From the NCBI RefSeq assembly GCF_000422285.1, contig NZ_AULM01000001.1:372001-436000 (forward strand): a stretch of 64,000 nucleotides of DNA. The letters run 5' to 3'. Shown here piece after piece: positions 1-64,000 of this stretch (the first letter of the stretch is position 1; the number at the start of each line of letters is the position of its first letter). The notes beneath the pieces were generated by a model. The model saw nothing but the letters and a program-made list of their open reading frames with translations. It had not been told where the DNA came from and searched no databases. This DNA comes from Desulfatiglans anilini DSM 4660. Lineage in GTDB: Bacteria; Desulfobacterota; DSM-4660; Desulfatiglandales; Desulfatiglandaceae. The position numbers were made by a program, and so were the translations under genes.

Positions 1-1663
1 GCTGGAGGAAGAAAACGTCGAGACGGTCGCCTTCCCCCTGGACGCCAACACCCTGGTGGTGCAGCTGAAGCGGCTATTGGAAAAAGGGGTGCGCCGGATC
101 TGCATCAGCCTGAAGGACGGGTTCAAGAACCTCCAGAGCGAGATGGAGATCAAGGGCCTCTTCGAAGAGCAATATCCCGACCACTACCTAGGGAATGTCC
201 CTTTTCTGATGGCAGGCGATATCTGCAAGCACCCCGATGAGATGAACCGCACGCACATGGCGTTGATGAATTCCTATGTGCACGGCCCCATGGCCCGGGC
301 CATGTTCAAGGCCGAGGATGAATTGCGGGAGCGCGGGTACCTGCGGCCTCTGCTGCTCGGGCATACCGACGGCGGGGTTGCCCGGGTCGCCAAGACGAAA
401 CCCGTCGACACGATCGAATCCGGTCCGATCTTCGGCATCCACGCCGGCGCCTTCTGGGCGGAGCAGTACCACCTGCCGCATGTCATCACCCTGGATGTGG
501 GCGGGACGACCACCAAGATCGGCCTTGTGGAGAATTTCCGGCCGGCCATGGTCCGTGAGGGGGATATCCTCGGCATCCCGTTGAAACAGAACATGCTCGA
601 CCTCCGAAGCATTGCGCTCGGCGGAGGGACCGTCGCGCGGGCAACGGACGGCAGGTTGACCCTGGGCCCGGAGAGTATGGGGGCCTATCCCGGACCGGCT
701 TGCTATGATCTCGGCGGAACGAATGCGACGCTGACCGACGCTTACCTGGTCAAGGGTTTTCTGGATCCGGATTATTTCGCCGGCGGCGGTAAGAAGCTCC
801 AGAAGGAGCGCGCACGGGCCGTGATCGCAGAGCAGGTTGCCGGCCCCCTCAAAGTGGAATCCGAAATGGCCGCGTATCAGATTGCCAACCGGGCCACGCG
901 CATGATCGCCGATGAGGTCAACGCACTGATCCGGCGGCAGGGAAAGCCCGCGGAGGAGTATGTCCTCTTCGCCTTCGGAGGCAACGGCGCCATGGTCGGG
1001 AGCGAGGTGGCCCGCAAGGTGGACATCCCCTCGGTCTACGTCTTCGATCTCGGTTCCGTCCTGAGCGCATTCGGCTCATCGGTGGCGGATGTCTCCCACA
1101 CGTATGAATATTCCCCTTTTCTGCCCATCGGCGAGGCGGCTGCGCTGCCGCGCATCATCGGCCGCATGATGGCCGACGCCAGGCGGGATATGGCCGGGGA
1201 AGGATTCCCCATGGATACCGTGGAGACCGAACTGTATGTCGAGCTGCATGACAGGGAACGATCCTACCCGGTGAGTTGCGCGTGGACGATCCGATCCCTC
1301 GATGCGGCCGACCTTCTGAGTCTGTTCAGGGAGCGGTTGGTGGAGCGGCTGCCCAAGAGCAGCGACGGGGAGAGGGTGGTCGAGATTCTCAGGCTTCGCG
1401 CCAGGGCGAAGGCCGCCAAGATGCAGCCGCTCGCTCTCCCTCTGGGGAGGGAGGATGCCTCCGACGCCGCGAAGGGCGAGCGCGAGGTCTACCGGGGGAC
1501 GGAAAAGGTCCTGAGCAGGCTCTATGATTGGGAGAGGCTGGAGCCAGGCAACCGGATCGAGGGGCACGCGATCCTCGAGAGCCGGGACAGCACCTACATC
1601 GTTCCCCGAAACTGGACCCTTTCCTTGGATGCATATCGGAACGGCGTTTTGACCAGGAGGTAA
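1..1663 (+). CDS. Hydantoinase A/acetophenone carboxylase-like large subunit (5' truncated)
   Basis: The reading frame is open from base 2, so the N-terminus lies outside the window; 553 residues are visible. The protein belongs to the hydantoinase A/oxoprolinase/acetone carboxylase beta family, which carries the ASKHA-type ATP site. Visible signatures are VITLDVGGTTTKIGLV (the phosphate-binding DVGGTTT loop), SIALGGGTVAR, the GPESMGAYPGPACYDLGG stretch and FAFGGNGAM. It is the first of four genes in the order large-Zn small-large-large, which matches apcABCD of acetophenone carboxylase; this would be the ApcA-like subunit. In that family the subunit helps use ATP to activate bicarbonate or the ketone. 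The substrate here is unknown. A 5-base gap separates it from the next gene. Confidence 0.85.
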   Translation, partial: LEEENVETVAFPLDANTLVVQLKRLLEKGVRRICISLKDGFKNLQSEMEIKGLFEEQYPDHYLGNVPFLMAGDICKHPDEMNRTHMALMNSYVHGPMARAMFKAEDELRERGYLRPLLLGHTDGGVARVAKTKPVDTIESGPIFGIHAGAFWAEQYHLPHVITLDVGGTTTKIGLVENFRPAMVREGDILGIPLKQNMLDLRSIALGGGTVARATDGRLTLGPESMGAYPGPACYDLGGTNATLTDAYLVKGFLDPDYFAGGGKKLQKERARAVIAEQVAGPLKVESEMAAYQIANRATRMIADEVNALIRRQGKPAEEYVLFAFGGNGAMVGSEVARKVDIPSVYVFDLGSVLSAFGSSVADVSHTYEYSPFLPIGEAAALPRIIGRMMADARRDMAGEGFPMDTVETELYVELHDRERSYPVSCAWTIRSLDAADLLSLFRERLVERLPKSSDGERVVEILRLRARAKAAKMQPLALPLGREDASDAAKGEREVYRGTEKVLSRLYDWERLEPGNRIEGHAILESRDSTYIVPRNWTLSLDAYRNGVLTRR

Positions 1664-1668
1664 AGGCC

Positions 1669-2043
1669 ATGGGAGATAGAATCAGAATGACGGAGTACCT
1701 GGACCTGGATCTGGGAGAAGAGCAATGGTACTGCAGCGCGTGCGGCAAGGCCCTGATCGGCGCCGCGGAGAATTACAAGCGGGGGTGTCTGGTGTATGCC
1801 CGGGATCCGAAAGAGGTGCACAATGCCGTATTCGAGGGTGAATATACCTTCGCCCCGGACCCGAACTGGGTGCGGATCCTCGAATTCTACTGCCCCGGCT
1901 GCGGCGTTCAGATCGAGACCGAATATCTGCCGCTCGGCCATCCCATCACCCATGACATCGCCATCGACCTTGCCGGTCTGAAGAGCCGGATCGAAAGCGG
2001 CGAACTGCGTGTCGTGAACAAGCGCCTGGAGGTGAAAGCATGA
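1669..2043 (+). CDS. Small zinc-binding carboxylase subunit (AcxC/ApcB-like)
   Basis: This 124-residue protein has two CxxC pairs, YCSACGKAL near residue 25 and YCPGCGVQI near residue 75. That pattern fits the small gamma-type subunit of acetone carboxylase or the ApcB subunit (about 15 kDa) of acetophenone carboxylase. The start ATG at 1669 follows an AGGAGG at 1656-1661, which overlaps the end of the preceding gene. Its stop overlaps the next start (ATGA at 2040-2043), so it is translationally coupled to the next large subunit. The function is probably structural zinc binding in the carboxylase complex, inferred from family and position. Confidence 0.8.
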   Translation: MGDRIRMTEYLDLDLGEEQWYCSACGKALIGAAENYKRGCLVYARDPKEVHNAVFEGEYTFAPDPNWVRILEFYCPGCGVQIETEYLPLGHPITHDIAIDLAGLKSRIESGELRVVNKRLEVKA

Positions 2044-4160
2044 ATACCATCGACATTGACGTGGGAGGCACCTTTACGGACCTCGTCCTGACCTTCGAAG
2101 GGAGAACGATCATCAAGAAGGCGCAGACCACGCCCTACGACCTTTCGGTGTGTTTCCTCGGCGTGATCGAGGAGAGCGCACGCGAACTCGACATGGCGCT
2201 GGACGAACTCCTCCCGAAGATCGACCTCCTGCGTTACTCGACCACGGTGGCCATGAACCGCCTGATCGAGCGCAAGGGCCCGCGCCTCGGGCTTATCACG
2301 ACGGAGGGACACGAAGACGGCATCCTCATCGGGCGGGGCGCCCAGTGGGTCGACGGCACCCGGATCACCGAGCGGCGGAACCTGGCGGTGCAGAACAAGC
2401 CCGCGGCTATTATCCCACGGGAGTTCATCGTGGGCGTGAAGGAGCGGATCGACTCGTTCGGCCAGGTGGTGCGTCCCCTGGACGAGGAGGATGTCCGGGA
2501 GAAGATCAATTTCCTGGTGGACAAGGGGGTGAGGGGGTTCGTCGTCTCGCTCCTCTGGTCGCCTGCCAACCCGGAGCACGAGCGGCGCATCAAGGCCATC
2601 ATCCGGGAGGAATACAAGGACTACTATCTCGGCTGTCTGCCGGTGGTGCTGGCAAGCGATGTGGTTGGCAGGTCCGGGGAGTATCAGCGGACCATGACGG
2701 CGGTGCTGGACGCCTATCTGTTCCGGGCGATGCAAATGGAGCTTTCCGCCATGTGGGACAAGCTGCGTGAGTACGACTACCGCGGCCCTTTCATGATGGT
2801 CCACAACTCGGGCGGCATGGCCGAGGTCTTCAAGACGGACGCGGTCAGGACCTACAGCGCAGGTCCCGTGGCGGGCCTTATCGGGTCCTACCGTCTGGCG
2901 CAGGAACTCGGATACCAGAACGTCATCGCGAGCGACGTCGGCGGCACCAGCTTCGACATCGGCCTCGTGGTGAAGCAGAGCGTCCGCAACTACGATTTTC
3001 GCCCCATCCTCGACCGGTGGATGGTGGGCATCACCATGCTCCAGACCATGTCGATCGGGGCGGGCGGGGGCTCGATCGCCTGGGTGAACGAACTGCTCGG
3101 GAACAAGCTCGAGGTGGGACCGCAGAGCGCCGGCTCTTATCCCGGCCCGATCTGCTACGATCAGGGGGGCGAGGCCCCGACGGTGACCGATGCGGACCTG
3201 GTGCTGGGATACCTCGATCCGGACTATTACTTCGGCGGCCGGATGCTCTTGAACAAAGAGAAGTCCGAGGAGGCCATCCGGACTCAACTGGCCGAGCCCT
3301 TGGGGCTGAGCGTACCGGAAACCGCCATGCTCGTCCGGAAGATCGTGGACCAGCACATGGCCGCAGCCATTCGCAAGGAGATCCATCTGCGCGGGTATGA
3401 CCCGCGGGAGTTTGTCCTATTCGCCATCGGCGGCGGGGGGCCGACGCATGTGGCGGGGTATATGGGCGAGATCCCGGCAGCCATGGTCTTCCCCTTCTCC
3501 CCGGTCTTCTCGGCGCTGGGATCGTCGGTCATGGACATCATGCACATCTACGAGACTTCGCACCGCTATATGGTCATGGAGCCCGTGACCAGGAAATTCA
3601 ACAAACACTACGACGACTTCAATGCCACGGTGGAAGCGCTGATCGAACGGGCGAAAAAGGAGCTTCGGGGCGAAGGCCTCGACCCGGCCCGGGCGGTTTT
3701 CAAACTGGAGCTCGACATGCTGTACGGAGGGCAGGTGCACCGAAAGCGGTCAAGTTCTCCACTCCTCTATGTGCGCTCGGAAGGGGATCTGACGGCGGTC
3801 TACAAGGAGTTCGAAAAGGAATTCAGCGAGACCTTCAGCCCCCTGGTGGTGCATCCGGCGGGTGGATGCTACGTGGAGAGCTTCGTTGTGACGGCGGTCA
3901 TCCCGACGGAAAAGCCGGCGGTTCCCACCTTCGAGATGGGAGGCACGGACCCGGCCGCGGCGCAGAAAGGGGTGCGCCAGTGCTATTGGGGCAACGGCGG
4001 CTTCGAGGAGACGCCCGTCTATGAATACCTGGATCTGAAGCCCGGGAACGTCGTCAAGGGGCCTTCCATCCTCGAGACGGAGTACACGACCCTGGTCATT
4101 CCGCCGGCCTTGACCTGCTCCATCGACCAGCACCTGTTCGCCCGCATCTCGCGGGGTTAA
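2040..4160 (+). CDS. Hydantoinase A/acetophenone carboxylase-like large subunit (ApcC-like)
   Basis: This complete 706-residue HyuA/AcxA-type protein starts MNTIDIDVGGTFTDLVL, the N-terminal ATP-binding DVGGTFTD loop. Further signatures are YSTTVAMNRLIERKG near residue 65, the second loop IASDVGGTSFDIGLV near 300, SIGAGGGSIAW near 345, GPQSAGSYPGPICYDQGG and FAIGGGGPTHVAGYMG. It is paralogous to the truncated gene at the window start, so the complex probably has two different HyuA-type subunits, as acetophenone carboxylase does; acetone carboxylase has one. The start is fixed by the ATGA overlap with the small subunit. The likely role is ATP-dependent activation of substrate or bicarbonate. 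Confidence 0.88.
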   Translation: MNTIDIDVGGTFTDLVLTFEGRTIIKKAQTTPYDLSVCFLGVIEESARELDMALDELLPKIDLLRYSTTVAMNRLIERKGPRLGLITTEGHEDGILIGRGAQWVDGTRITERRNLAVQNKPAAIIPREFIVGVKERIDSFGQVVRPLDEEDVREKINFLVDKGVRGFVVSLLWSPANPEHERRIKAIIREEYKDYYLGCLPVVLASDVVGRSGEYQRTMTAVLDAYLFRAMQMELSAMWDKLREYDYRGPFMMVHNSGGMAEVFKTDAVRTYSAGPVAGLIGSYRLAQELGYQNVIASDVGGTSFDIGLVVKQSVRNYDFRPILDRWMVGITMLQTMSIGAGGGSIAWVNELLGNKLEVGPQSAGSYPGPICYDQGGEAPTVTDADLVLGYLDPDYYFGGRMLLNKEKSEEAIRTQLAEPLGLSVPETAMLVRKIVDQHMAAAIRKEIHLRGYDPREFVLFAIGGGGPTHVAGYMGEIPAAMVFPFSPVFSALGSSVMDIMHIYETSHRYMVMEPVTRKFNKHYDDFNATVEALIERAKKELRGEGLDPARAVFKLELDMLYGGQVHRKRSSSPLLYVRSEGDLTAVYKEFEKEFSETFSPLVVHPAGGCYVESFVVTAVIPTEKPAVPTFEMGGTDPAAAQKGVRQCYWGNGGFEETPVYEYLDLKPGNVVKGPSILETEYTTLVIPPALTCSIDQHLFARISRG

Positions 4161-4181
4161 CCCTAGAAGGAGGTGAGTAGC

Positions 4182-6245
4182 ATGGCGATTCCAACCGCTG
4201 AAGAAAAACTCTCCATGATCAAGGTGGAGCCCGCGGACGCGGACGAAATGCGGTGCGTGGATACGCTGAACCCCGGCGATTATGAAGTGGGTTTCGAGCG
4301 CATCAACAACATCCTCGACGAGGCGATGGAGGTGTTCATCCGCTCCTCGCGAAGCTCCATGGGGGTCGCGGGGGACTCCATGGTGGCGGTTTTCACCGCC
4401 AAAGGCGACATGGGCAATGCCAGCAGCGGCACCTACCTGCACGCCATCATCCAGCCGGCCATCATCAAGTTCATCATGAAAAGCTACAGCGAAAACCCCG
4501 GCATACGGGACGGGGACATCTGGTTTACCAACGATGCGCTCTACGGGGGGATCCACAATCCCGACTGCGTCATCGTCATGCCCGTGTTCTTCAAGGGGGA
4601 GCTCATCGCCTGGACGGGCGCGGCTTCCCACACGACGGAGACGGGTGCCAGCGAGCCCGGCGGGATGCCCATCAATGCCAACTCACGGTTCCTGGAAGGC
4701 GGCAACTTCCCGCCGATCAAGATCGGTGAGGATTTCCGAATCCGTGAGGATTTTCTCGAGCTGATGGCCGCTTTCGGCATGCGGGCGCCCCAGATGGTGG
4801 TCATCGACCTCAAGGCCAGGGCCACGGCGGCTGACCGGGCCCGCAAACGGCTGGTGGAGCTGGCGCAGGAAAAAAGCCCCGACTACGTCAAGGGGCTCAT
4901 GCGCAAGATGCTCATCGTCGCGGAGGAAGGGGCGCGGAAGAAAATCGCCTCCTGGCCGGACGGCACCTTCACGTCGGTCAACTTCGCCGACGGCGTCGGG
5001 ATGGAGGTAGGCCTCATCCGCTCCTGCTTCATGACGGCGACGAAAAAAGGCAGCCGGCTCACCATGGACTTCACCGGGACCTCACCGGAGAACCCTTATT
5101 CCTACAACGCCCACGTGCAGGCGGTGGTGGGGCACATCTCCAACTTCATCTATGAATACATCTTCCATGACCTCCCGGTGAGCAGCGCCACGTTCGAACC
5201 CTTCGATTTCATCTTTCCCGAGGGGTCCTGCCTCAATCCGGATGCGCGGGCGGCCACCAGCTGTGCAGTCATGATCTCGACCGGCGTCATGAGCGCACTG
5301 CACGGCGTTTTCGGTAAAATGATGTTCAGCACGAAGGATATGTGGCAGCAGACCTCCGCCTCGCAGGGCAATGCCGGGAATGCCATGGTGCTGGCCGGAC
5401 TTTCCCAGTGGAATCTGCCGTTCGCGGATATGCTGGCCTATTCCATCAACAGCGAGGGCCAGGGCGGACGCCCCACCATGGACGGCGTCAACGCCTTCGG
5501 CTTCCCGTGGTGCGTGTTCGGCCGCACGCCGGATGTCGAGGAGATGGAACTCGACCTGCCCCTGCTCGTTCCCCTTTCAGATCACTGGAAGGATTCCTGC
5601 GGCCACGGCAAGTACCGCGGCGGGGTGGGGACCGTGCAGATATGGGTGGCTCACCACGCTCCCCAGGTCTTCTTCATGGCGATCGCGGACAACAGCAAGG
5701 TCCAGACCCCTCAGGGCCTTTTCGGCGGCTACGCCCCCTGCACCGTCCCGGGGCTCAGCATCCGCGGCGCCGACCTCATGGAGCGGATGCAGAAGGGGGA
5801 TAAGGATCTCAACCTGGAGCTGTTCGATATCCTGAGCCGGAAAACCGTCGGTGGAAAATGGCAGAACGAGTTTTTCGGTCGGCCTACCACCATGTTCCAG
5901 AAGAACGACGTGATCACGTTCGGGTTCGCGACAGGGGGCGCAGGCTACGGCGATCCCCTCGACCGGGAGCCGGACCAGGTGATCCAGGATATCAAGGACC
6001 AGATCATCTCGGACTGGTCGGCGCAGCAGGTCTACAAGGTCCTCTATGACCCGCAGAGCCTCAAGCTGGACCGGGAGGGGACCGAAGCGGCGCGGAAGGA
6101 AGAGCGCCTGGCAAGGCTTGCGCGGGGAAAGCCGTTTGATGAGTTCACCGCCGAATGGACCGGCCTGAAGGTGGACGATGCGATCCTGAAGTTTTACGGA
6201 ACCTGGCCGGACGCCCAGTGCATCCAGCCCATCTTCCGACCGTAG
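4182..6245 (+). CDS. Hydantoinase B/acetophenone carboxylase-like large subunit (ApcD-like)
   Basis: This 687-residue protein belongs to the HyuB/AcxB/ApcD family. Conserved blocks include WFTNDALYGGIHNPDCVIVMPVF split over residues 110-135, AASHTTETGASEPGGMP, the LTMDFTGTSPENPYSYNAH segment and a C-terminal FGFATGGAGYGDPLDREP. A strong AGAAGGAGGTGAGTAGC leader places the start at ATG 4182. The family supplies the metal-dependent carboxylation or hydrolysis half of the complex. With the three preceding subunits it completes an apcABCD-like set. I cannot tell the ketone or aromatic substrate from sequence alone. Confidence 0.88.
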   Translation: MAIPTAEEKLSMIKVEPADADEMRCVDTLNPGDYEVGFERINNILDEAMEVFIRSSRSSMGVAGDSMVAVFTAKGDMGNASSGTYLHAIIQPAIIKFIMKSYSENPGIRDGDIWFTNDALYGGIHNPDCVIVMPVFFKGELIAWTGAASHTTETGASEPGGMPINANSRFLEGGNFPPIKIGEDFRIREDFLELMAAFGMRAPQMVVIDLKARATAADRARKRLVELAQEKSPDYVKGLMRKMLIVAEEGARKKIASWPDGTFTSVNFADGVGMEVGLIRSCFMTATKKGSRLTMDFTGTSPENPYSYNAHVQAVVGHISNFIYEYIFHDLPVSSATFEPFDFIFPEGSCLNPDARAATSCAVMISTGVMSALHGVFGKMMFSTKDMWQQTSASQGNAGNAMVLAGLSQWNLPFADMLAYSINSEGQGGRPTMDGVNAFGFPWCVFGRTPDVEEMELDLPLLVPLSDHWKDSCGHGKYRGGVGTVQIWVAHHAPQVFFMAIADNSKVQTPQGLFGGYAPCTVPGLSIRGADLMERMQKGDKDLNLELFDILSRKTVGGKWQNEFFGRPTTMFQKNDVITFGFATGGAGYGDPLDREPDQVIQDIKDQIISDWSAQQVYKVLYDPQSLKLDREGTEAARKEERLARLARGKPFDEFTAEWTGLKVDDAILKFYGTWPDAQCIQPIFRP

Positions 6246-6307
6246 GGCTGACCGAGCAGGCGCATTCACCTAAAATGCATTCGATAGAGAGGGTGGGCGC
6301 GTGAGGA

Positions 6308-6363
6308 CATGCCGGGAACCTGGCGACCGGGTGGATCCTCGGGGTGCGGGTTCCCCCGGCATG
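6308..6363 (+). other. Intercistronic inverted repeat
   Basis: CATGCCGGGAACC near 6308 can pair with GGTTCCCCCGGCATG ending at 6363, leaving a loop of about 30 bases. It lies in the 189-base gap between the carboxylase operon and the next gene. No T-run follows, so it is not a standard terminator. It may be a processing or stability hairpin. Confidence 0.35.
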
Positions 6364-6434
6364 GTCGATAGGGGATCAAACGATGTGACAACGGAGGCGA
6401 GGACTCGGATGGGGAAACTCAAAGGAGGATGGGT

Positions 6435-7373
6435 ATGTCCCGGGTAAAGAAAGAAGGCCTCAAAAAGGGGCGCATCTTTGTGCCGTGGATCTTTTCCTTC
6501 GGGGCGCTGCTGGAGGACCTGCCGCTGAACACCTTTCTCCATGACCCGACCAAGGTCTCGAACGCGCTCCGCTCGATCCAGAGGCATTTCGGCCTGGAGG
6601 CCATCTTCGCTTATGGCGACGCGAAGCTTCTGCCCGACGCTCTGGTTTCTCTATGCGGAGCAGTGGCCGATGAATCTCTGAGCCTGGAAGAGTGCTACGG
6701 ACTCGAAAACCGGATGGATGAGCTCCTGCGGAACGAAAGGGTCATGGTCGCGCTCGATGTGACCAAAAGGCTGCAGATGCTTCTGCCGGAAACGCTGCTG
6801 ACCGGATGGTTGAACGGGCCCGTGACGCTTGCCGTTCGGTTGACGGGGCTTTCGGCCGGAGAGGTCATGGCTCAACCGAGGCTCCTTTCCGTTTGCACGA
6901 AGGCGGTCCTGACGTTTGCCAGGGCCTTGGGCGAGACGGGCATCGACATCATGTTCGTCGCCGAGGACGCATTGCCGCTCCTGGATGCGAATCTCGCGAG
7001 GGTCTTGACCCGAGTCTACTCGCCTATCTGGAACACGGCGAAGTATTACGGGTTTCCAGCGCTTCTGATGCAGAAGGAATTTGGAAAGGAGAACATTGCG
7101 GTTCTGCGGCGGACCGTCGAGGCGTTGGTCTTTCCGGCCGATGCCGAACCGGAACTCTGGGGACCGGCGAAAAAGATCTCTTTCTCCATACCGGTGTCTG
7201 TGATGGAGAAGCCCCCCGGGGAGATCGTCGCGTATCTGGAGCGGTGCGGGGTCGGCCGGGCGTTAAAGGCCTCGAGCCTATTCATACTGACGACGGAGGA
7301 TGAGATTTCCGCCGATGTCGACAAGGAGGCCATGATCCGCGGCATCCAGGCTATCCGCGAGTATCTCCGATAG
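6435..7373 (+). CDS. Uroporphyrinogen decarboxylase-like protein (URO-D/methyltransferase superfamily)
   Basis: This 312-residue protein shows URO-D superfamily features: an N-terminal segment on a metal-independent barrel, FAYGDAKLLPDALVSLCGA near residue 60, LNGPVTLAVRLTG near 140 and a late FVAEDALPLLD. The superfamily includes HemE and corrinoid-dependent methyltransferases. The sequence is too divergent for HemE, so the substrate is unknown. ATG 6435 is preferred to ATG 6429 because AAAGGAGG ends at 6428, directly touching the earlier ATG. It follows the carboxylase genes in the same direction. Its mass (about 34 kDa) is similar to that recalled for ApcE, the fifth acetophenone carboxylase subunit, but homology is not established. 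Confidence 0.6.
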   Translation: MSRVKKEGLKKGRIFVPWIFSFGALLEDLPLNTFLHDPTKVSNALRSIQRHFGLEAIFAYGDAKLLPDALVSLCGAVADESLSLEECYGLENRMDELLRNERVMVALDVTKRLQMLLPETLLTGWLNGPVTLAVRLTGLSAGEVMAQPRLLSVCTKAVLTFARALGETGIDIMFVAEDALPLLDANLARVLTRVYSPIWNTAKYYGFPALLMQKEFGKENIAVLRRTVEALVFPADAEPELWGPAKKISFSIPVSVMEKPPGEIVAYLERCGVGRALKASSLFILTTEDEISADVDKEAMIRGIQAIREYLR

Positions 7374-7693
7374 CGGTTGACCGGTGGACACGAGGTTAGG
7401 GGACACGATTTATCTTTCGGCATTTCTTTGTCAAGCAAGGGCGGCTTTCCGTTTTTGAGGCTTTTCAAGGAGGGCTGGCAGGTGGATGCCGCCGGCGTTT
7501 AGATCTGGGGAATGGCTTTCCGATCAAGCTGCCGGGGGCTGCAGAGGCGGCTTCGAACGGTGATACCAACTATTTGAAATACCCGGGATCAAGGGCGTAT
7601 CCTGGCTGCCGACGGGCTGTTTCGCGCGCTGCGGAACTCGGGCTTCGAGGCCGTCCAGCCGCCATCGATTCCCGGTCATGGAGGGGTGCAAGG
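7374..7693. other. 320-base gap, no gene seen
   Basis: The spacer lies between the URO-D-like gene and the CoA ligase gene. An open frame reaches back to 7574, but codon quality and the ribosome-binding site favour the ligase start at 7694. I see no convincing promoter, terminator or repeat. Confidence 0.5.
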
Positions 7694-9016
7694 ATGGGTG
7701 ATTATTGGAACCAACGGTTCGAGGCCATGCCGTGGGCGGATGTCCACAAGTACTGGCTCCAAAAGTTCAACCTCCTGCTCGACTATGTAAAGTCCAACTC
7801 GCCGTTTTACCGGAAGCACCTGGCGGAAACGACGGCTGTTGCGTCCTTCGACGACCTGACAGCGGTTCCGGTGATGACCAAAAGCGAGATCCGTGAGGCC
7901 CAGTTGGCAGGTGACGCCGAAAACCCGCTGGGGACGATCCAGGTCGCCAGGACGGAGGACATCGTTCAGGTCATTTCGTCATCGGGAACGACGGGGCGTC
8001 CCGTATATTACGGGATTACCCGGAAAGACCTGGAGTCTTGGCGCGAGTCGCTGGCCGCCTTCACCTATACGGCGAACATACGAAAAAGCGACGTGGCGGC
8101 GCACGTGGTGGGCACGCCCATATTCGCCGGAGGGGAGCCCTACTTCGAGGGGATGCGCCACATCGGGGCGACGGTCGTCTGGGCGGGCGGACTCGCCACG
8201 GAAAGGCTCTTCGAAACGCTGCGCAACCTGCACTGCACGGCGATCCTCGGGACGACCAGCTTCGACCTGTACCTGGCCGAGAACTGCCGCAAATATCTCG
8301 GCGTCGATGCGAGGGACCTGGGGATCCGCAAGATCCTCGGGGGCGGGGAGCCGGGCCTCGGCGAAGCACCCATCCGCGATCGGATCAAGGAGCTGTGGGG
8401 CGCCGAAAGCGTACGCGAGATCATGGGGCTGGCCGACATCATGCCGGGGATGTGGGCGGAGTGCGAGGAGGAAAAAGGCATGCATTTTACGGCGCAGCCC
8501 CATGTCATGGTGGAATTGACCGAGCCCGGAACGGGGAAGCACCTGCCCTGGGAGCCCGGCGTCTGTGGCGAGCCCGTCTACACGACGATCACCCGGGAGG
8601 CGACCCCTATCATCCGTTACGCCTCGCATGACTTCATCCGGGTCGAGGCGGTCGATTGCTCCTGCGGGCGGACATCGCCCAGGATGCGCTGCATCGGCCG
8701 GGTCGATGACATGCTGATCTACAAGGCCATGAACGTGTTTCCTTCGGCGATCCGCGATGTGGTGGTGACCTCCTTCAAGGACGCCCTCACAGGCTACCTC
8801 CAGGTGGTCAAGGATTCCGCCGCACAGGTCCGGTTCGACAAGCCCATCCCGGTGGACATCGAGGTGCTGCCTTCGGTGGAGGACAAGGTGAGACTCAAGA
8901 AAGACATCGAAAACAAGGTCAGGGAGATCCTTGTCGTGAAGATCGAGGCCAACCTGGTTCCTCCGGAGACCATCCCGAGAACGGTCTACAAGACGCCGCT
9001 CGTGCGCGTCCGATGA
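7694..9016 (+). CDS. Phenylacetate-CoA ligase family protein (AMP-forming)
   Basis: This 440-residue enzyme is of the PaaK type. The adenylate-binding loop SSSGTTGRPVYYG is near residue 96. The middle region has FAGGEPYFEGMRHIG and the ILGGGEPG block. The C-terminus has RYASHDFIRV, a CSCGRTSPRMRCIGRVDDM motif (two cysteines) and NVFPSAIRDVV, all typical of the family. ATG 7694 is chosen because GGAGGGG lies eight bases upstream and the homologous part starts there; an upstream frame from 7574 looks non-coding. The reaction is ATP + acid + CoA to acyl-CoA. Sitting behind an apc-like carboxylase, it is a good candidate to activate the carboxylated product, as benzoylacetate-CoA ligase does in the acetophenone pathway. 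Confidence 0.82.
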   Translation: MGDYWNQRFEAMPWADVHKYWLQKFNLLLDYVKSNSPFYRKHLAETTAVASFDDLTAVPVMTKSEIREAQLAGDAENPLGTIQVARTEDIVQVISSSGTTGRPVYYGITRKDLESWRESLAAFTYTANIRKSDVAAHVVGTPIFAGGEPYFEGMRHIGATVVWAGGLATERLFETLRNLHCTAILGTTSFDLYLAENCRKYLGVDARDLGIRKILGGGEPGLGEAPIRDRIKELWGAESVREIMGLADIMPGMWAECEEEKGMHFTAQPHVMVELTEPGTGKHLPWEPGVCGEPVYTTITREATPIIRYASHDFIRVEAVDCSCGRTSPRMRCIGRVDDMLIYKAMNVFPSAIRDVVVTSFKDALTGYLQVVKDSAAQVRFDKPIPVDIEVLPSVEDKVRLKKDIENKVREILVVKIEANLVPPETIPRTVYKTPLVRVR

Positions 9017-9475
9017 AAGGTGCGTAGGTCCACGTCTGTTCCGTTTCCATCCGGAAATGGTCTTTTTGGCCCATCTCGGCGTCATTCTGCACGTTTACTT
9101 GCGGGGCGACCTGCAGATCGCTTCTGGGCAAACTGTTGGTTTTACAGATATTAACCAAGGATCCTCATTTCCGGATGGATACGATTTAAGCCGTGGAATT
9201 TGCTGCCTTGATATGGTAGCGTTTCACCGGAAGACCACCGGGCAGGCGTGATGAAAATCCGGCGCCCCGAGCCTTCGTCAGGCGTTGGGCCCGGCGGAGG
9301 ACTCCGGTTCTCACCGGGTTCGGATCAGGTGCCGGAAGCCATTGAATATGGCAGGCTGCAAGGCATGGGCTGGCGGCCTGTGCCCGGGTGGACGGCTCCG
9401 TGGTCATGCCACACGATGTGCGCCGCTCCGCCCGGGGGCGGAGTGGCCGAAAAGGACCGGTGGCCGGTTTTGCGT
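9017..9475. other. Intergenic region carrying a repeat copy
   Basis: The 459 bases hold one 134-bp MITE-like repeat (9046-9179, listed separately). The rest, 9180-9475, shows an open frame continuous with the next gene but has no recognisable protein content. I see no promoter I would defend. Confidence 0.5.
9046..9179 (+). repeat. MITE-like interspersed repeat, copy 1
   Basis: This 134-bp element is bounded by a perfect 13-bp inverted repeat: TCCATCCGGAAAT at 9046-9058 and its complement at 9167-9179. Inside is GGTCTTTTTGGCCCATCTC, then CTGCACGTTTACTTG, then a palindromic segment GGCGACCTGCAGATCGC. The same blocks recur at 32.25, 37.3, 39.2, 58.1 and 61.8 kb. It contains no plausible gene. 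Short open frames in it are chance products repeated from copy to copy. Confidence 0.85.
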
Positions 9476-10243
9476 ATGAAGGTGATTCGAAAACGTATGG
9501 CGGAGGGGGCGCGGGGGGCGCGGGGCACGGTGGTCGTCATCGATGTGTTCCGAGCCTTTTCCTGCACGCCGCTCTTTTTCTATTTCGGGGCTGCGAAGGT
9601 CATCCTGGAGGCGGATCCCCTGAAGGCCGTGGAGTTGAAACGCCTGCACCCCGATGCGGTGCTGGTGGGGGAGGTCGACGAGGTCCCCATCGAAGGCGGG
9701 GACATAGGGAATTCCCCTTCCCGGATCATCGCCGAGGGCGCCCGGCTCTTCGAGGGCAGGACCGTCATCCACCGGACCACCGCCGGGGTGGCTGGGGTGA
9801 GCCTGGCGGCGGCCAGCGCCGACGAGGTCATCCTGGGCAGCTTCGTAACGGCCTCGGCCATCGCGGAATACCTGAAGGCCTTGCAACTCGGGGAAGTCAC
9901 CCTCGTCGCGATGGGCGACCGGGCACTCAGGCCCGCCCCGGAGGACGAGGCCTGCGCCGATTATCTGGAGCACCTCCTCAACGGCACCCTCTACGACCCG
10001 GTAAAGGTGTTCCGGGAGGTCGTTTTTCAACCGACGGCACAGAAATTTCTGACGCGATCGAGGCCCTATCTGCCGCCTGAGGATCCGCTCTTCTGCCTGC
10101 AGCGGGATCTGTTCGACGCCGTGCCGATTGTGGCGCGGGATGGGGACAGGCTGGTGATCCGGCCTCCTGCGCGCGGATCGACGGGAAGTCTGAATCGGCT
10201 TCCACCGGCCTTGGCTTTGAAAGGATACAGACGGGGAGAATGA
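9476..10243 (+). CDS. 2-phosphosulfolactate phosphatase (ComB) family protein
   Basis: This 255-residue protein has the ComB core: TVVVIDVFRAFSCTPLFF near residue 20, LVGEVDEVPIEGGDIGNSP near residue 65-80, and HRTTAGVAGV with a following LGSFVTASA. The family hydrolyses 2-phosphosulfolactate to sulfolactate. Many bacterial members sit outside coenzyme M pathways and have unproven substrates, and this one lies between a CoA ligase and a CoA-transferase family III gene. ATG 9476 is chosen because the family domain begins there; the frame is open back to 9248. The gene ends one base before the next start. Confidence 0.72.
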   Translation: MKVIRKRMAEGARGARGTVVVIDVFRAFSCTPLFFYFGAAKVILEADPLKAVELKRLHPDAVLVGEVDEVPIEGGDIGNSPSRIIAEGARLFEGRTVIHRTTAGVAGVSLAAASADEVILGSFVTASAIAEYLKALQLGEVTLVAMGDRALRPAPEDEACADYLEHLLNGTLYDPVKVFREVVFQPTAQKFLTRSRPYLPPEDPLFCLQRDLFDAVPIVARDGDRLVIRPPARGSTGSLNRLPPALALKGYRRGE

Positions 10244-10244
10244 G

Positions 10245-11387
10245 ATGCGTCCTTTGACGGGTTACAACGTGATCGAGATGGCGGGGCTTGCGCCCTCGCC
10301 TTACTGCGGGATGCTGCTGGCGGATTTCGGGGCCGATGTCGTAGTGGTGGACCGTCCGACCCGCGGGGCGCCCGAGATCCCGCACATCATGGACCGCAAC
10401 CCTCTCGATCGGGGGAAGCGCTCGATCCGGGTGAATCTCCGGGACGAGGCCGGGAGGCAGATCGTCCGGAGGATGATCGCGCAGGGCGATGTCCTGCTCG
10501 AACCCTATCGCCCCGGGGTGATGGAGGCGCTGGGTCTGGGGCCCGCTGAGGTCTTCGTGTGGAACCCCGGCATGGTGTATGCGCGCCTTACGGGATGGGG
10601 GCAGACGGGGCCCTATGCGAACATGGCGGGCCACGACATCGACTACATCGCTGTTTCGGGGGCTCTGTCCTTGTTCCGGCGCAAGGGCGAAAAACCGCTC
10701 CCGCCGTGCAACCTTCTGGGCGATTTTGCCGGCGGCGGCCTTCTGGCCGCCTTCGGGATCCTGCTGGCGCTGATCGAGCGCAGCCGATCCGGAAAAGGGC
10801 AGGTGGTGGACGCGGCCATGGTGGACGGCGCCTCCAGCCTCTGCACGTTCCTTTACGGCCTCATGGGCCATGGACTCATGCGCACGGAGCACGGGGTGAA
10901 CGACCTCGACGGGGGAGCGCCCTACTACCAGGCCTATGAAACAGCCGACGGCAAATTCATGGCCGTCGGGGCGCTGGAGGAGCGGTTTTACCGGGTGCTG
11001 CTGCAGAGGCTCGGCCTGGATTCGGAGGCGCTTCCGCGCCAGGACGACCGATCCGGCTGGCCTCTGCTGCAGGAGCGGTTCACGGCGGTTTTCAAGACGC
11101 GGACGCGCGACGAATGGACGGCCGTTTTCGAGGGCACCGATGCGTGCGTCGCCCCTGTCCTCGAACCCTACGAAGTGGGGGGGCACCCGCACGGCGGGGC
11201 ACGGGGGCTGCTGATCGAGCGCAAGGGTCTGGTGCAGCCCGCCCCGGCTCCGAGGCTTTCGAGGACGCCCGGTGCAGCGGGCGAACACCCCGGGCCGCGC
11301 GGGTCCGACACCGTGGAAATCATGCAGGGCTTCGGTTATACCCGTTCGGAGATCGATGCGCTGACCCGGGAAGGAGTCATCGAATGA
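10245..11387 (+). CDS. CoA-transferase family III protein, alpha-methylacyl-CoA racemase type
   Basis: This 380-residue CaiB/BaiF fold protein begins GYNVIEMAGLAPSPYCGML. Motifs closest to alpha-methylacyl-CoA racemase are AGHDIDYIAVSGAL (racemase His), NLLGDFAGGG (Asp) and YETADGKFMAVGALEERFY (Glu region). The RVNLRDEAGR motif near residue 65 is also family-typical. The racemase catalyses 2-methylacyl-CoA epimerisation; CoA transfer remains possible. It directly follows the ComB-like gene with GGGGAG before ATG 10245. With the PaaK-type ligase upstream it suggests acyl-CoA catabolism. It converges on the next gene, with an 18-base gap. Confidence 0.8.
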   Translation: MRPLTGYNVIEMAGLAPSPYCGMLLADFGADVVVVDRPTRGAPEIPHIMDRNPLDRGKRSIRVNLRDEAGRQIVRRMIAQGDVLLEPYRPGVMEALGLGPAEVFVWNPGMVYARLTGWGQTGPYANMAGHDIDYIAVSGALSLFRRKGEKPLPPCNLLGDFAGGGLLAAFGILLALIERSRSGKGQVVDAAMVDGASSLCTFLYGLMGHGLMRTEHGVNDLDGGAPYYQAYETADGKFMAVGALEERFYRVLLQRLGLDSEALPRQDDRSGWPLLQERFTAVFKTRTRDEWTAVFEGTDACVAPVLEPYEVGGHPHGGARGLLIERKGLVQPAPAPRLSRTPGAAGEHPGPRGSDTVEIMQGFGYTRSEIDALTREGVIE

Positions 11388-11405
11388 CCTCGGCACCCCT
11401 GTCGG

Positions 11406-13031
11406 TCAAAACCGGACCTCATTGCCGATCAGCACCTGGAAGCCGTCCGCCTCCTCTTCCTTGACAAGGGGATAGGCCACCGTGAGGAGGATGACACGGC
11501 CGAAGGCGCTCTTCAAGTTCCCGAGGCGCAGCCCTCCCCCTACGTCGGCATAAATTTTGCTCCAACCGCCCCCGTCCGGGCTGCGAATGGCGCCCGCTTC
11601 GGCAAACGCGACGAAACCGATTTGGACGATTCCCCACAGGTCCCACGGGAGGATGACCCGGTCTTCCAGCGCGAACACCCAGCGTGCATCCCCCGCTCTG
11701 AAGTGGGAGGGGTAGCCTTTGAGGCCCTCCTCGGCACCGATGTAGATCATGTTTTCGGGGTCCATTTCATATCCGCCGGTCAGATCCAGATTCGCTGCCA
11801 GGGTTTGAAAAGGCCAGGACTGAAGGTAGCCGGTGAATTGAAGGCTCCCCAGCGCGTCACGTAATCCTTGGCTCTCCGTGCGGGTGTGCCCTGTCGCTTG
11901 CACCAGGAAAAGGGATTCCGGGGTGGGGCGCTGCCCCTTTGCCGCCGATGCCTCGAAATAGCCTGCGTCGGTTTCGCTTCCCAGAGCGGTCGAGAAGTAG
12001 CCGCCGGCGAGCGCCAGGTCCCAGCCGAGATTGTAGTTTTCGGTGACACTGACGGCCTTGAGGTTGCGAAAGGATCCGTAGCGGTCCTGGTTGAGGGAGA
12101 AGTGGAGGAGCGGTCCGCTGTAAGTGCGGTCACTGAGCTCCGGGGCGGAGAACGTGGGCGTGGAGAGCTGGTTCAGCTCCCCATACTGTTTATCGATGTG
12201 CCGGTATTCGACCCCTGCCCGGATCGCCGTGCGATGCCGGAAGCGGAGCAGCTTCCAGGCGCCGACCGAGATCTGCTGCGGGTTGAAGCGGAAATTGTAG
12301 ATTTCCCGGTCCCGATCGTAAAGGGTGTGGATCCTGCTCTCGTCCTGGAAGGCGAAGCTGGCCGCCCAGGGGGTCGTGTATTCGAAAAAGCCTCTTTCCA
12401 GACGGAACAGCTTGAGATCTCCGTCCGACAAGTTTTCGTAGGCGGTGTCGAGGGTCCATCGCGTATTGAAAAGGAGCGGGTCGGTGTAGAAGATCTGTTG
12501 CGTGGTCCGTTCACTGTCTTTCCCATGGCTCACGAAAAGCTGCTTGCCATAGCCGAGAAGGTTGACGTCCCCGAGCCTGATGCGCCAATCCTGGTCCCCG
12601 CCGATATCGCTGAATTTTCCTCCCACCCGTATGGTCCAGGCATCGTGCACCTTCACCCTGGCGGTCACCGTGCCGTCCGGGTCGGTTTCAGGCACGATCT
12701 CGGCGTCGATCAGATAGGGCAGGTTTCTCAGGAGCCTCTCGGTTTCAGCGATGATCCGGGCGTTGACGGGTTCCCCTTCCTTGAAGAGCAGGTTCTTGCG
12801 GATGATCCTCTGGCGGGTGTCGATGTGGAGGAAATTGGCGGTCCGCCCCAGCCAGTGGTTTTCCTTCGGGTCGTCCAGATCGAAGACATCGTCCACTTCG
12901 ATCTGGATCCGGTCCACGACGGCGCCTTTTTCCTCGAACGAGATCCAAGGGTTTTCCCCCGCTCGAACCAAGCCGTGCGCCGACAGCATGCCGATCAGGC
13001 AGATAAGAAGGACCCGCAGGGTGCAGGGCAT
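11406..13031 (-). CDS. Outer-membrane D15/BamA-family surface antigen (POTRA plus beta-barrel)
   Basis: The 541-residue precursor has a signal peptide at residues 1-25 (hydrophobic LLICLIGML core, cleavage near VRA-GE). A POTRA-like segment covers roughly residues 60-135, including LLFKEGEPVNARIIAETERL and LRNLPYLIDAEI. The remainder is rich in alternating strands and ends in phenylalanine (NEVRF), the usual outer-membrane barrel signature. The family inserts or translocates proteins or lipids at the outer membrane. It is shorter than BamA (one visible POTRA), so it is probably a specialised Omp85 member. AAGGAGG six bases upstream supports ATG 13031. The genes around it give no specific role. 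Confidence 0.75.
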   Translation of the reverse strand: MPCTLRVLLICLIGMLSAHGLVRAGENPWISFEEKGAVVDRIQIEVDDVFDLDDPKENHWLGRTANFLHIDTRQRIIRKNLLFKEGEPVNARIIAETERLLRNLPYLIDAEIVPETDPDGTVTARVKVHDAWTIRVGGKFSDIGGDQDWRIRLGDVNLLGYGKQLFVSHGKDSERTTQQIFYTDPLLFNTRWTLDTAYENLSDGDLKLFRLERGFFEYTTPWAASFAFQDESRIHTLYDRDREIYNFRFNPQQISVGAWKLLRFRHRTAIRAGVEYRHIDKQYGELNQLSTPTFSAPELSDRTYSGPLLHFSLNQDRYGSFRNLKAVSVTENYNLGWDLALAGGYFSTALGSETDAGYFEASAAKGQRPTPESLFLVQATGHTRTESQGLRDALGSLQFTGYLQSWPFQTLAANLDLTGGYEMDPENMIYIGAEEGLKGYPSHFRAGDARWVFALEDRVILPWDLWGIVQIGFVAFAEAGAIRSPDGGGWSKIYADVGGGLRLGNLKSAFGRVILLTVAYPLVKEEEADGFQVLIGNEVRF

Positions 13032-13227
13032 CAAAAGCCTCCTTGAGTTTCTTCATTATCCATTTTACCTGGAATCGTACAGGAGGGAAAGATCTGTTGG
13101 AGCATGAAGGGTGTGTTTCAGATAAACAACGGTTTATCCCCTTGCTCCCTGTCTGGGAGTCGGGATCGAAGCCCCCGATCGGATCGATTGCATACGGAGG
13201 ATGGATCTCTTGACAACTTGTCAATGT

Positions 13228-13728
13228 TTAAGCCGTGGCGCACTCGGAGGGGTCGCCCTGCAGCTTGGCCAGGGCGTGGGGCAGGGCGGGGAGGAGGACC
13301 TCCAGGTTTTCCCGGGCCCCCCTGGGGCTGCCGGGGAGGTTGACGATCAGGCAGGATCGGCGGACGCCCGCTTTGGCGCGCGAGATCATCGCGTGCGGGG
13401 TCTTGAGGAGGCTGGCGGCCCGCATGGCCTCGGCCATGCCCGGGACCTCGTAATCGAGGACCGCGTCCATGGCTTGAGGGGTTACGTCCGTGGGGCTCAG
13501 GCCGGTGCCGCCCGAGGTGAGGACCAGGTCGAGGTTTTCTTTGTCCGCCCACTCGGTGAGGGTGCCGCGGATCTGTTCGACATCGTCAGAGACGATGCCC
13601 CGTTTGGCGACATGAAAACCGGCCTGCTCGAGGATGCCCGCGACGACTGCGCCGCTTTCATCGGCTCTCTCGCCGCGGGAACCCTTGTCGCTGATGGTCA
13701 GGACACCGGCCTGGAAGGTTCGCTGCAT
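13228..13728 (-). CDS. Molybdenum cofactor biosynthesis MogA/MoaB-type protein
   Basis: The 166-residue protein has the molybdopterin-binding fold motifs GVLTISDKGSRGERADESG near the N-terminus, LVLTSGGTGLSPTDVTP near residue 70 and IVNLPGSPRGARENL near 128. The family adenylylates molybdopterin ahead of molybdenum insertion. Its start abuts the stop of the EF-G-like gene (TAG then ATG, no spacer), with AGAGGAG inside that gene's end, so translation is likely coupled. A molybdoenzyme user such as an anaerobic aromatic degrader would need it. Confidence 0.88.
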   Translation of the reverse strand: MQRTFQAGVLTISDKGSRGERADESGAVVAGILEQAGFHVAKRGIVSDDVEQIRGTLTEWADKENLDLVLTSGGTGLSPTDVTPQAMDAVLDYEVPGMAEAMRAASLLKTPHAMISRAKAGVRRSCLIVNLPGSPRGARENLEVLLPALPHALAKLQGDPSECATA

Positions 13729-15807
13729 CTACTCCTCTGTCTTGAAGGCCGCCACGATCTTGTCGGCCAGCTGGGCGGGCACTTCTTCGTAATGGGACTG
13801 CTCCAACCGGAACGTGCCGCGGCCGCCCGTCAGTGAGTTGAGGTCGAGGGCGTAGGTCAGCACCTCCGCCATGGGGACCTGGGCCTTGATGACCTGATAG
13901 CGCCCCTCGCTGTCCATCCCGAGCACACGGCCGCGCCGGCTGTTGAGATCCCCCATGACGTCGCCCATGTACTCCTCGGGAACCACGATCTCGAGCTTCA
14001 TGATCGGTTCGAGCAGGGTTGGGCTGGCATCCTGGACGGCCTTTCTGAGGCACATGATGGCGGCGATCTTGAAGGCCATTTCAGATGAATCGACTTCATG
14101 CGATTTTCCGTCGAAGAAACGCACCTTCAGGTCCACGACGGGCGCTCCGGCGAGTGCGCCCTTCTGGATGGCCTCCTGGAGCCCCTTCTCGACCGCCGGG
14201 ACGAAGTTGCGGGGCACGTTCATGCCGACGAGCGCCTCTTCGAACTCGAAGCCGGAGCCTCTTTCAAGGGGCATGACGTCGAAATGCACCTCGGCGAACT
14301 GCCCGCGGCCGCCGGTCTGCTTCTTGTGCCGGTAGATGACCTTGTTGACGGGTTTTTTGATCGTTTCCCGATAGGGGATCTTGACCGGCTTCAGATTGAC
14401 CTCGACGCCGAACTTGCGCTGCAGTTTGTCGCAGGTGGTCTCGAGGTGGATCTGCCCCGCGCCGGAAAGGATGATCTCCGCGGTGGTCTGATCCCGTTCG
14501 AGCCGAAGGGTGGGGTCTTCTTCCAGGAGGCGCGCAAGTGAGCTGAAAAGCTTGTCTTCGCTCCCTTGCACCTTCGCCTCGACGGCGTAGGAGATGACGG
14601 CCGGCAACGGCTGCACCGGCTGGTAGACGATCGGGTCGCCCTCCGTGCAGAGGGTGTCGCCCGTGGTGGTCTCTTTGAGTTTGGGGATGGCGACGATGTC
14701 CCCCGGTCCGACCATCTCGAGGGGCTGCTGTTTCTTGCCTTCCATCAGCAGCAGCTGTCCGAATTTTTCTTTGACGTCCTTGATGGGGTTGTAGACTGTG
14801 CTGTCGGCTTCGAGCGTCCCTGAAAAGACCCGGATCAGGCTGAGTTTCCCTGCGAAGGGGTCGGCGATGGTTTTGAAGACCAGGGCGGAAAAGGGGGCCT
14901 CCGCCGAGGGGGCCCGCTCCACGGTGTCACCGGTTTTCGGGGCGGTGCCTTTCCTGGGTGCCCTCTGAATCGGGGAGGGCAGCCCCTGGACGATCAGGTT
15001 CATCAGGTGCGGGACGCCCATGTTGAGGGTGGCCGATCCGCACAGGACGGCAACCACCTGCCCGGAGTTGACGCCCTTGATGAAGGTGTCTTCGATTTCC
15101 TGGGCGCTCAAGGTTTCCCCTTCCAGGTATTTTTCCATCAGCTCGTCGTTGACCTCGACGACGTTCTCGACCATCTTTTCGCGGTACTCTTCCGCCTCAT
15201 CGGCCATGTCGGCCGGGATGTCGACGGTTTCGAACCCGCCGCTCGCATCTTTGCTGTAGAGATAGGCCTTCATCTTGATGAGATCGATGATGCCGCTGAA
15301 CTGGTCCTCCGCGCCGATCGGGAGAAAAACGGGGGTCATTTTGGCCTGCAGGATGTCTTCCGCCTCTCCGAGGACCTTGTAGAAGTCGGCCCGCTCCCGG
15401 TCGAGCTTGTTGATGAAAACCACTTTCGGGAGCGCCTGCTCTTCGGCGAACGCCCAGACCTTCTCGGTCCCGATCTTGACGCCGGCAGTGGCATCGATCA
15501 CCAGGATGGCCGAATCCGCGGCCTGAAGGCACAATTTCGTATCGGAGAGGAAGTTGTCGTCACCCGGGGTGTCAATGAGGTTGATGATATTCTTTCTCCA
15601 GGCGCAGTGGTGGAAGGCGGTGCTGATGGTAATCCCCTTCTTGATCTCCTCCGGCTCGAAATCGAGGTTGGAGGAGCCTTCATCCACTCTGCCCAGCCGG
15701 GTGGTCGCCTTGCCGTTGAACAGGATGGCTTCGGCCAGAGACGTTTTCCCCGAACCCCCATGTGCGATCAGGGCGACGTTGCGAAGCTGTTCCGATTTTC
15801 TCTCCAT
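13729..15807 (-). CDS. Elongation factor G-like translational GTPase
   Basis: The 692-residue protein has the five-domain EF-G layout. G1 is AHGGSGKTSLAEAIL, G3 is LIDTPGDDNF and G4 is FINKLDRER. Domain IV contains HKKQTGGRGQFAEV, and the C-terminal domain has PEEYMGDVMGDLNSRRG. The GGSGKT form of the P-loop (EF-G1 usually has AHIDAGKTT) places it with EF-G-like/EF-G2 paralogues rather than the housekeeping FusA of the str operon. The start is preceded by AGGAAAGGG. It is followed by mogA without a gap. The role is ribosome translocation or a specialised variant of it. Confidence 0.85.
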   Translation of the reverse strand: MERKSEQLRNVALIAHGGSGKTSLAEAILFNGKATTRLGRVDEGSSNLDFEPEEIKKGITISTAFHHCAWRKNIINLIDTPGDDNFLSDTKLCLQAADSAILVIDATAGVKIGTEKVWAFAEEQALPKVVFINKLDRERADFYKVLGEAEDILQAKMTPVFLPIGAEDQFSGIIDLIKMKAYLYSKDASGGFETVDIPADMADEAEEYREKMVENVVEVNDELMEKYLEGETLSAQEIEDTFIKGVNSGQVVAVLCGSATLNMGVPHLMNLIVQGLPSPIQRAPRKGTAPKTGDTVERAPSAEAPFSALVFKTIADPFAGKLSLIRVFSGTLEADSTVYNPIKDVKEKFGQLLLMEGKKQQPLEMVGPGDIVAIPKLKETTTGDTLCTEGDPIVYQPVQPLPAVISYAVEAKVQGSEDKLFSSLARLLEEDPTLRLERDQTTAEIILSGAGQIHLETTCDKLQRKFGVEVNLKPVKIPYRETIKKPVNKVIYRHKKQTGGRGQFAEVHFDVMPLERGSGFEFEEALVGMNVPRNFVPAVEKGLQEAIQKGALAGAPVVDLKVRFFDGKSHEVDSSEMAFKIAAIMCLRKAVQDASPTLLEPIMKLEIVVPEEYMGDVMGDLNSRRGRVLGMDSEGRYQVIKAQVPMAEVLTYALDLNSLTGGRGTFRLEQSHYEEVPAQLADKIVAAFKTEE

Positions 15808-16290
15808 ACTTTAACCCTTTCCTGATGAATCTGATAAAAATGGATTAGTTTTCACCCTAAACAGGCTGCTTTTCCATTCCTTGCAGGCGTAAGCCCACCC
15901 AGCGGCACAGGGGCCTTCGGTGCACCGGAAGGGCGTGCACCAGGCCTTTCGCATGGCAACCGGCCCGGATTCCACCCCGGAGAAGGGACGACGCAGATCG
16001 AGGGGAGCCGGTGAAGACGGGACGCAAAGATGAGCCATATCCGGAATCGAGCCTCTTTTCTCAGGCGCTTAGAGACCGCCCTCCAGGGCCGGAATGTTCA
16101 ACCTGAGGTGAAAGGCTAGGAAATTAAAGCGTTTGGTCAGAGAAACTACATCAATGCCCGATTCAAAGTCAAGCCCAGAATGAGCGCTCCTATTTTTTAA
16201 TTGCCAATTCTGCGAAAGATGTTAATATACACATTTTTTTAGAAAAAATGAAATCGTCCTGGACGGGCGCAGGATTTCGGGGGGCGAGGC
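15808..16290. other. 483-base divergent regulatory region
   Basis: This region separates the minus-strand EF-G-like gene from the plus-strand xerC gene. The 100 bases before xerC are AT-rich with a promoter-like pair (listed separately). A GGGACGCAAAG string at 16019-16029 resembles part of a c-di-GMP riboswitch but the rest is absent. No gene is visible. Confidence 0.5.
16201..16228 (+). promoter_or_regulatory. Candidate sigma-70-type promoter for xerC-hslVU
   Basis: TTGCCA at 16201-16206 is followed after 16 bases by TAATAT, in an AT-rich stretch ending about 60 bases before the xerC GTG start. It is the only such pair I see in the divergent region on this strand. Confidence 0.35.
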
Positions 16291-17223
16291 GTGTCGATCG
16301 GGGAGCTGAAAGCGCGTTTTTTGGATTATTTGCGGGATCAGAAAGGCTACTCTCCCCATACCCTGCGAAATTACACGATCGACCTGGATCAATTCATCCA
16401 ATTCCTGGCGAAGGAGCACAGCGGAGGGGCGAGCGGCCCGGTGGGCCGGCCACCCGAAGCCCCTCCGGTCGAACCCGATCTGCTGCGCCGCTACGTGGCT
16501 GAAATGCACGGCCGTTTGAAACGGTCCAGTATGGCGAGAAAGCTTTCGAGCATCCGGTCCTTCTACCGGTTCCTCGAGCGGAACGGATATTTGTCGGAGA
16601 ATCCGGCCGCCGATCTTTCGTCGCCCCGGATGGAAAAGCGCATACCCCATTACCTGCCGGTCGATGCCATGTTCCGGCTCCTCGAGAACGCCGCTGCACA
16701 GACTCCTCTGGGTCTGCGGGACCTGGCCGTTCTGGAGGTCCTTTACTCTTGCGGGCTCCGGGTCAGCGAACTGGCGGGGCTGAACATCGGGAGCCTGGAT
16801 GCCGACGAGCGCCTGGTGAAGGTCCTCGGCAAGGGTGGCAAGGAGCGGATCGTCCCCATCGGCCGTCAGGCCCTGGGGGCCGTGGATCAATATCTTGCGG
16901 CCACACGGCCTCTCAGGCAAGGGCGATGGGGGGATGACCGCAGGGCGCCGCTTTTCATCAATTCCCGGGGCGGGCGGCTTACGGCGCGGAGCGTCGGGCG
17001 GATCGTCAAACGCTATGCCCTCGAGGCCGGCCTGCCTTCGGAGATCAGCCCGCATTCGATGCGGCACAGCTACGCCACGCATCTGCTGGACGGCGGGGCG
17101 GATCTGCGGTCGGTTCAGGAACTGCTGGGCCATGCAAGTCTTTCCACCACCCAGCGCTACACGCATGTCAGCCTGGACAAGCTGATGGAGACCTATGACA
17201 AGGCGCATCCCCGGAGCCGCTGA
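16291..17223 (+). CDS. xerC: Tyrosine recombinase XerC
   Basis: The 310-residue integrase-family protein has an N-terminal SAM-like DNA-binding domain (residues 1-110) and a catalytic domain with the expected set: Arg in LYSCGLRVSELAGL, Lys in GKGGKERIVPI, HSMRHSYATHLL (His and Arg), LGHASLSTTQRYTH (His and Tyr nucleophile). XerC with XerD resolves chromosome dimers at dif. The xerC-hslV-hslU order is common in bacteria and supports the assignment. The start is GTG 16291 with a G-rich leader. A short insertion around residues 45-60 lengthens the protein slightly. Confidence 0.9.
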   Translation: MSIGELKARFLDYLRDQKGYSPHTLRNYTIDLDQFIQFLAKEHSGGASGPVGRPPEAPPVEPDLLRRYVAEMHGRLKRSSMARKLSSIRSFYRFLERNGYLSENPAADLSSPRMEKRIPHYLPVDAMFRLLENAAAQTPLGLRDLAVLEVLYSCGLRVSELAGLNIGSLDADERLVKVLGKGGKERIVPIGRQALGAVDQYLAATRPLRQGRWGDDRRAPLFINSRGGRLTARSVGRIVKRYALEAGLPSEISPHSMRHSYATHLLDGGADLRSVQELLGHASLSTTQRYTHVSLDKLMETYDKAHPRSR

Positions 17224-17316
17224 CGATCCGATGCCGACCGAAGATCGGGGGTTTTCCCGAGGGCTGGACAGCCTCTGGACGTCGAGGCAGATCCAGGGGA
17301 TGCGAATGGAGTCCAG

Positions 17317-17856
17317 ATGAAAGACATACGAGCGACAACGATCCTGGCTGTCCGAAAGGACGGCCGCGCGGTGATGGCCGGGGACGGGCAGGTGACCCTC
17401 GGGGACACCATCATGAAGCACAAGGCCAACAAGGTGCGGCCCATGTACGATGACCAGGTGCTGGTCGGCTTTGCCGGCGCCGCGGCCGACGCCTTCAACC
17501 TGTTCGAACGCCTCGAGGGCAAGCTCGAGGAATACCGCGGGAATCTCACCCGAGCGGCGGTCGAGCTGGCGAAGGACTGGCGGACGGACAGGATCCTGCG
17601 CCGCCTGGAGGCGCTGCTGCTGGCCATGGACGAGGAGCACACCCTGATCATCTCGGGAACGGGCGACGTGATCGAACCGGACGAGGCGGTGGCCGCCATC
17701 GGCTCCGGCGGGCCCTATGCCCTGGCAGCCGCCCAGGCCCTGGTGCAGCATTCGCCCCTCGACGCGAAGACCATTGCGATGGAGTCGATGAAGATCGCTG
17801 CATCCATCTGCCTCTATACGAACGAACAGATCATCGTGCATGAACTCCAGCCCTGA
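17317..17856 (+). CDS. hslV: ATP-dependent protease proteolytic subunit HslV
   Basis: The 179-residue N-terminal-nucleophile peptidase begins with a short propeptide (MKDIRA) before TTILAV; Thr7 becomes the catalytic N-terminal threonine after cleavage. Conserved blocks are [43 protein letters not shown] and [13 protein letters not shown]. HslV forms a double hexamer capped by HslU in the cytoplasm. It lies between xerC and hslU. Length is normal for the family. Confidence 0.95.
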
Positions 17857-17987
17857 GGCAGCCGGGGCGGAGCAGGCATGGAAGGACCCCCGCCGGGTTG
17901 CGGAGCGCTTCGCGAGGCGGTGCCTGGGGTTGCGGGCGGTCTGTGGGGGAACCGGGCGACAGGATGAGAGGTCGAAAAGATTCGAGG

Positions 17988-19358
17988 ATGAAAGTGCTCA
18001 CGCCGAGAGAGATCGTTTCCGAGCTGGACAAGTACATCATCGGCCAGGACCAGGCCAAGCGCTCGGTGGCCATCGCGCTCAGGAACCGCTGGCGCCGCCA
18101 ACAGGTGCCGCGGGACCTGCGTGACGAGATCGCTCCCAAGAACATCATCATGATCGGCCCGACGGGGGTCGGAAAGACCGAGATCGCCCGGCGGCTGGCC
18201 CGGCTGGCTGAATCCCCCTTTCTCAAGGTGGAGGCGACGAAGTTCACCGAGGTGGGCTACGTGGGCCGTGATGTGGAGTCGATCGTGCGCGACCTCGCCG
18301 AACTCGCCGTCAACATGGCCAAGAAGCAGGAGCAGGAAAAGGTCAAGAGCAAGGCCCGGGAGCTCGCCGAGGAAAGGCTTCTCGACATGCTGCTCCCCAA
18401 GCGCAAGGAAGAGGTGCGCGAGGAGGAGGGCGAAAAGGAGAAGATCCTCGAGGTGGTCCGCGTGGACAGCGCCGAGAAGTCCTCCACGAGGGAAAAACTG
18501 CGCCGGATGCTGCGCGACGGCAAGCTCGACAAGCGCTACGTGGAGCTCGAGGTCCAGGACACCCAGCTTCCGATGGTGGAGATCTTCTCGAGCGGCGGCA
18601 TGGAGGAGATGGAGTTCAACATCAAGGAGGTCTTCGGCAACCTCTTCCCGGCCAAGAAGAAGAAACGGCGCGTCAAGGTCCCGGAGGCCCTGGAGATCCT
18701 TTTCCAGGAGGAATCGCAGCGCCTGATCGACATGGACAAGGTCATCGAGCAGGCCGTGCGGATGACGGAGCAGAACGGGATCATCTTCCTGGACGAGCTC
18801 GACAAGGTGGCGGGGTCGGAGTCGGGCTACGGGCCGGACGTGTCCCGCGAAGGCGTGCAGCGGGATCTGCTGCCCATCGTGGAGGGCTCGACCGTCATCA
18901 CCAAGTACGGGATGATCAAGACCGACCACATCCTGTTCATCGCCGCCGGGGCCTTCAATGTCAGCAAGCCCTCGGACCTCCTCCCGGAACTGCAGGGCCG
19001 GTTCCCCATCCGCGTGGAGCTGGATTCCCTCTCGGAGGAAGACTTCTACCGCATCCTGACCGAGCCCCGGAACGCCCTCATTACGCAGTACAGGGCACTT
19101 CTCGAGACCGAGGGCATCGAACTGCACTTCGAGGACGACGCAATCCGGGAGATCGCCTACATGGCGAACCGCGTCAACGAGCAGATGGAGAACATCGGCG
19201 CGCGTCGCCTGGCGACGATCATGGAAAAGCTCCTGGACGAGATCTCGTTCGAGGCGCCGGACATGGAGGAAGATTTGGTCACCATCACCAGGGAAACGGT
19301 GAGCGAGAAGCTCGCGGACATCCTCGAAGACGAAAACCTGAGCAGGTACATCCTATGA
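17988..19358 (+). CDS. hslU: ATP-dependent protease ATPase subunit HslU
   Basis: The 456-residue AAA+ unfoldase has Walker [16 protein letters not shown] near residue 57, the [19 protein letters not shown] pore/I-domain entry, a charged I-domain (residues 110-240), Walker [11 protein letters not shown] and the sensor-2 region [16 protein letters not shown]. It partners with HslV. ATG 17988 is chosen because [19 protein letters not shown] is the conserved N-terminus; the frame is open further upstream without family content. Its stop overlaps the argB start (ATGA), which couples protein quality control to the arginine genes on one transcript. Confidence 0.95.
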
Positions 19359-20236
19359 TTACCCAGTCCGATCGCGCCAAGGTCCTGATCGAGGCCTTGC
19401 CTTACATCCAGCGCTTCAACGGCGCCACGATCGTCGTCAAGTACGGCGGGCACGCCATGGTGGACGAAAAGCTGAAGCGCGACTTCGCGCTCGATATCAT
19501 CCTGCTGAAGTACGTGGGGCTGAACCCGGTCGTGGTCCACGGCGGCGGCCCCCAGATCGGCGAACTCCTGAAGCGTCTGTCGATCGAGCCGGTCTTTGTC
19601 GATGGGATGCGGGTCACCGACCCTCAGACGATGGACGTGGTGGAGATGGTCCTGGTCGGGAAGGTCAACAAGGAGATCGTGACCCTCATCAACACCAACG
19701 GGGGTCGCGCTGTCGGGCTTTCCGGCAAGGATGGGCAGCTGGTGACGGCCCAGCGCATGAAATACCTCAAAAGCCGGGGGGAGGATCAGCCCCCCGAACT
19801 GATCGATATGGGGCTCGTCGGGGAGATCACGGCGGTGGACCCCACGATCCTCCTCAAGCTGATGGAAGATGCCTTCATTCCGGTCATCGCGCCGGTCGGC
19901 GGCGGTGCGGAGGGGGAGACCTTCAACATCAACGCCGACCTCGTGGCCGGTGCGGTGGCCTCGGCCCTCAGGGCCCGGAAGCTGATCCTCCTGACCGATA
20001 CCCCCGGGGTCCTGGACCAGTCGGGCGGCCTTCTTTCGACCCTGAAAGAGGGCGAGGCGCGTGAGCTGATGGGCCGGGGAGTGATCAAGGGAGGGATGAT
20101 CCCGAAGGTCAACTGCTGCCTCGACGCCCTCAAGGGCGGGGTCCGCAAGACGCACATCATCGACGGGCGCCAGGAGCATGCGATCCTGCTCGAGATCTTC
20201 ACCAAGGAAGGGGTGGGGACGGAGATCGTCCCCTGA
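19355..20236 (+). CDS. argB: Acetylglutamate kinase
   Basis: The 293-residue amino-acid kinase has [11 protein letters not shown] near residue 28, [11 protein letters not shown] near 62, [11 protein letters not shown] and [11 protein letters not shown]. It phosphorylates N-acetylglutamate in arginine synthesis. The N-terminal helix [21 protein letters not shown] is typical of arginine-sensitive hexameric enzymes, so feedback inhibition by arginine is likely. The start overlaps the hslU stop by four bases. It heads argB-D-F-G-H. Confidence 0.95.
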
Positions 20237-20282
20237 ACCGCAACGCAAACCAACCAAACGGAACGAACTGAAAGATCGGAAG

Positions 20283-21512
20283 ATGACCATGTCAGGCACG
20301 GAAGAGAACAAAACGGAACAGCCGACGATCGCTTTGGCTGATCGATTTATGTTTCCGACCTACGCCCGGTTTCCTATCTGCCTCGTGCGGGGTGAAGGCT
20401 GCCGGGTCTGGGACGAGGCCGGGAAGAGCTATCTGGATTTCGTGGGCGGCATCGCCGTCTGCGCCCTTGGACACAGCTCGCCGCTGGTGACGCGGATCCT
20501 CGAGGAGCAGTCCCGAAAGCTGGTGCATGTATCCAACCTCTACTACACGCAGCCGCAGGCGGAACTGGCGCGGCTGCTGGTGGAGCACAGCTTCGCGGAC
20601 CGGTGCTTTTTCTGCAACAGCGGGGCCGAGGCGAACGAGGCCGCCATCAAGCTTGCCCGGCGCTGGGCCCATGAAAAATACGGCCCGGAGCGCTATCACA
20701 TCGTTTCTATGGCGAATTCCTTTCACGGGAGGACCATGGCGACCCTCTCGGCGACCGGCCAGGCCAAGATCCAGAAGGGGTACGACCCGCTCCTGCAGGG
20801 ATTCAAATTCGTTCCCTTCAACGATCTGGAGGCCCTTTCGCAGGCGGTGGACGGGACCGTCTGCGCCGTCATCCTGGAGCCCATCCAGGGCGAGGGCGGG
20901 GTGGTGGTGCCGTCGCCGGGCTATCTCGAGGGGGTCAGGCGCCTGTGCGACGAACGGGGCACGCTCCTGATCTACGACGAGGTCCAGGTCGGGATGGGGC
21001 GGACCGGCCGGCTTTTCGCACACGAGCATTTCGGGGTGGCGCCGGATATCATGTCGCTTGCCAAGGCGCTCGCCAACGGCCTGCCCATGGGGGCCATGCT
21101 GGCCCGCGAGGCCTTGACACCCGCCTTCGGCCCGGGCAGTCATGCCACGACCTTCGGCGGCACACCGCTGGTGTCCGCGGTCGCCAGGGCCGTTCTCACG
21201 AGCATCCTCGAGGATGGTTGGCTCGATCATTGCCGTGAGGCGGGGGGATATTTCAGGTCACGGCTCGAGGCCCTGCGAGACAGGTATGGATTCGTCAAGG
21301 AGGTGCGGGGGATCGGGTTGATCGTCGGGATGGAGCTCGATGTTCCGGGCGGCCCGATCGTCAAGGCCTGTATGGATGAGGGTTTTCTGATCAACTGTAC
21401 CCAGGACAGGATCCTCCGGTTCGTCCCGCCGCTGATCGTGAAGAAAGAGGAGATCGATCAACTGGTCGAGGCCCTCGACCGGATCCTCGGAAGCGTGGCG
21501 TCACCCGGCTAG
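20283..21512 (+). CDS. argD: Acetylornithine aminotransferase
   Basis: The 409-residue class III PLP aminotransferase has FVGGIAVCALGHSSP, FFCNSGAEANEAAIKLAR, FHGRTMATLSATGQ, LIYDEVQVGMGRTG and the PLP lysine in SLAKALANGLPMGAML. It converts N-acetylglutamate semialdehyde to N-acetylornithine, and family members may also act in lysine synthesis. ATG 20283 is chosen; ATG 20289 is equally possible. A 46-base gap follows argB, and the gene is co-directional with argF. Confidence 0.93.
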   Translation: MTMSGTEENKTEQPTIALADRFMFPTYARFPICLVRGEGCRVWDEAGKSYLDFVGGIAVCALGHSSPLVTRILEEQSRKLVHVSNLYYTQPQAELARLLVEHSFADRCFFCNSGAEANEAAIKLARRWAHEKYGPERYHIVSMANSFHGRTMATLSATGQAKIQKGYDPLLQGFKFVPFNDLEALSQAVDGTVCAVILEPIQGEGGVVVPSPGYLEGVRRLCDERGTLLIYDEVQVGMGRTGRLFAHEHFGVAPDIMSLAKALANGLPMGAMLAREALTPAFGPGSHATTFGGTPLVSAVARAVLTSILEDGWLDHCREAGGYFRSRLEALRDRYGFVKEVRGIGLIVGMELDVPGGPIVKACMDEGFLINCTQDRILRFVPPLIVKKEEIDQLVEALDRILGSVASPG

Positions 21513-21542
21513 CAGATCCGGGTCATTCAGGGTGGAAAACAA

Positions 21543-22445
21543 ATGAAAAAAAAGGACTTTTTGACCATCAGAGACTGGGCCCCGGACGAGATCATGGATG
21601 TCATCCAGCAGGCCCTGACGCTGAAGCAAGGCGGCCGGGATGCGCGCCGCCGGCCGCTGGAAGGCTACACCCTCGGCCTCATGTTCGACAAGGCCTCCAC
21701 GCGGACCCGCGTTTCGTTCGAAGTGGCCATGCTCCGAGCGGGAGGGGGGACGATCTTCCTGAGCCGTCACGATACCCAGCTTTCCCGGAACGAGGCCTTG
21801 AAGGACACGGCGCAGGTCCTTTCCAGGTACCTGGACGTCCTGGCGATCCGGACCTATTCCCAGGAGTGGGTGCAAGAGGTGGCACGCTGGGCCGATATCC
21901 CCGTGATCAACGCCCTGACGGACCTCTATCACCCGTGTCAGATCTTGAGCGATCTCATGACCGTCAAGGAAAAGAAGGGCTCGGTCAGGAACCTCAAGAT
22001 CGCCTGGGTGGGAGACGGCAACAACGTCGCCCATTCCTGGATCCATGCGGCCCGCAAACTGGGCTTCGAACTGGTCCTGGCCTGCCCGCCGGGGTATGCG
22101 CCGAAGCCTGAGATCCTGGGCGACGGTGCACCCAATATCCGGCTCACAGCCGATCCGGCCGAAGCGGTGCAGGGGGCGGACGTGCTGAACACGGATGTCT
22201 GGACCAGCATGGGGCAGGACGCCGAACGGGAAAAAAGACTGCAGGATTTCAGCGGTTTTCAGATCAATGAAACGCTCGTGGCGCGTGCCCGCCCGGATGT
22301 CATCGTGATGCACTGCCTCCCGGCCCACCGTGGGGAGGAGATCGCCTCCGAGGTGCTCGACGGTCCCCGTTCGGTGGTTCTGGACCAGGCCGAAAACAAG
22401 ATGTACCTGCATCAGGCCCTGCTCGAGACCCTCCTGCTGGCGTGA
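21543..22445 (+). CDS. argF: Ornithine carbamoyltransferase
   Basis: The 300-residue enzyme has the carbamoyl-phosphate motif DKASTRTRVSFEVAML near residue 45, the SRHDTQLSRNEALKDTAQ loop, DLYHPCQILSDLMT and the ornithine loop MHCLPAHRGEEI near 260. It forms citrulline from ornithine and carbamoyl phosphate. Length is standard. It lies 30 bases after argD. Confidence 0.95.
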   Translation: MKKKDFLTIRDWAPDEIMDVIQQALTLKQGGRDARRRPLEGYTLGLMFDKASTRTRVSFEVAMLRAGGGTIFLSRHDTQLSRNEALKDTAQVLSRYLDVLAIRTYSQEWVQEVARWADIPVINALTDLYHPCQILSDLMTVKEKKGSVRNLKIAWVGDGNNVAHSWIHAARKLGFELVLACPPGYAPKPEILGDGAPNIRLTADPAEAVQGADVLNTDVWTSMGQDAEREKRLQDFSGFQINETLVARARPDVIVMHCLPAHRGEEIASEVLDGPRSVVLDQAENKMYLHQALLETLLLA

Positions 22446-22650
22446 GGCCAGATTCGGATCCGCCGCTCCGGCGGGGCTCGAAAAGGCCTTGACAACGGAG
22501 CATGACGAACGGTCTCCTGGATCTCTTTCCAGAGGGGTTTCATCCGTGTTGAGCGGCCGGGCGACCGCAGGGGGATGCGTCCCCCCGGTCGGGTTGGAGG
22601 GGTGATGATAACCGCCGCTGTCAGCGGCTGACATACAAGGGAGAACGACG

Positions 22651-23856
22651 TTGGCTGAAGATATCAAGAAGATCGTGCTGGCCTATTCCGGGGGGCTCGA
22701 CACCTCCGTGATCCTGGCCTGGCTCAAAGAAACGTACGGGTGCCCGGTGGTGGCCTATGCTGCGGATCTGGGACAGGGAGAGGAACTCGGCGGGATTCGG
22801 GAAAAGGCCCTCGAGACCGGTGCCGACGAGGTGATCATTGAAGACCTGCGGGAGGATTTCGTCAGCGGATACGTCTGGCCCGCCCTCAGGGCCAACGCGA
22901 TCTACGAGTCCTCCTACCTCCTCGGGACCTCCCTTGCGCGGCCCCTCATCGCCCGCGGGCAGATCGAGGCGGCGCGCCGGACGGGCGCCAACGCCGTCTC
23001 CCACGGGGCCACGGGCAAAGGCAATGACCAGGTCCGGTTCGAACTCGCCTACATGGCGCTCGAACCCGGCATGCGGATCATCGCCCCGTGGCGCGAATGG
23101 ACGTTCAGGGGGCGGGAGGATCTGATCGATTTCGCCCGCAGCAAGGGGATCCCCGTCCCTGTGACGAAGGAAAAGCCTTACTCGAGCGACCGGAACCTGC
23201 TTCACATAAGCTTCGAGGGCGGGATCCTGGAGGATGTCTGGAGCGAGCCGCCCGAGGACATGTTCGTGCTGTCGGTGTCGCCGGAAAGGGCCCCTGACCG
23301 GCCCACCTACGTGGAGATCACCTATCGGGAGGGGGATGCGGTGGCGGTCGACGGCAAGGCCATGACACCGGCCGGCCTCCTGGCGCACCTGAACGAAATC
23401 GGCGGCGCGAACGGCATCGGCCGGGTGGACCTGGTGGAAAACCGCTACGTCGGGATGAAATCGCGGGGCGTCTACGAGACCCCCGGCGGGACGATCCTGC
23501 GGGCGGCGCACCTGGCGATGGAGTCCATCACGCTCGATCGGGAGGTGATGCACATCCGCGACGGGCTCGTTCCACGCTACGCGGAGATGATCTACTACGG
23601 GTACTGGTTCGCTCCGGAGCGGGAGATGCTCCAGCAGATGATCGATCTGTCCCAGAAGCGGGTGAGCGGGGTCGTCAGGCTGAAGCTCTACAAAGGCAAC
23701 TGCACGGTCGCAGGAAGAAAGTCCGAGGCGAGCCTGTACCATCCGGATTTCGCGACTTTCGAAGGGGACGAGGTCTACAACCAGAAGGATGCGGAGGGTT
23801 TTATCCGCCTGAGCGGGCTGCGGTTGAAGATCGCGCGCCTGCTGGAGAAACGCTGA
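22651..23856 (+). CDS. argG: Argininosuccinate synthase
   Basis: The 401-residue enzyme has the PP-loop [15 protein letters not shown] at residues 11-25, [15 protein letters not shown] near 125, [16 protein letters not shown] and [10 protein letters not shown]. It joins citrulline and aspartate using ATP. The start is a TTG at 22651, supported by AAGGGAG seven bases upstream and by the family N-terminus. The 205-base gap before it contains a GC-rich stem (GCCGC-TGTCA-GCGGC at 22612-22626) that may affect initiation. Confidence 0.95.
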
Positions 23857-23928
23857 TCGAACGGCCTCCGGCGGCGGCATGGCGCCGGCCGGGGGCGCGG
23901 GAGACGATTCGAGAGAGGAACAGCCGTC

Positions 23929-25308
23929 ATGGTCCGCAAGACATGGGGAGGGCGGTTCAAGGAGGAGACCGACACCCTCGTGAACCGTTTCAATGCCTCC
24001 ATCGGTTTCGATCGCCGCCTCTACGCCCAGGATATCCTCGGGAGCGTCGCGCATGCGCGGATGCTCGCCCGGCAGGGGATCATCCAGGAGGAGGAGGCCG
24101 CACGCATGATCGAGGCCCTGGGGGAGATCAAGCGCGGCATCGAGCGCGGGGAGATCCCTTTCAGCGAGGATTTCGAGGATATTCATACCCTGGTGGAGAA
24201 GAACCTGATCGAGCGGATCGGCGCCCTCGGGGAGAAGCTTCATACCGGCCGGAGCCGGAACGACCAGGTGGCTTTGGATATCCGCCTTTACGTACGGGAC
24301 GTCATCCACGAGACCATCGCCCTGATCGGCCGGGTCCAGGAAAGCCTGATCGAACTCGGCGAGAAGAACGTCGACCTCATCATGCCGGGCTACACGCACC
24401 TGCAGCGGGCGCAGCCGGTTCTGGTGGCGCACCACCTGCTGGCCTATGTCGAAATGCTGGGGCGGGACCGGGCGCGCCTGACCGAAGGCCTTCGGCGGGT
24501 GAATGTGCTGCCTCTCGGGAGCGCGGCCCTGGCCGGCTCCACCTTTCCTCTGGACCGGGAGGGCGTGGCGCGGGAGCTCGGTTTCGAAGGCGTCAGCCGC
24601 AACAGCATGGACGCGGTGAGCGACCGGGACTTCATCCTGGAGTTCCTGTTTGCGGCGGCGGCCGTCATGATGCACCTGAGCCGCATGAGCGAGGAGTTGA
24701 TCATCTGGTCGAGCCAGGAATTCGGGTTCATCACCATCTCGGACGGGTTCTGCACCGGGAGCAGCATCATGCCGCAGAAGAAGAACCCGGATGTGCCGGA
24801 GCTGATCCGCGGCAAGACCGGCAGGGTCTACGGCCACCTCATGGGGCTCCTGACCACCATGAAGGGGCTGCCGCTCGCCTACAACAAAGACATGCAGGAA
24901 GACAAGGAAGGCCTCTTCGATGCCGCCGACACCCTGACCCTCTGCCTGGAGATCATGGCGAGGCTGCTGAGGGAGGTGACCTTCAACGCCGAGCGCCTGA
25001 AGGCGGCGGCTGCGGAGGGTTATCTGGTGGCGACCGACCTCGCCGACTATCTGGTCGGCAAGGGGGTCACGTTCCGGGAGGCCCACGGCGTGGTGGGGAG
25101 GATGGTCCTGCACGCCATGGAGCGCGGCCTCGAACTCCACGATCTGCCGCTCGATGAGATGAAAGGCTTCAGCCGGGTGATCGACGAGCAGGTCTACGGG
25201 TGGCTCAGCGCCGAGGCGTGTGTGGCGCGGCGGAAGCTGACCGGCGGCACGGGTCCCGAGCGCGTGCGGGAGGCCTTGGCCGCCGCACGGAAGGAGTGGG
25301 TGTCGTGA
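23929..25308 (+). CDS. argH: Argininosuccinate lyase
   Basis: The 459-residue fumarase/aspartase-superfamily enzyme has KTWGGRFKEETDTLVNRFNAS split at the N-terminus, LHTGRSRNDQVALD near residue 107, TFPLDREGVARELGF and the signature GSSIMPQKKNPDVPE near 280. It cleaves argininosuccinate to arginine and fumarate, the last step. The stop overlaps the GTG start of the downstream lipoprotein gene. Confidence 0.95.
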   Translation: MVRKTWGGRFKEETDTLVNRFNASIGFDRRLYAQDILGSVAHARMLARQGIIQEEEAARMIEALGEIKRGIERGEIPFSEDFEDIHTLVEKNLIERIGALGEKLHTGRSRNDQVALDIRLYVRDVIHETIALIGRVQESLIELGEKNVDLIMPGYTHLQRAQPVLVAHHLLAYVEMLGRDRARLTEGLRRVNVLPLGSAALAGSTFPLDREGVARELGFEGVSRNSMDAVSDRDFILEFLFAAAAVMMHLSRMSEELIIWSSQEFGFITISDGFCTGSSIMPQKKNPDVPELIRGKTGRVYGHLMGLLTTMKGLPLAYNKDMQEDKEGLFDAADTLTLCLEIMARLLREVTFNAERLKAAAAEGYLVATDLADYLVGKGVTFREAHGVVGRMVLHAMERGLELHDLPLDEMKGFSRVIDEQVYGWLSAEACVARRKLTGGTGPERVREALAAARKEWVS

Positions 25309-25760
25309 AAGGGGTTTTGAAGCCGTTATGGTGGCTGGCCTTTTTGACGGTAATCCTGTCCGGCGCGGCCTGCGGCAAGAAGGGGCCGCCGTTTCTGCCC
25401 AAGGCCCCTTTCACCCTGGTGGTGACCCAGCCCGAGGCCGTCTGGCATCAGGGCGTGCTCACCCTGACCGGGGAGGTCCTGACGCAGGAGAGGCAGCCTC
25501 ATCCCGGGCAGGTGGCCGGGTGCCGTGTGTACTATGCCCATTTCGCCCTGGATGCCGCGCCCTGCGAAGGGTGTCCGGTCTCCTACCACGGGTACCGGGA
25601 GATCCGGGGCACCGTTGTCAAGGGAGAGATCTTCGAGAGCCGGGTGAACATCCATCCCAGTCCAGGGGTCCACTATCTCGAGATCCGGCTGATCGCCCCC
25701 GACGGCCGTTTGGGTCCGGCATCGGAGCGGTTGAGGATGGTGCTGCGGGAGGCCGAATGA
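25305..25760 (+). CDS. Small lipoprotein with LptM-like N-terminus
   Basis: The 151-residue protein starts at GTG 25305 (overlapping the argH stop, GTGA). A hydrophobic segment (LAFLTVILSGAAC) ends in a lipobox with Cys near residue 23, followed by GKKGPPFLP. The lipobox followed by G-x-KGP resembles LptM/YifL, a lipoprotein that assists the LptD-LptE outer-membrane machine and lies next to dapF-lysA in gammaproteobacteria. The remaining 120 residues look like a fibronectin-type beta domain (TLVVTQPEAVWHQGVLTLTG; HYLEIRLIAPDGRLGP), which YifL lacks. The role is inferred from position and the N-terminus only. Confidence 0.6.
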   Translation: MKGVLKPLWWLAFLTVILSGAACGKKGPPFLPKAPFTLVVTQPEAVWHQGVLTLTGEVLTQERQPHPGQVAGCRVYYAHFALDAAPCEGCPVSYHGYREIRGTVVKGEIFESRVNIHPSPGVHYLEIRLIAPDGRLGPASERLRMVLREAE

Positions 25761-25954
25761 AACCCCTGCGGTTCCGGTCTCCTGTCCTTTTCTGCGCAGC
25801 GGTCTGCGGGGAAGTTTCTTGCGTCATGCCCGGATATTGAGGGCGTAGACCCGGGCCCTCTCCCTGTGGGGTCGGGCGGCGGGGAGGCCGGTGATGAACC
25901 GGGGTGCGCCGGGAAGCCTGTTTCGGGGCGCCTCGAGAAAGATGTTGAGAGCGA

Positions 25955-27211
25955 ATGCATCATTTCAATTATGTCCAGGATGAACTGTTTTGCGAGGAGG
26001 TGCCTGTCGCCCACATCGCCGAGGCGGTGGGGACGCCGTTCTACCTCTATTCCCACGCTACGCTGAAGCGGCACTTCAGGGCGTTTGACGGGGCCTTCGC
26101 CGGCCTGAAGCACCTGACCTGCTTCTCCATGAAGTCGAACTCCAACGGGGCGATCCTGAACCTCTTCGCCCGGGAGGGCGGCGGGGTGGATATCGTCTCC
26201 GGGGGGGAACTCTACCGTGCACAGAGGGCGGGGATCGAGCCCGGACGGATCGTCTATTCCGGGGTGGGCAAGAGCGAGGAAGATCTGGCCTATGCGCTGG
26301 AGGCCGGGATCCTCATGTTCAACGTGGAATCGTCTCAGGAGATCGACCGCCTGAATGAGGTGGCCCGGCGGGCGGGCAAGAGGGCCCCCATTTCCCTCCG
26401 GGTTAATCCGGACGTGGACCCCAAGACCCACCCGTACATCTCGACGGGCCTCAAGGAGAACAAATTCGGCATCGACATCGACGATGCGCCCGCGGAGTAT
26501 GCCCGCGCGGCTTCCCTGGCCCATCTCGAGGTGATGGGGATTTCCTGTCATATCGGCTCCCAGCTGACCCAGGTCCTGCCCTTTGTGGACGCCCTCCGGA
26601 AGGTCCTCGGGCTGATGGATGCCCTCCGGTCCTCCGGGATCCGGATCCGGTGCCTCGACATCGGCGGGGGGCTGGGGATCACCTACGATCGGGAGACGCC
26701 GCCGCCCCCGGAGGAATACGCCGCGGCGCTGAAGCAAACCCTCGCGGGCTCCGATGTGACCCTGATTTTAGAGCCGGGCCGTGTGATCGTCGGGAATGCC
26801 GGGATCCTGGTGACACGGGTGCTCTACACGAAAACGACCGGGCAGAAGCATTTTTTCGTGGTGGATGCCGGGATGAACGACCTGATGCGGCCGAGCCTCT
26901 ATCAATCATACCATGCCATTCAGCCCGTTGCCCGCCGGGAGCGGCCGAGGCTGACGGCCGATGTGGTGGGCCCCATCTGCGAGTCGGGGGATTTCCTGGC
27001 CAAGGCCCGGGAACTGGAGGCCTTCGAGCCCGGGGATCTGCTGGCGGTCATGAGCGCCGGCGCGTATGGGTTCAGCATGTCATCCAATTACAACTCGCGG
27101 CCGCGGCCTTGCGAGGTGATGGTTCAGGGCGGGATCTTTCACGTCATCCGCCGGCGCGAGACCTTCGAAGACCTGGTTCGGGGCGAGAGCCTCCCGGGGG
27201 AGCCGGCCTGA
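25955..27211 (+). CDS. lysA: Diaminopimelate decarboxylase
   Basis: The 418-residue fold-III PLP enzyme has the PLP lysine in CFSMKSNSNGAILNLF near residue 54, SGGELYRAQRAGI, SCHIGSQLTQ, CLDIGGGLGITY and PICESGDFLAKARELEAF with the active-site Cys. It converts meso-diaminopimelate to lysine. It starts at ATG 25955, 194 bases after the lipoprotein gene. Here it is the first of the lysine set, followed by dapF, dapA, dapB and dapL. Confidence 0.95.
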   Translation: MHHFNYVQDELFCEEVPVAHIAEAVGTPFYLYSHATLKRHFRAFDGAFAGLKHLTCFSMKSNSNGAILNLFAREGGGVDIVSGGELYRAQRAGIEPGRIVYSGVGKSEEDLAYALEAGILMFNVESSQEIDRLNEVARRAGKRAPISLRVNPDVDPKTHPYISTGLKENKFGIDIDDAPAEYARAASLAHLEVMGISCHIGSQLTQVLPFVDALRKVLGLMDALRSSGIRIRCLDIGGGLGITYDRETPPPPEEYAAALKQTLAGSDVTLILEPGRVIVGNAGILVTRVLYTKTTGQKHFFVVDAGMNDLMRPSLYQSYHAIQPVARRERPRLTADVVGPICESGDFLAKARELEAFEPGDLLAVMSAGAYGFSMSSNYNSRPRPCEVMVQGGIFHVIRRRETFEDLVRGESLPGEPA

Positions 27212-27253
27212 TCCGGAGGGAACGGAGCGCGGCATGCGGTGCGTCCGAGAGCG

Positions 27254-28075
27254 ATGAACACGATCGAATTCTGGAAAATGAGCGGCAGCGGCAATGACTT
27301 CATCCTCATCGACAATCGCGAAGGGGTGGTCGCTGAAACCGAGATGGGCCGCCTGGTGGAGCGGGTCTGCCGCCGGCGGGAGTCCGTCGGGGCGGATGGG
27401 GTGATCTTCGTGGTGCCTTCGAACCGGTGCGATTTCGCCTGGCGCTTTTTCAACGCCGACGGCGGGGAGGTGGAAATGTGCGGCAACGGCGGACGGTGCG
27501 TCTCCCGTTTCGCGCATTTAAAGGGGATCGCCGGCCCCCGGATGACCTTCGAGACGCTCGCCGGTCCGGTTTCGGCCGAGGTGAGCGGCCGTACGGTCAA
27601 GGTCCTGATGCCCCGGCCGAAAGGGCTGACCCTCGATGTCGGGATCGACCTGCAGCCGGGCTGGGAGCGGGTGGACTTCGTCAACACCGGGGTGCCCCAC
27701 GTGGTGGTGCACGTGGAAGACCTCGAACGGCACCCCGTGGTCGAGCACGGGAGGGCGGTCCGCTATCACGCGCACTTTGCGCCGGCCGGTACGAACGCGA
27801 ATTTCATGCAGGTCCTCGGGCGCCACAGCGTGAGGCTCAGGACCTACGAGCGCGGGGTGGAGGACGAGACACTCGCCTGCGGGACCGGGGCGATCGCCTC
27901 GGCCCTCACGGCGGCGGTGCGGGGGGAGGTCGCATCCCCCGTCGAGGTGGCGACCCGCGGGGGTGAGATCCTGATCATCCACTTCGAGCGGCAGGGGGAT
28001 GTTTTCGAAAGGGTCTGGCTCGAGGGGAACACGGCCGTCATCTACCGCGCCACCCTGGATGCGGAGGCCCTCTGA
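27254..28075 (+). CDS. dapF: Diaminopimelate epimerase
   Basis: The 273-residue enzyme has both catalytic cysteine motifs, EMCGNGGRCVSRFAH near residue 75 and ETLACGTGAIASALTAA near 210, plus KMSGSGNDFILID at the N-terminus. It interconverts LL- and meso-diaminopimelate. ATG 27254 is chosen because MNTIEFWKMSGSGNDF is the conserved N-terminus; GTG 27239 in frame is possible. It follows lysA by 42 bases. Confidence 0.94.
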   Translation: MNTIEFWKMSGSGNDFILIDNREGVVAETEMGRLVERVCRRRESVGADGVIFVVPSNRCDFAWRFFNADGGEVEMCGNGGRCVSRFAHLKGIAGPRMTFETLAGPVSAEVSGRTVKVLMPRPKGLTLDVGIDLQPGWERVDFVNTGVPHVVVHVEDLERHPVVEHGRAVRYHAHFAPAGTNANFMQVLGRHSVRLRTYERGVEDETLACGTGAIASALTAAVRGEVASPVEVATRGGEILIIHFERQGDVFERVWLEGNTAVIYRATLDAEAL

Positions 28076-28203
28076 CCCCCGGTGTCGGGCGCCCGCAGCC
28101 GGCGTGCGCATCACCAAAAGGCTCGGACAAAGGGGCGACAGGACAGGCCGCGTGTCCGTCCATCGATCATTTTCAGGTACTGCAGATTTCTAGGAGGAGA
28201 GCC

Positions 28204-29076
28204 ATGTTTCAGGGATCCATCGTAGCGATCGTGACACCCTTCAAAGACGGCAAGGTGGATGAAGACGCCTTTCGGCGGTTGATAGAATTTCAGATCGAAA
28301 ACGGGACGAGCGCGATTGTCCCTTGCGGCACGACCGGGGAATCGGCCACACTGAATGTGGAAGAGCACAACCGCGTCATCGATATCACCATCGAGGCGGT
28401 CAACAAGCGCGTTCCGGTCATCGCCGGCACCGGGGGCAACAGCACCATGGAGGCCGTCGAACTGACCGCGCACGCGAAGCGTGCGGGGGCCGACGCCTCC
28501 CTGCAGGTGACCCCATACTACAACAAGCCGACGCAGGAGGGCCTTTACCGCCACTACAAAACCATCGCCGAGGCCGTGTCCCTGCCCATGATTCTTTATA
28601 ACGTGCCGGGCCGGACGAGCGTCAATCTGCTGCCTGAGACCGTGGCGCGGCTGGCGGAGTTCCCGGAGGTGGTGGCCATCAAGGAGGCCTCGGGCAACCT
28701 GGCCCAGATGGCCGAGATCGTCGAACTGGTCGGAGACCGGATCACCCTTCTGTCCGGGGATGACAACGTGACCCTGCCGCTTCTCGCCCTGGGGGGGAAA
28801 GGGGTCATCTCGGTGGCCGCCAACATCGCGCCGAAGGACACCGCCGGCCTGATCAAGGCCTGGGAGACGGGGGACATCCCCGGGGCGCAGGCGCTTTTCT
28901 ACAAACTGCTGCCTCTGTGCAAGGCCATGTTCTACGAGACCAACCCGATTCCGGTCAAGACCGCCCTGGCGATGATGGGGATGATCGAGGAGGAGTTCAG
29001 GCTGCCGTTGTGCCCGATGGCCCCGGCCAACCGTGAAAAGCTCAAAAAGGCCCTCGAGTCCTATGGATTGATCTGA
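28204..29076 (+). CDS. dapA: 4-hydroxy-tetrahydrodipicolinate synthase
   Basis: The 290-residue class I aldolase has VPCGTTGESATLNVEEH near residue 40, the YNVPGRTSVNLLPET segment with catalytic Tyr, and the Schiff-base lysine in VVAIKEASGN near residue 161. It condenses pyruvate with aspartate semialdehyde. The leader AGGAGGAGAGCC before ATG 28204 is a strong ribosome-binding site. Length is standard. Confidence 0.96.
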   Translation: MFQGSIVAIVTPFKDGKVDEDAFRRLIEFQIENGTSAIVPCGTTGESATLNVEEHNRVIDITIEAVNKRVPVIAGTGGNSTMEAVELTAHAKRAGADASLQVTPYYNKPTQEGLYRHYKTIAEAVSLPMILYNVPGRTSVNLLPETVARLAEFPEVVAIKEASGNLAQMAEIVELVGDRITLLSGDDNVTLPLLALGGKGVISVAANIAPKDTAGLIKAWETGDIPGAQALFYKLLPLCKAMFYETNPIPVKTALAMMGMIEEEFRLPLCPMAPANREKLKKALESYGLI

Positions 29077-29227
29077 CGGATCGATCCGGGAGCGTCCGGC
29101 CGGCGTAGTGCCCGCGGTGAAGCCGGTCCTCCCTTCCAGGCCGGACAGCTGCCGGCGTTCCCTATCGAGGGGGCGCCCGGGCCGAGGCGAATCAGACCCT
29201 GCCAGGGTCCAGAAGGAGTCCAGGAAG

Positions 29228-30037
29228 ATGATCCAGGTAATCGTTGCCGGCGCAGCCGGCAAAATGGGAAAGCGCATCATCCACATGATTCATGAAGACC
29301 CCGAGGCGGCGCTGGCCGGGGCCTTCGAGCGGCCCGGCCACCCCGATGTGGGCGCCGATGCCGGAGCCGTAGCCGGGCTGGGAGAAACCGGGGTGCCGAT
29401 CGTTGGATCCCTCGAAGCGGCCGCTGCGCGCGGCGAGGTCCTGATCGATTTCACGGCTCCGGAGGGGACGTTGGCCAATCTGCGCTTTGCCGTTTCCAAG
29501 AACCTGGCCGTGGTGATCGGAACGACGGGGATTCAAGGCGCCCAGCTGGCCGAGGTGCAGGACCTTGGGCGGCGGACGCGCACGGTCATGGCCCCGAACA
29601 TGAGTGTGGGCGTCAATGTGATGTTCCGGATCGCGGAGGAGATGGCCCGGATCCTCGGGGCGGGGTTCGACTGTGAGATCCTCGAGGTCCACCACCGGCT
29701 GAAAAAGGACGCGCCGAGCGGCACGGCGATGCGCCTGGCGCAGGTGCTGGCCGATGCGAAGGGAAAAGACCTCGACAAAGTGGGGGTCTACGAACGGAAA
29801 GGCATCATCGGGCCGCGCACGGATGACGAGATCGGGATCCAGACCTGGCGGGCCGGAGACATCACCGGCGAGCACACGGTCATGTTCGGCGGGATCGGTG
29901 AGAGGCTCGAGTTGACGCACCGGGCGCACAATCGCGACAACTTCGCCAAAGGGGCTGTCAGGGCCGCTCACTGGGTGGTGCGCCAGACCCCGGGGCTTTA
30001 CGACATGCAGGATGTGCTGGGGTTGAGGCATCTGTAA
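29228..30037 (+). CDS. dapB: 4-hydroxy-tetrahydrodipicolinate reductase
   Basis: The 269-residue NAD(P)H enzyme has [16 protein letters not shown] at the N-terminus, [29 protein letters not shown] and [19 protein letters not shown] (the catalytic His/Lys motif). ATG 29228 follows AAGGAG by nine bases; the frame is open upstream to 29108 without family content. It lies between dapA and dapL. Confidence 0.95.
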
Positions 30038-30065
30038 ATCTGCAGGGATTGGAGTTTTTTCGCTT

Positions 30066-31235
30066 ATGGAACGATTTGAAAGGGCGGAGCGCCTCAAGCG
30101 CCTCCCGCCTTACCTCTTCAAGGAAATAGACCGCAAGAAGGCCGAGGTGAAGGCCCGCGGCGTGGATATCATCGATCTGGGCGTGGGGGATCCCGATCTG
30201 CCGACCCCTCCGCACATTATCGAGGTTCTCAAGAAGGCGGTTGAAGATCCCGGAAATCACCGCTACCCGTCCTATTCGGGGATGGGCGGCTTCAAAGAGG
30301 CGGTCGCCGAGTGGTACGGGAGGCGGTTTGGCGTTCAGTTGGACCCAAAAACCGAGGTGGTTTCCCTGATCGGAAGCAAGGAAGGCATCGCGCATTTCCC
30401 CTTGGCCTTCATCGATCCGGGGGATGTGGCGCTCGTTCCCACGCCGGCCTACCCCGTCTATCACATCGCGACGATGTTTGCCGGCGGGGAGTCGTATTTC
30501 ATGCCGTTGCTGAAGAAGAACGATTTTCTTCCCGATCTGGATGCGATCCCCGGCGAAGTGGCGGGGCGCGCCCGGATGATGTTCATCAACTACCCGAACA
30601 ATCCCACGGCCGCCGTGGCCGACAGGGCATTTTTCGAGAGGGTGGTGGCCTTTGCGAAGGACAAGAACCTCATTGTCTGCCACGATGCCGCCTACACCGA
30701 GATGGGCTACGACGGGTACCAGCCGCCGAGCTTTCTGGAGGTCCCCGGGGCCAAGGACGTTGGGCTGGAGTTTCATTCCCTTTCGAAGACCTACAACATG
30801 ACCGGTTGGCGGATCGGGTTTGCGGTGGGGAATCGGGAGGCGGTGGACGGCCTCGGCGCGATCAAGAGCAACATCGACTCGGGGGTCTTTCAGGCCGTCC
30901 AGATGGCCGGGATCGAGGCTATCGCGGGGGATCAAGCCTGTGTGGACGAAATGCGGACCGTTTACACCCGCCGCCGCGATCTGATGGTAAAAGGCCTCGA
31001 GAAGGCCGGTTTCAGGCTGCGGGTCCCGAGGGCGACGTTCTATCTCTGGGTCGAGGTGCCTGCAGGCTACACATCGGCCCAAGTGGCGACCCGGTTGCTG
31101 GAGGAAGCGGGCCTGGTGGTGACGCCCGGAAACGGTTTCGGTGAGCCTGGCGAAGGCTATTTCCGCATCGCATTGACCCAGAACCGTGAACGGTTGGCCG
31201 AGGCCATCGAGCGTCTTCAGAAACTGAATCTTTGA
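30066..31235 (+). CDS. dapL: LL-diaminopimelate aminotransferase
   Basis: The 389-residue class I/II PLP aminotransferase has [46 protein letters not shown] and the PLP lysine in [19 protein letters not shown]. This enzyme converts tetrahydrodipicolinate directly to LL-diaminopimelate, bypassing dapD, dapC and dapE. None of those three genes is in the window. Its position after dapA-dapB, with dapF nearby, strongly supports DapL over other aspartate aminotransferase-like enzymes. Confidence 0.9.
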
Positions 31236-31423
31236 GGCCGGAGCATCCTGCCGCGGTTGTGACCGGCCTGGGGCGGATGCCCCTCGGAGGCGGGCCGACC
31301 GTTGGCTGATACAGGTATCGGGGGAGCGGAAGGGGCCTGGACGGCGATTCCGCGCGGGGTAGGCACGCGCGGCTTGCGGATGACAGGGCGGACCGACGGC
31401 CCCCCCAGGCGGAGGGCTGAGAT

Positions 31424-31924
31424 ATGCCGGGTTCCAGCACAGTTTTCGTCGGTATCGGCTCGAATATGGGTGACAAGACCGCGCAGTGCCGCCTGGCTGT
31501 CGAGCGGATGAACCAGATCCCCGGGTGCCGGGTCGCGGCGGTCTCGCCTTTTTTCGGGTCTGAGCCGGTCGGCGTGGTTGGTCAGGATTGGTATGTCAAT
31601 GCCGTCGCAGAACTCGAGGTCGAGATCCCGGCGCGCAGGCTGCTGGAGGCGTTGCTGGCGATCGAAGCGGGCATGGGGCGTGTCCGCTTGAAGAAATGGG
31701 ATTCCCGGCCGATCGATCTCGATATCCTCATTTTCGGGAAGGAGGTCATCGACGAAGCGGATCTTTCGGTCCCCCACCCGCTGATGCACACGCGACGGTT
31801 TGTGCTTGCCCCGCTTGCGGCACTTGCGGCGGAGTGGGTGCATCCGGTGCTGAACATGACCGTGCAGGCTCTCCTGGATCGGCTGCCTAGCGGTGAACAG
31901 GCCGTTTCTGCGCTGGAGGAATGA
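31424..31924 (+). CDS. folK: 2-amino-4-hydroxy-6-hydroxymethyldihydropteridine pyrophosphokinase
   Basis: The 166-residue enzyme has FVGIGSNMGDKTAQCRLAV near the N-terminus, FFGSEPVGVVGQDWYVNAV, the metal motif WDSRPIDLDILIFG and VPHPLMHTRRFVLAPLA. It transfers pyrophosphate from ATP to the pterin in folate synthesis. It follows dapL by 188 bases and is four bases before the next gene, so the two are probably cotranscribed. Confidence 0.93.
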   Translation: MPGSSTVFVGIGSNMGDKTAQCRLAVERMNQIPGCRVAAVSPFFGSEPVGVVGQDWYVNAVAELEVEIPARRLLEALLAIEAGMGRVRLKKWDSRPIDLDILIFGKEVIDEADLSVPHPLMHTRRFVLAPLAALAAEWVHPVLNMTVQALLDRLPSGEQAVSALEE

Positions 31925-31928
31925 TCCG

Positions 31929-32195
31929 ATGCGCATCTTGCTCCTTGCATTACTGATCTATATCTTATACCGTTTTTTCCGGAAGATGATCCAGCCGCCG
32001 GCGGAAAGGACGCAGACCTATGATACCCCAGGCGGCCAGGTCGACGAGATGGTGCAGGATCCTTTTTGCGGGACCTATGTTCCGGTGCGCCAGGCCGTGA
32101 AGCGCAACATCGGTGGAAAAGACCACTTTTTTTGCAGCGAGGCCTGCGCGGATCGCTTTGAGAAGGAGAAGAGCCGGACTGAAAAGTCTCTGTAG
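31929..32195 (+). CDS. Small membrane-anchored YHS-like metal-binding protein
   Basis: This 88-residue protein has an N-terminal transmembrane segment (LLLALLIYILYRFF, residues 4-17) and a C-terminal cysteine-containing domain, QDPFCGTYVPVRQAVKRN then HFFCSEACADRFEKEK. That pattern matches YHS-type domains, which often bind metal through DPxCG and FCSxxCxxxF. ATG 31929 is four bases after folK. The role is unknown; metal binding at the membrane is inferred. Confidence 0.6.
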   Translation: MRILLLALLIYILYRFFRKMIQPPAERTQTYDTPGGQVDEMVQDPFCGTYVPVRQAVKRNIGGKDHFFCSEACADRFEKEKSRTEKSL

Positions 32196-32250
32196 TTCGG
32201 CAGGATGCGGTTTCGATGGGTTTTGTTGGCGCAGATCTTGCTTATATAAC

Positions 32251-32380
32251 ATCATTCGGGAATGGTCTGTTTGGCCAATCTCGGTGCCAATCCGCACGTT
32301 TGCCACGGGATCTGCGCGCAAGATTTTGATTTTCTTGATAAAGTGTATCTCATGATGAAAACGGCCGTTTCCGGATGGAC
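32251..32380 (+). repeat. MITE-like interspersed repeat, copy 2
   Basis: This copy of about 130 bp lies between the YHS-like gene and the transaldolase gene. Left end CATTCGGGAATGGTC, then TTTGGCCAATCTCGGTG and CGCACGTTTGCC, right end GTTTCCGGATGGA. The termini are imperfect inverted repeats and the central palindrome is degraded. It ends 30 bases before the next start. Confidence 0.75.
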
Positions 32381-32409
32381 ATACCTTTAGGGAGAGAGGG
32401 GAACACTAG

Positions 32410-33051
32410 ATGAAGTTTTTTATCGATACGGCGAATATTGACGAGATCAAACAGGCCCATGCCCTTGGAATGGTGGACGGGGTAACGACGAACCCGTCTC
32501 TGGTGGCCAAGGAGAAACGGGAATTCAAGGGGTTGATCAAAGAGATCTGCTCCATTGTGGATGGGCCCGTGAGTGCCGAGGTCATCAGCGTAGAAAAGGA
32601 CGGCATGCTCAAGGAGGCTCGGGATTTGGCCAAGATCGCCGACAACATCGTGGTCAAGATCCCGATGATCGAGGAGGGGCTGAAGGCCGTCAAGATCCTG
32701 TCGGCCGAAGGAATCCATGTCAACGTCACCCTCTGCTTTTCACCGGTGCAGGCTCTGATGGCCGCCAAGGCCGGAGCGGCCTTCATCAGCCCCTTCGTGG
32801 GGCGTCTCGACGACATCAGCCATGTCGGAATGGACCTGGTGGAGCAGATCGTCACCATTTATGACAATTACGGGTTCGAGACCGAGATCATCGTCGCGAG
32901 CGTGCGCAATCCGACCCACGTCGTGGATGCGGCGATGATGGGCGCTGACATCGCCACGATCCCGTTCAACGTGATCAGACAGCTCATCAAACACCCCTTG
33001 ACGGATATTGGTTTGGAGAAGTTCCTCGCGGACTGGCGCAAGATGGGGTAG
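32410..33051 (+). CDS. Transaldolase / fructose-6-phosphate aldolase family (TalC type)
   Basis: The 213-residue short transaldolase has [26 protein letters not shown], the Schiff-base lysine in NIVVKIPM (near residue 85), [19 protein letters not shown] and [10 protein letters not shown]. It catalyses transaldolase or fructose-6-phosphate aldolase chemistry; the sequence does not separate the two. GGGAGAGGGG before ATG 32410 supports the start. Confidence 0.88.
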
Positions 33052-33055
33052 GCCC

Positions 33056-33643
33056 ATGGGGAGAACGTCCTGCAGGATCGGTGGGCTCGCGGTAGGGATC
33101 ATCCTGTTTCTGGCATGGACTGGTGCCGCGATGGCGGACATCTACCGCTATGTCGACAAGAACGGTGTGGTTCACTTTACCAACATCAAAAAAAGCGAGC
33201 GTCACAAACCGTATATCCGGAGCGGAAAACGGGTAGCCGCCAAACGTCCTCAGGATTACGATGCCATCATCCATCGGGCGGCCAGGCGCTTCAACCTGCA
33301 GCCAGAGCTGATCAAGGCGGTCATCAAGGCCGAAAGCAATTTCAATTCCCGGGCGGTCTCGAACAAGGGTGCGCAGGGGCTGATGCAGCTGATGCCGCCG
33401 ACCGCTGTGGATCTGGACGTGATGAATCCGTTCGACCCCGAGCAGAACATCCTCGGCGGGGTGCGCTACCTGAGCGAATTGCACAAGCGTTTCAACAACG
33501 ATACGGTTCTCGCGCTGGCGGCCTACAACGCCGGACCTGAAAGGGTGATGGCATGCCAGGGCGTGCCGCCCTTCAAGGAAACCCACGATTTTATCGCGCG
33601 TGTGAAGAAATTCTACCTGCAATACTGCAGGGTCGGGGACTGA
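33056..33643 (+). CDS. Secreted lytic transglycosylase with DUF4124-like N-terminus
   Basis: The 195-residue protein has a signal peptide (residues 1-26, GLAVGIILFLAW core), a short DUF4124-type motif DIYRYVDKNGVVHFTN, and a lysozyme-like SLT domain: the catalytic Glu in VIKAESNFNSRAVS, GAQGLMQLMPPTA and ALAAYNAGPERV. It cleaves peptidoglycan glycan strands in the periplasm. It starts four bases after the transaldolase stop. Confidence 0.88.
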   Translation: MGRTSCRIGGLAVGIILFLAWTGAAMADIYRYVDKNGVVHFTNIKKSERHKPYIRSGKRVAAKRPQDYDAIIHRAARRFNLQPELIKAVIKAESNFNSRAVSNKGAQGLMQLMPPTAVDLDVMNPFDPEQNILGGVRYLSELHKRFNNDTVLALAAYNAGPERVMACQGVPPFKETHDFIARVKKFYLQYCRVGD

Positions 33644-33700
33644 AAACTGCTTTGAGGGCAATCTCCTGCAAGAGATTGTCAAGATTCCAGAGGGACGAAG

Positions 33701-34273
33701 GTGCCAGCCGAAGCCGAAAAACGGATCGCCAATCTGCCGAATGCCCTGACCGGGTTCCGGCTCGCCTGTATCCCGTTGGTGGTTCTCTGTCTCCAGTTCG
33801 AAGGCAGGATGGCGGCGTTTCTGGCCGCCCTCTTTTTCGGCCTGGCTTCGGTCACGGATTTTCTGGACGGTTTCCTGGCCCGAAAATACGGGAATGTGAC
33901 GGTTTTTGGGAAGTTTCTGGACCCGTTGGCGGACAAGATCCTGATCTCTCTGACCATGATCGCGCTGATTCCGCTGGACAGAATCCCCCTTTGGATCGTG
34001 ATGCTCATCATTGCAAGGGAGATGGCGATCACAGGCCTGCGGGCGATCGCGGTCAGCGAGGGCATCGTCATCCAGGCAAGCGCGCTCGGCAAGTACAAGA
34101 CGATCTTTCAATCCGTGTCCCTGGCGGGCCTGTGCCTCCACTACGCCTACCTGGGCATTGATTTTCATTTTCTCGGCCTGATGTTGCTCTATGTGGCGCT
34201 GATTCTGACGCTCTGGTCCGGATGGGACTACTTCAGCCATTTTCGGAAACTGTTTGTGCGCTCGGAGGTCTGA
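33701..34273 (+). CDS. pgsA: CDP-diacylglycerol-glycerol-3-phosphate 3-phosphatidyltransferase
   Basis: The 190-residue membrane enzyme contains the full CDP-alcohol phosphotransferase motif D-x2-DG-x2-AR-x8-G-x3-D-x3-D, beginning DFLDGFLARKYG near residue 55. It has about four to six hydrophobic segments and starts with NLPNALTGFRLACIP. It makes phosphatidylglycerol phosphate. The start is GTG 33701 after AGGGACGAAG. It is the last protein gene before the tRNA pair. Confidence 0.9.
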   Translation: MPAEAEKRIANLPNALTGFRLACIPLVVLCLQFEGRMAAFLAALFFGLASVTDFLDGFLARKYGNVTVFGKFLDPLADKILISLTMIALIPLDRIPLWIVMLIIAREMAITGLRAIAVSEGIVIQASALGKYKTIFQSVSLAGLCLHYAYLGIDFHFLGLMLLYVALILTLWSGWDYFSHFRKLFVRSEV

Positions 34274-34305
34274 TTTTCGGAGCCGGGCGGGTCGCAGATT
34301 TTTTG

Positions 34306-34333
34306 TTGACAAACGTCCCCTGTGATGTAGAAT
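34306..34333 (+). promoter_or_regulatory. Sigma-70-type promoter of the tRNA pair
   Basis: TTGACA at 34306-34311 (perfect) is followed after 16 bases by TAGAAT at 34328-34333. It ends 13 bases before the tRNA-Gly gene, so the transcript would begin just ahead of it. Confidence 0.8.
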
Positions 34334-34346
34334 GAAGGCTCACCAA

Positions 34347-34422
34347 GCGGGAATAGCTCAGTTGGTAGAGCCTCACGTTGCCAACGTGATTGTCGCGGGT
34401 TCAAGTCCCGTTTCCCGCTCCA
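34347..34422 (+). tRNA. tRNA-Gly (GCC)
   Basis: This 76-nt gene has a 7-bp acceptor stem (GCGGGAA with TTCCCGC), the D-loop AGCTCAGTTGGTAGAGC, an anticodon stem CACGTT-GCC-AACGTG, a T-arm CGGGTTCAAGTCCCG and an encoded 3' CCA. It reads GGC/GGT codons. It is cotranscribed with tRNA-Cys. Confidence 0.97.
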
Positions 34423-34471
34423 GCGCAAGCGACGGGGCTGATCTAACCATCAGCCCTTCTGTCACTTAGAG

Positions 34472-34547
34472 GGCGGCATAGCCAAGAGGCTAAGGCAGCG
34501 GTCTGCAAAACCGTTATTCACCGGTTCGAATCCGGTTGCCGCCTCCA
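34472..34547 (+). tRNA. tRNA-Cys (GCA)
   Basis: This 76-nt gene has acceptor GGCGGCA/TGCCGCC, D-arm AGCCAAGAGGCTAAGGCA, anticodon arm CGGTCT-GCA-AAACCG, T-arm CCGGTTCGAATCCGG and an encoded CCA. It lies 49 bases after tRNA-Gly and before a terminator. Confidence 0.97.
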
Positions 34548-34554
34548 GTAGAAT

Positions 34555-34590
34555 CAAGGACTTAGGGAGATCCCCTGAGTCCTTTTTTTA
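34555..34590 (+). terminator. Rho-independent terminator after the tRNA pair
   Basis: AAGGACTTAGGG and CCCCTGAGTCCTT form a stem around AGAT, followed by a run of seven T. It directly follows tRNA-Cys and would end the tRNA transcript. Confidence 0.88.
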
Positions 34591-34718
34591 TGGGCGGGTT
34601 CTGCTCTCGGGTGCACAGACTTGGTTGGACTCGGGGGTAGGGCCGCCCCATTTTGTCGCCTTCACCTGACGTCCAACCCCCAAGCGCACGGCGTGTTCGC
34701 CCTGCAGCAATGAGTAGG

Positions 34719-34851
34719 CTGCTGAAAGACGTCCGTCTGCTGCTTCACGTTCATGCCGTGTCCCTGCGGTGCACTTGTATGTGCATCTCATTCCACGGGA
34801 TTTCGCAATCGTTGGATACAATTTTCTTTCAGCAACTTGCGCAAAACGGTT
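34719..34851 (+). repeat. Second interspersed repeat family, copy A
   Basis: The stretch from CTGCTGAAAG (34719) to CTTTCAGCAAC (34836) is bounded by a near-perfect 10-bp inverted repeat. Its right half, from TTGTATGTGCATCTCATTCC to TTGCGCAAAACGG, matches a segment at 58310-58384 closely. It fills much of the 286-base gap before the PHP-glycosyltransferase gene. No gene is visible in it. Confidence 0.6.
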
Positions 34852-34876
34852 TCTGCAACACGCCGTTAGACCGCAG

Positions 34877-37303
34877 TCAATGGCGGTAACTGTTCCACTG
34901 CTGAAGGTAGGCCGATTCAAATGACCGGTTTTCCATATATGCGCGGGCCTTTGCCTTCATGGCCGTAAGTTTTGCGCGGTCGTTTATGATCTCGAGGACC
35001 GCACGCACGAAGGGCGTGCAGTCTGCTCCGGCCGGTACGACGGTGCCGGTTTCTCCTGGGATCACGTTTTCCTGCGGGCCTCCGGAGTCCGTAACGATGA
35101 CGGGTAGCCCGGATGCCTGCGCTTCGAGGACCACGTTGCCGAAGGTGTCCGTCGTCGATGGGAAAAGGAAGACATCGCTCGAAGCATAGGCCTGCTCTAG
35201 GTCTTCCCCCTCCAGATAGCCCATGAAGGAGGCGTTGAAGCCGGCAAGCGCACGGCGCATCTCCGTCAGATAAGGACCGTCTCCGACCACCACGAGATGA
35301 GCGTCTTCCATTTGGGCGGCCACACGTCTGAAGACCTCGACGAGGAACGGCAGATTCTTTTCCCGAGAAACCCGCCCGACGTACAGCAATTTGATGGCGT
35401 CGGCCGTCAACCCCAGCCGCTTCTTGAAAAAGCCGTTGCGTTTCGAAGGATGAAAACGCTCGATATCGATGCCACGGTCGTAAAAACGCAGCTTTTCGCG
35501 TGGAATGCCGTGGGAGGCGAGTTCTTCACCGGTCGCTTTGGATGGGACATAGATGGCCTCCATCTGGTTGTAATACCAGATCATGTACCGCCACATCAGG
35601 TCCTCCATCGCGCTGTCCTCTGTCAGGTGCATCACATATTGGGGCAGGGCGGTATGGTAGGTGCCGTGCAAAGGAAGGCGCAGAATGCGTGCGATCACCA
35701 GTGCCGCCAGGCCCACAGGGCCGGGAGTGGCCGAGTGGATATGGGTGAATTCCTGCTCGAAGCAGGCGTTGAGCATCTTCAGCAGGGGGGGGTAATACAA
35801 TTTAAGCTCAGGGTATTCCGGCATTTCATAGACGCCGATCGGCGCGAAGTTGACGACGCCGGATACGTCGGGCCTGACGTCGCAGGTGATGATAGTTTGT
35901 TGTTTGTGATTCTTGAGGGCCATCTGAAGCTGCATCTGCAGGGTCAGAGCCACACCATTCACCTCGTAAAACGTATCTGTGAAGTGGGCGATTTTTAATC
36001 GCTTTCGATCTTTCTTCCGGTTTTCGAAAAGATCGCTCTGGCATCGGCGCGCGAACTCTCTGTCTTTGGTAAAGAGGGAATAGGACACGAAATAGGGCGC
36101 CAAGAGGGTGTATAGGGATCCGGCAGAACCGATCATCTGAAAAATATCGATGACGTTTGCGCCTGAAAGATTGTCGAAAATCGAATCGGCCAGTTTCTTG
36201 ATCACCTTTTCTGAGATCTGGTTAACAAAGCTGAACCACACCTCGTCCATCTGCTCGAGATGAATGACTTCTCGTTCCAGGACCTGTTTCAGTACACGGT
36301 CTCGGAAGATCACCTCCCTGGCTTCTTTCAGGAGCATGTCCTGGAGCCTTGATGTCCCGGGAATCGTCCGTGCGCCCGGCCGGCGAAGATTCCAAGCGAC
36401 CTGCCTCAGGCGCCGCAGGAGTCCGTCCTCCGATCGGTCCCGTCTGGGTGTGAGCACGTGGTCCGTAAAGCGTAGAAAGGGTTCGTGATTTACGGCCTTG
36501 TGCAGATCGAACCGGCTGCCGTAATACTGATAGCCTATACTGTATAGGTTGTGCCCCATGGTCTTGGGGGTCGAGGCGCACTCCGCAACGGTCACGTGTC
36601 CCATGCGGATCGACTCGAGAAAGATCTCTTTGGAGCATGTCCCTTTCACTTCCGAATAGGTGCGCGCGACCGTTAGGGAGGAGTGGTCATCAGACCCGCC
36701 TATCAGGATCTTTTTCCAGGGCTCTCTTCCAACGGGTTTGATCCCGGTTTTATCCGCAAGGCGCTCGATGTCTACCTTCGCGATTTTCTGAACGATTGCC
36801 TTGACACGGGCATTCTGGTGCCGATCCCGTGATCCGTTGACTTCGAAATGCGTGAAGAGCAGCAGCATTTTCTCGATCGTTTCCAGGTTCAGCCGGTCGT
36901 TCACGGCATAGAGCGGGTGGGCGAGGGCATGCAGAATACCCGCTTTGTTCAGATAGTCGACCAGATCATAGACATTTTCCCTGAGGCGGGAAATATCCGC
37001 ATGCTGTGCTTCAGTCACGTCATAGGCGAGTACGTGCAATTTGCAGCGATCTTCGGGAAAATAGGTGGTAATCTCCTCGCTGACAAAGGTCCCCTGCAAA
37101 TGGGCGATCTCCAGGCTCCCAGACAGCGTGTTGTGGTCGGTGATCGTGACGAAATGCATGCCTCTTTCACGGGCTGTTTGGTACAGTCTTTGCGGATCGG
37201 TGTAGCTCTCAGAGCAGCCGATCTTACGTAGGATCCATTCGGAAGGCCGTTTCGAATATTTCGAGTGAACGTGCAGATCAGCCTTCAGTGGCATCGGTTC
37301 CAT
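34877..37303 (-). CDS. PHP-domain and glycosyltransferase family 4 fusion protein
   Basis: The 808-residue protein joins two domains. Residues 1-300 form a PHP phosphoesterase-like domain: KADLHVHSKYSKRPSEW, TITDHNTLSG, ILHALAHPLYAVN and IGGSDDHSSL supply metal-binding His and Asp. Residues 430-808 are a GT-B glycosyltransferase: KIAHFTDTFYEVNGVA, YVGRVSREKNLPFLVEVF, VVVGDGPYL, and the retaining EX7E segment with VVLEAQASGLPVIVTDSGG. The GT half likely makes a glycolipid or surface glycan in the membrane-associated cytoplasm; the PHP role is unknown. GGAGG six bases before ATG 37303 supports the start. A repeat copy begins 10 bases upstream of that site. Confidence 0.82.
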   Translation of the reverse strand: MEPMPLKADLHVHSKYSKRPSEWILRKIGCSESYTDPQRLYQTARERGMHFVTITDHNTLSGSLEIAHLQGTFVSEEITTYFPEDRCKLHVLAYDVTEAQHADISRLRENVYDLVDYLNKAGILHALAHPLYAVNDRLNLETIEKMLLLFTHFEVNGSRDRHQNARVKAIVQKIAKVDIERLADKTGIKPVGREPWKKILIGGSDDHSSLTVARTYSEVKGTCSKEIFLESIRMGHVTVAECASTPKTMGHNLYSIGYQYYGSRFDLHKAVNHEPFLRFTDHVLTPRRDRSEDGLLRRLRQVAWNLRRPGARTIPGTSRLQDMLLKEAREVIFRDRVLKQVLEREVIHLEQMDEVWFSFVNQISEKVIKKLADSIFDNLSGANVIDIFQMIGSAGSLYTLLAPYFVSYSLFTKDREFARRCQSDLFENRKKDRKRLKIAHFTDTFYEVNGVALTLQMQLQMALKNHKQQTIITCDVRPDVSGVVNFAPIGVYEMPEYPELKLYYPPLLKMLNACFEQEFTHIHSATPGPVGLAALVIARILRLPLHGTYHTALPQYVMHLTEDSAMEDLMWRYMIWYYNQMEAIYVPSKATGEELASHGIPREKLRFYDRGIDIERFHPSKRNGFFKKRLGLTADAIKLLYVGRVSREKNLPFLVEVFRRVAAQMEDAHLVVVGDGPYLTEMRRALAGFNASFMGYLEGEDLEQAYASSDVFLFPSTTDTFGNVVLEAQASGLPVIVTDSGGPQENVIPGETGTVVPAGADCTPFVRAVLEIINDRAKLTAMKAKARAYMENRSFESAYLQQWNSYRH

Positions 37304-37318
37304 TTCAATCCTCCATGG

Positions 37319-37508
37319 TTTCTATCCGGAAAAGGTCTTTTCGGCCGATCCCCGCATCGATCTGAAGCGTTGCTTGCAAGGCGGCTTGGGGATGGCCTTT
37401 CGGCAAATGGCTGATTTCCTGGGCGTGGCAAAACCGGGACTCGGCGCGAAGCGGTGGGGCTGGCTGCATTGAAGCCGCTAAAGAACCATCCTCATTTCCG
37501 GTTTGGGA
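37319..37508 (+). repeat. MITE-like interspersed repeat, copy 3
   Basis: This copy is about 190 bp. Left end TTTCTATCCGGAAAAGG, then GGTCTTTTCGGCCGATCC, right end CATTTCCGGTTTGGGAAAC. The interior is diverged but keeps an AAAACCGGGACTCG block. It lies between the PHP-GT4 gene start and the phosphatidylserine decarboxylase stop, filling most of a 338-base gap, so it is in the upstream region of the PHP-GT4 gene. Confidence 0.7.
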
Positions 37509-37641
37509 AACGGCTCTTAATGGATGAAGCCTTCCGGCGGGATGCTCTTGGAGATCCCTGCCAGACGAAAATGATGCAAGCGCCATCTTCATGCGCCGAG
37601 TCGCCTCGATATCTGCATCAGAAATCCTTCCTGAGCGGCAT

Positions 37642-38346
37642 TCAAGCGATGAAGATGGTCTCACCGGCGCGGACTCTATCCCCGGGGTTGACCAGTATCT
37701 TCATGCTGTCATTCCAAGTCACGACCAGATCGACTTGCGATCCGATGCGAATCATTCCAAAGATCTCCCCTTTTTCCAGATCTTGACCTTCGTGGAAAAA
37801 TTGGTCGATTCCTGAGACCGAACCTCCGGCGATTTGAACGACATAGCACGCGATAGGCGTCTCTTTGAAAGAGCCTCGGATCATCGTGACCGTCCTTTCA
37901 TTTTCAACGATATGAAGACTGTTTGCATAGAGTGGCAAACGTTTGAAGAGGGTTCGCAAATGCATACGTCCCATGTGGAGATTTTTGCGTTTGGCGGGAT
38001 GATGCCTGATTAAATCGATCTTCCCGGAAATGGGAGCGCGGTTATAGTGCACATCGAAGGGGCTCATGAAAACGCCGATAATGACCTTCGTATGTTCAAG
38101 ATCCTCTTTTACGATTTCATTCACGCTTACACTGTGGCCTTGTTTTATACAAATAACGGGCCTTGATGGAGAAATCTTTTCCACATACACAACCGTTCCG
38201 TCAGCGGGACTGACCACGTTCGGTCCAGTCGGCGTTCGCCGAGGGGGATTGCGAAAAAACCAGGCATAACGCCAATAAGCGAAGACGCCCAGGCATGTTC
38301 CCAAAATAAAAAGACCAGCCACGGTTATTCGGGCAAATATTTCCAT
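37642..38346 (-). CDS. psd: Phosphatidylserine decarboxylase-like protein (short type)
   Basis: The 234-residue protein has an N-terminal membrane segment (LFILGTCLGVFAYW), NVVSPADGTVVYVEKI, FMSPFDVHYNRAPISGKI and the cleavage region GMIRIGSQVDLVV, where the Gly-Ser bond would be cut to form the pyruvoyl group. The short form matches archaetidylserine- or PSD-proenzyme type. It makes phosphatidylethanolamine at the inner membrane. Its start overlaps the end of the methyltransferase gene by 22 bases. Confidence 0.85.
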   Translation of the reverse strand: MEIFARITVAGLFILGTCLGVFAYWRYAWFFRNPPRRTPTGPNVVSPADGTVVYVEKISPSRPVICIKQGHSVSVNEIVKEDLEHTKVIIGVFMSPFDVHYNRAPISGKIDLIRHHPAKRKNLHMGRMHLRTLFKRLPLYANSLHIVENERTVTMIRGSFKETPIACYVVQIAGGSVSGIDQFFHEGQDLEKGEIFGMIRIGSQVDLVVTWNDSMKILVNPGDRVRAGETIFIA

Positions 38347-39017
38347 GCCTCGACCTTCAGTACCCGTGTAATCGCCACCCCGGAGGAATAGGGAAAATCG
38401 ACCACTTCGATATATTTATTAGCCTTCACGTATTTCAGCCATCTTTTGACTCCCGTATTCCTTATGGCTTCCCGCATATAAATATTGGTGTCGTGCAGAA
38501 GAATATAACTGTTCTTTTTGGACCTTTTTAGAACGTTTATAAAATCGAAGCGGACATTTTCGAATGAGTGGTTCCCATCGATGAATGCAAGATTTATTGA
38601 AGGCAGATTATAATTCTCATAGTGATTGAAAAAATGTTCCGATGTCATTTTGTAATGATTTACAATATGAGCAATGTCGAACTGATTTAGAAGTGCATTT
38701 ACATCTTCTGGGTTATTCCAATTGCCTCGCCCACCCATCGTTTTGATAGGTCCGTCTTTTAATAAATTATATGATGGATCGATAAAACTCATTTTGCCAA
38801 CAGCATTGTCTATCATTGCAATAGCCATGCAGACAACACTGAATCCATAGCCGGATCCTATGATAACGACATGTTTCGGTCGCAGCGACCTCACGAGTCC
38901 GTAATATAGAAAACCGAATCCAAGATTCAGGTTGCTTTTGTCGGTGTGATGGCCGAGAGGTTTAGCTTGGTTAAGAATTTTCAATATAAGATCTTTATCT
39001 ATGCTGAAGCTTTGCAA
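38325..39017 (-). CDS. Class I SAM-dependent methyltransferase (Methyltransf_24-like)
   Basis: The 230-residue protein has a Rossmann SAM motif HVVIIGSGYGFSVVCMAIAM (residues 49-68), an acidic FIDPSY motif after strand 2 and INLAFIDGNHSFENV at strand 4. This layout fits Methyltransf_24/cephalosporin-hydroxylase-like enzymes. It starts at TTG with AGGAG seven bases upstream. It is visibly more AT-rich than its neighbours, with codons such as AAT, ATA and TTA common, which suggests recent acquisition. The substrate is unknown; overlap with psd suggests cotranscription. Confidence 0.65.
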   Translation of the reverse strand: MQSFSIDKDLILKILNQAKPLGHHTDKSNLNLGFGFLYYGLVRSLRPKHVVIIGSGYGFSVVCMAIAMIDNAVGKMSFIDPSYNLLKDGPIKTMGGRGNWNNPEDVNALLNQFDIAHIVNHYKMTSEHFFNHYENYNLPSINLAFIDGNHSFENVRFDFINVLKRSKKNSYILLHDTNIYMREAIRNTGVKRWLKYVKANKYIEVVDFPYSSGVAITRVLKVEAWKYLPE

Positions 39018-39137
39018 TTCAATCTCCTATTAATTGTATGATTCAGCACATTTAACCCGTCGATTGTTTTGTTGGTATAAGGAATTTAAAAGATTTGTGT
39101 TCAAGTCACTCGACTTGGAAGTTTCCGCATTAGATCC

Positions 39138-39168
39138 CATCCGGAAACAATTTCCCGGTAGAACCCGG
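39138..39168. repeat. Short repeat derivative abutting copy 4
   Basis: ATCCGGAAACAATTTCCC followed by a GGTAGAACCCGG segment resembles the outer end of the main family. A similar sequence, TCCGGAAATGATTTCCC followed by ATAGAAGCCAG, occurs at 60773-60813. It lies directly beside copy 4, suggesting that ends can exist apart from full elements. Confidence 0.55.
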
Positions 39169-39410
39169 TTTCCAATCCGGAAATGAGGATTTTTCTTCAC
39201 ACGCTGTGCGTGCTCAGTCCCACCCCTGCGGGGCGGGTCCTGGTTTCTTCACACTCTTCGGGTGCTCAGTCCACCGCTTCGCGTCGGGTCCCGGTTTGGC
39301 CAATATCAAGGAAAGCAAGCGTTTGCGCGGAGGCGACCTGCAGGTCGCCGCACAAGCAAATGTGCAGATTGACGGCGAGATTGGCCAAAAAGACCATTTT
39401 CGGATGGAAA
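39169..39410 (-). repeat. MITE-like interspersed repeat, copy 4 (reverse, with internal modules)
   Basis: This 242-bp copy is inverted relative to the others. Ends are TTTCCAATCCGGAAATG and, at the other end, CATTTTCGGATGGAAA. It contains the perfect 18-bp palindrome GGCGACCTGCAGGTCGCC near 39344. It also has a module of about 50 bp repeated twice in tandem (39195-39297), each carrying CTTCACAC, GTGCTCAGTCC and a GGGTCC segment. Confidence 0.85.
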
Positions 39411-39673
39411 CGCATTGCATTTCTGGGGTGCTCCCTGCCGGACCGAATCGGGGGAGGCCGTAAAATTATATGTTCAATGCCAATACGCGCATAAAGAAGC
39501 CGGTTTTTTTTGAATCAATTTCTCACGGGAACATCATCCGATGCTAACCGAGCAGACGTACCTTCACCCCATATAGGCGCGGTGCACGCATCGAGGGCCC
39601 GGATATGTCCTTGCTGTTCAGTTGCCGCTGCTCCACGCCGGAATCGGAGACGAGAGAGGGTTCTGCGCATATC

Positions 39674-41062
39674 ATGTCAACAAAGGGGCTTTTCATCATC
39701 CTGCTTGCGCTTTCAGCCGCCGCCTACTGGCTTGGACTGCGGCGGTCCCAAACGGTCGCCCGGCGCGCTGGCGCGGCGGGGGGGCTTCATTCCAGGCCCG
39801 CCTACTACGGTCTGCTGACAGCGCTTTGGTGTGGGATTCCGGCCCTTATCGTCTCCGGGGTCTGGTTGACTGTACAGAGCGGGATCATCACCCATCTTGT
39901 CGTTGCGCATTTGCCGGAGGAAATCCGATCGTTGCCTGCGGATCGCTTGAGCCTCGTTGTCAACGATATCCGTAATCTGGTGTCCGGTAACATCCTATCG
40001 GGGCAGGCCGACCCGGTTATCGAGGCCGCGGCCGCTCATTACCGGGATTTGAAGGCGACCAGCCGCGCTGCCTTGAGTGTCCTCGCCCTGCTATTGGCGA
40101 TGGGGAGTGCACTCATCGTCCTGCGTGCGATTTCTCCTCGCCTGCGCGCTCGAAACCAGGTCGAGAATGTGATTAAAACCATCCTGATTCTCTGCTCGAC
40201 CATCGCCGTTTTCACCACCATCGGGATTGTTCTTTCGGTCCTTTACGAGGCGATCCGGTTTTTCAAGGCGATTCCCGTTACGGAGTTTCTCTTCGGACTG
40301 GAGTGGAGCCCGCAGATGGCCATCCGGGCCGACCAGGTCGGGTCCTCCGGAACCTTCGGCGCCGTCCCTGTGTTCCTCGGCACGGCGCTTATATCGGCCA
40401 TCGCTATGGTGGTGGCGGTGCCGATTGGACTCATGTCGGCCATATACCTTTCGGAATACGCCGGCAAACGGTTTCGCGCGGCCGCAAAGCCTCTCATGGA
40501 AATTCTGGCGGGCATTCCGACCGTAGTCTACGGGTTTTTCGCGGCCCTGATGGTCGCGCCGCTGATCCGCGAAAGCGGCGCCTTCCTGGGGCTGGCCATC
40601 TCGTCTGAAAGCGCCCTTGCGGCGGGCGTCGTCATGGGCATCATGATCATCCCGTTCGTATCGTCGCTTTCAGACGACGTCATCAACGCTGTGCCCCAGT
40701 CGCTGCGGGACGGAGCTTATGCGATCGGCGCCACCCGATCGGAAACCATCCGCCAGGTGATCCTTCCAGCCGCCCTGCCGGGGATTGTTGGCGGGATCCT
40801 GTTGGCGGTCTCGCGGGCCATCGGTGAGACGATGATCGTTGTGATGGCCGCCGGGCTCTCCGCCAACCTGACGCTGAACCCCTTCAAGACCGTTACGACG
40901 GTTACGGTCCAGATCGTGACGCTTCTCGTAGGCGACCAGGAGTTCGACAGCCCAAAGACGATGGCCGCCTTTGCCCTGGGGCTGATCCTCTTTCTAGCCA
41001 CCCTTTGCCTCAACGTTATTGCCCTGCACGTGGTGCGCAGATACAGGGAGCAATACGAATGA
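39674..41062 (+). CDS. pstC: Phosphate ABC transporter permease PstC
   Basis: The 462-residue permease has about six to seven membrane segments. An N-terminal extension before the permease domain contains a long periplasmic stretch (residues 65-125). The permease domain starts around SSGTFGAVPVFLGTALIS. The EAA loop is AYAIGATRSETIRQVILPAALPGI, and FAALMVAPLI and LAAGVVMGIMIIP are typical. ATG 39674 is chosen because the upstream frame (from 39605) adds a cysteine-rich tail of no family content; GAGAGAGGG lies 16 bases upstream. The stop overlaps the pstA start (ATGA). Confidence 0.9.
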   Translation: MSTKGLFIILLALSAAAYWLGLRRSQTVARRAGAAGGLHSRPAYYGLLTALWCGIPALIVSGVWLTVQSGIITHLVVAHLPEEIRSLPADRLSLVVNDIRNLVSGNILSGQADPVIEAAAAHYRDLKATSRAALSVLALLLAMGSALIVLRAISPRLRARNQVENVIKTILILCSTIAVFTTIGIVLSVLYEAIRFFKAIPVTEFLFGLEWSPQMAIRADQVGSSGTFGAVPVFLGTALISAIAMVVAVPIGLMSAIYLSEYAGKRFRAAAKPLMEILAGIPTVVYGFFAALMVAPLIRESGAFLGLAISSESALAAGVVMGIMIIPFVSSLSDDVINAVPQSLRDGAYAIGATRSETIRQVILPAALPGIVGGILLAVSRAIGETMIVVMAAGLSANLTLNPFKTVTTVTVQIVTLLVGDQEFDSPKTMAAFALGLILFLATLCLNVIALHVVRRYREQYE

Positions 41063-42330
41063 ACCTGAATGGAGCGCGGACCATCGATATCGTCAATCAG
41101 GGTCTTCGACGGCGTTACCGAGCGGAGCGGCGTTTCCGTTTTTATGGCATCGCGGCGATTGTTTTCAGCCTGGCCTTCCTCTTTTTCCTATTTCTCTCCA
41201 TCATCAGCAAGGGCTACACCGCTTTCAGGCAGACGGTCATCCAACTCGACGTTTTCTTCGATCCCAATCTGGTGGATACCGGCAATCCGGCCACGGACAA
41301 TTACCCGGCCCTCGTGCGCGGCGCCCTGCAAAGACAATTTCCCGAGGTGCAGAGCCGCAGCGAACGGCGCCAGCTGGCGGCCCTTTTGAGCTCGGGGGCA
41401 GGCTTTCTCCTGCGCGATCTGGTCCGGGAAGATCCGGACCTGATGGGGCAGACCCTTCCTGTGTGGCTGCCGGCGGATGACGATGTCGACATGTTCTTCA
41501 AGAATCCATCCAACCGGGACGCTCCCCAAAGCGGTCGACGTCTGGGTGACCGTCAGATCGAATGGCTCGATCGCCTAGCGGAGGATGGACGCATCCGGTC
41601 CCAGTTCAACAAGACCTTCTTCACGTCCGGTGATTCGCGCGAACCTGAACTTGCGGGGATCTGGGGAGCCGTCTGCGGTTCTTTTTTCACCCTCCTGGTG
41701 ACCCTGATGCTGTCTTTCCCCATCGGGGTGGCCGCAGCGATCTATCTTGAGGAATTTGCCCCCAAAAATCGGTGGACCGATCTCATCGAGGTCAACATCA
41801 ACAACCTGGCGGCTGTGCCATCCATCGTGTTTGGACTGCTCGGGCTCGCCGTTTTTCTCAATTTTTTCGGATTGCCCCGCTCTGCGCCCATCGTCGGGGG
41901 GCTTGTCCTCACCCTTATGACCCTCCCCACGATCATCATCGCCGGGCGCGCTGCACTCAAGTCCGTGCCGCCATCCATCCGGGAGGCCGCTCTCGGCATC
42001 GGGGCATCCAAGATGCAGATGGTTTTTCACCATGTACTGCCGCTTGCCATGCCAGGCATGCTGACCGGCGCCATCATCGGGATGGCCCAGGCCCTTGGGG
42101 AGACCGCACCCCTGCTGATGATCGGCATGGTAGCCTTTATCGTGGACATCCCGCAGGGGCTGAGCGATCCGTCAACGGTTCTGCCGGTGCAGATCTACCT
42201 CTGGGCCGACAGCCCCGAACGCGGTTTTGTCGAGAAGACATCGGCGGCCATCATGGTTCTCCTCGCATTCCTGATATCCATGAATGCGCTGGCCGTTGTG
42301 TTGAGGAAGAAGTTCGAGCGGCGCTGGTAA
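41059..42330 (+). CDS. pstA: Phosphate ABC transporter permease PstA
   Basis: The 423-residue permease has an N-terminal membrane anchor (FYGIAAIVFSLAFLFFLFL), a periplasmic domain of about 150 residues, and the PstA-type permease core with GVAAAIYLEEFAPKNRWTD and LGIGASKMQMVFHHVLPLAMPGM (EAA loop). Start is fixed by the ATGA overlap with pstC. The large periplasmic insertion, shared in kind by the pstC product, is longer than in E. coli. Confidence 0.9.
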   Translation: MNLNGARTIDIVNQGLRRRYRAERRFRFYGIAAIVFSLAFLFFLFLSIISKGYTAFRQTVIQLDVFFDPNLVDTGNPATDNYPALVRGALQRQFPEVQSRSERRQLAALLSSGAGFLLRDLVREDPDLMGQTLPVWLPADDDVDMFFKNPSNRDAPQSGRRLGDRQIEWLDRLAEDGRIRSQFNKTFFTSGDSREPELAGIWGAVCGSFFTLLVTLMLSFPIGVAAAIYLEEFAPKNRWTDLIEVNINNLAAVPSIVFGLLGLAVFLNFFGLPRSAPIVGGLVLTLMTLPTIIIAGRAALKSVPPSIREAALGIGASKMQMVFHHVLPLAMPGMLTGAIIGMAQALGETAPLLMIGMVAFIVDIPQGLSDPSTVLPVQIYLWADSPERGFVEKTSAAIMVLLAFLISMNALAVVLRKKFERRW

Positions 42331-42387
42331 ATCGCCCGCGCCATGAAAAACCCAAAACATTTAGACAGAAAAAAAGGAGACAGAGGT

Positions 42388-43440
42388 ATGTTCAGGAAAA
42401 TCGCTACACTCGGTACGGCATTGGCATTGGTTGGAAGCATGGCGGTTGCGCAGGTGCATGCGGCGCGAGATTACATCAGCATCGTCGGTTCATCGACAGT
42501 CTACCCCTTCAGCACGGTGGTGGCGGAACAGTTCGGCAAGGCCACATCGTTCAAGACTCCGAAGATCGAATCCACCGGGTCGGGGGGCGGCTTCAAGCTG
42601 TTCTGCGAAGGTGTGGGGGTCGAGCATCCGGATATCACCAACGCGTCCAGGGCGATCAAGAAGAGCGAGTGTGAAACCTGCATGAAAAACGGTGTCACCG
42701 AGATCGTCGAGGTGAAGATCGGCTACGACGGCATCGTCATCGCGAATTCGAAGCAGGCGTCGGCGCTGAAGCTCACGACGAAAGACCTTTTCCTGGCCTT
42801 GGCCAAGGAAATTCCCGATCCGCAGGGAAGCGGCAAGCTCGTCCCGAATCCGTTCAAGACCTGGAAGGAAGTCAATTCCGCATTGCCCGACAGCCGGATC
42901 GAGGTCATGGGTCCCCCTCCCACCTCCGGGACGCGGGATGCCTTTGTAGAGCTGGTCATGGAGAAAGGGGGCCTGGAGATGCCCATGCTGGCGGAGCTCA
43001 AGAAGGCTGATAAAAAGAAGTTCAAGGCCGCCTGTCATACCCTCCGTGAGGACGGGGCCTACATCGAGGCGGGTGAAAACGACAATCTGATCGTTCAGAA
43101 GCTGGTGGCCAACCCGAAGGCCCTCGGCATCTTCGGCTTCAGCTTCCTGGATCAGAACATGGACAAGATCCAGGGCGCCTTCGTAAACGGTGTCGCTCCC
43201 TCCTTCGAGGGCATCGCCTCGGGCGAGTATCCTGTATCGAGGCCTCTCTTCTTTTATGTAAAGAAGGCGCACGTGGATGTCATCCCGGGCATGAAGGAAT
43301 TCCTGGCTGAGTTCACGAGCGAAAAGGCCTGGGGACCCGAAGGCTATCTGGCTGAAAAGGGGTTGATCCCCATGCCGGATGCCGAGCGGCAGAAATACAC
43401 CGGAGCGGTCAAGGCCCTACAGACCTTCTCCTGTGAATAG
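42388..43440 (+). CDS. pstS: Phosphate-binding periplasmic protein PstS
   Basis: The 350-residue protein has a signal peptide (residues 1-26, ALALVGSMAVAQVHA) and the phosphate-binding motifs IVGSSTVYPFS, ESTGSGGGFKLFCEG and PPPTSGTRDAF. It captures phosphate in the periplasm for the PstCAB transporter. AAAAAGGAG ahead of ATG 42388 gives a good start. It sits third in the operon, after both permeases; in most pst operons it is first. A strong hairpin lies just downstream. Confidence 0.93.
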   Translation: MFRKIATLGTALALVGSMAVAQVHAARDYISIVGSSTVYPFSTVVAEQFGKATSFKTPKIESTGSGGGFKLFCEGVGVEHPDITNASRAIKKSECETCMKNGVTEIVEVKIGYDGIVIANSKQASALKLTTKDLFLALAKEIPDPQGSGKLVPNPFKTWKEVNSALPDSRIEVMGPPPTSGTRDAFVELVMEKGGLEMPMLAELKKADKKKFKAACHTLREDGAYIEAGENDNLIVQKLVANPKALGIFGFSFLDQNMDKIQGAFVNGVAPSFEGIASGEYPVSRPLFFYVKKAHVDVIPGMKEFLAEFTSEKAWGPEGYLAEKGLIPMPDAERQKYTGAVKALQTFSCE

Positions 43441-43463
43441 CGGCGCGCCACCCCCGTTGCCGC

Positions 43464-43499
43464 AGCGGCCGGGACCCGGGAAACCGGGACCCGGCCGCT
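43464..43499 (+). terminator. Strong GC-rich hairpin between pstS and pstB
   Basis: The two arms AGCGGCCGGG and CCCGGCCGCT are perfect complements, and an inner stem CCCGG/CCGGG encloses a GAAA loop. Only a short T-stretch follows, so it may be an attenuator or an mRNA-stabilising end for the pstS message. Confidence 0.6.
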
Positions 43500-43614
43500 T
43501 TCGAAAAAGAAAGGATCGGGCTGCAATCAAGCACCTGCTGCACCTGCTGCTTGACTTTTTCTTATCGGATCGGACCTTGAAGAAAACCGTCAACCCTCCA
43601 GCACCGAGGCTTGC

Positions 43615-44484
43615 ATGAAGAACCAGGCCGCCCTGCCGTTCCGGGGAAAAAGCGACCAAGGGCCTGCAACGGCAAACGAGACCCCGGACCCAAAGGCGTT
43701 CCGCACCATTGGGGACATTCACGTGCCGAACCCGCGCATGACCTGTCGGGATGTGGATGTGTATTACGGGTCAAAACAGGCCATCTTCAACGTCTCCCTC
43801 GACATTGGCCGCAACGAAGTGATCGCGATGATCGGGCCGTCCGGCTGCGGCAAATCCACGTTTCTGCGCTGCCTGAATCGGATGAACGACACGATCGAAG
43901 GCTGCCGTGTCACGGGGGACATCCGGCTCGACGAAACGGATATCTACGATCCCGCTTTGGACGTGGTTCCTTTGCGTGCACAGGTCGGGATGGTCTTTCA
44001 AAAACCGAACCCTTTCCCCAAATCCATCTACGACAACGTGGCCTATGGGCCCAAGATCCACGGCCTGGCGGAAAAGCGGGTGGAACTCGACGAGATCGTC
44101 GAGACGGCGCTCCAAAAGGCGGGTCTCTGGGAGGAGGTGAAAGACCGCCTCGACCAGCCTGGAACCGGGCTTTCTGGCGGGCAGCAGCAGCGGCTGTGCA
44201 TAGCCAGAACGATCGCGGTGAGCCCGGAGGTCATCCTGATGGATGAACCCTGCTCCGCCCTGGATCCCATCGCGACCGCCCGCATCGAAGATCTGATCGA
44301 TGAGTTGCGCAGCCATTACACCATCGCCATAGTGACCCATTCCATGCAGCAGGCATCCCGCATCTCGCAGCGCACCGCCTACTTTCACCTCGGATATCTG
44401 GTCGAGATCGGTACCACCCCTGAGATGTTCACCAAGCCCAAACACCGGCTCACCGAAGACTACATCACGGGCCGCTTCGGCTGA
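43615..44484 (+). CDS. pstB: Phosphate ABC transporter ATP-binding protein PstB
   Basis: The 289-residue ATPase has Walker [19 protein letters not shown], signature [16 protein letters not shown], Walker [14 protein letters not shown] and the Q-loop [21 protein letters not shown]. It energises PstCA. ATG 43615 starts a 40-residue N-terminal tail before the family core ([11 protein letters not shown]), which is longer than usual; the true start could be later. Confidence 0.93.
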
Positions 44485-44670
44485 TGGACGATCGTGATCC
44501 CCGGTGAGACGCGCGCAGGACTTTGGGAGGACACTTCATGTCTACCCTTTGTTCGGTGCAGACCGTCCTCCCGGTGCCGACGCGGGTCCGGTCCAGTGAC
44601 CCGCCTAACGTGAAGGCCCCTGCAGGATGACCTTTTCGATGGCCACTGCTGTGCCATAGTGAGACAACCC

Positions 44671-45345
44671 ATGGAAAAACGACATATCGTCAAGGCATAC
44701 GACAGAGAACTCGAACTGCTGAAATCGAAGGTCCTTGAAATGGGCCAGGCCTGCGGGCGACAGCTCGCAGGCGCGATCGAGGCCTTCAAACACCGCGATA
44801 CGGATCTGGCCGGCAGGATCTTTCGAGCGGACGCGGGCATCAACGCCCTGGAAAGCGAGATCGACGCGTTCACCGTGCACTTGTTGGCCAAACGGCAGCC
44901 CATGGCCGTCGATCTGCGGCAGATCATCGGTGCGCTGAAAATCGCGGGAGATCTCGAACGGGTCGCTGACTACGCCGCCAATATCGCCCGGCACCTTTTC
45001 GAATTCAATGGCCTGAACGTCCAGGCGCCGCTTCAAACGATCTTAGAAATGGCAGAGACGGGCTTGACCATGCTGCATGATGTGCTTCGCGCCTACGCTG
45101 AGCTGGATGTCTTTCAAGCCATCGAGGTATGGCACCGGGACCAGCGCATAGACCAGGCCTACTCCGGCCTCCTCACGGAGCTTCGTGGAGTGATGTCGGA
45201 GGATCCGGAGAGTATCAAGGCCTGCACGACCCTCCTTTTTATCGCTAAATGCTGCGAGCGGATCGGCGACCACCTCATGAATGTCGCCGAAAACGTGCAC
45301 TTTATATCGGTCGGAACCCCGTACCACGGCGAGGGTCAGGGATGA
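44671..45345 (+). CDS. phoU: Phosphate signalling protein PhoU
   Basis: The 224-residue helical protein has two PhoU repeats, each with a conserved helix pair (RQIIGALKIAGDLERVADYAAN and FIAKCCERIGDHLMNVAENV, split by about 110 residues). It links PstSCAB to the PhoR-PhoB sensor. ATG 44671 is taken as the start; a GTG twelve bases upstream is possible. It is the last pst operon gene. Confidence 0.9.
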   Translation: MEKRHIVKAYDRELELLKSKVLEMGQACGRQLAGAIEAFKHRDTDLAGRIFRADAGINALESEIDAFTVHLLAKRQPMAVDLRQIIGALKIAGDLERVADYAANIARHLFEFNGLNVQAPLQTILEMAETGLTMLHDVLRAYAELDVFQAIEVWHRDQRIDQAYSGLLTELRGVMSEDPESIKACTTLLFIAKCCERIGDHLMNVAENVHFISVGTPYHGEGQG

Positions 45346-45402
45346 GCGAGCCGCCCTGCAGGGGGGCCGGAGTCCGTGCGGTGAGAGCGGCAGGATTGAT
45401 AT

Positions 45403-45420
45403 CTAACAGAATTCTAACAG
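45403..45420 (+). promoter_or_regulatory. Pho-box-like direct repeat
   Basis: CTAACAG-AATT-CTAACAG reads as two identical 7-bp units with an 11-bp period and an AT spacer. On the minus strand it is CTGTTAG-AATT-CTGTTAG, close to the PhoB box pattern CTGTCAT-n4-CTGTCAT. A TATGAAT -10-like hexamer follows about 20 bases later on the plus strand. It lies between phoU and the small gene at 45565. Orientation and spacing are not ideal. Confidence 0.45.
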
Positions 45421-45564
45421 TGTCGCTTTTCGATCTGTGGTATGAATAAGTTCAGGAGGCATGTCCATCGGTGTGTTTAAGGACCAGCTGAAAACAGGCG
45501 GTCTAAGGGGCTGGTCGATTTGCCGGCCTTTTGCACCGTATTTTGCGTGACAGGGAGAAACGAC

Positions 45565-45852
45565 ATGATTTCAGAGTCTTCTGACTTGGAAAGGTTCATC
45601 GATGCCATCAAGGGAATGGACTTTGAAAGCATGATTCTTGCGGCAGATAAAGAGGCCCTTGAGGCTTGGCGGGAGGCAAGAAAGTGCCTGGGTCGTGATC
45701 GGGCTGATCGACATACCGCCCTCACGGAATATGAGGCGAACCTCAAAAGATTGGTAGCCTTTCTGCGTTACAGCGTACGCCGTGCTCCTGGACAGAGGGA
45801 CGGCCGGCTGTTCCGGAGACTTTGCACGGAATTGAACATAAAGAAGATATAG
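45565..45852 (+). CDS. Small protein of unknown function, 95 residues
   Basis: ATG 45565 follows CAGGGAG by eight bases. The protein is hydrophilic, mostly helical by composition, and shows no signal peptide, membrane segment or recognised motif (a DFESMILAADKEALEAWRE stretch is amphipathic). It lies downstream of a Pho-box-like site and after phoU, so phosphate control is possible. I do not recognise the family. Confidence 0.5.
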   Translation: MISESSDLERFIDAIKGMDFESMILAADKEALEAWREARKCLGRDRADRHTALTEYEANLKRLVAFLRYSVRRAPGQRDGRLFRRLCTELNIKKI

Positions 45853-45956
45853 GGTATGTCCGCAACCATCCTTCGATGAGTCGTTACCGCCCGATCCCTG
45901 TTTCCGTCTAGGCGGCGCTCCATCGCCTTTTCCAGGACAGCAGCCGGTATCAGGTA

Positions 45957-48900
45957 TCAAGGCATTCGAGAGGGTCGAGGCCACGTGGCCGGCAAAAGAA
46001 GACTGCAGGTTGTGACAATGGATGCGTCAAGGAGGCGGTTTGCTGCTCGACCAAAAGATGGCGTCCAACCTGGCGTCAGCACGGATGCGATCTGCATTCC
46101 CAACCCTCCCAACAGGCTCATGAACAAGAGGGGGTTCTTTTCTTTCCGATAGGAGCCTTCATGACGATCGCTGCGGCAGATCAATGCGTAAAGCGTCTGG
46201 TTGATAAGCGCGCTCTTCAGAAAAAGCCTTCCTGCCATTGCTCCCCATCCGTATCGCACCACGCCGTATGCGCCGGCCGGCAGAGCAGCGGCGCATAAAG
46301 CAGCGGCATGCCAAAGGCTCATCGAAACCTCCTGATCCGTGAGCAAATGTCCGCCGTACTCCCGGGCTGGTTGCATGGACGTAATCGGCCCGGGAGTGTC
46401 GTAGGCGAGTCCGAGGGCCAGAAGGTTGGTCGGGATGCTGGTCCAGGCCCCAACGCCTGAACGGAGTAGACCCGCTCCTGCCAGCATTTCGAGCGCGAGG
46501 TCGACCTGGCTCACCGTCATCGTGAATCGGAGGGCGTTGCGTGTGTTGTTGTAAAAGGCCCTGCCATCCAACACCGCCGTCATCACGCCTTCGAGATTGT
46601 CATCCTCCAAAACGAGATCCGCTGTTTCCTGCGCAAGCATAGAGCCTTGGCGACCCATGGCGATCCCCACATCAGCGATCTTGAGCGCCAGCACGTCGTT
46701 GACGCCGTCGCCGACCATGGCTACATGAAGGCCGGCTCTCTGGTAAGCTTGAACAATTTGGAGTTTTTGAGTGGGATTGAGCCTTGCGAAGATGTGGGTA
46801 CGTTTGACGAGGGTTTCCAGGGTCCCGGGGGGATGGCCTTCCAGATCGGCCGAATCGAGAATCCGTAAGGGCTCGTCCCCGCTCAATTGCAGTTGCTCCG
46901 CGATGTGCTGCGCTGTCAGGCTCTGGTCACCTGTAATCAAAACCGTGCGGATACCGGCTCGGTGAAGATTTTGAACCAGCCTGTGCGCCCCCTCTCTCAG
47001 CGGGTCCGAGAGCTCCGCAAAACCGGTCCAGATGAACCCTGCCCCTTCCCCGCCGGTTTCACCAGGGTCGCCACCTGTTTCAAATTGGTATGCGAAGGCC
47101 AACACACGAAGCCCGGCGGCGGCTGCGGAGGCGTTCTCGATCTCGATGCGCCGTCGCTTTTCCTCCGTCATGGGGAGGATGTGGTTGCCTTTGCGAAGAT
47201 GCCCGCATCGAGCCAAAACCTCCAGCGGACTGCCTTTGACGACGGTCAGAACGACTCCGCCATCCGCAAGATGGCTCGTTACCATCAGCGGCAGGTCCGA
47301 CACGCGCCCCGTACTGCGCAAGAGGGGATATCTCGTCCGCGCTCCCTCTATATCGACTCCGCCTTTTTCAACCATCTCGAGCAAGGCCTTTTCGGTCGAC
47401 GAGCCTTCGATCGATTGCATTCCTTCGGGTGGTTCCAGCGTTGCCTCGTTGCAGAGCGCAGCAAGGATCATGAGCCATTCCATCTCATCACCGAGGTTGG
47501 ACAATCTCTTGCCGGCTACGTCGGTGATGCCATCACGGCTGACCTTTGCAGAACCCGAAGGTGTGCGGACTTCCACAACCTTCATCCGATTGAATGTCAG
47601 AGTTCCGGTTTTGTCAAAGCAGATGACCTGGACTGCGGCCAGATTTCCCAAGGCTCGGAGCCGCCTTACCCTGATCCGGTGCTGACGCATATCTCGATGC
47701 CCGAACGAAAACGCCCCGGTTGCGATGGTCGCAAGGCTTGCGGGGAACAGCCCAGCCAGAAGCGAGAGCCCGTTGCTGACGGAAGCGAAAAACCCGTGCC
47801 CCCGTAAGAGAAGAAAGAAACAGATTACAAGGGAAGCCGAAACACTCATGGAAAGGATCCTATACCCCAGCCGTTTCAGTTCCCGCGCCACAATGGCCTC
47901 GGGGGGAAGAACCCCTCCCAGATACCCCTGCAATTTCCCGAGCTCCGTTGCGCGGCCCGTGGCGGATATGACCGCGCGTCCCCATCCTGCTACGACCAAA
48001 GTCCCCCGGTACACCATGTTGCTGCGCTCTGAGATCCGCAGCTCCTGACCGGAAAGGGCAGTTGTCTGCTTGGCCACGGGAATGCTTTCACCTGTCAAGG
48101 AGGCTTCATCCAGATAAAGATTATGCGCCTCGATCACCCTGCCATCCGCGGGAATTCGACTTCCCGGGGTCAAATCTACGACATCCCCTGGTACCACGTT
48201 CTCAAAGGGAGTCTGCAATAGGCCCCCGCTGCGCAACACGCAGGCGTTAAGCCTTATGTTCATCCGGGTTGCTTCGAGATCCCGGTCGGCCTTACGCTCG
48301 GCATAGAAACCGACCGCTGCATTGATCAACACCACAGCCAGGGCCACGAACCCTTCGATGATCCGGCCGGTGAAAATAGCGAGTGTTGCGGCCATTCCCG
48401 CCAAAGACATCGGCACCGGGGAAAATTGATCCTTCATAACACGGTACGCTGACCGCGTCGCCGCACCCGGCAGGAAATTCCCCCCGTAGATTTCGAGCTT
48501 CTTGCGGGCTGCTGCAGACGACAAGCCTTTGGAGGGGGAGGATCGGAAATGGGTCAGCGTTTCGGCAGGTGTCCGGCGATGCCATGGCTCTTCAGCCTCT
48601 CTTCGCAACAGCGGCTTTCCGCGCTGTCTTGCCTTTTCAAACTGTTTTTCGTTCCTGTGCCATACCCTCGCGGCTTCAACCGAAAAACCGCAGACCTCTT
48701 CGAACTCGCCGCAAAAAGCGGCAATACGCTCCCGGACTTCGTCGACAGACCAGCGCTCGTCGAATTGGACAAGGATATTTCCAGTCCATGCACTTGCGGA
48801 AACGTTTTTTACCGGACCACAATCCAGAAGCCTGCCTTCAAGGTAAAATCCGAGTTTCTTGCATTTTTTCAGCCCAATGACCGCTATTCGCACCCTCCCA

Positions 48901-48965
48901 GGCAGATGATGCAGCACTCTTCCTGCAGGTTTCTTATTCGCATTCGATTCACGATGTCGAGTCAA
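45957..48965 (-). CDS. P-type ATPase with N-terminal HMA2-like module and altered ion-site motifs
   Basis: The 1002-residue protein opens with an HMA2-like module (H19-H-L-PGR-V-R near residues 19-26, TGN at 61-63, no CxxC). Next come a Cation_ATPase_N-like region, TGES at 291-294, the phosphorylation motif DKTGT at 451-455 and later GDGVND. The M4 motif reads FPASLA (407-412) in place of the P2-type PEGLP. The M6 region has TSIPTNLLALGLAYD rather than the usual N-x3-D. Phosphorylation chemistry looks intact but the ion site does not, so the substrate is uncertain. The TTG start is backed by GAGGT six bases upstream. It lies in the accessory cluster with a MetK and two other ATPases. Confidence 0.85.
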   Translation of the reverse strand: MTRHRESNANKKPAGRVLHHLPGRVRIAVIGLKKCKKLGFYLEGRLLDCGPVKNVSASAWTGNILVQFDERWSVDEVRERIAAFCGEFEEVCGFSVEAARVWHRNEKQFEKARQRGKPLLRREAEEPWHRRTPAETLTHFRSSPSKGLSSAAARKKLEIYGGNFLPGAATRSAYRVMKDQFSPVPMSLAGMAATLAIFTGRIIEGFVALAVVLINAAVGFYAERKADRDLEATRMNIRLNACVLRSGGLLQTPFENVVPGDVVDLTPGSRIPADGRVIEAHNLYLDEASLTGESIPVAKQTTALSGQELRISERSNMVYRGTLVVAGWGRAVISATGRATELGKLQGYLGGVLPPEAIVARELKRLGYRILSMSVSASLVICFFLLLRGHGFFASVSNGLSLLAGLFPASLATIATGAFSFGHRDMRQHRIRVRRLRALGNLAAVQVICFDKTGTLTFNRMKVVEVRTPSGSAKVSRDGITDVAGKRLSNLGDEMEWLMILAALCNEATLEPPEGMQSIEGSSTEKALLEMVEKGGVDIEGARTRYPLLRSTGRVSDLPLMVTSHLADGGVVLTVVKGSPLEVLARCGHLRKGNHILPMTEEKRRRIEIENASAAAAGLRVLAFAYQFETGGDPGETGGEGAGFIWTGFAELSDPLREGAHRLVQNLHRAGIRTVLITGDQSLTAQHIAEQLQLSGDEPLRILDSADLEGHPPGTLETLVKRTHIFARLNPTQKLQIVQAYQRAGLHVAMVGDGVNDVLALKIADVGIAMGRQGSMLAQETADLVLEDDNLEGVMTAVLDGRAFYNNTRNALRFTMTVSQVDLALEMLAGAGLLRSGVGAWTSIPTNLLALGLAYDTPGPITSMQPAREYGGHLLTDQEVSMSLWHAAALCAAALPAGAYGVVRYGWGAMAGRLFLKSALINQTLYALICRSDRHEGSYRKEKNPLLFMSLLGGLGMQIASVLTPGWTPSFGRAANRLLDASIVTTCSLLLPATWPRPSRMP

Positions 48966-49275
48966 GGCGACCTCAGATCTTTTCTACGTTCAAGGTATCG
49001 GTGCCAATGCCACCCTTACTATTTTCCGTGGTACTCGATGAAGAATCAAGGCTTATCCTCCTTCCGATCCATAACGCTTCTCATAGGAAAGTAGGCGGGA
49101 CTTATTGGGTCCGGACGAGGGATACCCCGACCCGCCGAAGGTTCCAGGCCGGTTGCAATTCTCTGATGGACACAAGTGGGCGGAGAAAATTCTCGGATCG
49201 ATCTGACGGCTATTCCGGCCCGAAAATGAATTCAAGGCTAATCAAAATCTAATATTCAGGGTGCACGCTTCCTGC
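48966..49275. other. 310-base gap, no gene seen
   Basis: This spacer between the minus-strand ATPase gene and the plus-strand zinc-ribbon gene should hold divergent promoters. An open frame overlapping the ATPase gene runs into it but lacks coding character. I see no clear promoter, repeat or terminator. Confidence 0.4.
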
Positions 49276-49575
49276 ATGGGAAAACAGGAAAGATCGTGCC
49301 AGGCGGATATCCACTGTCCCCGATGCGGGTCAAGTGCCTTGAACCGCTACGGAAGGTCTCCTCAGGGAAAAGAGAGGTATATCTGCCTTGTCTGCAACCG
49401 GCAGTTCGTCCTCTCAACGAACCGGGGGGTGACGAATGACCGTCCGCAATGCCCGCTATGCGGAAGTCCGATGCATGTCTACATGCGGGAGCCGGGATTT
49501 GTCAGGTTCCGCTGTTCGCATTATCCTGTCTGCAGAGGTTACTATAAACGTGAGGAGGGCATTCGGGAAAAATGA
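49276..49575 (+). CDS. Small zinc-ribbon protein
   Basis: The 99-residue protein contains two zinc ribbons. The first is CPRCGSSALNRYGRSPQGKE with a later YICLVCNRQF, the layout of IS1-type InsA N-termini and similar transcription regulators. The second is CPLCGSPMHVYMREPG with CSHYPVC. No transposase or helix-turn-helix domain follows. GTG 49261 is an alternative start. It lies on the plus strand between the two minus-strand ATPase genes. A regulatory or transposon-derived origin is possible but not shown. Confidence 0.5.
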   Translation: MGKQERSCQADIHCPRCGSSALNRYGRSPQGKERYICLVCNRQFVLSTNRGVTNDRPQCPLCGSPMHVYMREPGFVRFRCSHYPVCRGYYKREEGIREK

Positions 49576-49800
49576 CTTTTTGGGCGTACTGCCGCTCGCA
49601 CATTGCGAGTCAAGGATCCGACCATCAAAAATCGAAAGGGACCGGTGCACAGGGGATTTTTCAACACGCGGCCAAGGGTGATGTTCGGCAGGCCCTTTTT
49701 CGGTCGGGTGGTAGAGAAGGCTCCAGGGCTAAAGGTCTTTCCTTTCGGACGGCATGGATCTGAACCTGCAGGAGCGTTGAGGTTTTTCCACGGACCGGCT

Positions 49801-50994
49801 TTATAGGTCCCCTTTTAAAATCTCCGCCTTGTCCGTCTTTTCCCATGGTAAATCGATATCGGTTCGGCCGAAATGGCCGTAGGCAGCAATCCGTTGATAA
49901 AATCCTTCCGGATAGGCAGTGGGCAAATGCCTCAAATTGAAGTGCCGCAAGATGCCGGCGAGCCGAAAATCGAAATTTCTCCGGACGATTTCCCCGAGGT
50001 CTTCATTTGAATATTTGCCCGTGCCAAAGGTCTCTACCTGAAGGCTTACCGGTTGAGTAATGCCGATCGAATAACTGAGTGCAACCTCACAATCCGTCGC
50101 CAGCCCGGCTGCGACAACATTCTTGGCGGCGTACCGTGCTGCATAGGCCCCGATCCGATCGATGCGCATGGGCCCCTTTCCGCTCAGGGCATTGCCGCTG
50201 TGGCGTGAAAAATTACCGTAGGTGTCAACCGCGTTCTTCCGTCCGGTCAGGCCAGAGTGATGCGAAGGGCCCCCGGTAAACACACCGTCAGGGTTGATGA
50301 ACAGCTTAGTCCTACTCGAAGGTTTGATCTCTTCATCTTCAAAGCTCGGCCCGATCACACGCTCGACGATATCATCGCGCAGCCTTTTCTGGGGTGGGGA
50401 TTCGACATCTCTCTGGCTGGCGGTCACAGCGATGCTGTGAATGCCGGAGGGCCGGCCGTTTTTGAATTCGACACCGATCTGGACCTTTCCATCCGGCATC
50501 AGGTAAGGCAGGTCCCGATTCGTCCTTGCACCGGTCAGGCTGTAAGCAAGCTTGTGAGCCAACACGATGGGGAGCGGCATCAGGACGGATGTTTGATCAC
50601 AGGCAAAACCAAACACCGTACCCTGTTCTCCCGAGGTAATGCGATCGATTTCCGCCTCGGTAAGGGCATGCTCGTCAAAGAGGGCTTTTTTTTCGGGCGG
50701 TCGGCCTTGAGGCGCTGTCAGGATGCTGCAGGTCTTGGAATTGAAATCGGGTTGGTCATAGCCGATTCGTTTGATAACCTTGCGTGCCACGTGCGGAAGA
50801 TCCACCTTGGCGCTGGTGGCGAAATGCGCCCCGATGAAAAGAATGGCGCTCGATACGGCGCACTCCGCCCTGACAAGGGCACAAGGATCCTGCATGAGGA
50901 AGTGGTCGACGATGGCGTCGCTGATCTGGTCGCAAAGTTTGTCGGGATGCCCCTCGGTCACAGATTCCGAAATGAATGTATAGTCTTTTCTCAT
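49801..50994 (-). CDS. metK: Divergent S-adenosylmethionine synthetase
   Basis: The 397-residue protein keeps the MetK fold with SVTEGHPDKLCDQISD, the PDGK segment with Lys170, LTGRK at 249-253 and VDTYG. Compared with E. coli MetK several active-site positions differ: Asp118 is Glu123, Asp238 is His246 (GGPSHHSGLTG in place of GGPMGDCGLTG) and Lys269 is Arg277. The second and third positions contact methionine in the E. coli enzyme, so the substrate or rate may differ. Its start overlaps the stop of the upstream ATPase (ATGA), which is strict translational coupling. It may be a second, dedicated copy rather than the housekeeping one. Confidence 0.8.
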   Translation of the reverse strand: MRKDYTFISESVTEGHPDKLCDQISDAIVDHFLMQDPCALVRAECAVSSAILFIGAHFATSAKVDLPHVARKVIKRIGYDQPDFNSKTCSILTAPQGRPPEKKALFDEHALTEAEIDRITSGEQGTVFGFACDQTSVLMPLPIVLAHKLAYSLTGARTNRDLPYLMPDGKVQIGVEFKNGRPSGIHSIAVTASQRDVESPPQKRLRDDIVERVIGPSFEDEEIKPSSRTKLFINPDGVFTGGPSHHSGLTGRKNAVDTYGNFSRHSGNALSGKGPMRIDRIGAYAARYAAKNVVAAGLATDCEVALSYSIGITQPVSLQVETFGTGKYSNEDLGEIVRRNFDFRLAGILRHFNLRHLPTAYPEGFYQRIAAYGHFGRTDIDLPWEKTDKAEILKGDL

Positions 50995-53900
50995 GGCTCT
51001 TCCGCCTTCTTCCGGCCTTTGGCCGTTTCATTGACAATCAACGGGATCACCGCACTGCCCCCGACAACGGCGAGATCGGCGAGTCCCAGGGTCGCCACTC
51101 CGAGGAAATTCCTCAGAGGCGGCACGAAAAGTGTCATGGCCTGCAGGAGAAGGGACCCCCCGAGTGCAATTGCAAGATAGGGGTTTGCCGGCATCTTATC
51201 TTGTCCCGGCAGGTGACTCGATTCGGAACGGCAGCTGAGGGCGTGCAGCAGTTGGCCGATGGTCAGGCTTTGAAAAGCGAGCGAGGCGGCCCGAATACCC
51301 ATGCCATATCGAAGAATTCCAAAGCCATAAGCTCCCAATGACGCTGCGCTGATCACAGCGGATTCCCGGACCATCTGTTTGAAATCGTTTCTGTCGAACA
51401 GCGGCGCCTGCGGGTCCCTGGGGGCCTGTTGCATGACATCCTGCTCGGGCGGTTCCATCGACAAGGCCAGCCCGGGAAAAATATCCGATATGACGTTGAT
51501 CCAGAGCAGTTGCATCACGCTCAGGGGAAACCCGATTCCAGCGGCTACGGCCAGGAACATCACCATGATCTCGGTCAAATTCGTAGAAAGAAAAAAATGC
51601 ACGGATTTTCGTATGTTACGATAGGTTGAACGGCCATCGGCAATGGCGATGACAAGCATCCTCAAATCATCACCCTCCAATACGACATCAGCCACCTCCC
51701 GTGCAACGTCCGTCCCGCTCTCACCCATGGCGATGCCAAGATCGGCGGCCTTCAACGCAGGCCCGTCATTGATGCCATCCCCGGTCATGGCCACCACGCG
51801 TCCGGCGCCCTGCAAGGCCTGGACGATCCGGAGCTTGTGGGCCGGGCTGACCCGGGAGTAGACATGCACCTTCCTTGACAGGGCCTGCATGAGCTTTGGA
51901 TCGATCTTGACCAGTTCGATCGAGTCGAGAATACCCAATGGACCTTCCTCATTGAGGTTCAGCTGCTCCGCGACCGCGTAGGCCGTTGCGCTTTGATCCC
52001 CGGTAATCATGATAGTCCCGATACCGGCTCGATGAAACACTCTCATCAATTGTGCCACCCCGTCCCGGATAGGATCGGCCATCCCCACGAGACCGAGCCA
52101 CACCAGACTGCCGTTTTCGGCCGGCTCCGGCGGAATACCGTCGTCATGGAGGGCATAGGCAACCCCCAGCACGCGCAACGCCTGACCGGCCATCCGTTCG
52201 TTTTCCATCTCGATCCGGCTGCGGGCGACCTCGTCCAATGGGACTATCTCTCCCCTCATGAACTGCCGGCCGCAAAGATTCAGGACCTCGGCCGGGCTTC
52301 CCTTGACCGCCAGGAGATGCCCCGCAGCCGGCTTCTTGTGGAGGGTGGTCATGTACAAGCGTTCATCCGACCGGTAGGTGATCTCGAGCAGGGCATGGTC
52401 TTGACGGAACTGGACGGGGTCAACGCCGGCAATCCAGGCTAGACGGATAAGCGCTTGCTCGGTGGGCGACCCGTTGAGTTCGAAACCGCCGGTCGACGGA
52501 TCGACGGCGATCCGGGTCTCGTTGCAGAGCGTACAGATTTCGATCAGCTTCCTGAGGGCGCTCCCTTCCTGAAAATTCACTGTGCCGGTTTCCGCAGCGG
52601 GCCCTTGTTTGCGGATATGAACTTTTTCGAAGGCTGCGTAGGTTTCGGTGACGGCGATGCGGTTGAGCGTAATAGTACCCGTTTTGTCCAGACAAAGGGT
52701 CTGGATAGCCCCTAGGGTTTCCACCGCCTGCAGATGGCGGATCAGAACGCCGTGTTTCCGCATCTTGTTGATGCCCATCGCAAAATTAATGGTTGCGGCG
52801 GCAGGCAGTCCTTCCGGCACAGCGGCTGCGGCCAGCGAGACGCCCGTCCGGAGCATCTGCAGAAATCCGTAGCCTCGCAGGAAACCGATCAAAAAGACCG
52901 CGCCGCAGATCAGCCCGCAAAGAATCACCAGTTGATCGCCCATGACGCGCAGCTGTCTCTCGATCGGTGTTTCGGGCCGCTCGGTTTCATCGAGAAGGAT
53001 CTGAAGACGGCCGATCTCGGTGTGGGCACCCGTAGCGACCACCACGGCAAGCCCCTCACCGCCTGTCACCAGCGTTCCCCTATAGGCCATGTTGAAACGC
53101 TCGGCCAAGGGGACACCCTCGAGGATAACGGCATCGGGCCGCTTCTGGACAGGCATGCTCTCACCGGTCAAGGCCGACTCGTCGATGCTCAGATGGGTGG
53201 CTCGGACAATGCGGCTGTCTGCCGGTACGTATGTTCCGGGTTTCAGAACCACGGCATCCCCGATCACGACCTCTTCGATGGGCACTTCGGCGGGCTTGCC
53301 TTCTCTCAAGACCGAAACGACCGGGTGTACGATCCGTTTGAGCGACGCGATGGTCTTCTCGGCCTTGCACTCGGTTACATATCCGATGATGGCATTGGCA
53401 ACCGTTACGCCGGCGATCACCAGAGCGTCCAGCAGGCCTCCAGTCACCAGGGCGATGCCAGCGGCACCGCCGAGCAAGGCCACCGGGAGAGAAAGAAACT
53501 GTCCGGACAGGATATCCCACCTCGAACGCGGCTGCGATTCCGGGAGGGTGTTGGGGCCGTATAATTTCAGTCGCTGCGCGGCTTGTTCGCGGGAGATCCC
53601 CTTTTCTCCGCTTTCGAGGATCGTCCATACAGCCGCTGCATCCAGTGTGTGCCAGGGTCTTGAAGGCTGCGCCTCTTCGGAGGGGAGGAATTCGCGGATT
53701 TTATCCTTCACGGAGCGAACGATCCCGGATGCGAGGCCTGCCGTTCGGGAGCGCTCTGTTTCCCTGCATTCCCCCGCGCTGCAATCCAGTGTTCTAGATG
53801 TAACCGAAACGTTCTTGCCGCGGGCGTGGCCGACGAACGCTGCCAGCAAATCGGCTGCATCCCGAAAGTCGAGATCGGCGCTGAATTGGAGCAGGATGTT

Positions 53901-54122
53901 GCCGGTTACCGAGTTGGCCGATGCCGAGAGCAGCTTTGGATGGGCGTTCAGATGGGATTCCAGGAACCGCTTCAGGGCTTCGGAACCTCTCAGTCCGTCC
54001 ACCTTGAAGCGCGCCCTCCCAGGCACCTTCGTATGCAAGGGATGGATCATGGAATCGTCCGCAGATTGGTTTGCGCCCGATGCGTCAGACAACAAACCCT
54101 TGCAATCGCCTGACGACTGCAA
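50991..54122 (-). CDS. P2-type cation ATPase with N-terminal HMA2-like module
   Basis: The 1043-residue protein has an HMA2-like module (H30-x3-PGR-A-R near residues 30-38, TGN at 73-75), a Cation_ATPase_N segment (residues 160-195), TGES at 319-322, PEGLP in M4 at 436-440, DKTGT at 479-483, GDGIND, and the M6 WINVISD. All catalytic and ion-site motifs are present, as in calcium- or sodium-type pumps. The TTG start at 54122 has a weak leader; ATG 54050 (residue 25) is an alternative, just before the HMA2 module. The stop overlaps the metK start. It follows an HMA2-transmembrane gene by 50 bases in one minus-strand operon. Confidence 0.88.
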   Translation of the reverse strand: MQSSGDCKGLLSDASGANQSADDSMIHPLHTKVPGRARFKVDGLRGSEALKRFLESHLNAHPKLLSASANSVTGNILLQFSADLDFRDAADLLAAFVGHARGKNVSVTSRTLDCSAGECRETERSRTAGLASGIVRSVKDKIREFLPSEEAQPSRPWHTLDAAAVWTILESGEKGISREQAAQRLKLYGPNTLPESQPRSRWDILSGQFLSLPVALLGGAAGIALVTGGLLDALVIAGVTVANAIIGYVTECKAEKTIASLKRIVHPVVSVLREGKPAEVPIEEVVIGDAVVLKPGTYVPADSRIVRATHLSIDESALTGESMPVQKRPDAVILEGVPLAERFNMAYRGTLVTGGEGLAVVVATGAHTEIGRLQILLDETERPETPIERQLRVMGDQLVILCGLICGAVFLIGFLRGYGFLQMLRTGVSLAAAAVPEGLPAAATINFAMGINKMRKHGVLIRHLQAVETLGAIQTLCLDKTGTITLNRIAVTETYAAFEKVHIRKQGPAAETGTVNFQEGSALRKLIEICTLCNETRIAVDPSTGGFELNGSPTEQALIRLAWIAGVDPVQFRQDHALLEITYRSDERLYMTTLHKKPAAGHLLAVKGSPAEVLNLCGRQFMRGEIVPLDEVARSRIEMENERMAGQALRVLGVAYALHDDGIPPEPAENGSLVWLGLVGMADPIRDGVAQLMRVFHRAGIGTIMITGDQSATAYAVAEQLNLNEEGPLGILDSIELVKIDPKLMQALSRKVHVYSRVSPAHKLRIVQALQGAGRVVAMTGDGINDGPALKAADLGIAMGESGTDVAREVADVVLEGDDLRMLVIAIADGRSTYRNIRKSVHFFLSTNLTEIMVMFLAVAAGIGFPLSVMQLLWINVISDIFPGLALSMEPPEQDVMQQAPRDPQAPLFDRNDFKQMVRESAVISAASLGAYGFGILRYGMGIRAASLAFQSLTIGQLLHALSCRSESSHLPGQDKMPANPYLAIALGGSLLLQAMTLFVPPLRNFLGVATLGLADLAVVGGSAVIPLIVNETAKGRKKAEEP

Positions 54123-54172
54123 GGGTTGCAGACCGTGATCCGGCCGCCGGACACGCGCTTTAGACCGCTTGA

Positions 54173-54679
54173 TTATTCATCGCCGTGCATCTTGTCGACG
54201 ATGGACTTCGAGAAGATGCCCATGGCGTACCAGAAAGCGGTGTACCAGGGGGGCGCACGCAGGTTGCCACGCAGGATCTGCACAATGCCCACGACAAGGA
54301 GGGCCATGAAAGCCAGTCCCGGAAGATCCACCTCGCCGCGCGTGAAACGCCTGACCGACCGGCTGAGGTCTCCCACGGGTTCCACCAGCCGCCGGGAGAT
54401 GGGAACGCGCCATTCAGTCGTCGAGAGGAGCTGAAAAAGCCCTGCCTCAGAAGCGATACCGCCGATCCTGTCGGCCTCCACAGTTTCACCTTTGAAAAGC
54501 AGGCTGCCAGTCAGCGGATTGACCTCCAGCGTGAGGTCTTCCGTCTTGGCGGCAAACACCTCTTTTACCCGGGCAAAATACGAATGATCCCCAGTTCTGG
54601 AGGAGACCTTGATCCGCATTCGACCGGGTGTCTTATGCGTGAGGCAGGCCTCGGGGATGGCAGACAGAAGGTCCGGCAC
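54173..54679 (-). CDS. HMA2-like domain protein with C-terminal membrane segment
   Basis: The 168-residue protein starts at GTG and carries the shared motif HKTPGRMRIKV at residues 15-25 and NPLTGSLLF around residue 57. A hydrophobic segment (LAFMALLVVGIVQIL, near residue 125) precedes the C-terminus. It has no CxxC. It lies 11 bases after the DUF5132-like gene and 50 bases before the ATPase gene, so it is likely one transcript. A partner or regulator of the ATPase is inferred. Confidence 0.65.
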   Translation of the reverse strand: MPDLLSAIPEACLTHKTPGRMRIKVSSRTGDHSYFARVKEVFAAKTEDLTLEVNPLTGSLLFKGETVEADRIGGIASEAGLFQLLSTTEWRVPISRRLVEPVGDLSRSVRRFTRGEVDLPGLAFMALLVVGIVQILRGNLRAPPWYTAFWYAMGIFSKSIVDKMHGDE

Positions 54680-54690
54680 CGGCGGCCCCG

Positions 54691-54978
54691 TTATGTCGTT
54701 GTGACGGCCTTTTTGGCCTTGGCAACCGGGGCGGCCTGTTCCCCGGCCAGCTCGGATTTGGCCTCGGCGGTCAGATCCTCGAGGGTCTCCTTGGTTTCTT
54801 CAACCATCAATTTGCCTTTTTCGTAAAGAATGATGCCGCCCTTGATGCCGGCCTTGGCCAAAGACTTCAGAACGCCACCCGCCACCGGCAGGATGATGGG
54901 CGCCAGCAGCACCGCCGCAGCACCCACAGCCAGGCCGGTCCCCCATTTCATCCCGTTTGTCAGATTACCGAGACCCAT
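54691..54978 (-). CDS. DUF5132-like small membrane protein
   Basis: The 95-residue protein has a glycine-rich hydrophobic N-terminal half (GTGLAVGAAAVLLAPIILPV, residues 14-33) and a charged tail with KLMVEETKETLEDLTAEAK. This fits DUF5132-type proteins, small membrane-associated proteins seen beside HMA-type genes. The leader GAAGGAGGTTCG before ATG 54978 is very strong. It is the first gene of the operon that continues with the HMA2 protein, the ATPase and metK. The function is unknown. Confidence 0.6.
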   Translation of the reverse strand: MGLGNLTNGMKWGTGLAVGAAAVLLAPIILPVAGGVLKSLAKAGIKGGIILYEKGKLMVEETKETLEDLTAEAKSELAGEQAAPVAKAKKAVTTT

Positions 54979-55735
54979 ATCGAACCTCCTTCTAGACGAA
55001 AACTGGTTCGCAGTGAATCACAACCCCATGCCACATGTTTTTCCTATCCAAACGCGATTAGCCGCATATAGCCCTATTCTTTAGCTTCACCCAAACGGAG
55101 TTCTATGGGCGATGTTTTCTCCGCTTGCTTCCTCCTGTCGAACCTATTTGACTCGTCGGCCGGCGGGTAGAGGGGTGTTCCATCTCAAGCTTGGGCATTC
55201 AGATCGATCCCGCCTCACATCCCGCAATACCTTTCAGAAAACTTTTTCATGGGTGGACACTAACATAACCATCGTTGCGTCGGTCAACGGGGAGGTCAAA
55301 AGTATACCGGATAAAAATAGCAACCCATTCGAGAGCTCGAAGGGCTTTCAGCGCGAGGATTGTTTGCGACCGATTGAATTCTAGTGAAAATCATATTGGA
55401 AAATTTCTAGATTGACAAGAATATAAACCATTCCATTCCCTAAAAAAATCGTCTTTAAAACCGTTCGAATTGGCGTTATGCTTCGGAGGCGGCCATCCGA
55501 AACGGATAACGCGGCAAGATACCGTTTCAACCTTGAAAAGGAGATGGTTTGATCATTGCGAGAAAATCATTTGGTTGAGTTAAGGGGCCTCTTGTTTACG
55601 TTCTGACCAACCGTATGGATTGGCGTCGGAACCGGGAAAATTGATCATCGGGGGGTGCTCGCGCGCGAAATGTCTCTCGAACGGCTCTGATCCAAAAAAG
55701 GATCGCTATTCGCAGCGGAACGGGAGGGTGTAACG
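54979..55735. other. 757-base divergent intergenic region
   Basis: This separates the minus-strand DUF5132-like gene from the plus-strand P1B-type ATPase gene and is AT-rich between 55380 and 55470. It contains a TTGACA at 55413 without a matching -10 element, and the inverted repeat at 55473-55512 (listed). I see no gene: short open frames lack coding bias. Confidence 0.5.
55473..55512 (+). promoter_or_regulatory. Inverted repeat in the long leader of the P1B-type ATPase gene
   Basis: GCGTTAT and ATAACGC enclose TTCGG/CCGAA, giving a stem of about 12 bp with an internal loop; ATCCG-AAA-CGGAT forms a competing small hairpin. It lies 224 bases before the ATPase start. It could be an operator or a structured leader element. 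Confidence 0.45.
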
Positions 55736-57931
55736 ATGAAGAAATCTGTCCGCATCGAGGTCCGCCACGCTGTCCCGGGGCGGTTGCGGCTGAAAGTGCC
55801 TTTCGTATGCAATGCCATCGGCGCCCGCGACAGGATCGAAGGGCATCTCGAGCAAGTCCCGGGTGTCCAGCGCGTACTGATCCGCTACGGGACCGGAAGT
55901 CTCATCGTCTTCTACGACAGGGCCGTCTGTACAACGTCTCGGATGTTGGATCGCATCGAGCGACACCTGTCCTCCTCTGCAGTGGCGCAGTGCCTGTCCG
56001 CAACGCGCCGGGATCCTACGCAAAAATCCTTCCACCCGTCCGCGTATGGTAAGGTCATCGGCTGGGGCCTTTTCAATGCCCTGGCGTTGACCGCCTTTAT
56101 GGGATTTTCCCTTTTACGCCGTTTCTTTACCGGCGCAGTGCCCGGCCGGGGGCCTTTCACTGTGACCGGCTTCGTCGCCGTGGGGTCCGCCTTACCGCTT
56201 TTTATCAGGAGTGTCAAAGAGGTTGTATCAACCCGCAGGATGGGCCTTTTTCCATTCCTCAGCGGCGCCTTGATCCTGGCGGTCTTTGCAGGTCAGGCCT
56301 GGACCGCTCTCGAGATCATCTGGATTCTCAGCATCGGGCTGCTTCTCGAAGAAAGCGCTGCCGAGCGCACGCGCAGGCTGATACGGGACCTTCTTCCCAT
56401 CCCTCCTGAGCGGGTTCTTGTCGTCGAAGAGGGGAGGCCGGTTGTAAAATTCCTGTCGTCGGTCCGCCAGGGAGATATCCTTAAAATAGCCTCAGACGGC
56501 GAAATCCCCGTGGACGGCATCGTTCTGGCGGGGGAGGCCATGGTGGACGAAGCTCGCATGACCGGACGCGCGCAGGCCGCATGGCGAAGAACCGGCGACT
56601 GGGTTTATGCCGGGACAGCCGTGGTGCAGGGGACCCTCTCCATCCGGGCGAAACGCCTGGCGGAGGAAACCTATCTGGCGCGCATCGGCCGACTGATCGA
56701 GGCTGCGTTGTCGGAGCCTTCTGAGACTGAGAAAAAGGCTGATGTGCTGGCTCGACGTCTGACGCGGCTGAGTTTCTGGGCGGTCGGGGCGACCCTTATC
56801 CTGACGCGCAGCCTCTCTCGCGCCTTTTCGGTCCTTCTTGTCCTGGCCTGCCCTTGCGCCACTGTTCTGGCCGCCTCGACCGCCGTCTCGGCAGCCATTG
56901 CCAATGCCGCACGGCGAGGCATCCTCGTCAAAGGCGGCGGATACCTTGAACGGGTCGCTGCGGTGACCTGCGTCTGCTTCGACAAGACCGGCACCTTGAC
57001 CATGGGTACACCGGAGGTCGTCGAGATCTTGCCACGCTGGCCGCGCCAAAAACCTGAAACGGTCCTGTTGTTGGCAGCTGGAGCGGAGCAGGGCGATACG
57101 CACCCTTTGGCCAAGGCGCTTCTCGGAAAAGCACGGGAAGAGGTGCTGACCCTGCCGGGGGTGACCTCCGTTGAAACGTCTATCGGGCGCGGAGTCCGCG
57201 CTGTAATAAAAAAGGACGTCATCCTGGTCGGTCATGCCGCATTTCTGGAGACTCAAAGTGTAGACACCGGGTTTTTCAAGAAAGAAGCCGCCTCTCGCAA
57301 GGCAGAGGGCGAAAGCGTCCTATTCGTCTCGCGCAACGGTAAGCTGCAGGGGATGATCGTGATCGACAACCGTGTAAGGGGTGAAACAGCGATGGTCCTG
57401 AGCGCACTTCGCGCGCAGGGGATTGAAAGGCTGATTCTTTTGAGCGGTGACGGAAAGGCGGTTGTCGAAAGACTGGCCGCGGCCTGTGGTTTCGACACGT
57501 TCGAAGGGGACCTCCTGCCTGAAAACAAGGCCGGTTATGTCGATACGCTTCGCGAAACCGGCGCATGCGTGATGATGGTGGGCGACGGCACGAATGACGC
57601 CCTGGCCCTTTCAAGGGCGGATGTAGGCGTGGCCGTAGGTGCGGGAGGATCGGCGCTCGCATTGGAAGCCGCGGATGTCATCCTGTTGGATGACCGGCTT
57701 GAAGGGCTGAACGACCTGAGGTCCCTGGCGAAAGACATGCTGCGGATTGCCGATCAGAATTTCTGGCTTGCCACAGCGACGAATATCCTGGGTATCCTGC
57801 TCGGCGCGGCGGGATGGCTCCCGCCTGCCGCCGCCGGTCTCCTGCACATCGGCCATTCCGCGGGGATTCTTGTCAATTCCGGCAGACTCCTTGCCGATCG
57901 ATCGTCGTCCGTGCGCGAAGAAGAGGCCTGA
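55736..57931 (+). CDS. P1B-type heavy-metal ATPase with HMA2-like N-terminus and TGR in place of TGE
   Basis: The 731-residue protein has H11-A-V-PGR-L-R (HMA2-like) and TGS near residue 53. It also has CPC at 372-374 in M6, DKTGT at 416-420, the HP dipeptide in GDTHPLAKALLG, and GDGTND. The actuator motif normally written TGE reads TGR (276-278, ACC-GGA-CGC in the DNA); the glutamate normally drives dephosphorylation. Loss of it predicts slow or blocked turnover unless another residue substitutes. The CPC identifies transition-metal pumps. GGGAGGG precedes ATG 55736. It is divergent from the operon at 49.8-55 kb. Confidence 0.85.
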   Translation: MKKSVRIEVRHAVPGRLRLKVPFVCNAIGARDRIEGHLEQVPGVQRVLIRYGTGSLIVFYDRAVCTTSRMLDRIERHLSSSAVAQCLSATRRDPTQKSFHPSAYGKVIGWGLFNALALTAFMGFSLLRRFFTGAVPGRGPFTVTGFVAVGSALPLFIRSVKEVVSTRRMGLFPFLSGALILAVFAGQAWTALEIIWILSIGLLLEESAAERTRRLIRDLLPIPPERVLVVEEGRPVVKFLSSVRQGDILKIASDGEIPVDGIVLAGEAMVDEARMTGRAQAAWRRTGDWVYAGTAVVQGTLSIRAKRLAEETYLARIGRLIEAALSEPSETEKKADVLARRLTRLSFWAVGATLILTRSLSRAFSVLLVLACPCATVLAASTAVSAAIANAARRGILVKGGGYLERVAAVTCVCFDKTGTLTMGTPEVVEILPRWPRQKPETVLLLAAGAEQGDTHPLAKALLGKAREEVLTLPGVTSVETSIGRGVRAVIKKDVILVGHAAFLETQSVDTGFFKKEAASRKAEGESVLFVSRNGKLQGMIVIDNRVRGETAMVLSALRAQGIERLILLSGDGKAVVERLAAACGFDTFEGDLLPENKAGYVDTLRETGACVMMVGDGTNDALALSRADVGVAVGAGGSALALEAADVILLDDRLEGLNDLRSLAKDMLRIADQNFWLATATNILGILLGAAGWLPPAAAGLLHIGHSAGILVNSGRLLADRSSSVREEEA

Positions 57932-58079
57932 CAGCCCCTCACTTTTCTCTGATTGATTTTATCGGAGGCCTTGAGTTATCCACCCGTTTCTGCCGGATCG
58001 ATGGGATGATGCTATCGGGTGGTTCAAAGCCGTCTGTCTACTTCGTTACGCTCATCCCGTGTGACGGCCGCCCAATGGG

Positions 58080-58272
58080 TCCCCTCCGGACATGGTCTCT
58101 TTGGCCAATCTCGTCGTCAATGTGCACGTTTGCTTATGCGGCGACCAACAGGTCGTGTCCGCGCAGCCGCTTGATTTCATTGATATTGACCAGACCGGGA
58201 ACCCGCCCCGCAGGCGAGGGACTGAGCACCCGACGGGTGCGAAGAAGAAACCTCATTTCGGGATTGGGAACC
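58080..58272 (+). repeat. MITE-like interspersed repeat, copy 5
   Basis: This copy of about 193 bp starts TCCCCTCCGGACATGGTC, continues TTTGGCCAATCTCGTCG and TGTGCACGTTTGCTTATG. It includes the module GACCAGACCGGGAACCC-(hairpin)-GGGACTGAGCACCC and ends ATTTCGGGATTGGGAAC. It has one internal module where copy 4 has two. Confidence 0.85.
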
Positions 58273-58309
58273 GGGGTCTACGGCGAAATCATCTCCGGGT
58301 GAAAACCCA

Positions 58310-58384
58310 TTGTATTTGCGCCTCATTCCAAGGTATTTCGCAAGCCTTGCATTCGGCCGTTTTTCAAGAGCCTGCGCAAAACGG
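58310..58384 (+). repeat. Second interspersed repeat family, copy B
   Basis: TTGTATTTGCGCCTCATTCC, then AAGGTATTTCGCAA, then CCTGCGCAAAACGG match copy A at 34774-34851 over most of their length. It has no visible link to the main repeat family except that it lies 38 bases downstream of copy 5. Confidence 0.6.
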
Positions 58385-58427
58385 ATTTTTCGATCGATGC
58401 ATAAGGGGGTGGACGCAAGGTTGGGGT

Positions 58428-60275
58428 TCAGGGGAGATCCAAGAGCCTCACAGCATGATAGTTTCTGAAGTTGGAATAGCCTTCACTACCCATGTACCGC
58501 TTCAGCAGTTCCGGCTTTGTCCGGAAGAGGTTAACGAGAATCAACCCGTCGAGCGTATTCCCGAAACAGCGGTCAAGATTGAAGCACAGGAGATTTCCTC
58601 CGAGTTTGAGATACTGGCGCAGGAGGACCGGCAGTCCCTTGCCGTCTGGTTCGATCTCGGCGATCCAACTCGACAGATCTTCGATATCGACCGGCCAGGT
58701 TTTGCGCCGACGATCCCCCTCGCCGTGGAGCAGCCGGGCCTTGTACTTGAAGGGGGTGCGGGGCTGGACCAATTCCGAGAGTTTGTTGGAGACGTGGCGG
58801 GTATGCAGGTAGGCTGCGATCAGGCGGCGTGAGTCGTTGCGGTAATCGCTGGTAATCGAGACCGGACCGAAGAGGGTCGTGTAATGGGGGTTGCGCACGA
58901 CAAAACGCGCGATACCTTTCCAAAGCATCAACAGGGGTGCATAGGATCGCTGATATTTTTTCTTTACGAAGGAGCGTCCCATTTCCAGGGCCGGGCCGAT
59001 CCTTTCGAAGAAATGTTCCCGGAAATGAAAAAGGGTGTTGGTATATAGGCCTTCCCGGCCGAGGCGAGGCAGAATGACATCGGTGGGTCCGATCCGGTAA
59101 GCCCCTGCCACCTCGGAGTGCTCCCGGTTCCACAGGAAGAGGTGGATGTACCAATCGTCGAATGGGTCAAGATCCAGAGCATGGCCGGTGCCTTCGCCCG
59201 CCGCTCGGAAAGTGATTTCTCGCAGACGGCCGATTTCTCTGAGTAGTTGGGGAATCTGGGCGGCCCGGGCGAAGAAGACTTCAAATTCGCCGCTGACGAG
59301 CAAAGATTGCCCCTGCGGCAAGGCTTGGACCTCAGCCGCGATGCTCGAGCCGTTTCCGGCGTTGATGATTTTGGCCGGGGGAGTGGCGTGGCGCCGCGGT
59401 GTCTTGAATCGGAAGGGGAGCATCCTTGTCGCGGGTCCCATGGATTTGCCGAGGCGGCAGGTACGGTGCCTCAGGTAGGCGGAAACATCTGCCGGTCTGC
59501 TGAATGCCGCAATCTTGTGGGGATCGATGAGGCTGCCGATTTTAACCTGAATTTCGGACGAACTTTTGTTCAGGACCTCTCGCGGCAGAAGAGCCGTACG
59601 GAGCATGGGGTGGAGAAGACCGGCCATCTGAAAGAGGTTGCTGTTTCTCCCCCTGAAGTAAACAGGAAGGACTGGAGCGGAACTGCGCTGGATAAGCCTT
59701 GAGAGCGTCTCATTCCAGGGGGGTTCCGCAACGTGACCGTGACGAAAGGAGAAATGGGCGACCTCACCGGCGGGGAAGACAGCCAGCATGCCGCCGTTCC
59801 GCAGGAGTTCCAGGGCCTGCTTGACCGGCGCCAAGTTTTTCGGTGAGGCCCGCTTTTTCTGAAAGGGGTCGGCGAGGAGAAGCAGGGGCCGCAATTCTTC
59901 GATCGCGCCGAGGATGAAGTTGGCCAGGATTTTGAAGTCGCTGCGCACCGTAGAGAGTAAGGCGGCCAGTATGATTCCGTCGACACCGCCGAAGGGGTGG
60001 TTGGCTACAACGATCACCGGGCCGCTGGAAGGAATAGCGCTGGCTGCTTTGCCGACGAGGGAATATCGCACCCCGAGCACCTGCAGGACATGGTCCAGAA
60101 ACTCTTTGACATTTTCACTGCGCGGAATGGCAGCGTAGGAGGCTTTTATGCGGTCAATGCTCAGGGCGTGCTCGAGGGAATTGCCGGCCAGGACGGCGAG
60201 TTTACTGCGGATAAGGGGCTTTTGCGGATCACTTATATGCGACGGTGAAACATTCGGTGTTTCTCGGGTTAACAT
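58428..60275 (-). CDS. OlsF-like bifunctional acyltransferase (ornithine-lipid type)
   Basis: The 615-residue protein has an N-terminal PlsC/OlsA-like domain with VIVVANHPFGGVDG (HX4D-type) near residue 95 and FPAGEVAHFS near 180. A C-terminal GNAT/OlsB-like domain runs from about residue 330 (VSGEFEVFFARAAQI, EVAGAYRIGP). This N- plus C-domain arrangement matches OlsF, which makes ornithine lipid by N- and O-acylation. A lipid synthase role is inferred; the amine acceptor is unknown. ATG 60275 is set by GAGGGAG five bases upstream, and the longer frame to 60329 has no such site. It follows the DksA/TraR-like gene by 11 bases. Confidence 0.75.
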   Translation of the reverse strand: MLTRETPNVSPSHISDPQKPLIRSKLAVLAGNSLEHALSIDRIKASYAAIPRSENVKEFLDHVLQVLGVRYSLVGKAASAIPSSGPVIVVANHPFGGVDGIILAALLSTVRSDFKILANFILGAIEELRPLLLLADPFQKKRASPKNLAPVKQALELLRNGGMLAVFPAGEVAHFSFRHGHVAEPPWNETLSRLIQRSSAPVLPVYFRGRNSNLFQMAGLLHPMLRTALLPREVLNKSSSEIQVKIGSLIDPHKIAAFSRPADVSAYLRHRTCRLGKSMGPATRMLPFRFKTPRRHATPPAKIINAGNGSSIAAEVQALPQGQSLLVSGEFEVFFARAAQIPQLLREIGRLREITFRAAGEGTGHALDLDPFDDWYIHLFLWNREHSEVAGAYRIGPTDVILPRLGREGLYTNTLFHFREHFFERIGPALEMGRSFVKKKYQRSYAPLLMLWKGIARFVVRNPHYTTLFGPVSITSDYRNDSRRLIAAYLHTRHVSNKLSELVQPRTPFKYKARLLHGEGDRRRKTWPVDIEDLSSWIAEIEPDGKGLPVLLRQYLKLGGNLLCFNLDRCFGNTLDGLILVNLFRTKPELLKRYMGSEGYSNFRNYHAVRLLDLP

Positions 60276-60286
60276 GGTCACTCCCT

Positions 60287-60661
60287 CTATTGCGAGGTCA
60301 AGCGTCTTTGTTCCATTTCGTGCTGGCATGCAACACAGAGGACGGTTTCTGGTACGGCACAGAGACGCTCTACAGGGATCATTTCACCACAGCGCTCGCA
60401 TAAGAAAAAATCATTGTCTGTCGTTGGTTTGTTGAGAACAAGATTAAGCCCACGAACGTAAGCACTTTTTTTCTCAATCAATTTATAAATTGTATTAAGA
60501 GAAATAGCATACTGTGCTTTATCACATATTTCGGAGAGACTCCCCTCTGAGTTTTCGGCATGATACTGTTTTCTCATGCTCAGAAGCTGCCTGAGATGGT
60601 CTTCAGCCTCTGATTTGAGTGCGAGAACCTGGTCGATGAATGGCCGCCTGTCGATCTGCAT
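60287..60661 (-). CDS. DksA/TraR-type zinc-finger protein
   Basis: The 124-residue protein has a coiled-coil-like N-terminus (DQVLALKSEAEDHLRQLL) and the C4 finger CERCGEMIPVERLCAVPETV then LCVACQ near residue 85-110. The family regulates RNA polymerase through its secondary channel or binds zinc in small regulators. It is the likely first gene of a two-gene operon with the OlsF-like gene, so it may control lipid synthesis. The short length matches TraR-like rather than full DksA proteins. Confidence 0.7.
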   Translation of the reverse strand: MQIDRRPFIDQVLALKSEAEDHLRQLLSMRKQYHAENSEGSLSEICDKAQYAISLNTIYKLIEKKSAYVRGLNLVLNKPTTDNDFFLCERCGEMIPVERLCAVPETVLCVACQHEMEQRRLTSQ

Positions 60662-61036
60662 TTTCCTCTACCTCGCCAAGATCTGATTTCCGCGGCATCC
60701 CGCGATAGCCCACAAGGCCTCCCGTCGGTGAATTCGGATAGCGGCCAGAGAAAGCATCCGTTATCTTGATTCCTTCCGGAAATGATTTCCCATAGAAGCC
60801 AGTTCCCATCCGGCGGTATGCATGAATAAAAAAGAAGGTGCAGCATGTAGAGATTCTTACAGGGTGAATGTTTGAAAAATCGCAGAGTCATGCAAGATTT
60901 TGATGAATGAGGATCGGTCGCGAGGAACGGGAGATGGGAAAAGCGGGCCAGTGGCGCACTTTGCTTCAAGCGCCATCCTTTGCATCTTCGCCCGGTTCAC
61001 TTTGAGCATCAAGGCGGATATTCCACATGCTGCGGG
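60662..61036. other. 375-base gap with a short repeat derivative
   Basis: The spacer holds a short derivative of the main repeat family at 60773-60813 and some AT-rich sequence around 60830-60900. No gene or clear promoter is seen. Confidence 0.45.
60773..60813. repeat. Short repeat derivative
   Basis: TTCCGGAAATGATTTCCC, then ATAGAAGCCAG and TTCCCATCCGG resemble the ends of the main repeat family joined without the middle. It matches the sequence beside copy 4 at 39138-39180. Confidence 0.55.
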
Positions 61037-61408
61037 TCAGATCAAGGCGGCGAGAAAGGAAAGACCTGCCGGTTCCAAAGCCTTTCCCACGGCCCAGCCG
61101 AACAGGGCCTTGCCTACGGCGACACCGACCTGCCCCGAGATCTGGGTTTCGGGATTGGCATGGGTGCCGATGGACCGGCTGTCAAGGAGCCTGGATCTTT
61201 CGAGACAGGCCAGGATTTCGTCGACGTGGAGTATATTTGTGCGGTATCTGATCTTCACGCTCCCCGTAACGGGGTTGATGGCGACGTGGTCGATGCCGAT
61301 CAGGCATTCGAGTTCATTAGTCAGGCGCTCGGATAAGCCGGGCTGAGCTTTGAGCATGGGGATCTTGACACGGAGTCTGCCGGGAATGCTGTGGATATAA
61401 ACCGACAT
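61037..61408 (-). CDS. HMA2-like domain protein
   Basis: The 123-residue protein has HSIPGRLRVKI at residues 6-16 and NPVTGSVKIRY near residue 52, the same motif pair as three ATPases and another small protein in this cluster. Its tail is hydrophobic and glycine-rich (VAVGKALFGWAVGKAL). No CxxC is present. AAAGGAGGG ten bases before ATG 61408 supports the start. It probably belongs with the ATPase cluster although it lies apart. Confidence 0.65.
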   Translation of the reverse strand: MSVYIHSIPGRLRVKIPMLKAQPGLSERLTNELECLIGIDHVAINPVTGSVKIRYRTNILHVDEILACLERSRLLDSRSIGTHANPETQISGQVGVAVGKALFGWAVGKALEPAGLSFLAALI

Positions 61409-61955
61409 CGTCTTTTTATTCCCTCCTTTCGCTTGCAAAAACTCCTGCATGCCGGTGGTCGGAGCATCCAGACCTCGGAAGGCCGGTTTCCCGCACGCAT
61501 ATCTGGATCTCTTTCCAACGGTGCGCCAGATGCGATTATTTTTGGATGGTTTTTCCGCTTCATCGTGAAGTTGATCTGATGTTGCGTGCCAAATAGATGC
61601 ATTTCCCTCTGCTCGTTGGTGTCTTTCAGCGCCGGTGGAATGCCGGTAAATGGGTCAGCGCAAAGGCATCTTCACTATGCCTGATAGATTGTGAGGGATC
61701 ACATCGTATATCCTGGAATGGACGGATTAGGTTTTCATTAGGCGTTTATTAGAAGTTTCCATCCGGAAATGGTCTTTTTGCCAATCTCGGCTTCAATCTG
61801 CACGTTTGCTTGTGCGGCGACCATCAGGTCGCCTCCGAAAAGGGTTGTTTTCCCGAAGTGCACATGTGTATCCGATTTCCGATGATCAACCCGCTCCGAG
61901 TCGTCTGTCGAGACGATAGTGGCGTTTTGACCGGCCCGGATCACCTGGCTATCGA
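61409..61955. other. 547-base intergenic region with a repeat
   Basis: It contains repeat copy 6 (61756-61884). The remaining sequence shows short open frames on both strands without coding character. No promoter or terminator is clear. Confidence 0.45.
61756..61884 (+). repeat. MITE-like interspersed repeat, copy 6
   Basis: This copy of about 129 bp begins TTTCCATCCGGAAATGGTC and then has TTTTTGCCAATCTCGGC, CTGCACGTTTGCTTGTG and GGCGACCATCAGGTCGCC, the palindrome with a two-base change in the middle. The right end (CCGATTTCCGATGATC) is degraded. Confidence 0.8.
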
Positions 61956-63176
61956 TCAGGGTTGGGAAGAGGTTCCGGACGTCGCTGCAGATGCTGCGCT
62001 GCCTTGTAATACGTTCGCCGCGGATGCAGTGGTGTCCTTCATCGCAAGCTCGACGCTTTTCCGCCCTGTCTGACGATAGAGTAAGGCGGCGCAAAAGGCG
62101 GTGAGAGGGGCGACTGTCACCAGTCCAAAGCTCCCCACCAAGATGTTCAGCACCTCGGCGGCAACGAATGGGGCGTTCAGGATGTTGACCGCCGGGAGGC
62201 CTTTGGCCATGAACAACAGGAACATCGCGATGTGGCTGCTGGAGTAGGCGAGGAGAAGCGTCGTCGTCATGGTCCCGACGACCGCTCGGCCAATGCGCAG
62301 ACCCGAGCGCAAGTGGTCGAAGGGGGCGATGTCCGGATGCCGGCGCTTGATTTCGTCCATGCTCGCGGCGATGTCCATGGCGAGGTCCATGACGGCGCCG
62401 GAGGAGGCGATAAAGACGCTGGCGATGAAAATGCCCGTCAGGTCAAGCCTGAAATGGCCGGAGTAGAGGAGGGTTTCTGCGAAGGGCCTTACGGCGCCGT
62501 GAAGCGCGAACGCCTTGGTAAAGCTGGTCGCCAGCGCACAGGTGAGCCCGACGCCGAGCATGGAACCGAGGAAGACGGCAAGGCCGCGGCGGTTGACCCC
62601 GCCGACCGAGAAGGTGATCACCGCAGTGAGAAGGGCCGCGATGGCGAGGCCCGTCGAAAGAGGAGGGAAGCCGCGCAGCAGCAGCGGGAAGAAGAGTTTC
62701 CATAACACCATCGCCGCGAATAGGAAGGACAATACGGCCTTCAGCCCGGTAACTCCGGCGACAGCGAGAAGGAGGATGCCGAAGAGCGCGATGAGAAGGA
62801 TCTGCATCTTAAGGCGGTCATAGCCGCGTGCGACCCCGTGCGCGGGTTTCCCGTCGATCGTATCGTACTCGACAAGAACGATCTTCCCGGCCTCATAGAA
62901 TTCGTCGAATTCCATCTTTCCGGTCAGCATATTGACGATCTCGATGGACTGTCCTTCATGGGGGCCGTTGAGCAGGCGCACGGTCAGGAACTGCTCCTCG
63001 GTCTTGACGATGAGGTTTTGGCGTACGCGGCTGTTGTCCACAGCTTCCACCACTCCCCGCGCGTGGATCCCCTTCGGAGCGCTGGGGATGCGGGTGAGAT
63101 CCAGGAATGAGAGTGCGATGCAGATGCTCGCGATGATCAGGGAAAAAATCCATTCATGCCGCCGGTGGGTTGACAT
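61956..63176 (-). CDS. YibE/F-family membrane protein
   Basis: The 406-residue protein has an N-terminal membrane segment (IFSLIIASICIALSFL), a periplasmic or cytoplasmic domain to about residue 130, then about seven to eight membrane segments. Conserved family features include LLAVAGVTGLKAVLSF, GGVNRRGLAVFLGSMLGV and SSGAVMDLAMDIAASMDEI. ACAGGAGAGGTGCTCG before ATG 63176 supports the start. The family function is unknown. Confidence 0.8.
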   Translation of the reverse strand: MSTHRRHEWIFSLIIASICIALSFLDLTRIPSAPKGIHARGVVEAVDNSRVRQNLIVKTEEQFLTVRLLNGPHEGQSIEIVNMLTGKMEFDEFYEAGKIVLVEYDTIDGKPAHGVARGYDRLKMQILLIALFGILLLAVAGVTGLKAVLSFLFAAMVLWKLFFPLLLRGFPPLSTGLAIAALLTAVITFSVGGVNRRGLAVFLGSMLGVGLTCALATSFTKAFALHGAVRPFAETLLYSGHFRLDLTGIFIASVFIASSGAVMDLAMDIAASMDEIKRRHPDIAPFDHLRSGLRIGRAVVGTMTTTLLLAYSSSHIAMFLLFMAKGLPAVNILNAPFVAAEVLNILVGSFGLVTVAPLTAFCAALLYRQTGRKSVELAMKDTTASAANVLQGSAASAATSGTSSQP

Positions 63177-63425
63177 CGAGCACCTCTCCTGTGAAAAAAG
63201 CGGCGCCGCCCATGCGGCGGCGCCTTCCATGTTTTTGATTCGACTCCAGCCGTCAACGCCCGTTTTCTATCAGGGCTGTCTTTTCGAATTTCGCTTCTGG
63301 CCCGGACAACGGGCCCTTCTCGGGGCTGTGTGTTCTATGCCTGCCGGATGGGAAGTGCCTTCGCACTTTTTCAGGCAGGCGATGAGGTTCAACCGGCAGA
63401 AACCGGATGGAGCCGAGTCCGAGAC

Positions 63426-64000
63426 CTATTTTTCAGTGGGCAGGCTCGGCAGGTTCATGGCCTCGGCGAGCTGCTTGGCGATATCGGTGTTGTCGTAGAA
63501 GCCGGCAAACCGTTCAGCTTCCCGGCCTTGGGCGAAGATCGGAACCGGCACGCCGGTGTGGGAGTACGAGGTCCACCCGATGCTGGCGCGCTCGTTCAGG
63601 ATATGGGTGATGGTGACGATGATCGGTTCGTAGCCGCCATAGAGATAGCGGTTTTCGTCGGCGCTGTTGTCGTTGGTCCCGCAAAGCGATTGATCATAGG
63701 CATCTTCCAGCTTTTCCTTCTGGTAGGCATTGAGGTCAGCCCAATCCAGACCGAAGAAGTCCTTCATCAAATCAAGCATGGCTGAATTGGAAGACAGGGT
63801 GTCAGGGTTGGAGGCACAATCAGGGCAGCAAGCAGAATAGGTGCCTTTGTGATCCGTCCACGGCTCGTCCTTGAAGTATTGGAAGCTGCTGGTCTGGTTG
63901 AGCAGCCGATCGTAATAGGCCTTGTAAGCCGTAGTGGCGTGGCCGACGGTCATCCCGCCCGTTTCATGGTCGCCGGTGACGACGATCAGGGTCTGAGCCG
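63426..64000 (-). CDS. Alkaline phosphatase, C-terminal part (truncated at the window end)
   Basis: About 190 residues are visible, running to the stop at 63426. The protein start lies beyond base 64000. The upstream edge reads TLIVVTGDHETGGMTVGH, a metal-binding motif (Asp-His and later His) of the alkaline phosphatase family. The remainder has a YSHTGVPVPIFAQGREAERF segment with the last metal-binding His. It releases phosphate from organic esters, usually in the periplasm, and fits the pst genes 20 kb away. A four-cysteine YSACCPDCASN loop is unusual and may form disulfides. Confidence 0.88.
   Translation of the reverse strand, partial: AQTLIVVTGDHETGGMTVGHATTAYKAYYDRLLNQTSSFQYFKDEPWTDHKGTYSACCPDCASNPDTLSSNSAMLDLMKDFFGLDWADLNAYQKEKLEDAYDQSLCGTNDNSADENRYLYGGYEPIIVTITHILNERASIGWTSYSHTGVPVPIFAQGREAERFAGFYDNTDIAKQLAEAMNLPSLPTEK

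Follow-up and report, generated by a model that had tools for sequence, protein, structure and literature searches.

FezA and FezB are needed for the ferrosome organelle (PMC12574912), and the fez system combines a P-type ATPase with small membrane proteins. A calcium and phosphate theme is found in the bacterial acidocalcisomes, or volutin granules (PMC3198990), and it may recur in the cluster described here. At the level of single domains, the Pfam family HMA_2 (PF19991) has the HMA-superfamily fold without a CxxC motif, keeps its basic residues and occurs alone or on transporters. The CoBaHMA domains, which we take to be the close known kin of the HMA_2 modules, also have this fold without CxxC, conserve basic residues and are found solo or on transporters. 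Small membrane proteins are clustered with P-type ATPases in the PacL scaffolds of the mycobacterial Ctp ATPases as well, although the domain of that system is unrelated and its pumps are different. Here we compare with these systems a gene cluster in the window, i.e. the whole 64-kb stretch of Desulfatiglans anilini DNA that was analysed.

The preliminary description of this DNA had reported five proteins with one common module, three P-type ATPases and two small proteins, and all five are present, at 45,957-61,450. The N-terminal H-x(2,3)-PGR-x-R motif that it had reported lies at residue 11-30 in each of them, the TGN or TGS expected about 40 residues further on follows after 42 or 43 residues, and none of the modules contains a CxxC, as had also been stated; the metal site of the classical HMA domain (PF00403) is therefore missing from all five. 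The bare motif is weak by itself (as a regular expression it matched 0.6 ORFs per shuffled window and two further ORFs in the real one), but the profile search that had been proposed is not, and it identified the common module as HMA_2. Three of the five proteins exceeded the curated cut-off of 30 bits (45.8 for the 137-aa protein, 39.7 for the P1B ATPase and 33.6 for the 168-aa protein); the two large ATPases scored 24.0 and 19.1 bits (E 4e-5 and 1e-3), so that two of the modules fall below what Pfam requires of the family. In the 4.67-Mb genome, all five matches at E<=0.001 lie in the cluster and a sixth, weak match (E 0.04) lies elsewhere, which leaves the five as its sole convincing HMA_2 proteins. 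The five proteins carry one small basic domain in common, with a pairwise identity of 17-36%. As modelled by AlphaFold, the 168-aa protein adopts at residues 10-78 a ferredoxin fold of the HMA-like kind (pLDDT 95-98), which matched copper-chaperone domains with Z 6-8 and rmsd 1.7-2.8, unrelated ferredoxin-like folds scoring nearly as well. The invariant feature of the module is the basic GR-x-R pair, which would suit self-pairing no better than contact with an anionic partner (lipid, phosphate); lipid binding by HMA_2 is what these basic residues may point to.

The core of the system is the HMA_2-bearing P2A ATPase of the Ca2+/Mn2+ type (50991-54122, minus strand), which has the catalytic motifs DKTGT, TGES and GDGxND and the ion-site residues PEGL in M4, N/E in M5 and N/D in M6. 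Among solved relatives, the Ca/Mn pump ATP2C1 and Listeria LMCA1 come closest to it. P2A Ca2+-ATPases of this kind (ATP2C1/SPCA1, LMCA1) share its catalytic motifs and the ion-site residues PEGL, N..E and N..[ST]D, but the cluster pump differs from them in an N-terminal HMA_2 extension of ~100 residues and in the close coupling to a MetK gene. All aligned HMA_2-P2A ATPases retain PEGL, M5 N..E, M6 N..[ST]D, DKTGT, TGE, GDGxND and the GR-x-R of the module, except the second HMA_2-bearing P2-type ATPase of this cluster ('P2B', 45957-48965, minus strand). The latter keeps the catalytic motifs and has lost the Ca-site residues (PASL for PEGL in M4, S/D in M5, M6 Asp lost), and no closer relative of it was found among the named loci. 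The third HMA_2-bearing ATPase (55736-57931, plus strand) is a P1B-type heavy-metal pump with a CPC motif in M4 and 456.9 bits for TIGR01525 (cut-off 346.25). Upstream of the core pump on the minus strand lie the 168-aa HMA_2 protein (54173-54679), which has an APPWY motif and, besides its HMA-like domain, predicted C-terminal helices that probably sit in the membrane, and a DUF5132 protein (54691-54978) with a glycine/proline-rich hydrophobic segment and an acidic helix. The 137-aa HMA_2 protein (61037-61450, minus strand) ends in a conserved hydrophobic C-terminus (...LSFLAALI).

The pump gene overlaps by 4 bp with a gene for a MetK paralogue (49801-50994, minus strand). This is a second copy that forms a monophyletic clade of its own (100/100), and in 13 genomes it is always additional to a normal copy. 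It scored 375.9 bits for TIGR01034 (equivalog cut-off 309.4; the normal copy, 590), and it shares with MetK/MAT the fold and, on the ATP/Mg side, His14, Asp16, Lys17, Lys245, Lys265 and Asp271. What sets it apart, besides its separate clade, is the SAM/methionine pocket: the contact residue Asp238 (E. coli numbering) is replaced by His in 56 of 56 cluster copies compared with Asp in 13 of 13 normal copies, Lys269 is Arg and Asp118 is mostly Asn. In human MAT, Asp258 hydrogen-bonds SAM and the D258G substitution impairs the enzyme (PMC3793261).

Failure to find the neighbourhood in other genomes had been set beforehand as a refutation, and the neighbourhood was found to be conserved across several phyla. 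The set of DUF5132, small HMA_2 protein, HMA_2-P2A ATPase and MetK recurs in Thermodesulfobacteriota, Nitrospirota, Methylomirabilota, Planctomycetota, Pseudomonadota and some Cyanobacteriota, and the order DUF5132, small HMA_2, (FAM7), HMA_2-P2A ATPase, MetK is kept in ~20 phylum genomes and most of 80 named loci (the genome scan for DUF5132 used a closer subset of the alignment, the full one being too diverse). The ATPase adjoins MetK in 36 named loci, with an overlap of exactly 4 bp in 22. The distance matrix of the ATPase correlated with those of MetK (Mantel r 0.93), the 168-aa type (0.88) and DUF5132 (0.70), each r far above 999 permutations. Unlike HMA_2 in general, the modules here are repeated within one conserved operon that also holds DUF5132, the P2A pump and MetK, and the cluster would be one variant of a conserved system that is passed on horizontally. 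This supports the earlier suggestion of an accessory, apparently undescribed transport system with the module in both ATPases and small partners. MetK, DUF5132, an OlsF-like protein and a DksA/TraR-like protein had all been correctly recognised nearby, but only the first two belong to the core. The OlsF-like bifunctional acyltransferase (58428-60329, minus strand; ornithine or other aminolipid synthase) is an occasional partner, in 6 of 88 unique loci; it has both acyltransferase and GNAT domains and scored 384 bits for NF052615, below the 620-bit equivalog cut-off. The DksA/TraR-type zinc-finger gene (60287-60661, minus strand), assigned by family profiles, did not clearly recur. Two recurrent neighbours on the plus strand had been overlooked, the pst-phoU operon (39605-45345) and a small InsA/Top1-like zinc-ribbon protein (49261-49575), which is present in 20 of 88 unique loci and usually adjoins a 123-137 aa HMA_2 protein. 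In the literature searched we found no description of this gene system, no experiments on any of its members and, for bacteria, no mention of DUF5132, PF19991 or PF17195; the gene set is widely conserved and apparently undescribed.

The cluster, the pst-phoU operon and the OlsF-like synthase lie on an island (34602-64000, continuing past the window to ~65,997) that is inserted directly after a tRNA-Cys (34472-34547); these 31 kb are missing from the genome of a sister species. An alkaline phosphatase (63426-65009) is also on the island and runs past the window end. The phosphate uptake operon, pstC-pstA-pstS-pstB-phoU, adjoins the cluster far more often than by chance: PstS was found in 12 of 66 non-cyanobacterial loci against 0.5 expected (binomial test, relatedness of loci ignored) and PhoU in 11 of 66, often <2 kb away. 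Phosphate genes are close to a minority of loci, mostly in Nitrospirota, and a search of the 64-kb window for a Pho box gave nothing over chance. H+-pyrophosphatase is a marker of bacterial acidocalcisomes. It is encoded in the D. anilini genome, but it does not appear to track the cluster, because it is also present in the cluster-less sister and is absent from two of nine cluster-bearing genomes checked; in this respect the cluster seems to differ from acidocalcisomes. At many loci an amphipathic-helix protein (FAM7) is added, although none was found in the D. anilini genome. It has a periodicity of 3.67 residues per turn, with autocorrelation at 11, 22 and 33, like that of lipid-surface amphipathic helices, and designed helical repeats were the only standouts in a fold search with its model.

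We tentatively favour, as quite possible if short of probable, a lipid-anchored P2A pump platform that would transport Ca2+ or Mn2+ as part of a membrane or storage process tied to phosphate. The pump would be produced together with the MetK-like enzyme. The conservation and co-inheritance of the genes, the pump residues, the MetK substitutions, the island with its phosphate genes and the helix periodicity are shown, and the ion, the lipid binding, the common membrane domain or compartment and the reaction of the MetK-like enzyme are inferred. DUF5132, the 168-aa and 137-aa small membrane proteins and the basic HMA_2 modules may bind an anionic lipid or another anionic partner and in this way hold the pumps together in a shared membrane domain, and in many relatives the long 11-mer helix of FAM7 would coat that membrane. 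The likeliest role would be Ca2+/Mn2+ movement across this domain within the physiology of phosphate limitation, as cation/phosphate storage or membrane-lipid remodelling. A lead from calcyanin and CoBaHMA to calcium-carbonate biomineralisation was rejected: there are relatives in cyanobacteria and magnetotactic bacteria, but the literature consulted names other transporters.

Could the cluster instead be a plasma-membrane efflux platform, in which small scaffolds gather P-type ATPases for different metals against metal stress, with no storage compartment and no special phosphate link? Three pump classes (P2A, altered P2, P1B with CPC) with small membrane proteins and one common module would fit such a platform, as would the patchy occurrence of a resistance trait on an island, yet the conserved core is one P2A pump plus MetK rather than several metal pumps, and the neighbour families that recur include phosphate genes but no recognised metal-responsive regulator; we consider it rather unlikely. 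The pairing proposed in the preliminary description, in which the HMA_2 of a small protein binds that of an ATPase and assembles or gates the pumps, appears doubtful to a somewhat greater degree. Both kinds of protein share fold and motif, and the ATPase and the 168-aa protein are strongly co-inherited, but MetK and DUF5132, which lack HMA_2, co-inherit about equally well, the modules are as divergent as stated above, and their strictly conserved basic residues do not suggest like-to-like contact.

A variant of the iron-storage operon of ferrosomes, in which the P1B ATPase would act as the importer and the small proteins would be components of the organelle membrane, is improbable. Fez-like-looking clusters do hold HMA_2 proteins, HMA_2 or related P1B ATPases and low-complexity YtxH-like proteins, for example on a Vibrio plasmid (L039) and on a Cereibacter plasmid (L038) beside FeoA and TonB receptors. 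However, the core pump here is P2A, the P1B ATPase of the window has CPC in M4 whereas its fez-like counterparts have SCA or ACP there, and no iron genes were identified among the island ORFs covered by the family scan, which were a part of the total. By description, rather than by comparison of Fez sequences, the gene system is further set apart from the ferrosome by its altered MetK, its amphipathic-repeat protein and its phosphate rather than iron neighbours. A chance gathering of unrelated accessory genes, which the insertion missing from the sister genome could suggest, is refuted by conservation and scarcely conceivable, since several phyla keep the same gene order and overlaps and the distance matrices match.

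With the lipid-anchored pump platform, five loose families (HMA_2, DUF5132, the amphipathic-repeat family, P2A ATPases and a side branch of MetK) become parts of a single system that can be tested, which raises the question of why translational coupling ties a cation pump to a MetK whose SAM pocket is changed. Nitrosovibrio, Nitrosomonas and Desulforhabdus are among the named organisms that carry the cluster, which opens it to gene removal and microscopy. At its furthest, and we regard this as unlikely, the cluster may represent a bacterial membrane compartment or pump platform that has not been described before and that horizontal transfer would have carried into several phyla. A MetK relative whose substrate pocket has been rebuilt would work there in concert with a lipid-anchored Ca2+/Mn2+ pump, and cations and phosphate would be stored or mobilised.

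The preliminary description had proposed that three P-type ATPases and two small proteins of the window share an N-terminal module without CxxC. This was borne out: in the five proteins the computed positions of H-x(2,3)-PGR-x-R and of TGN or TGS lie 42–43 residues apart, and the modules lack CxxC. The Pfam HMA_2 profile (PF19991) backs all five, three of them above the curated cut-off, and at E ≤ 0.001 they are its only matches in the whole 4.67-Mb genome, with one weak match elsewhere. The genes run from an altered P2 ATPase (45957–48965, minus strand) through a zinc ribbon protein (49261–49575, plus), a MetK-like protein (49801–50994, minus), a P2A ATPase (50991–54122, minus, overlapping the MetK gene by 4 bp), a 168-aa HMA_2 protein (54173–54679, minus), a DUF5132 protein (54691–54978, minus), a P1B ATPase with CPC (55736–57931, plus), an OlsF-like protein (58428–60329, minus) and a DksA-like protein (60287–60661, minus) to a 137-aa HMA_2 protein (61037–61450, minus). 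In the model of the 168-aa protein a confidently predicted HMA-like domain precedes C-terminal helices, which are probably in the membrane, and the Z-scores of the model (<8) indicate the common ferredoxin-like arrangement and no precise relative.

The core is conserved in the same-family genomes G012 and G030 (59–70% ATPase and MetK identity). DUF5132 occurs in 31 of 395 genomes assigned to the phylum through loci that matched contigs from Desulforhabdus sp. TSK and from a Syntrophaceae MAG; nearly all of the 20 DUF5132 loci retrieved contain an HMA_2-P2A ATPase, which in most is directly followed by MetK. When named genomes were scanned, 80 loci were recovered, many from short contigs. The P2A ATPase was present in 13/16 loci of Thermodesulfobacteriota, 29/30 of Nitrospirota, 8/9 of Pseudomonadota, 2/2 of Planctomycetota and 1/1 of Methylomirabilota, counts that are not independent because some loci are close relatives. 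Core-protein distance matrices were concordant far beyond permutation. A Microvirga plasmid carries two DUF5132 genes and an HMA_2-P2A ATPase (41% identity), and most cyanobacterial loci show a different version, in which HMA_2-P1B ATPases accompany two DUF5132 genes; L135, L158 and L162 of this version have double-HMA_2 proteins and at least two DUF5132 genes, without MetK. The core system was also seen in the magnetotactic Nitrospirota Magnetominusculus and Magnetomicrobium (L131, L137, L152). In Candidatus Manganitrophus (L104) a frameshift or assembly error divides the HMA_2-P2A ATPase between ORFs of 797 and 189 aa. A genome of the same family also has a distinct locus rich in HMA_2 (L026, G016:C18); of its four small HMA_2 proteins one carries a DUF454 fusion, and two further proteins look PilT-like.

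Thirteen genomes each contain one normal MetK (567–625 bits) and the cluster type (353–397 bits); one has a second cluster-type copy away from its DUF5132 locus (L191, G459). The cluster copies form a single clade (100/100 support) in which phyla are mixed. In E. coli numbering, Asp238 is replaced by His and Lys269 by Arg in 56/56 copies, while His14, Asp16, Lys17, Lys245, Lys265 and Asp271 are invariant. Human Asp258, at the place equivalent to Asp238 ahead of the GRK motif, makes a hydrogen bond to SAM, and the D258G substitution is a deficiency mutation (PMC3793261). From these residues, the methionine/SAM side of the pocket has probably been rebuilt and the ATP side retained.

Apart from that at 45957–48965, the aligned HMA_2-P2A ATPases all retain the Ca2+/Mn2+-pump residues for catalysis and at the ion site, and the solved structures nearest to the P2A ATPase are human ATP2C1 and Listeria LMCA1. 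The 45957–48965 ATPase retains the catalytic residues and has lost those of the ion site; therefore it probably transports a different substrate or has a regulatory role. Among the named loci compared, it had no close relative. In many relatives the genes for the 168-aa protein and the ATPase flank one for a protein of ~230 residues (FAM7), which was not found in the D. anilini genome. Its hydrophobicity has a period of 3.67 residues per turn (autocorrelation at 11, 22 and 33), its model is a string of short helices (mean pLDDT 72), and one member has a sub-threshold Senescence-domain match; the pattern fits a lipid-surface protein.

In the window, pst-phoU directly adjoins the cluster. Among 66 non-cyanobacterial loci, PstS was near 12 and PhoU near 11 (0.5 expected for each from copy numbers), often at 200–2000 bp and in three phyla; PhoH (7) and OlsF (5) likewise exceed expectation. 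The cluster lies in a 31.4-kb insertion after tRNA-Cys (34,602 to ~65,997, past the end of the window), absent from the same-genus sister genome G001 (95–96% identity), where tRNA-Cys runs straight to the post-island gene with ~190 bp in its place. The island further encodes a glycosyltransferase, a phosphatidylserine decarboxylase and an alkaline phosphatase. Adjacency, neighbour counts and island content together suggest a setting in which phosphate is limiting and lipids are remodelled. The window showed no Pho box above chance. A GT4 glycosyltransferase with a fused PHP-like N-terminus (34877–37303), possibly a glycolipid synthase, is near the cluster in 8/88 unique loci (among them L029, L076, L080, L081, L082, L087 and L095). 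A dispersed intergenic repeat of ~200–280 bp (37317–37514, 39137–39412, 58080–58307, 61755–61854), without an Rfam match in that stretch of the window, has dozens of copies in G001 (70–94% identity).

P-type ATPases bearing HMA_2-type domains have precedents, and so do organelle operons centred on such pumps in the wider P-type class. The bacterial literature searched yielded no mention of DUF5132, PF19991 or PF17195. In the genomes checked, H+-pyrophosphatase did not appear to track the cluster: it was present in D. anilini and in the cluster-less sister, and absent from 2 of 9 cluster-bearing genomes. We propose that the P2A pump would transport Ca2+ or Mn2+, anchored to an anionic-lipid membrane domain by the basic HMA_2 modules and DUF5132; FAM7, where present, would cover this domain, and the altered MetK would perform ATP-linked chemistry coordinated with pump activity. 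The system may include a storage compartment. It is rather unlikely, though worth considering, that the cluster is a categorically new system, an undescribed compartment or pump platform in which an altered MetK would act together with a lipid-anchored Ca2+/Mn2+ pump.
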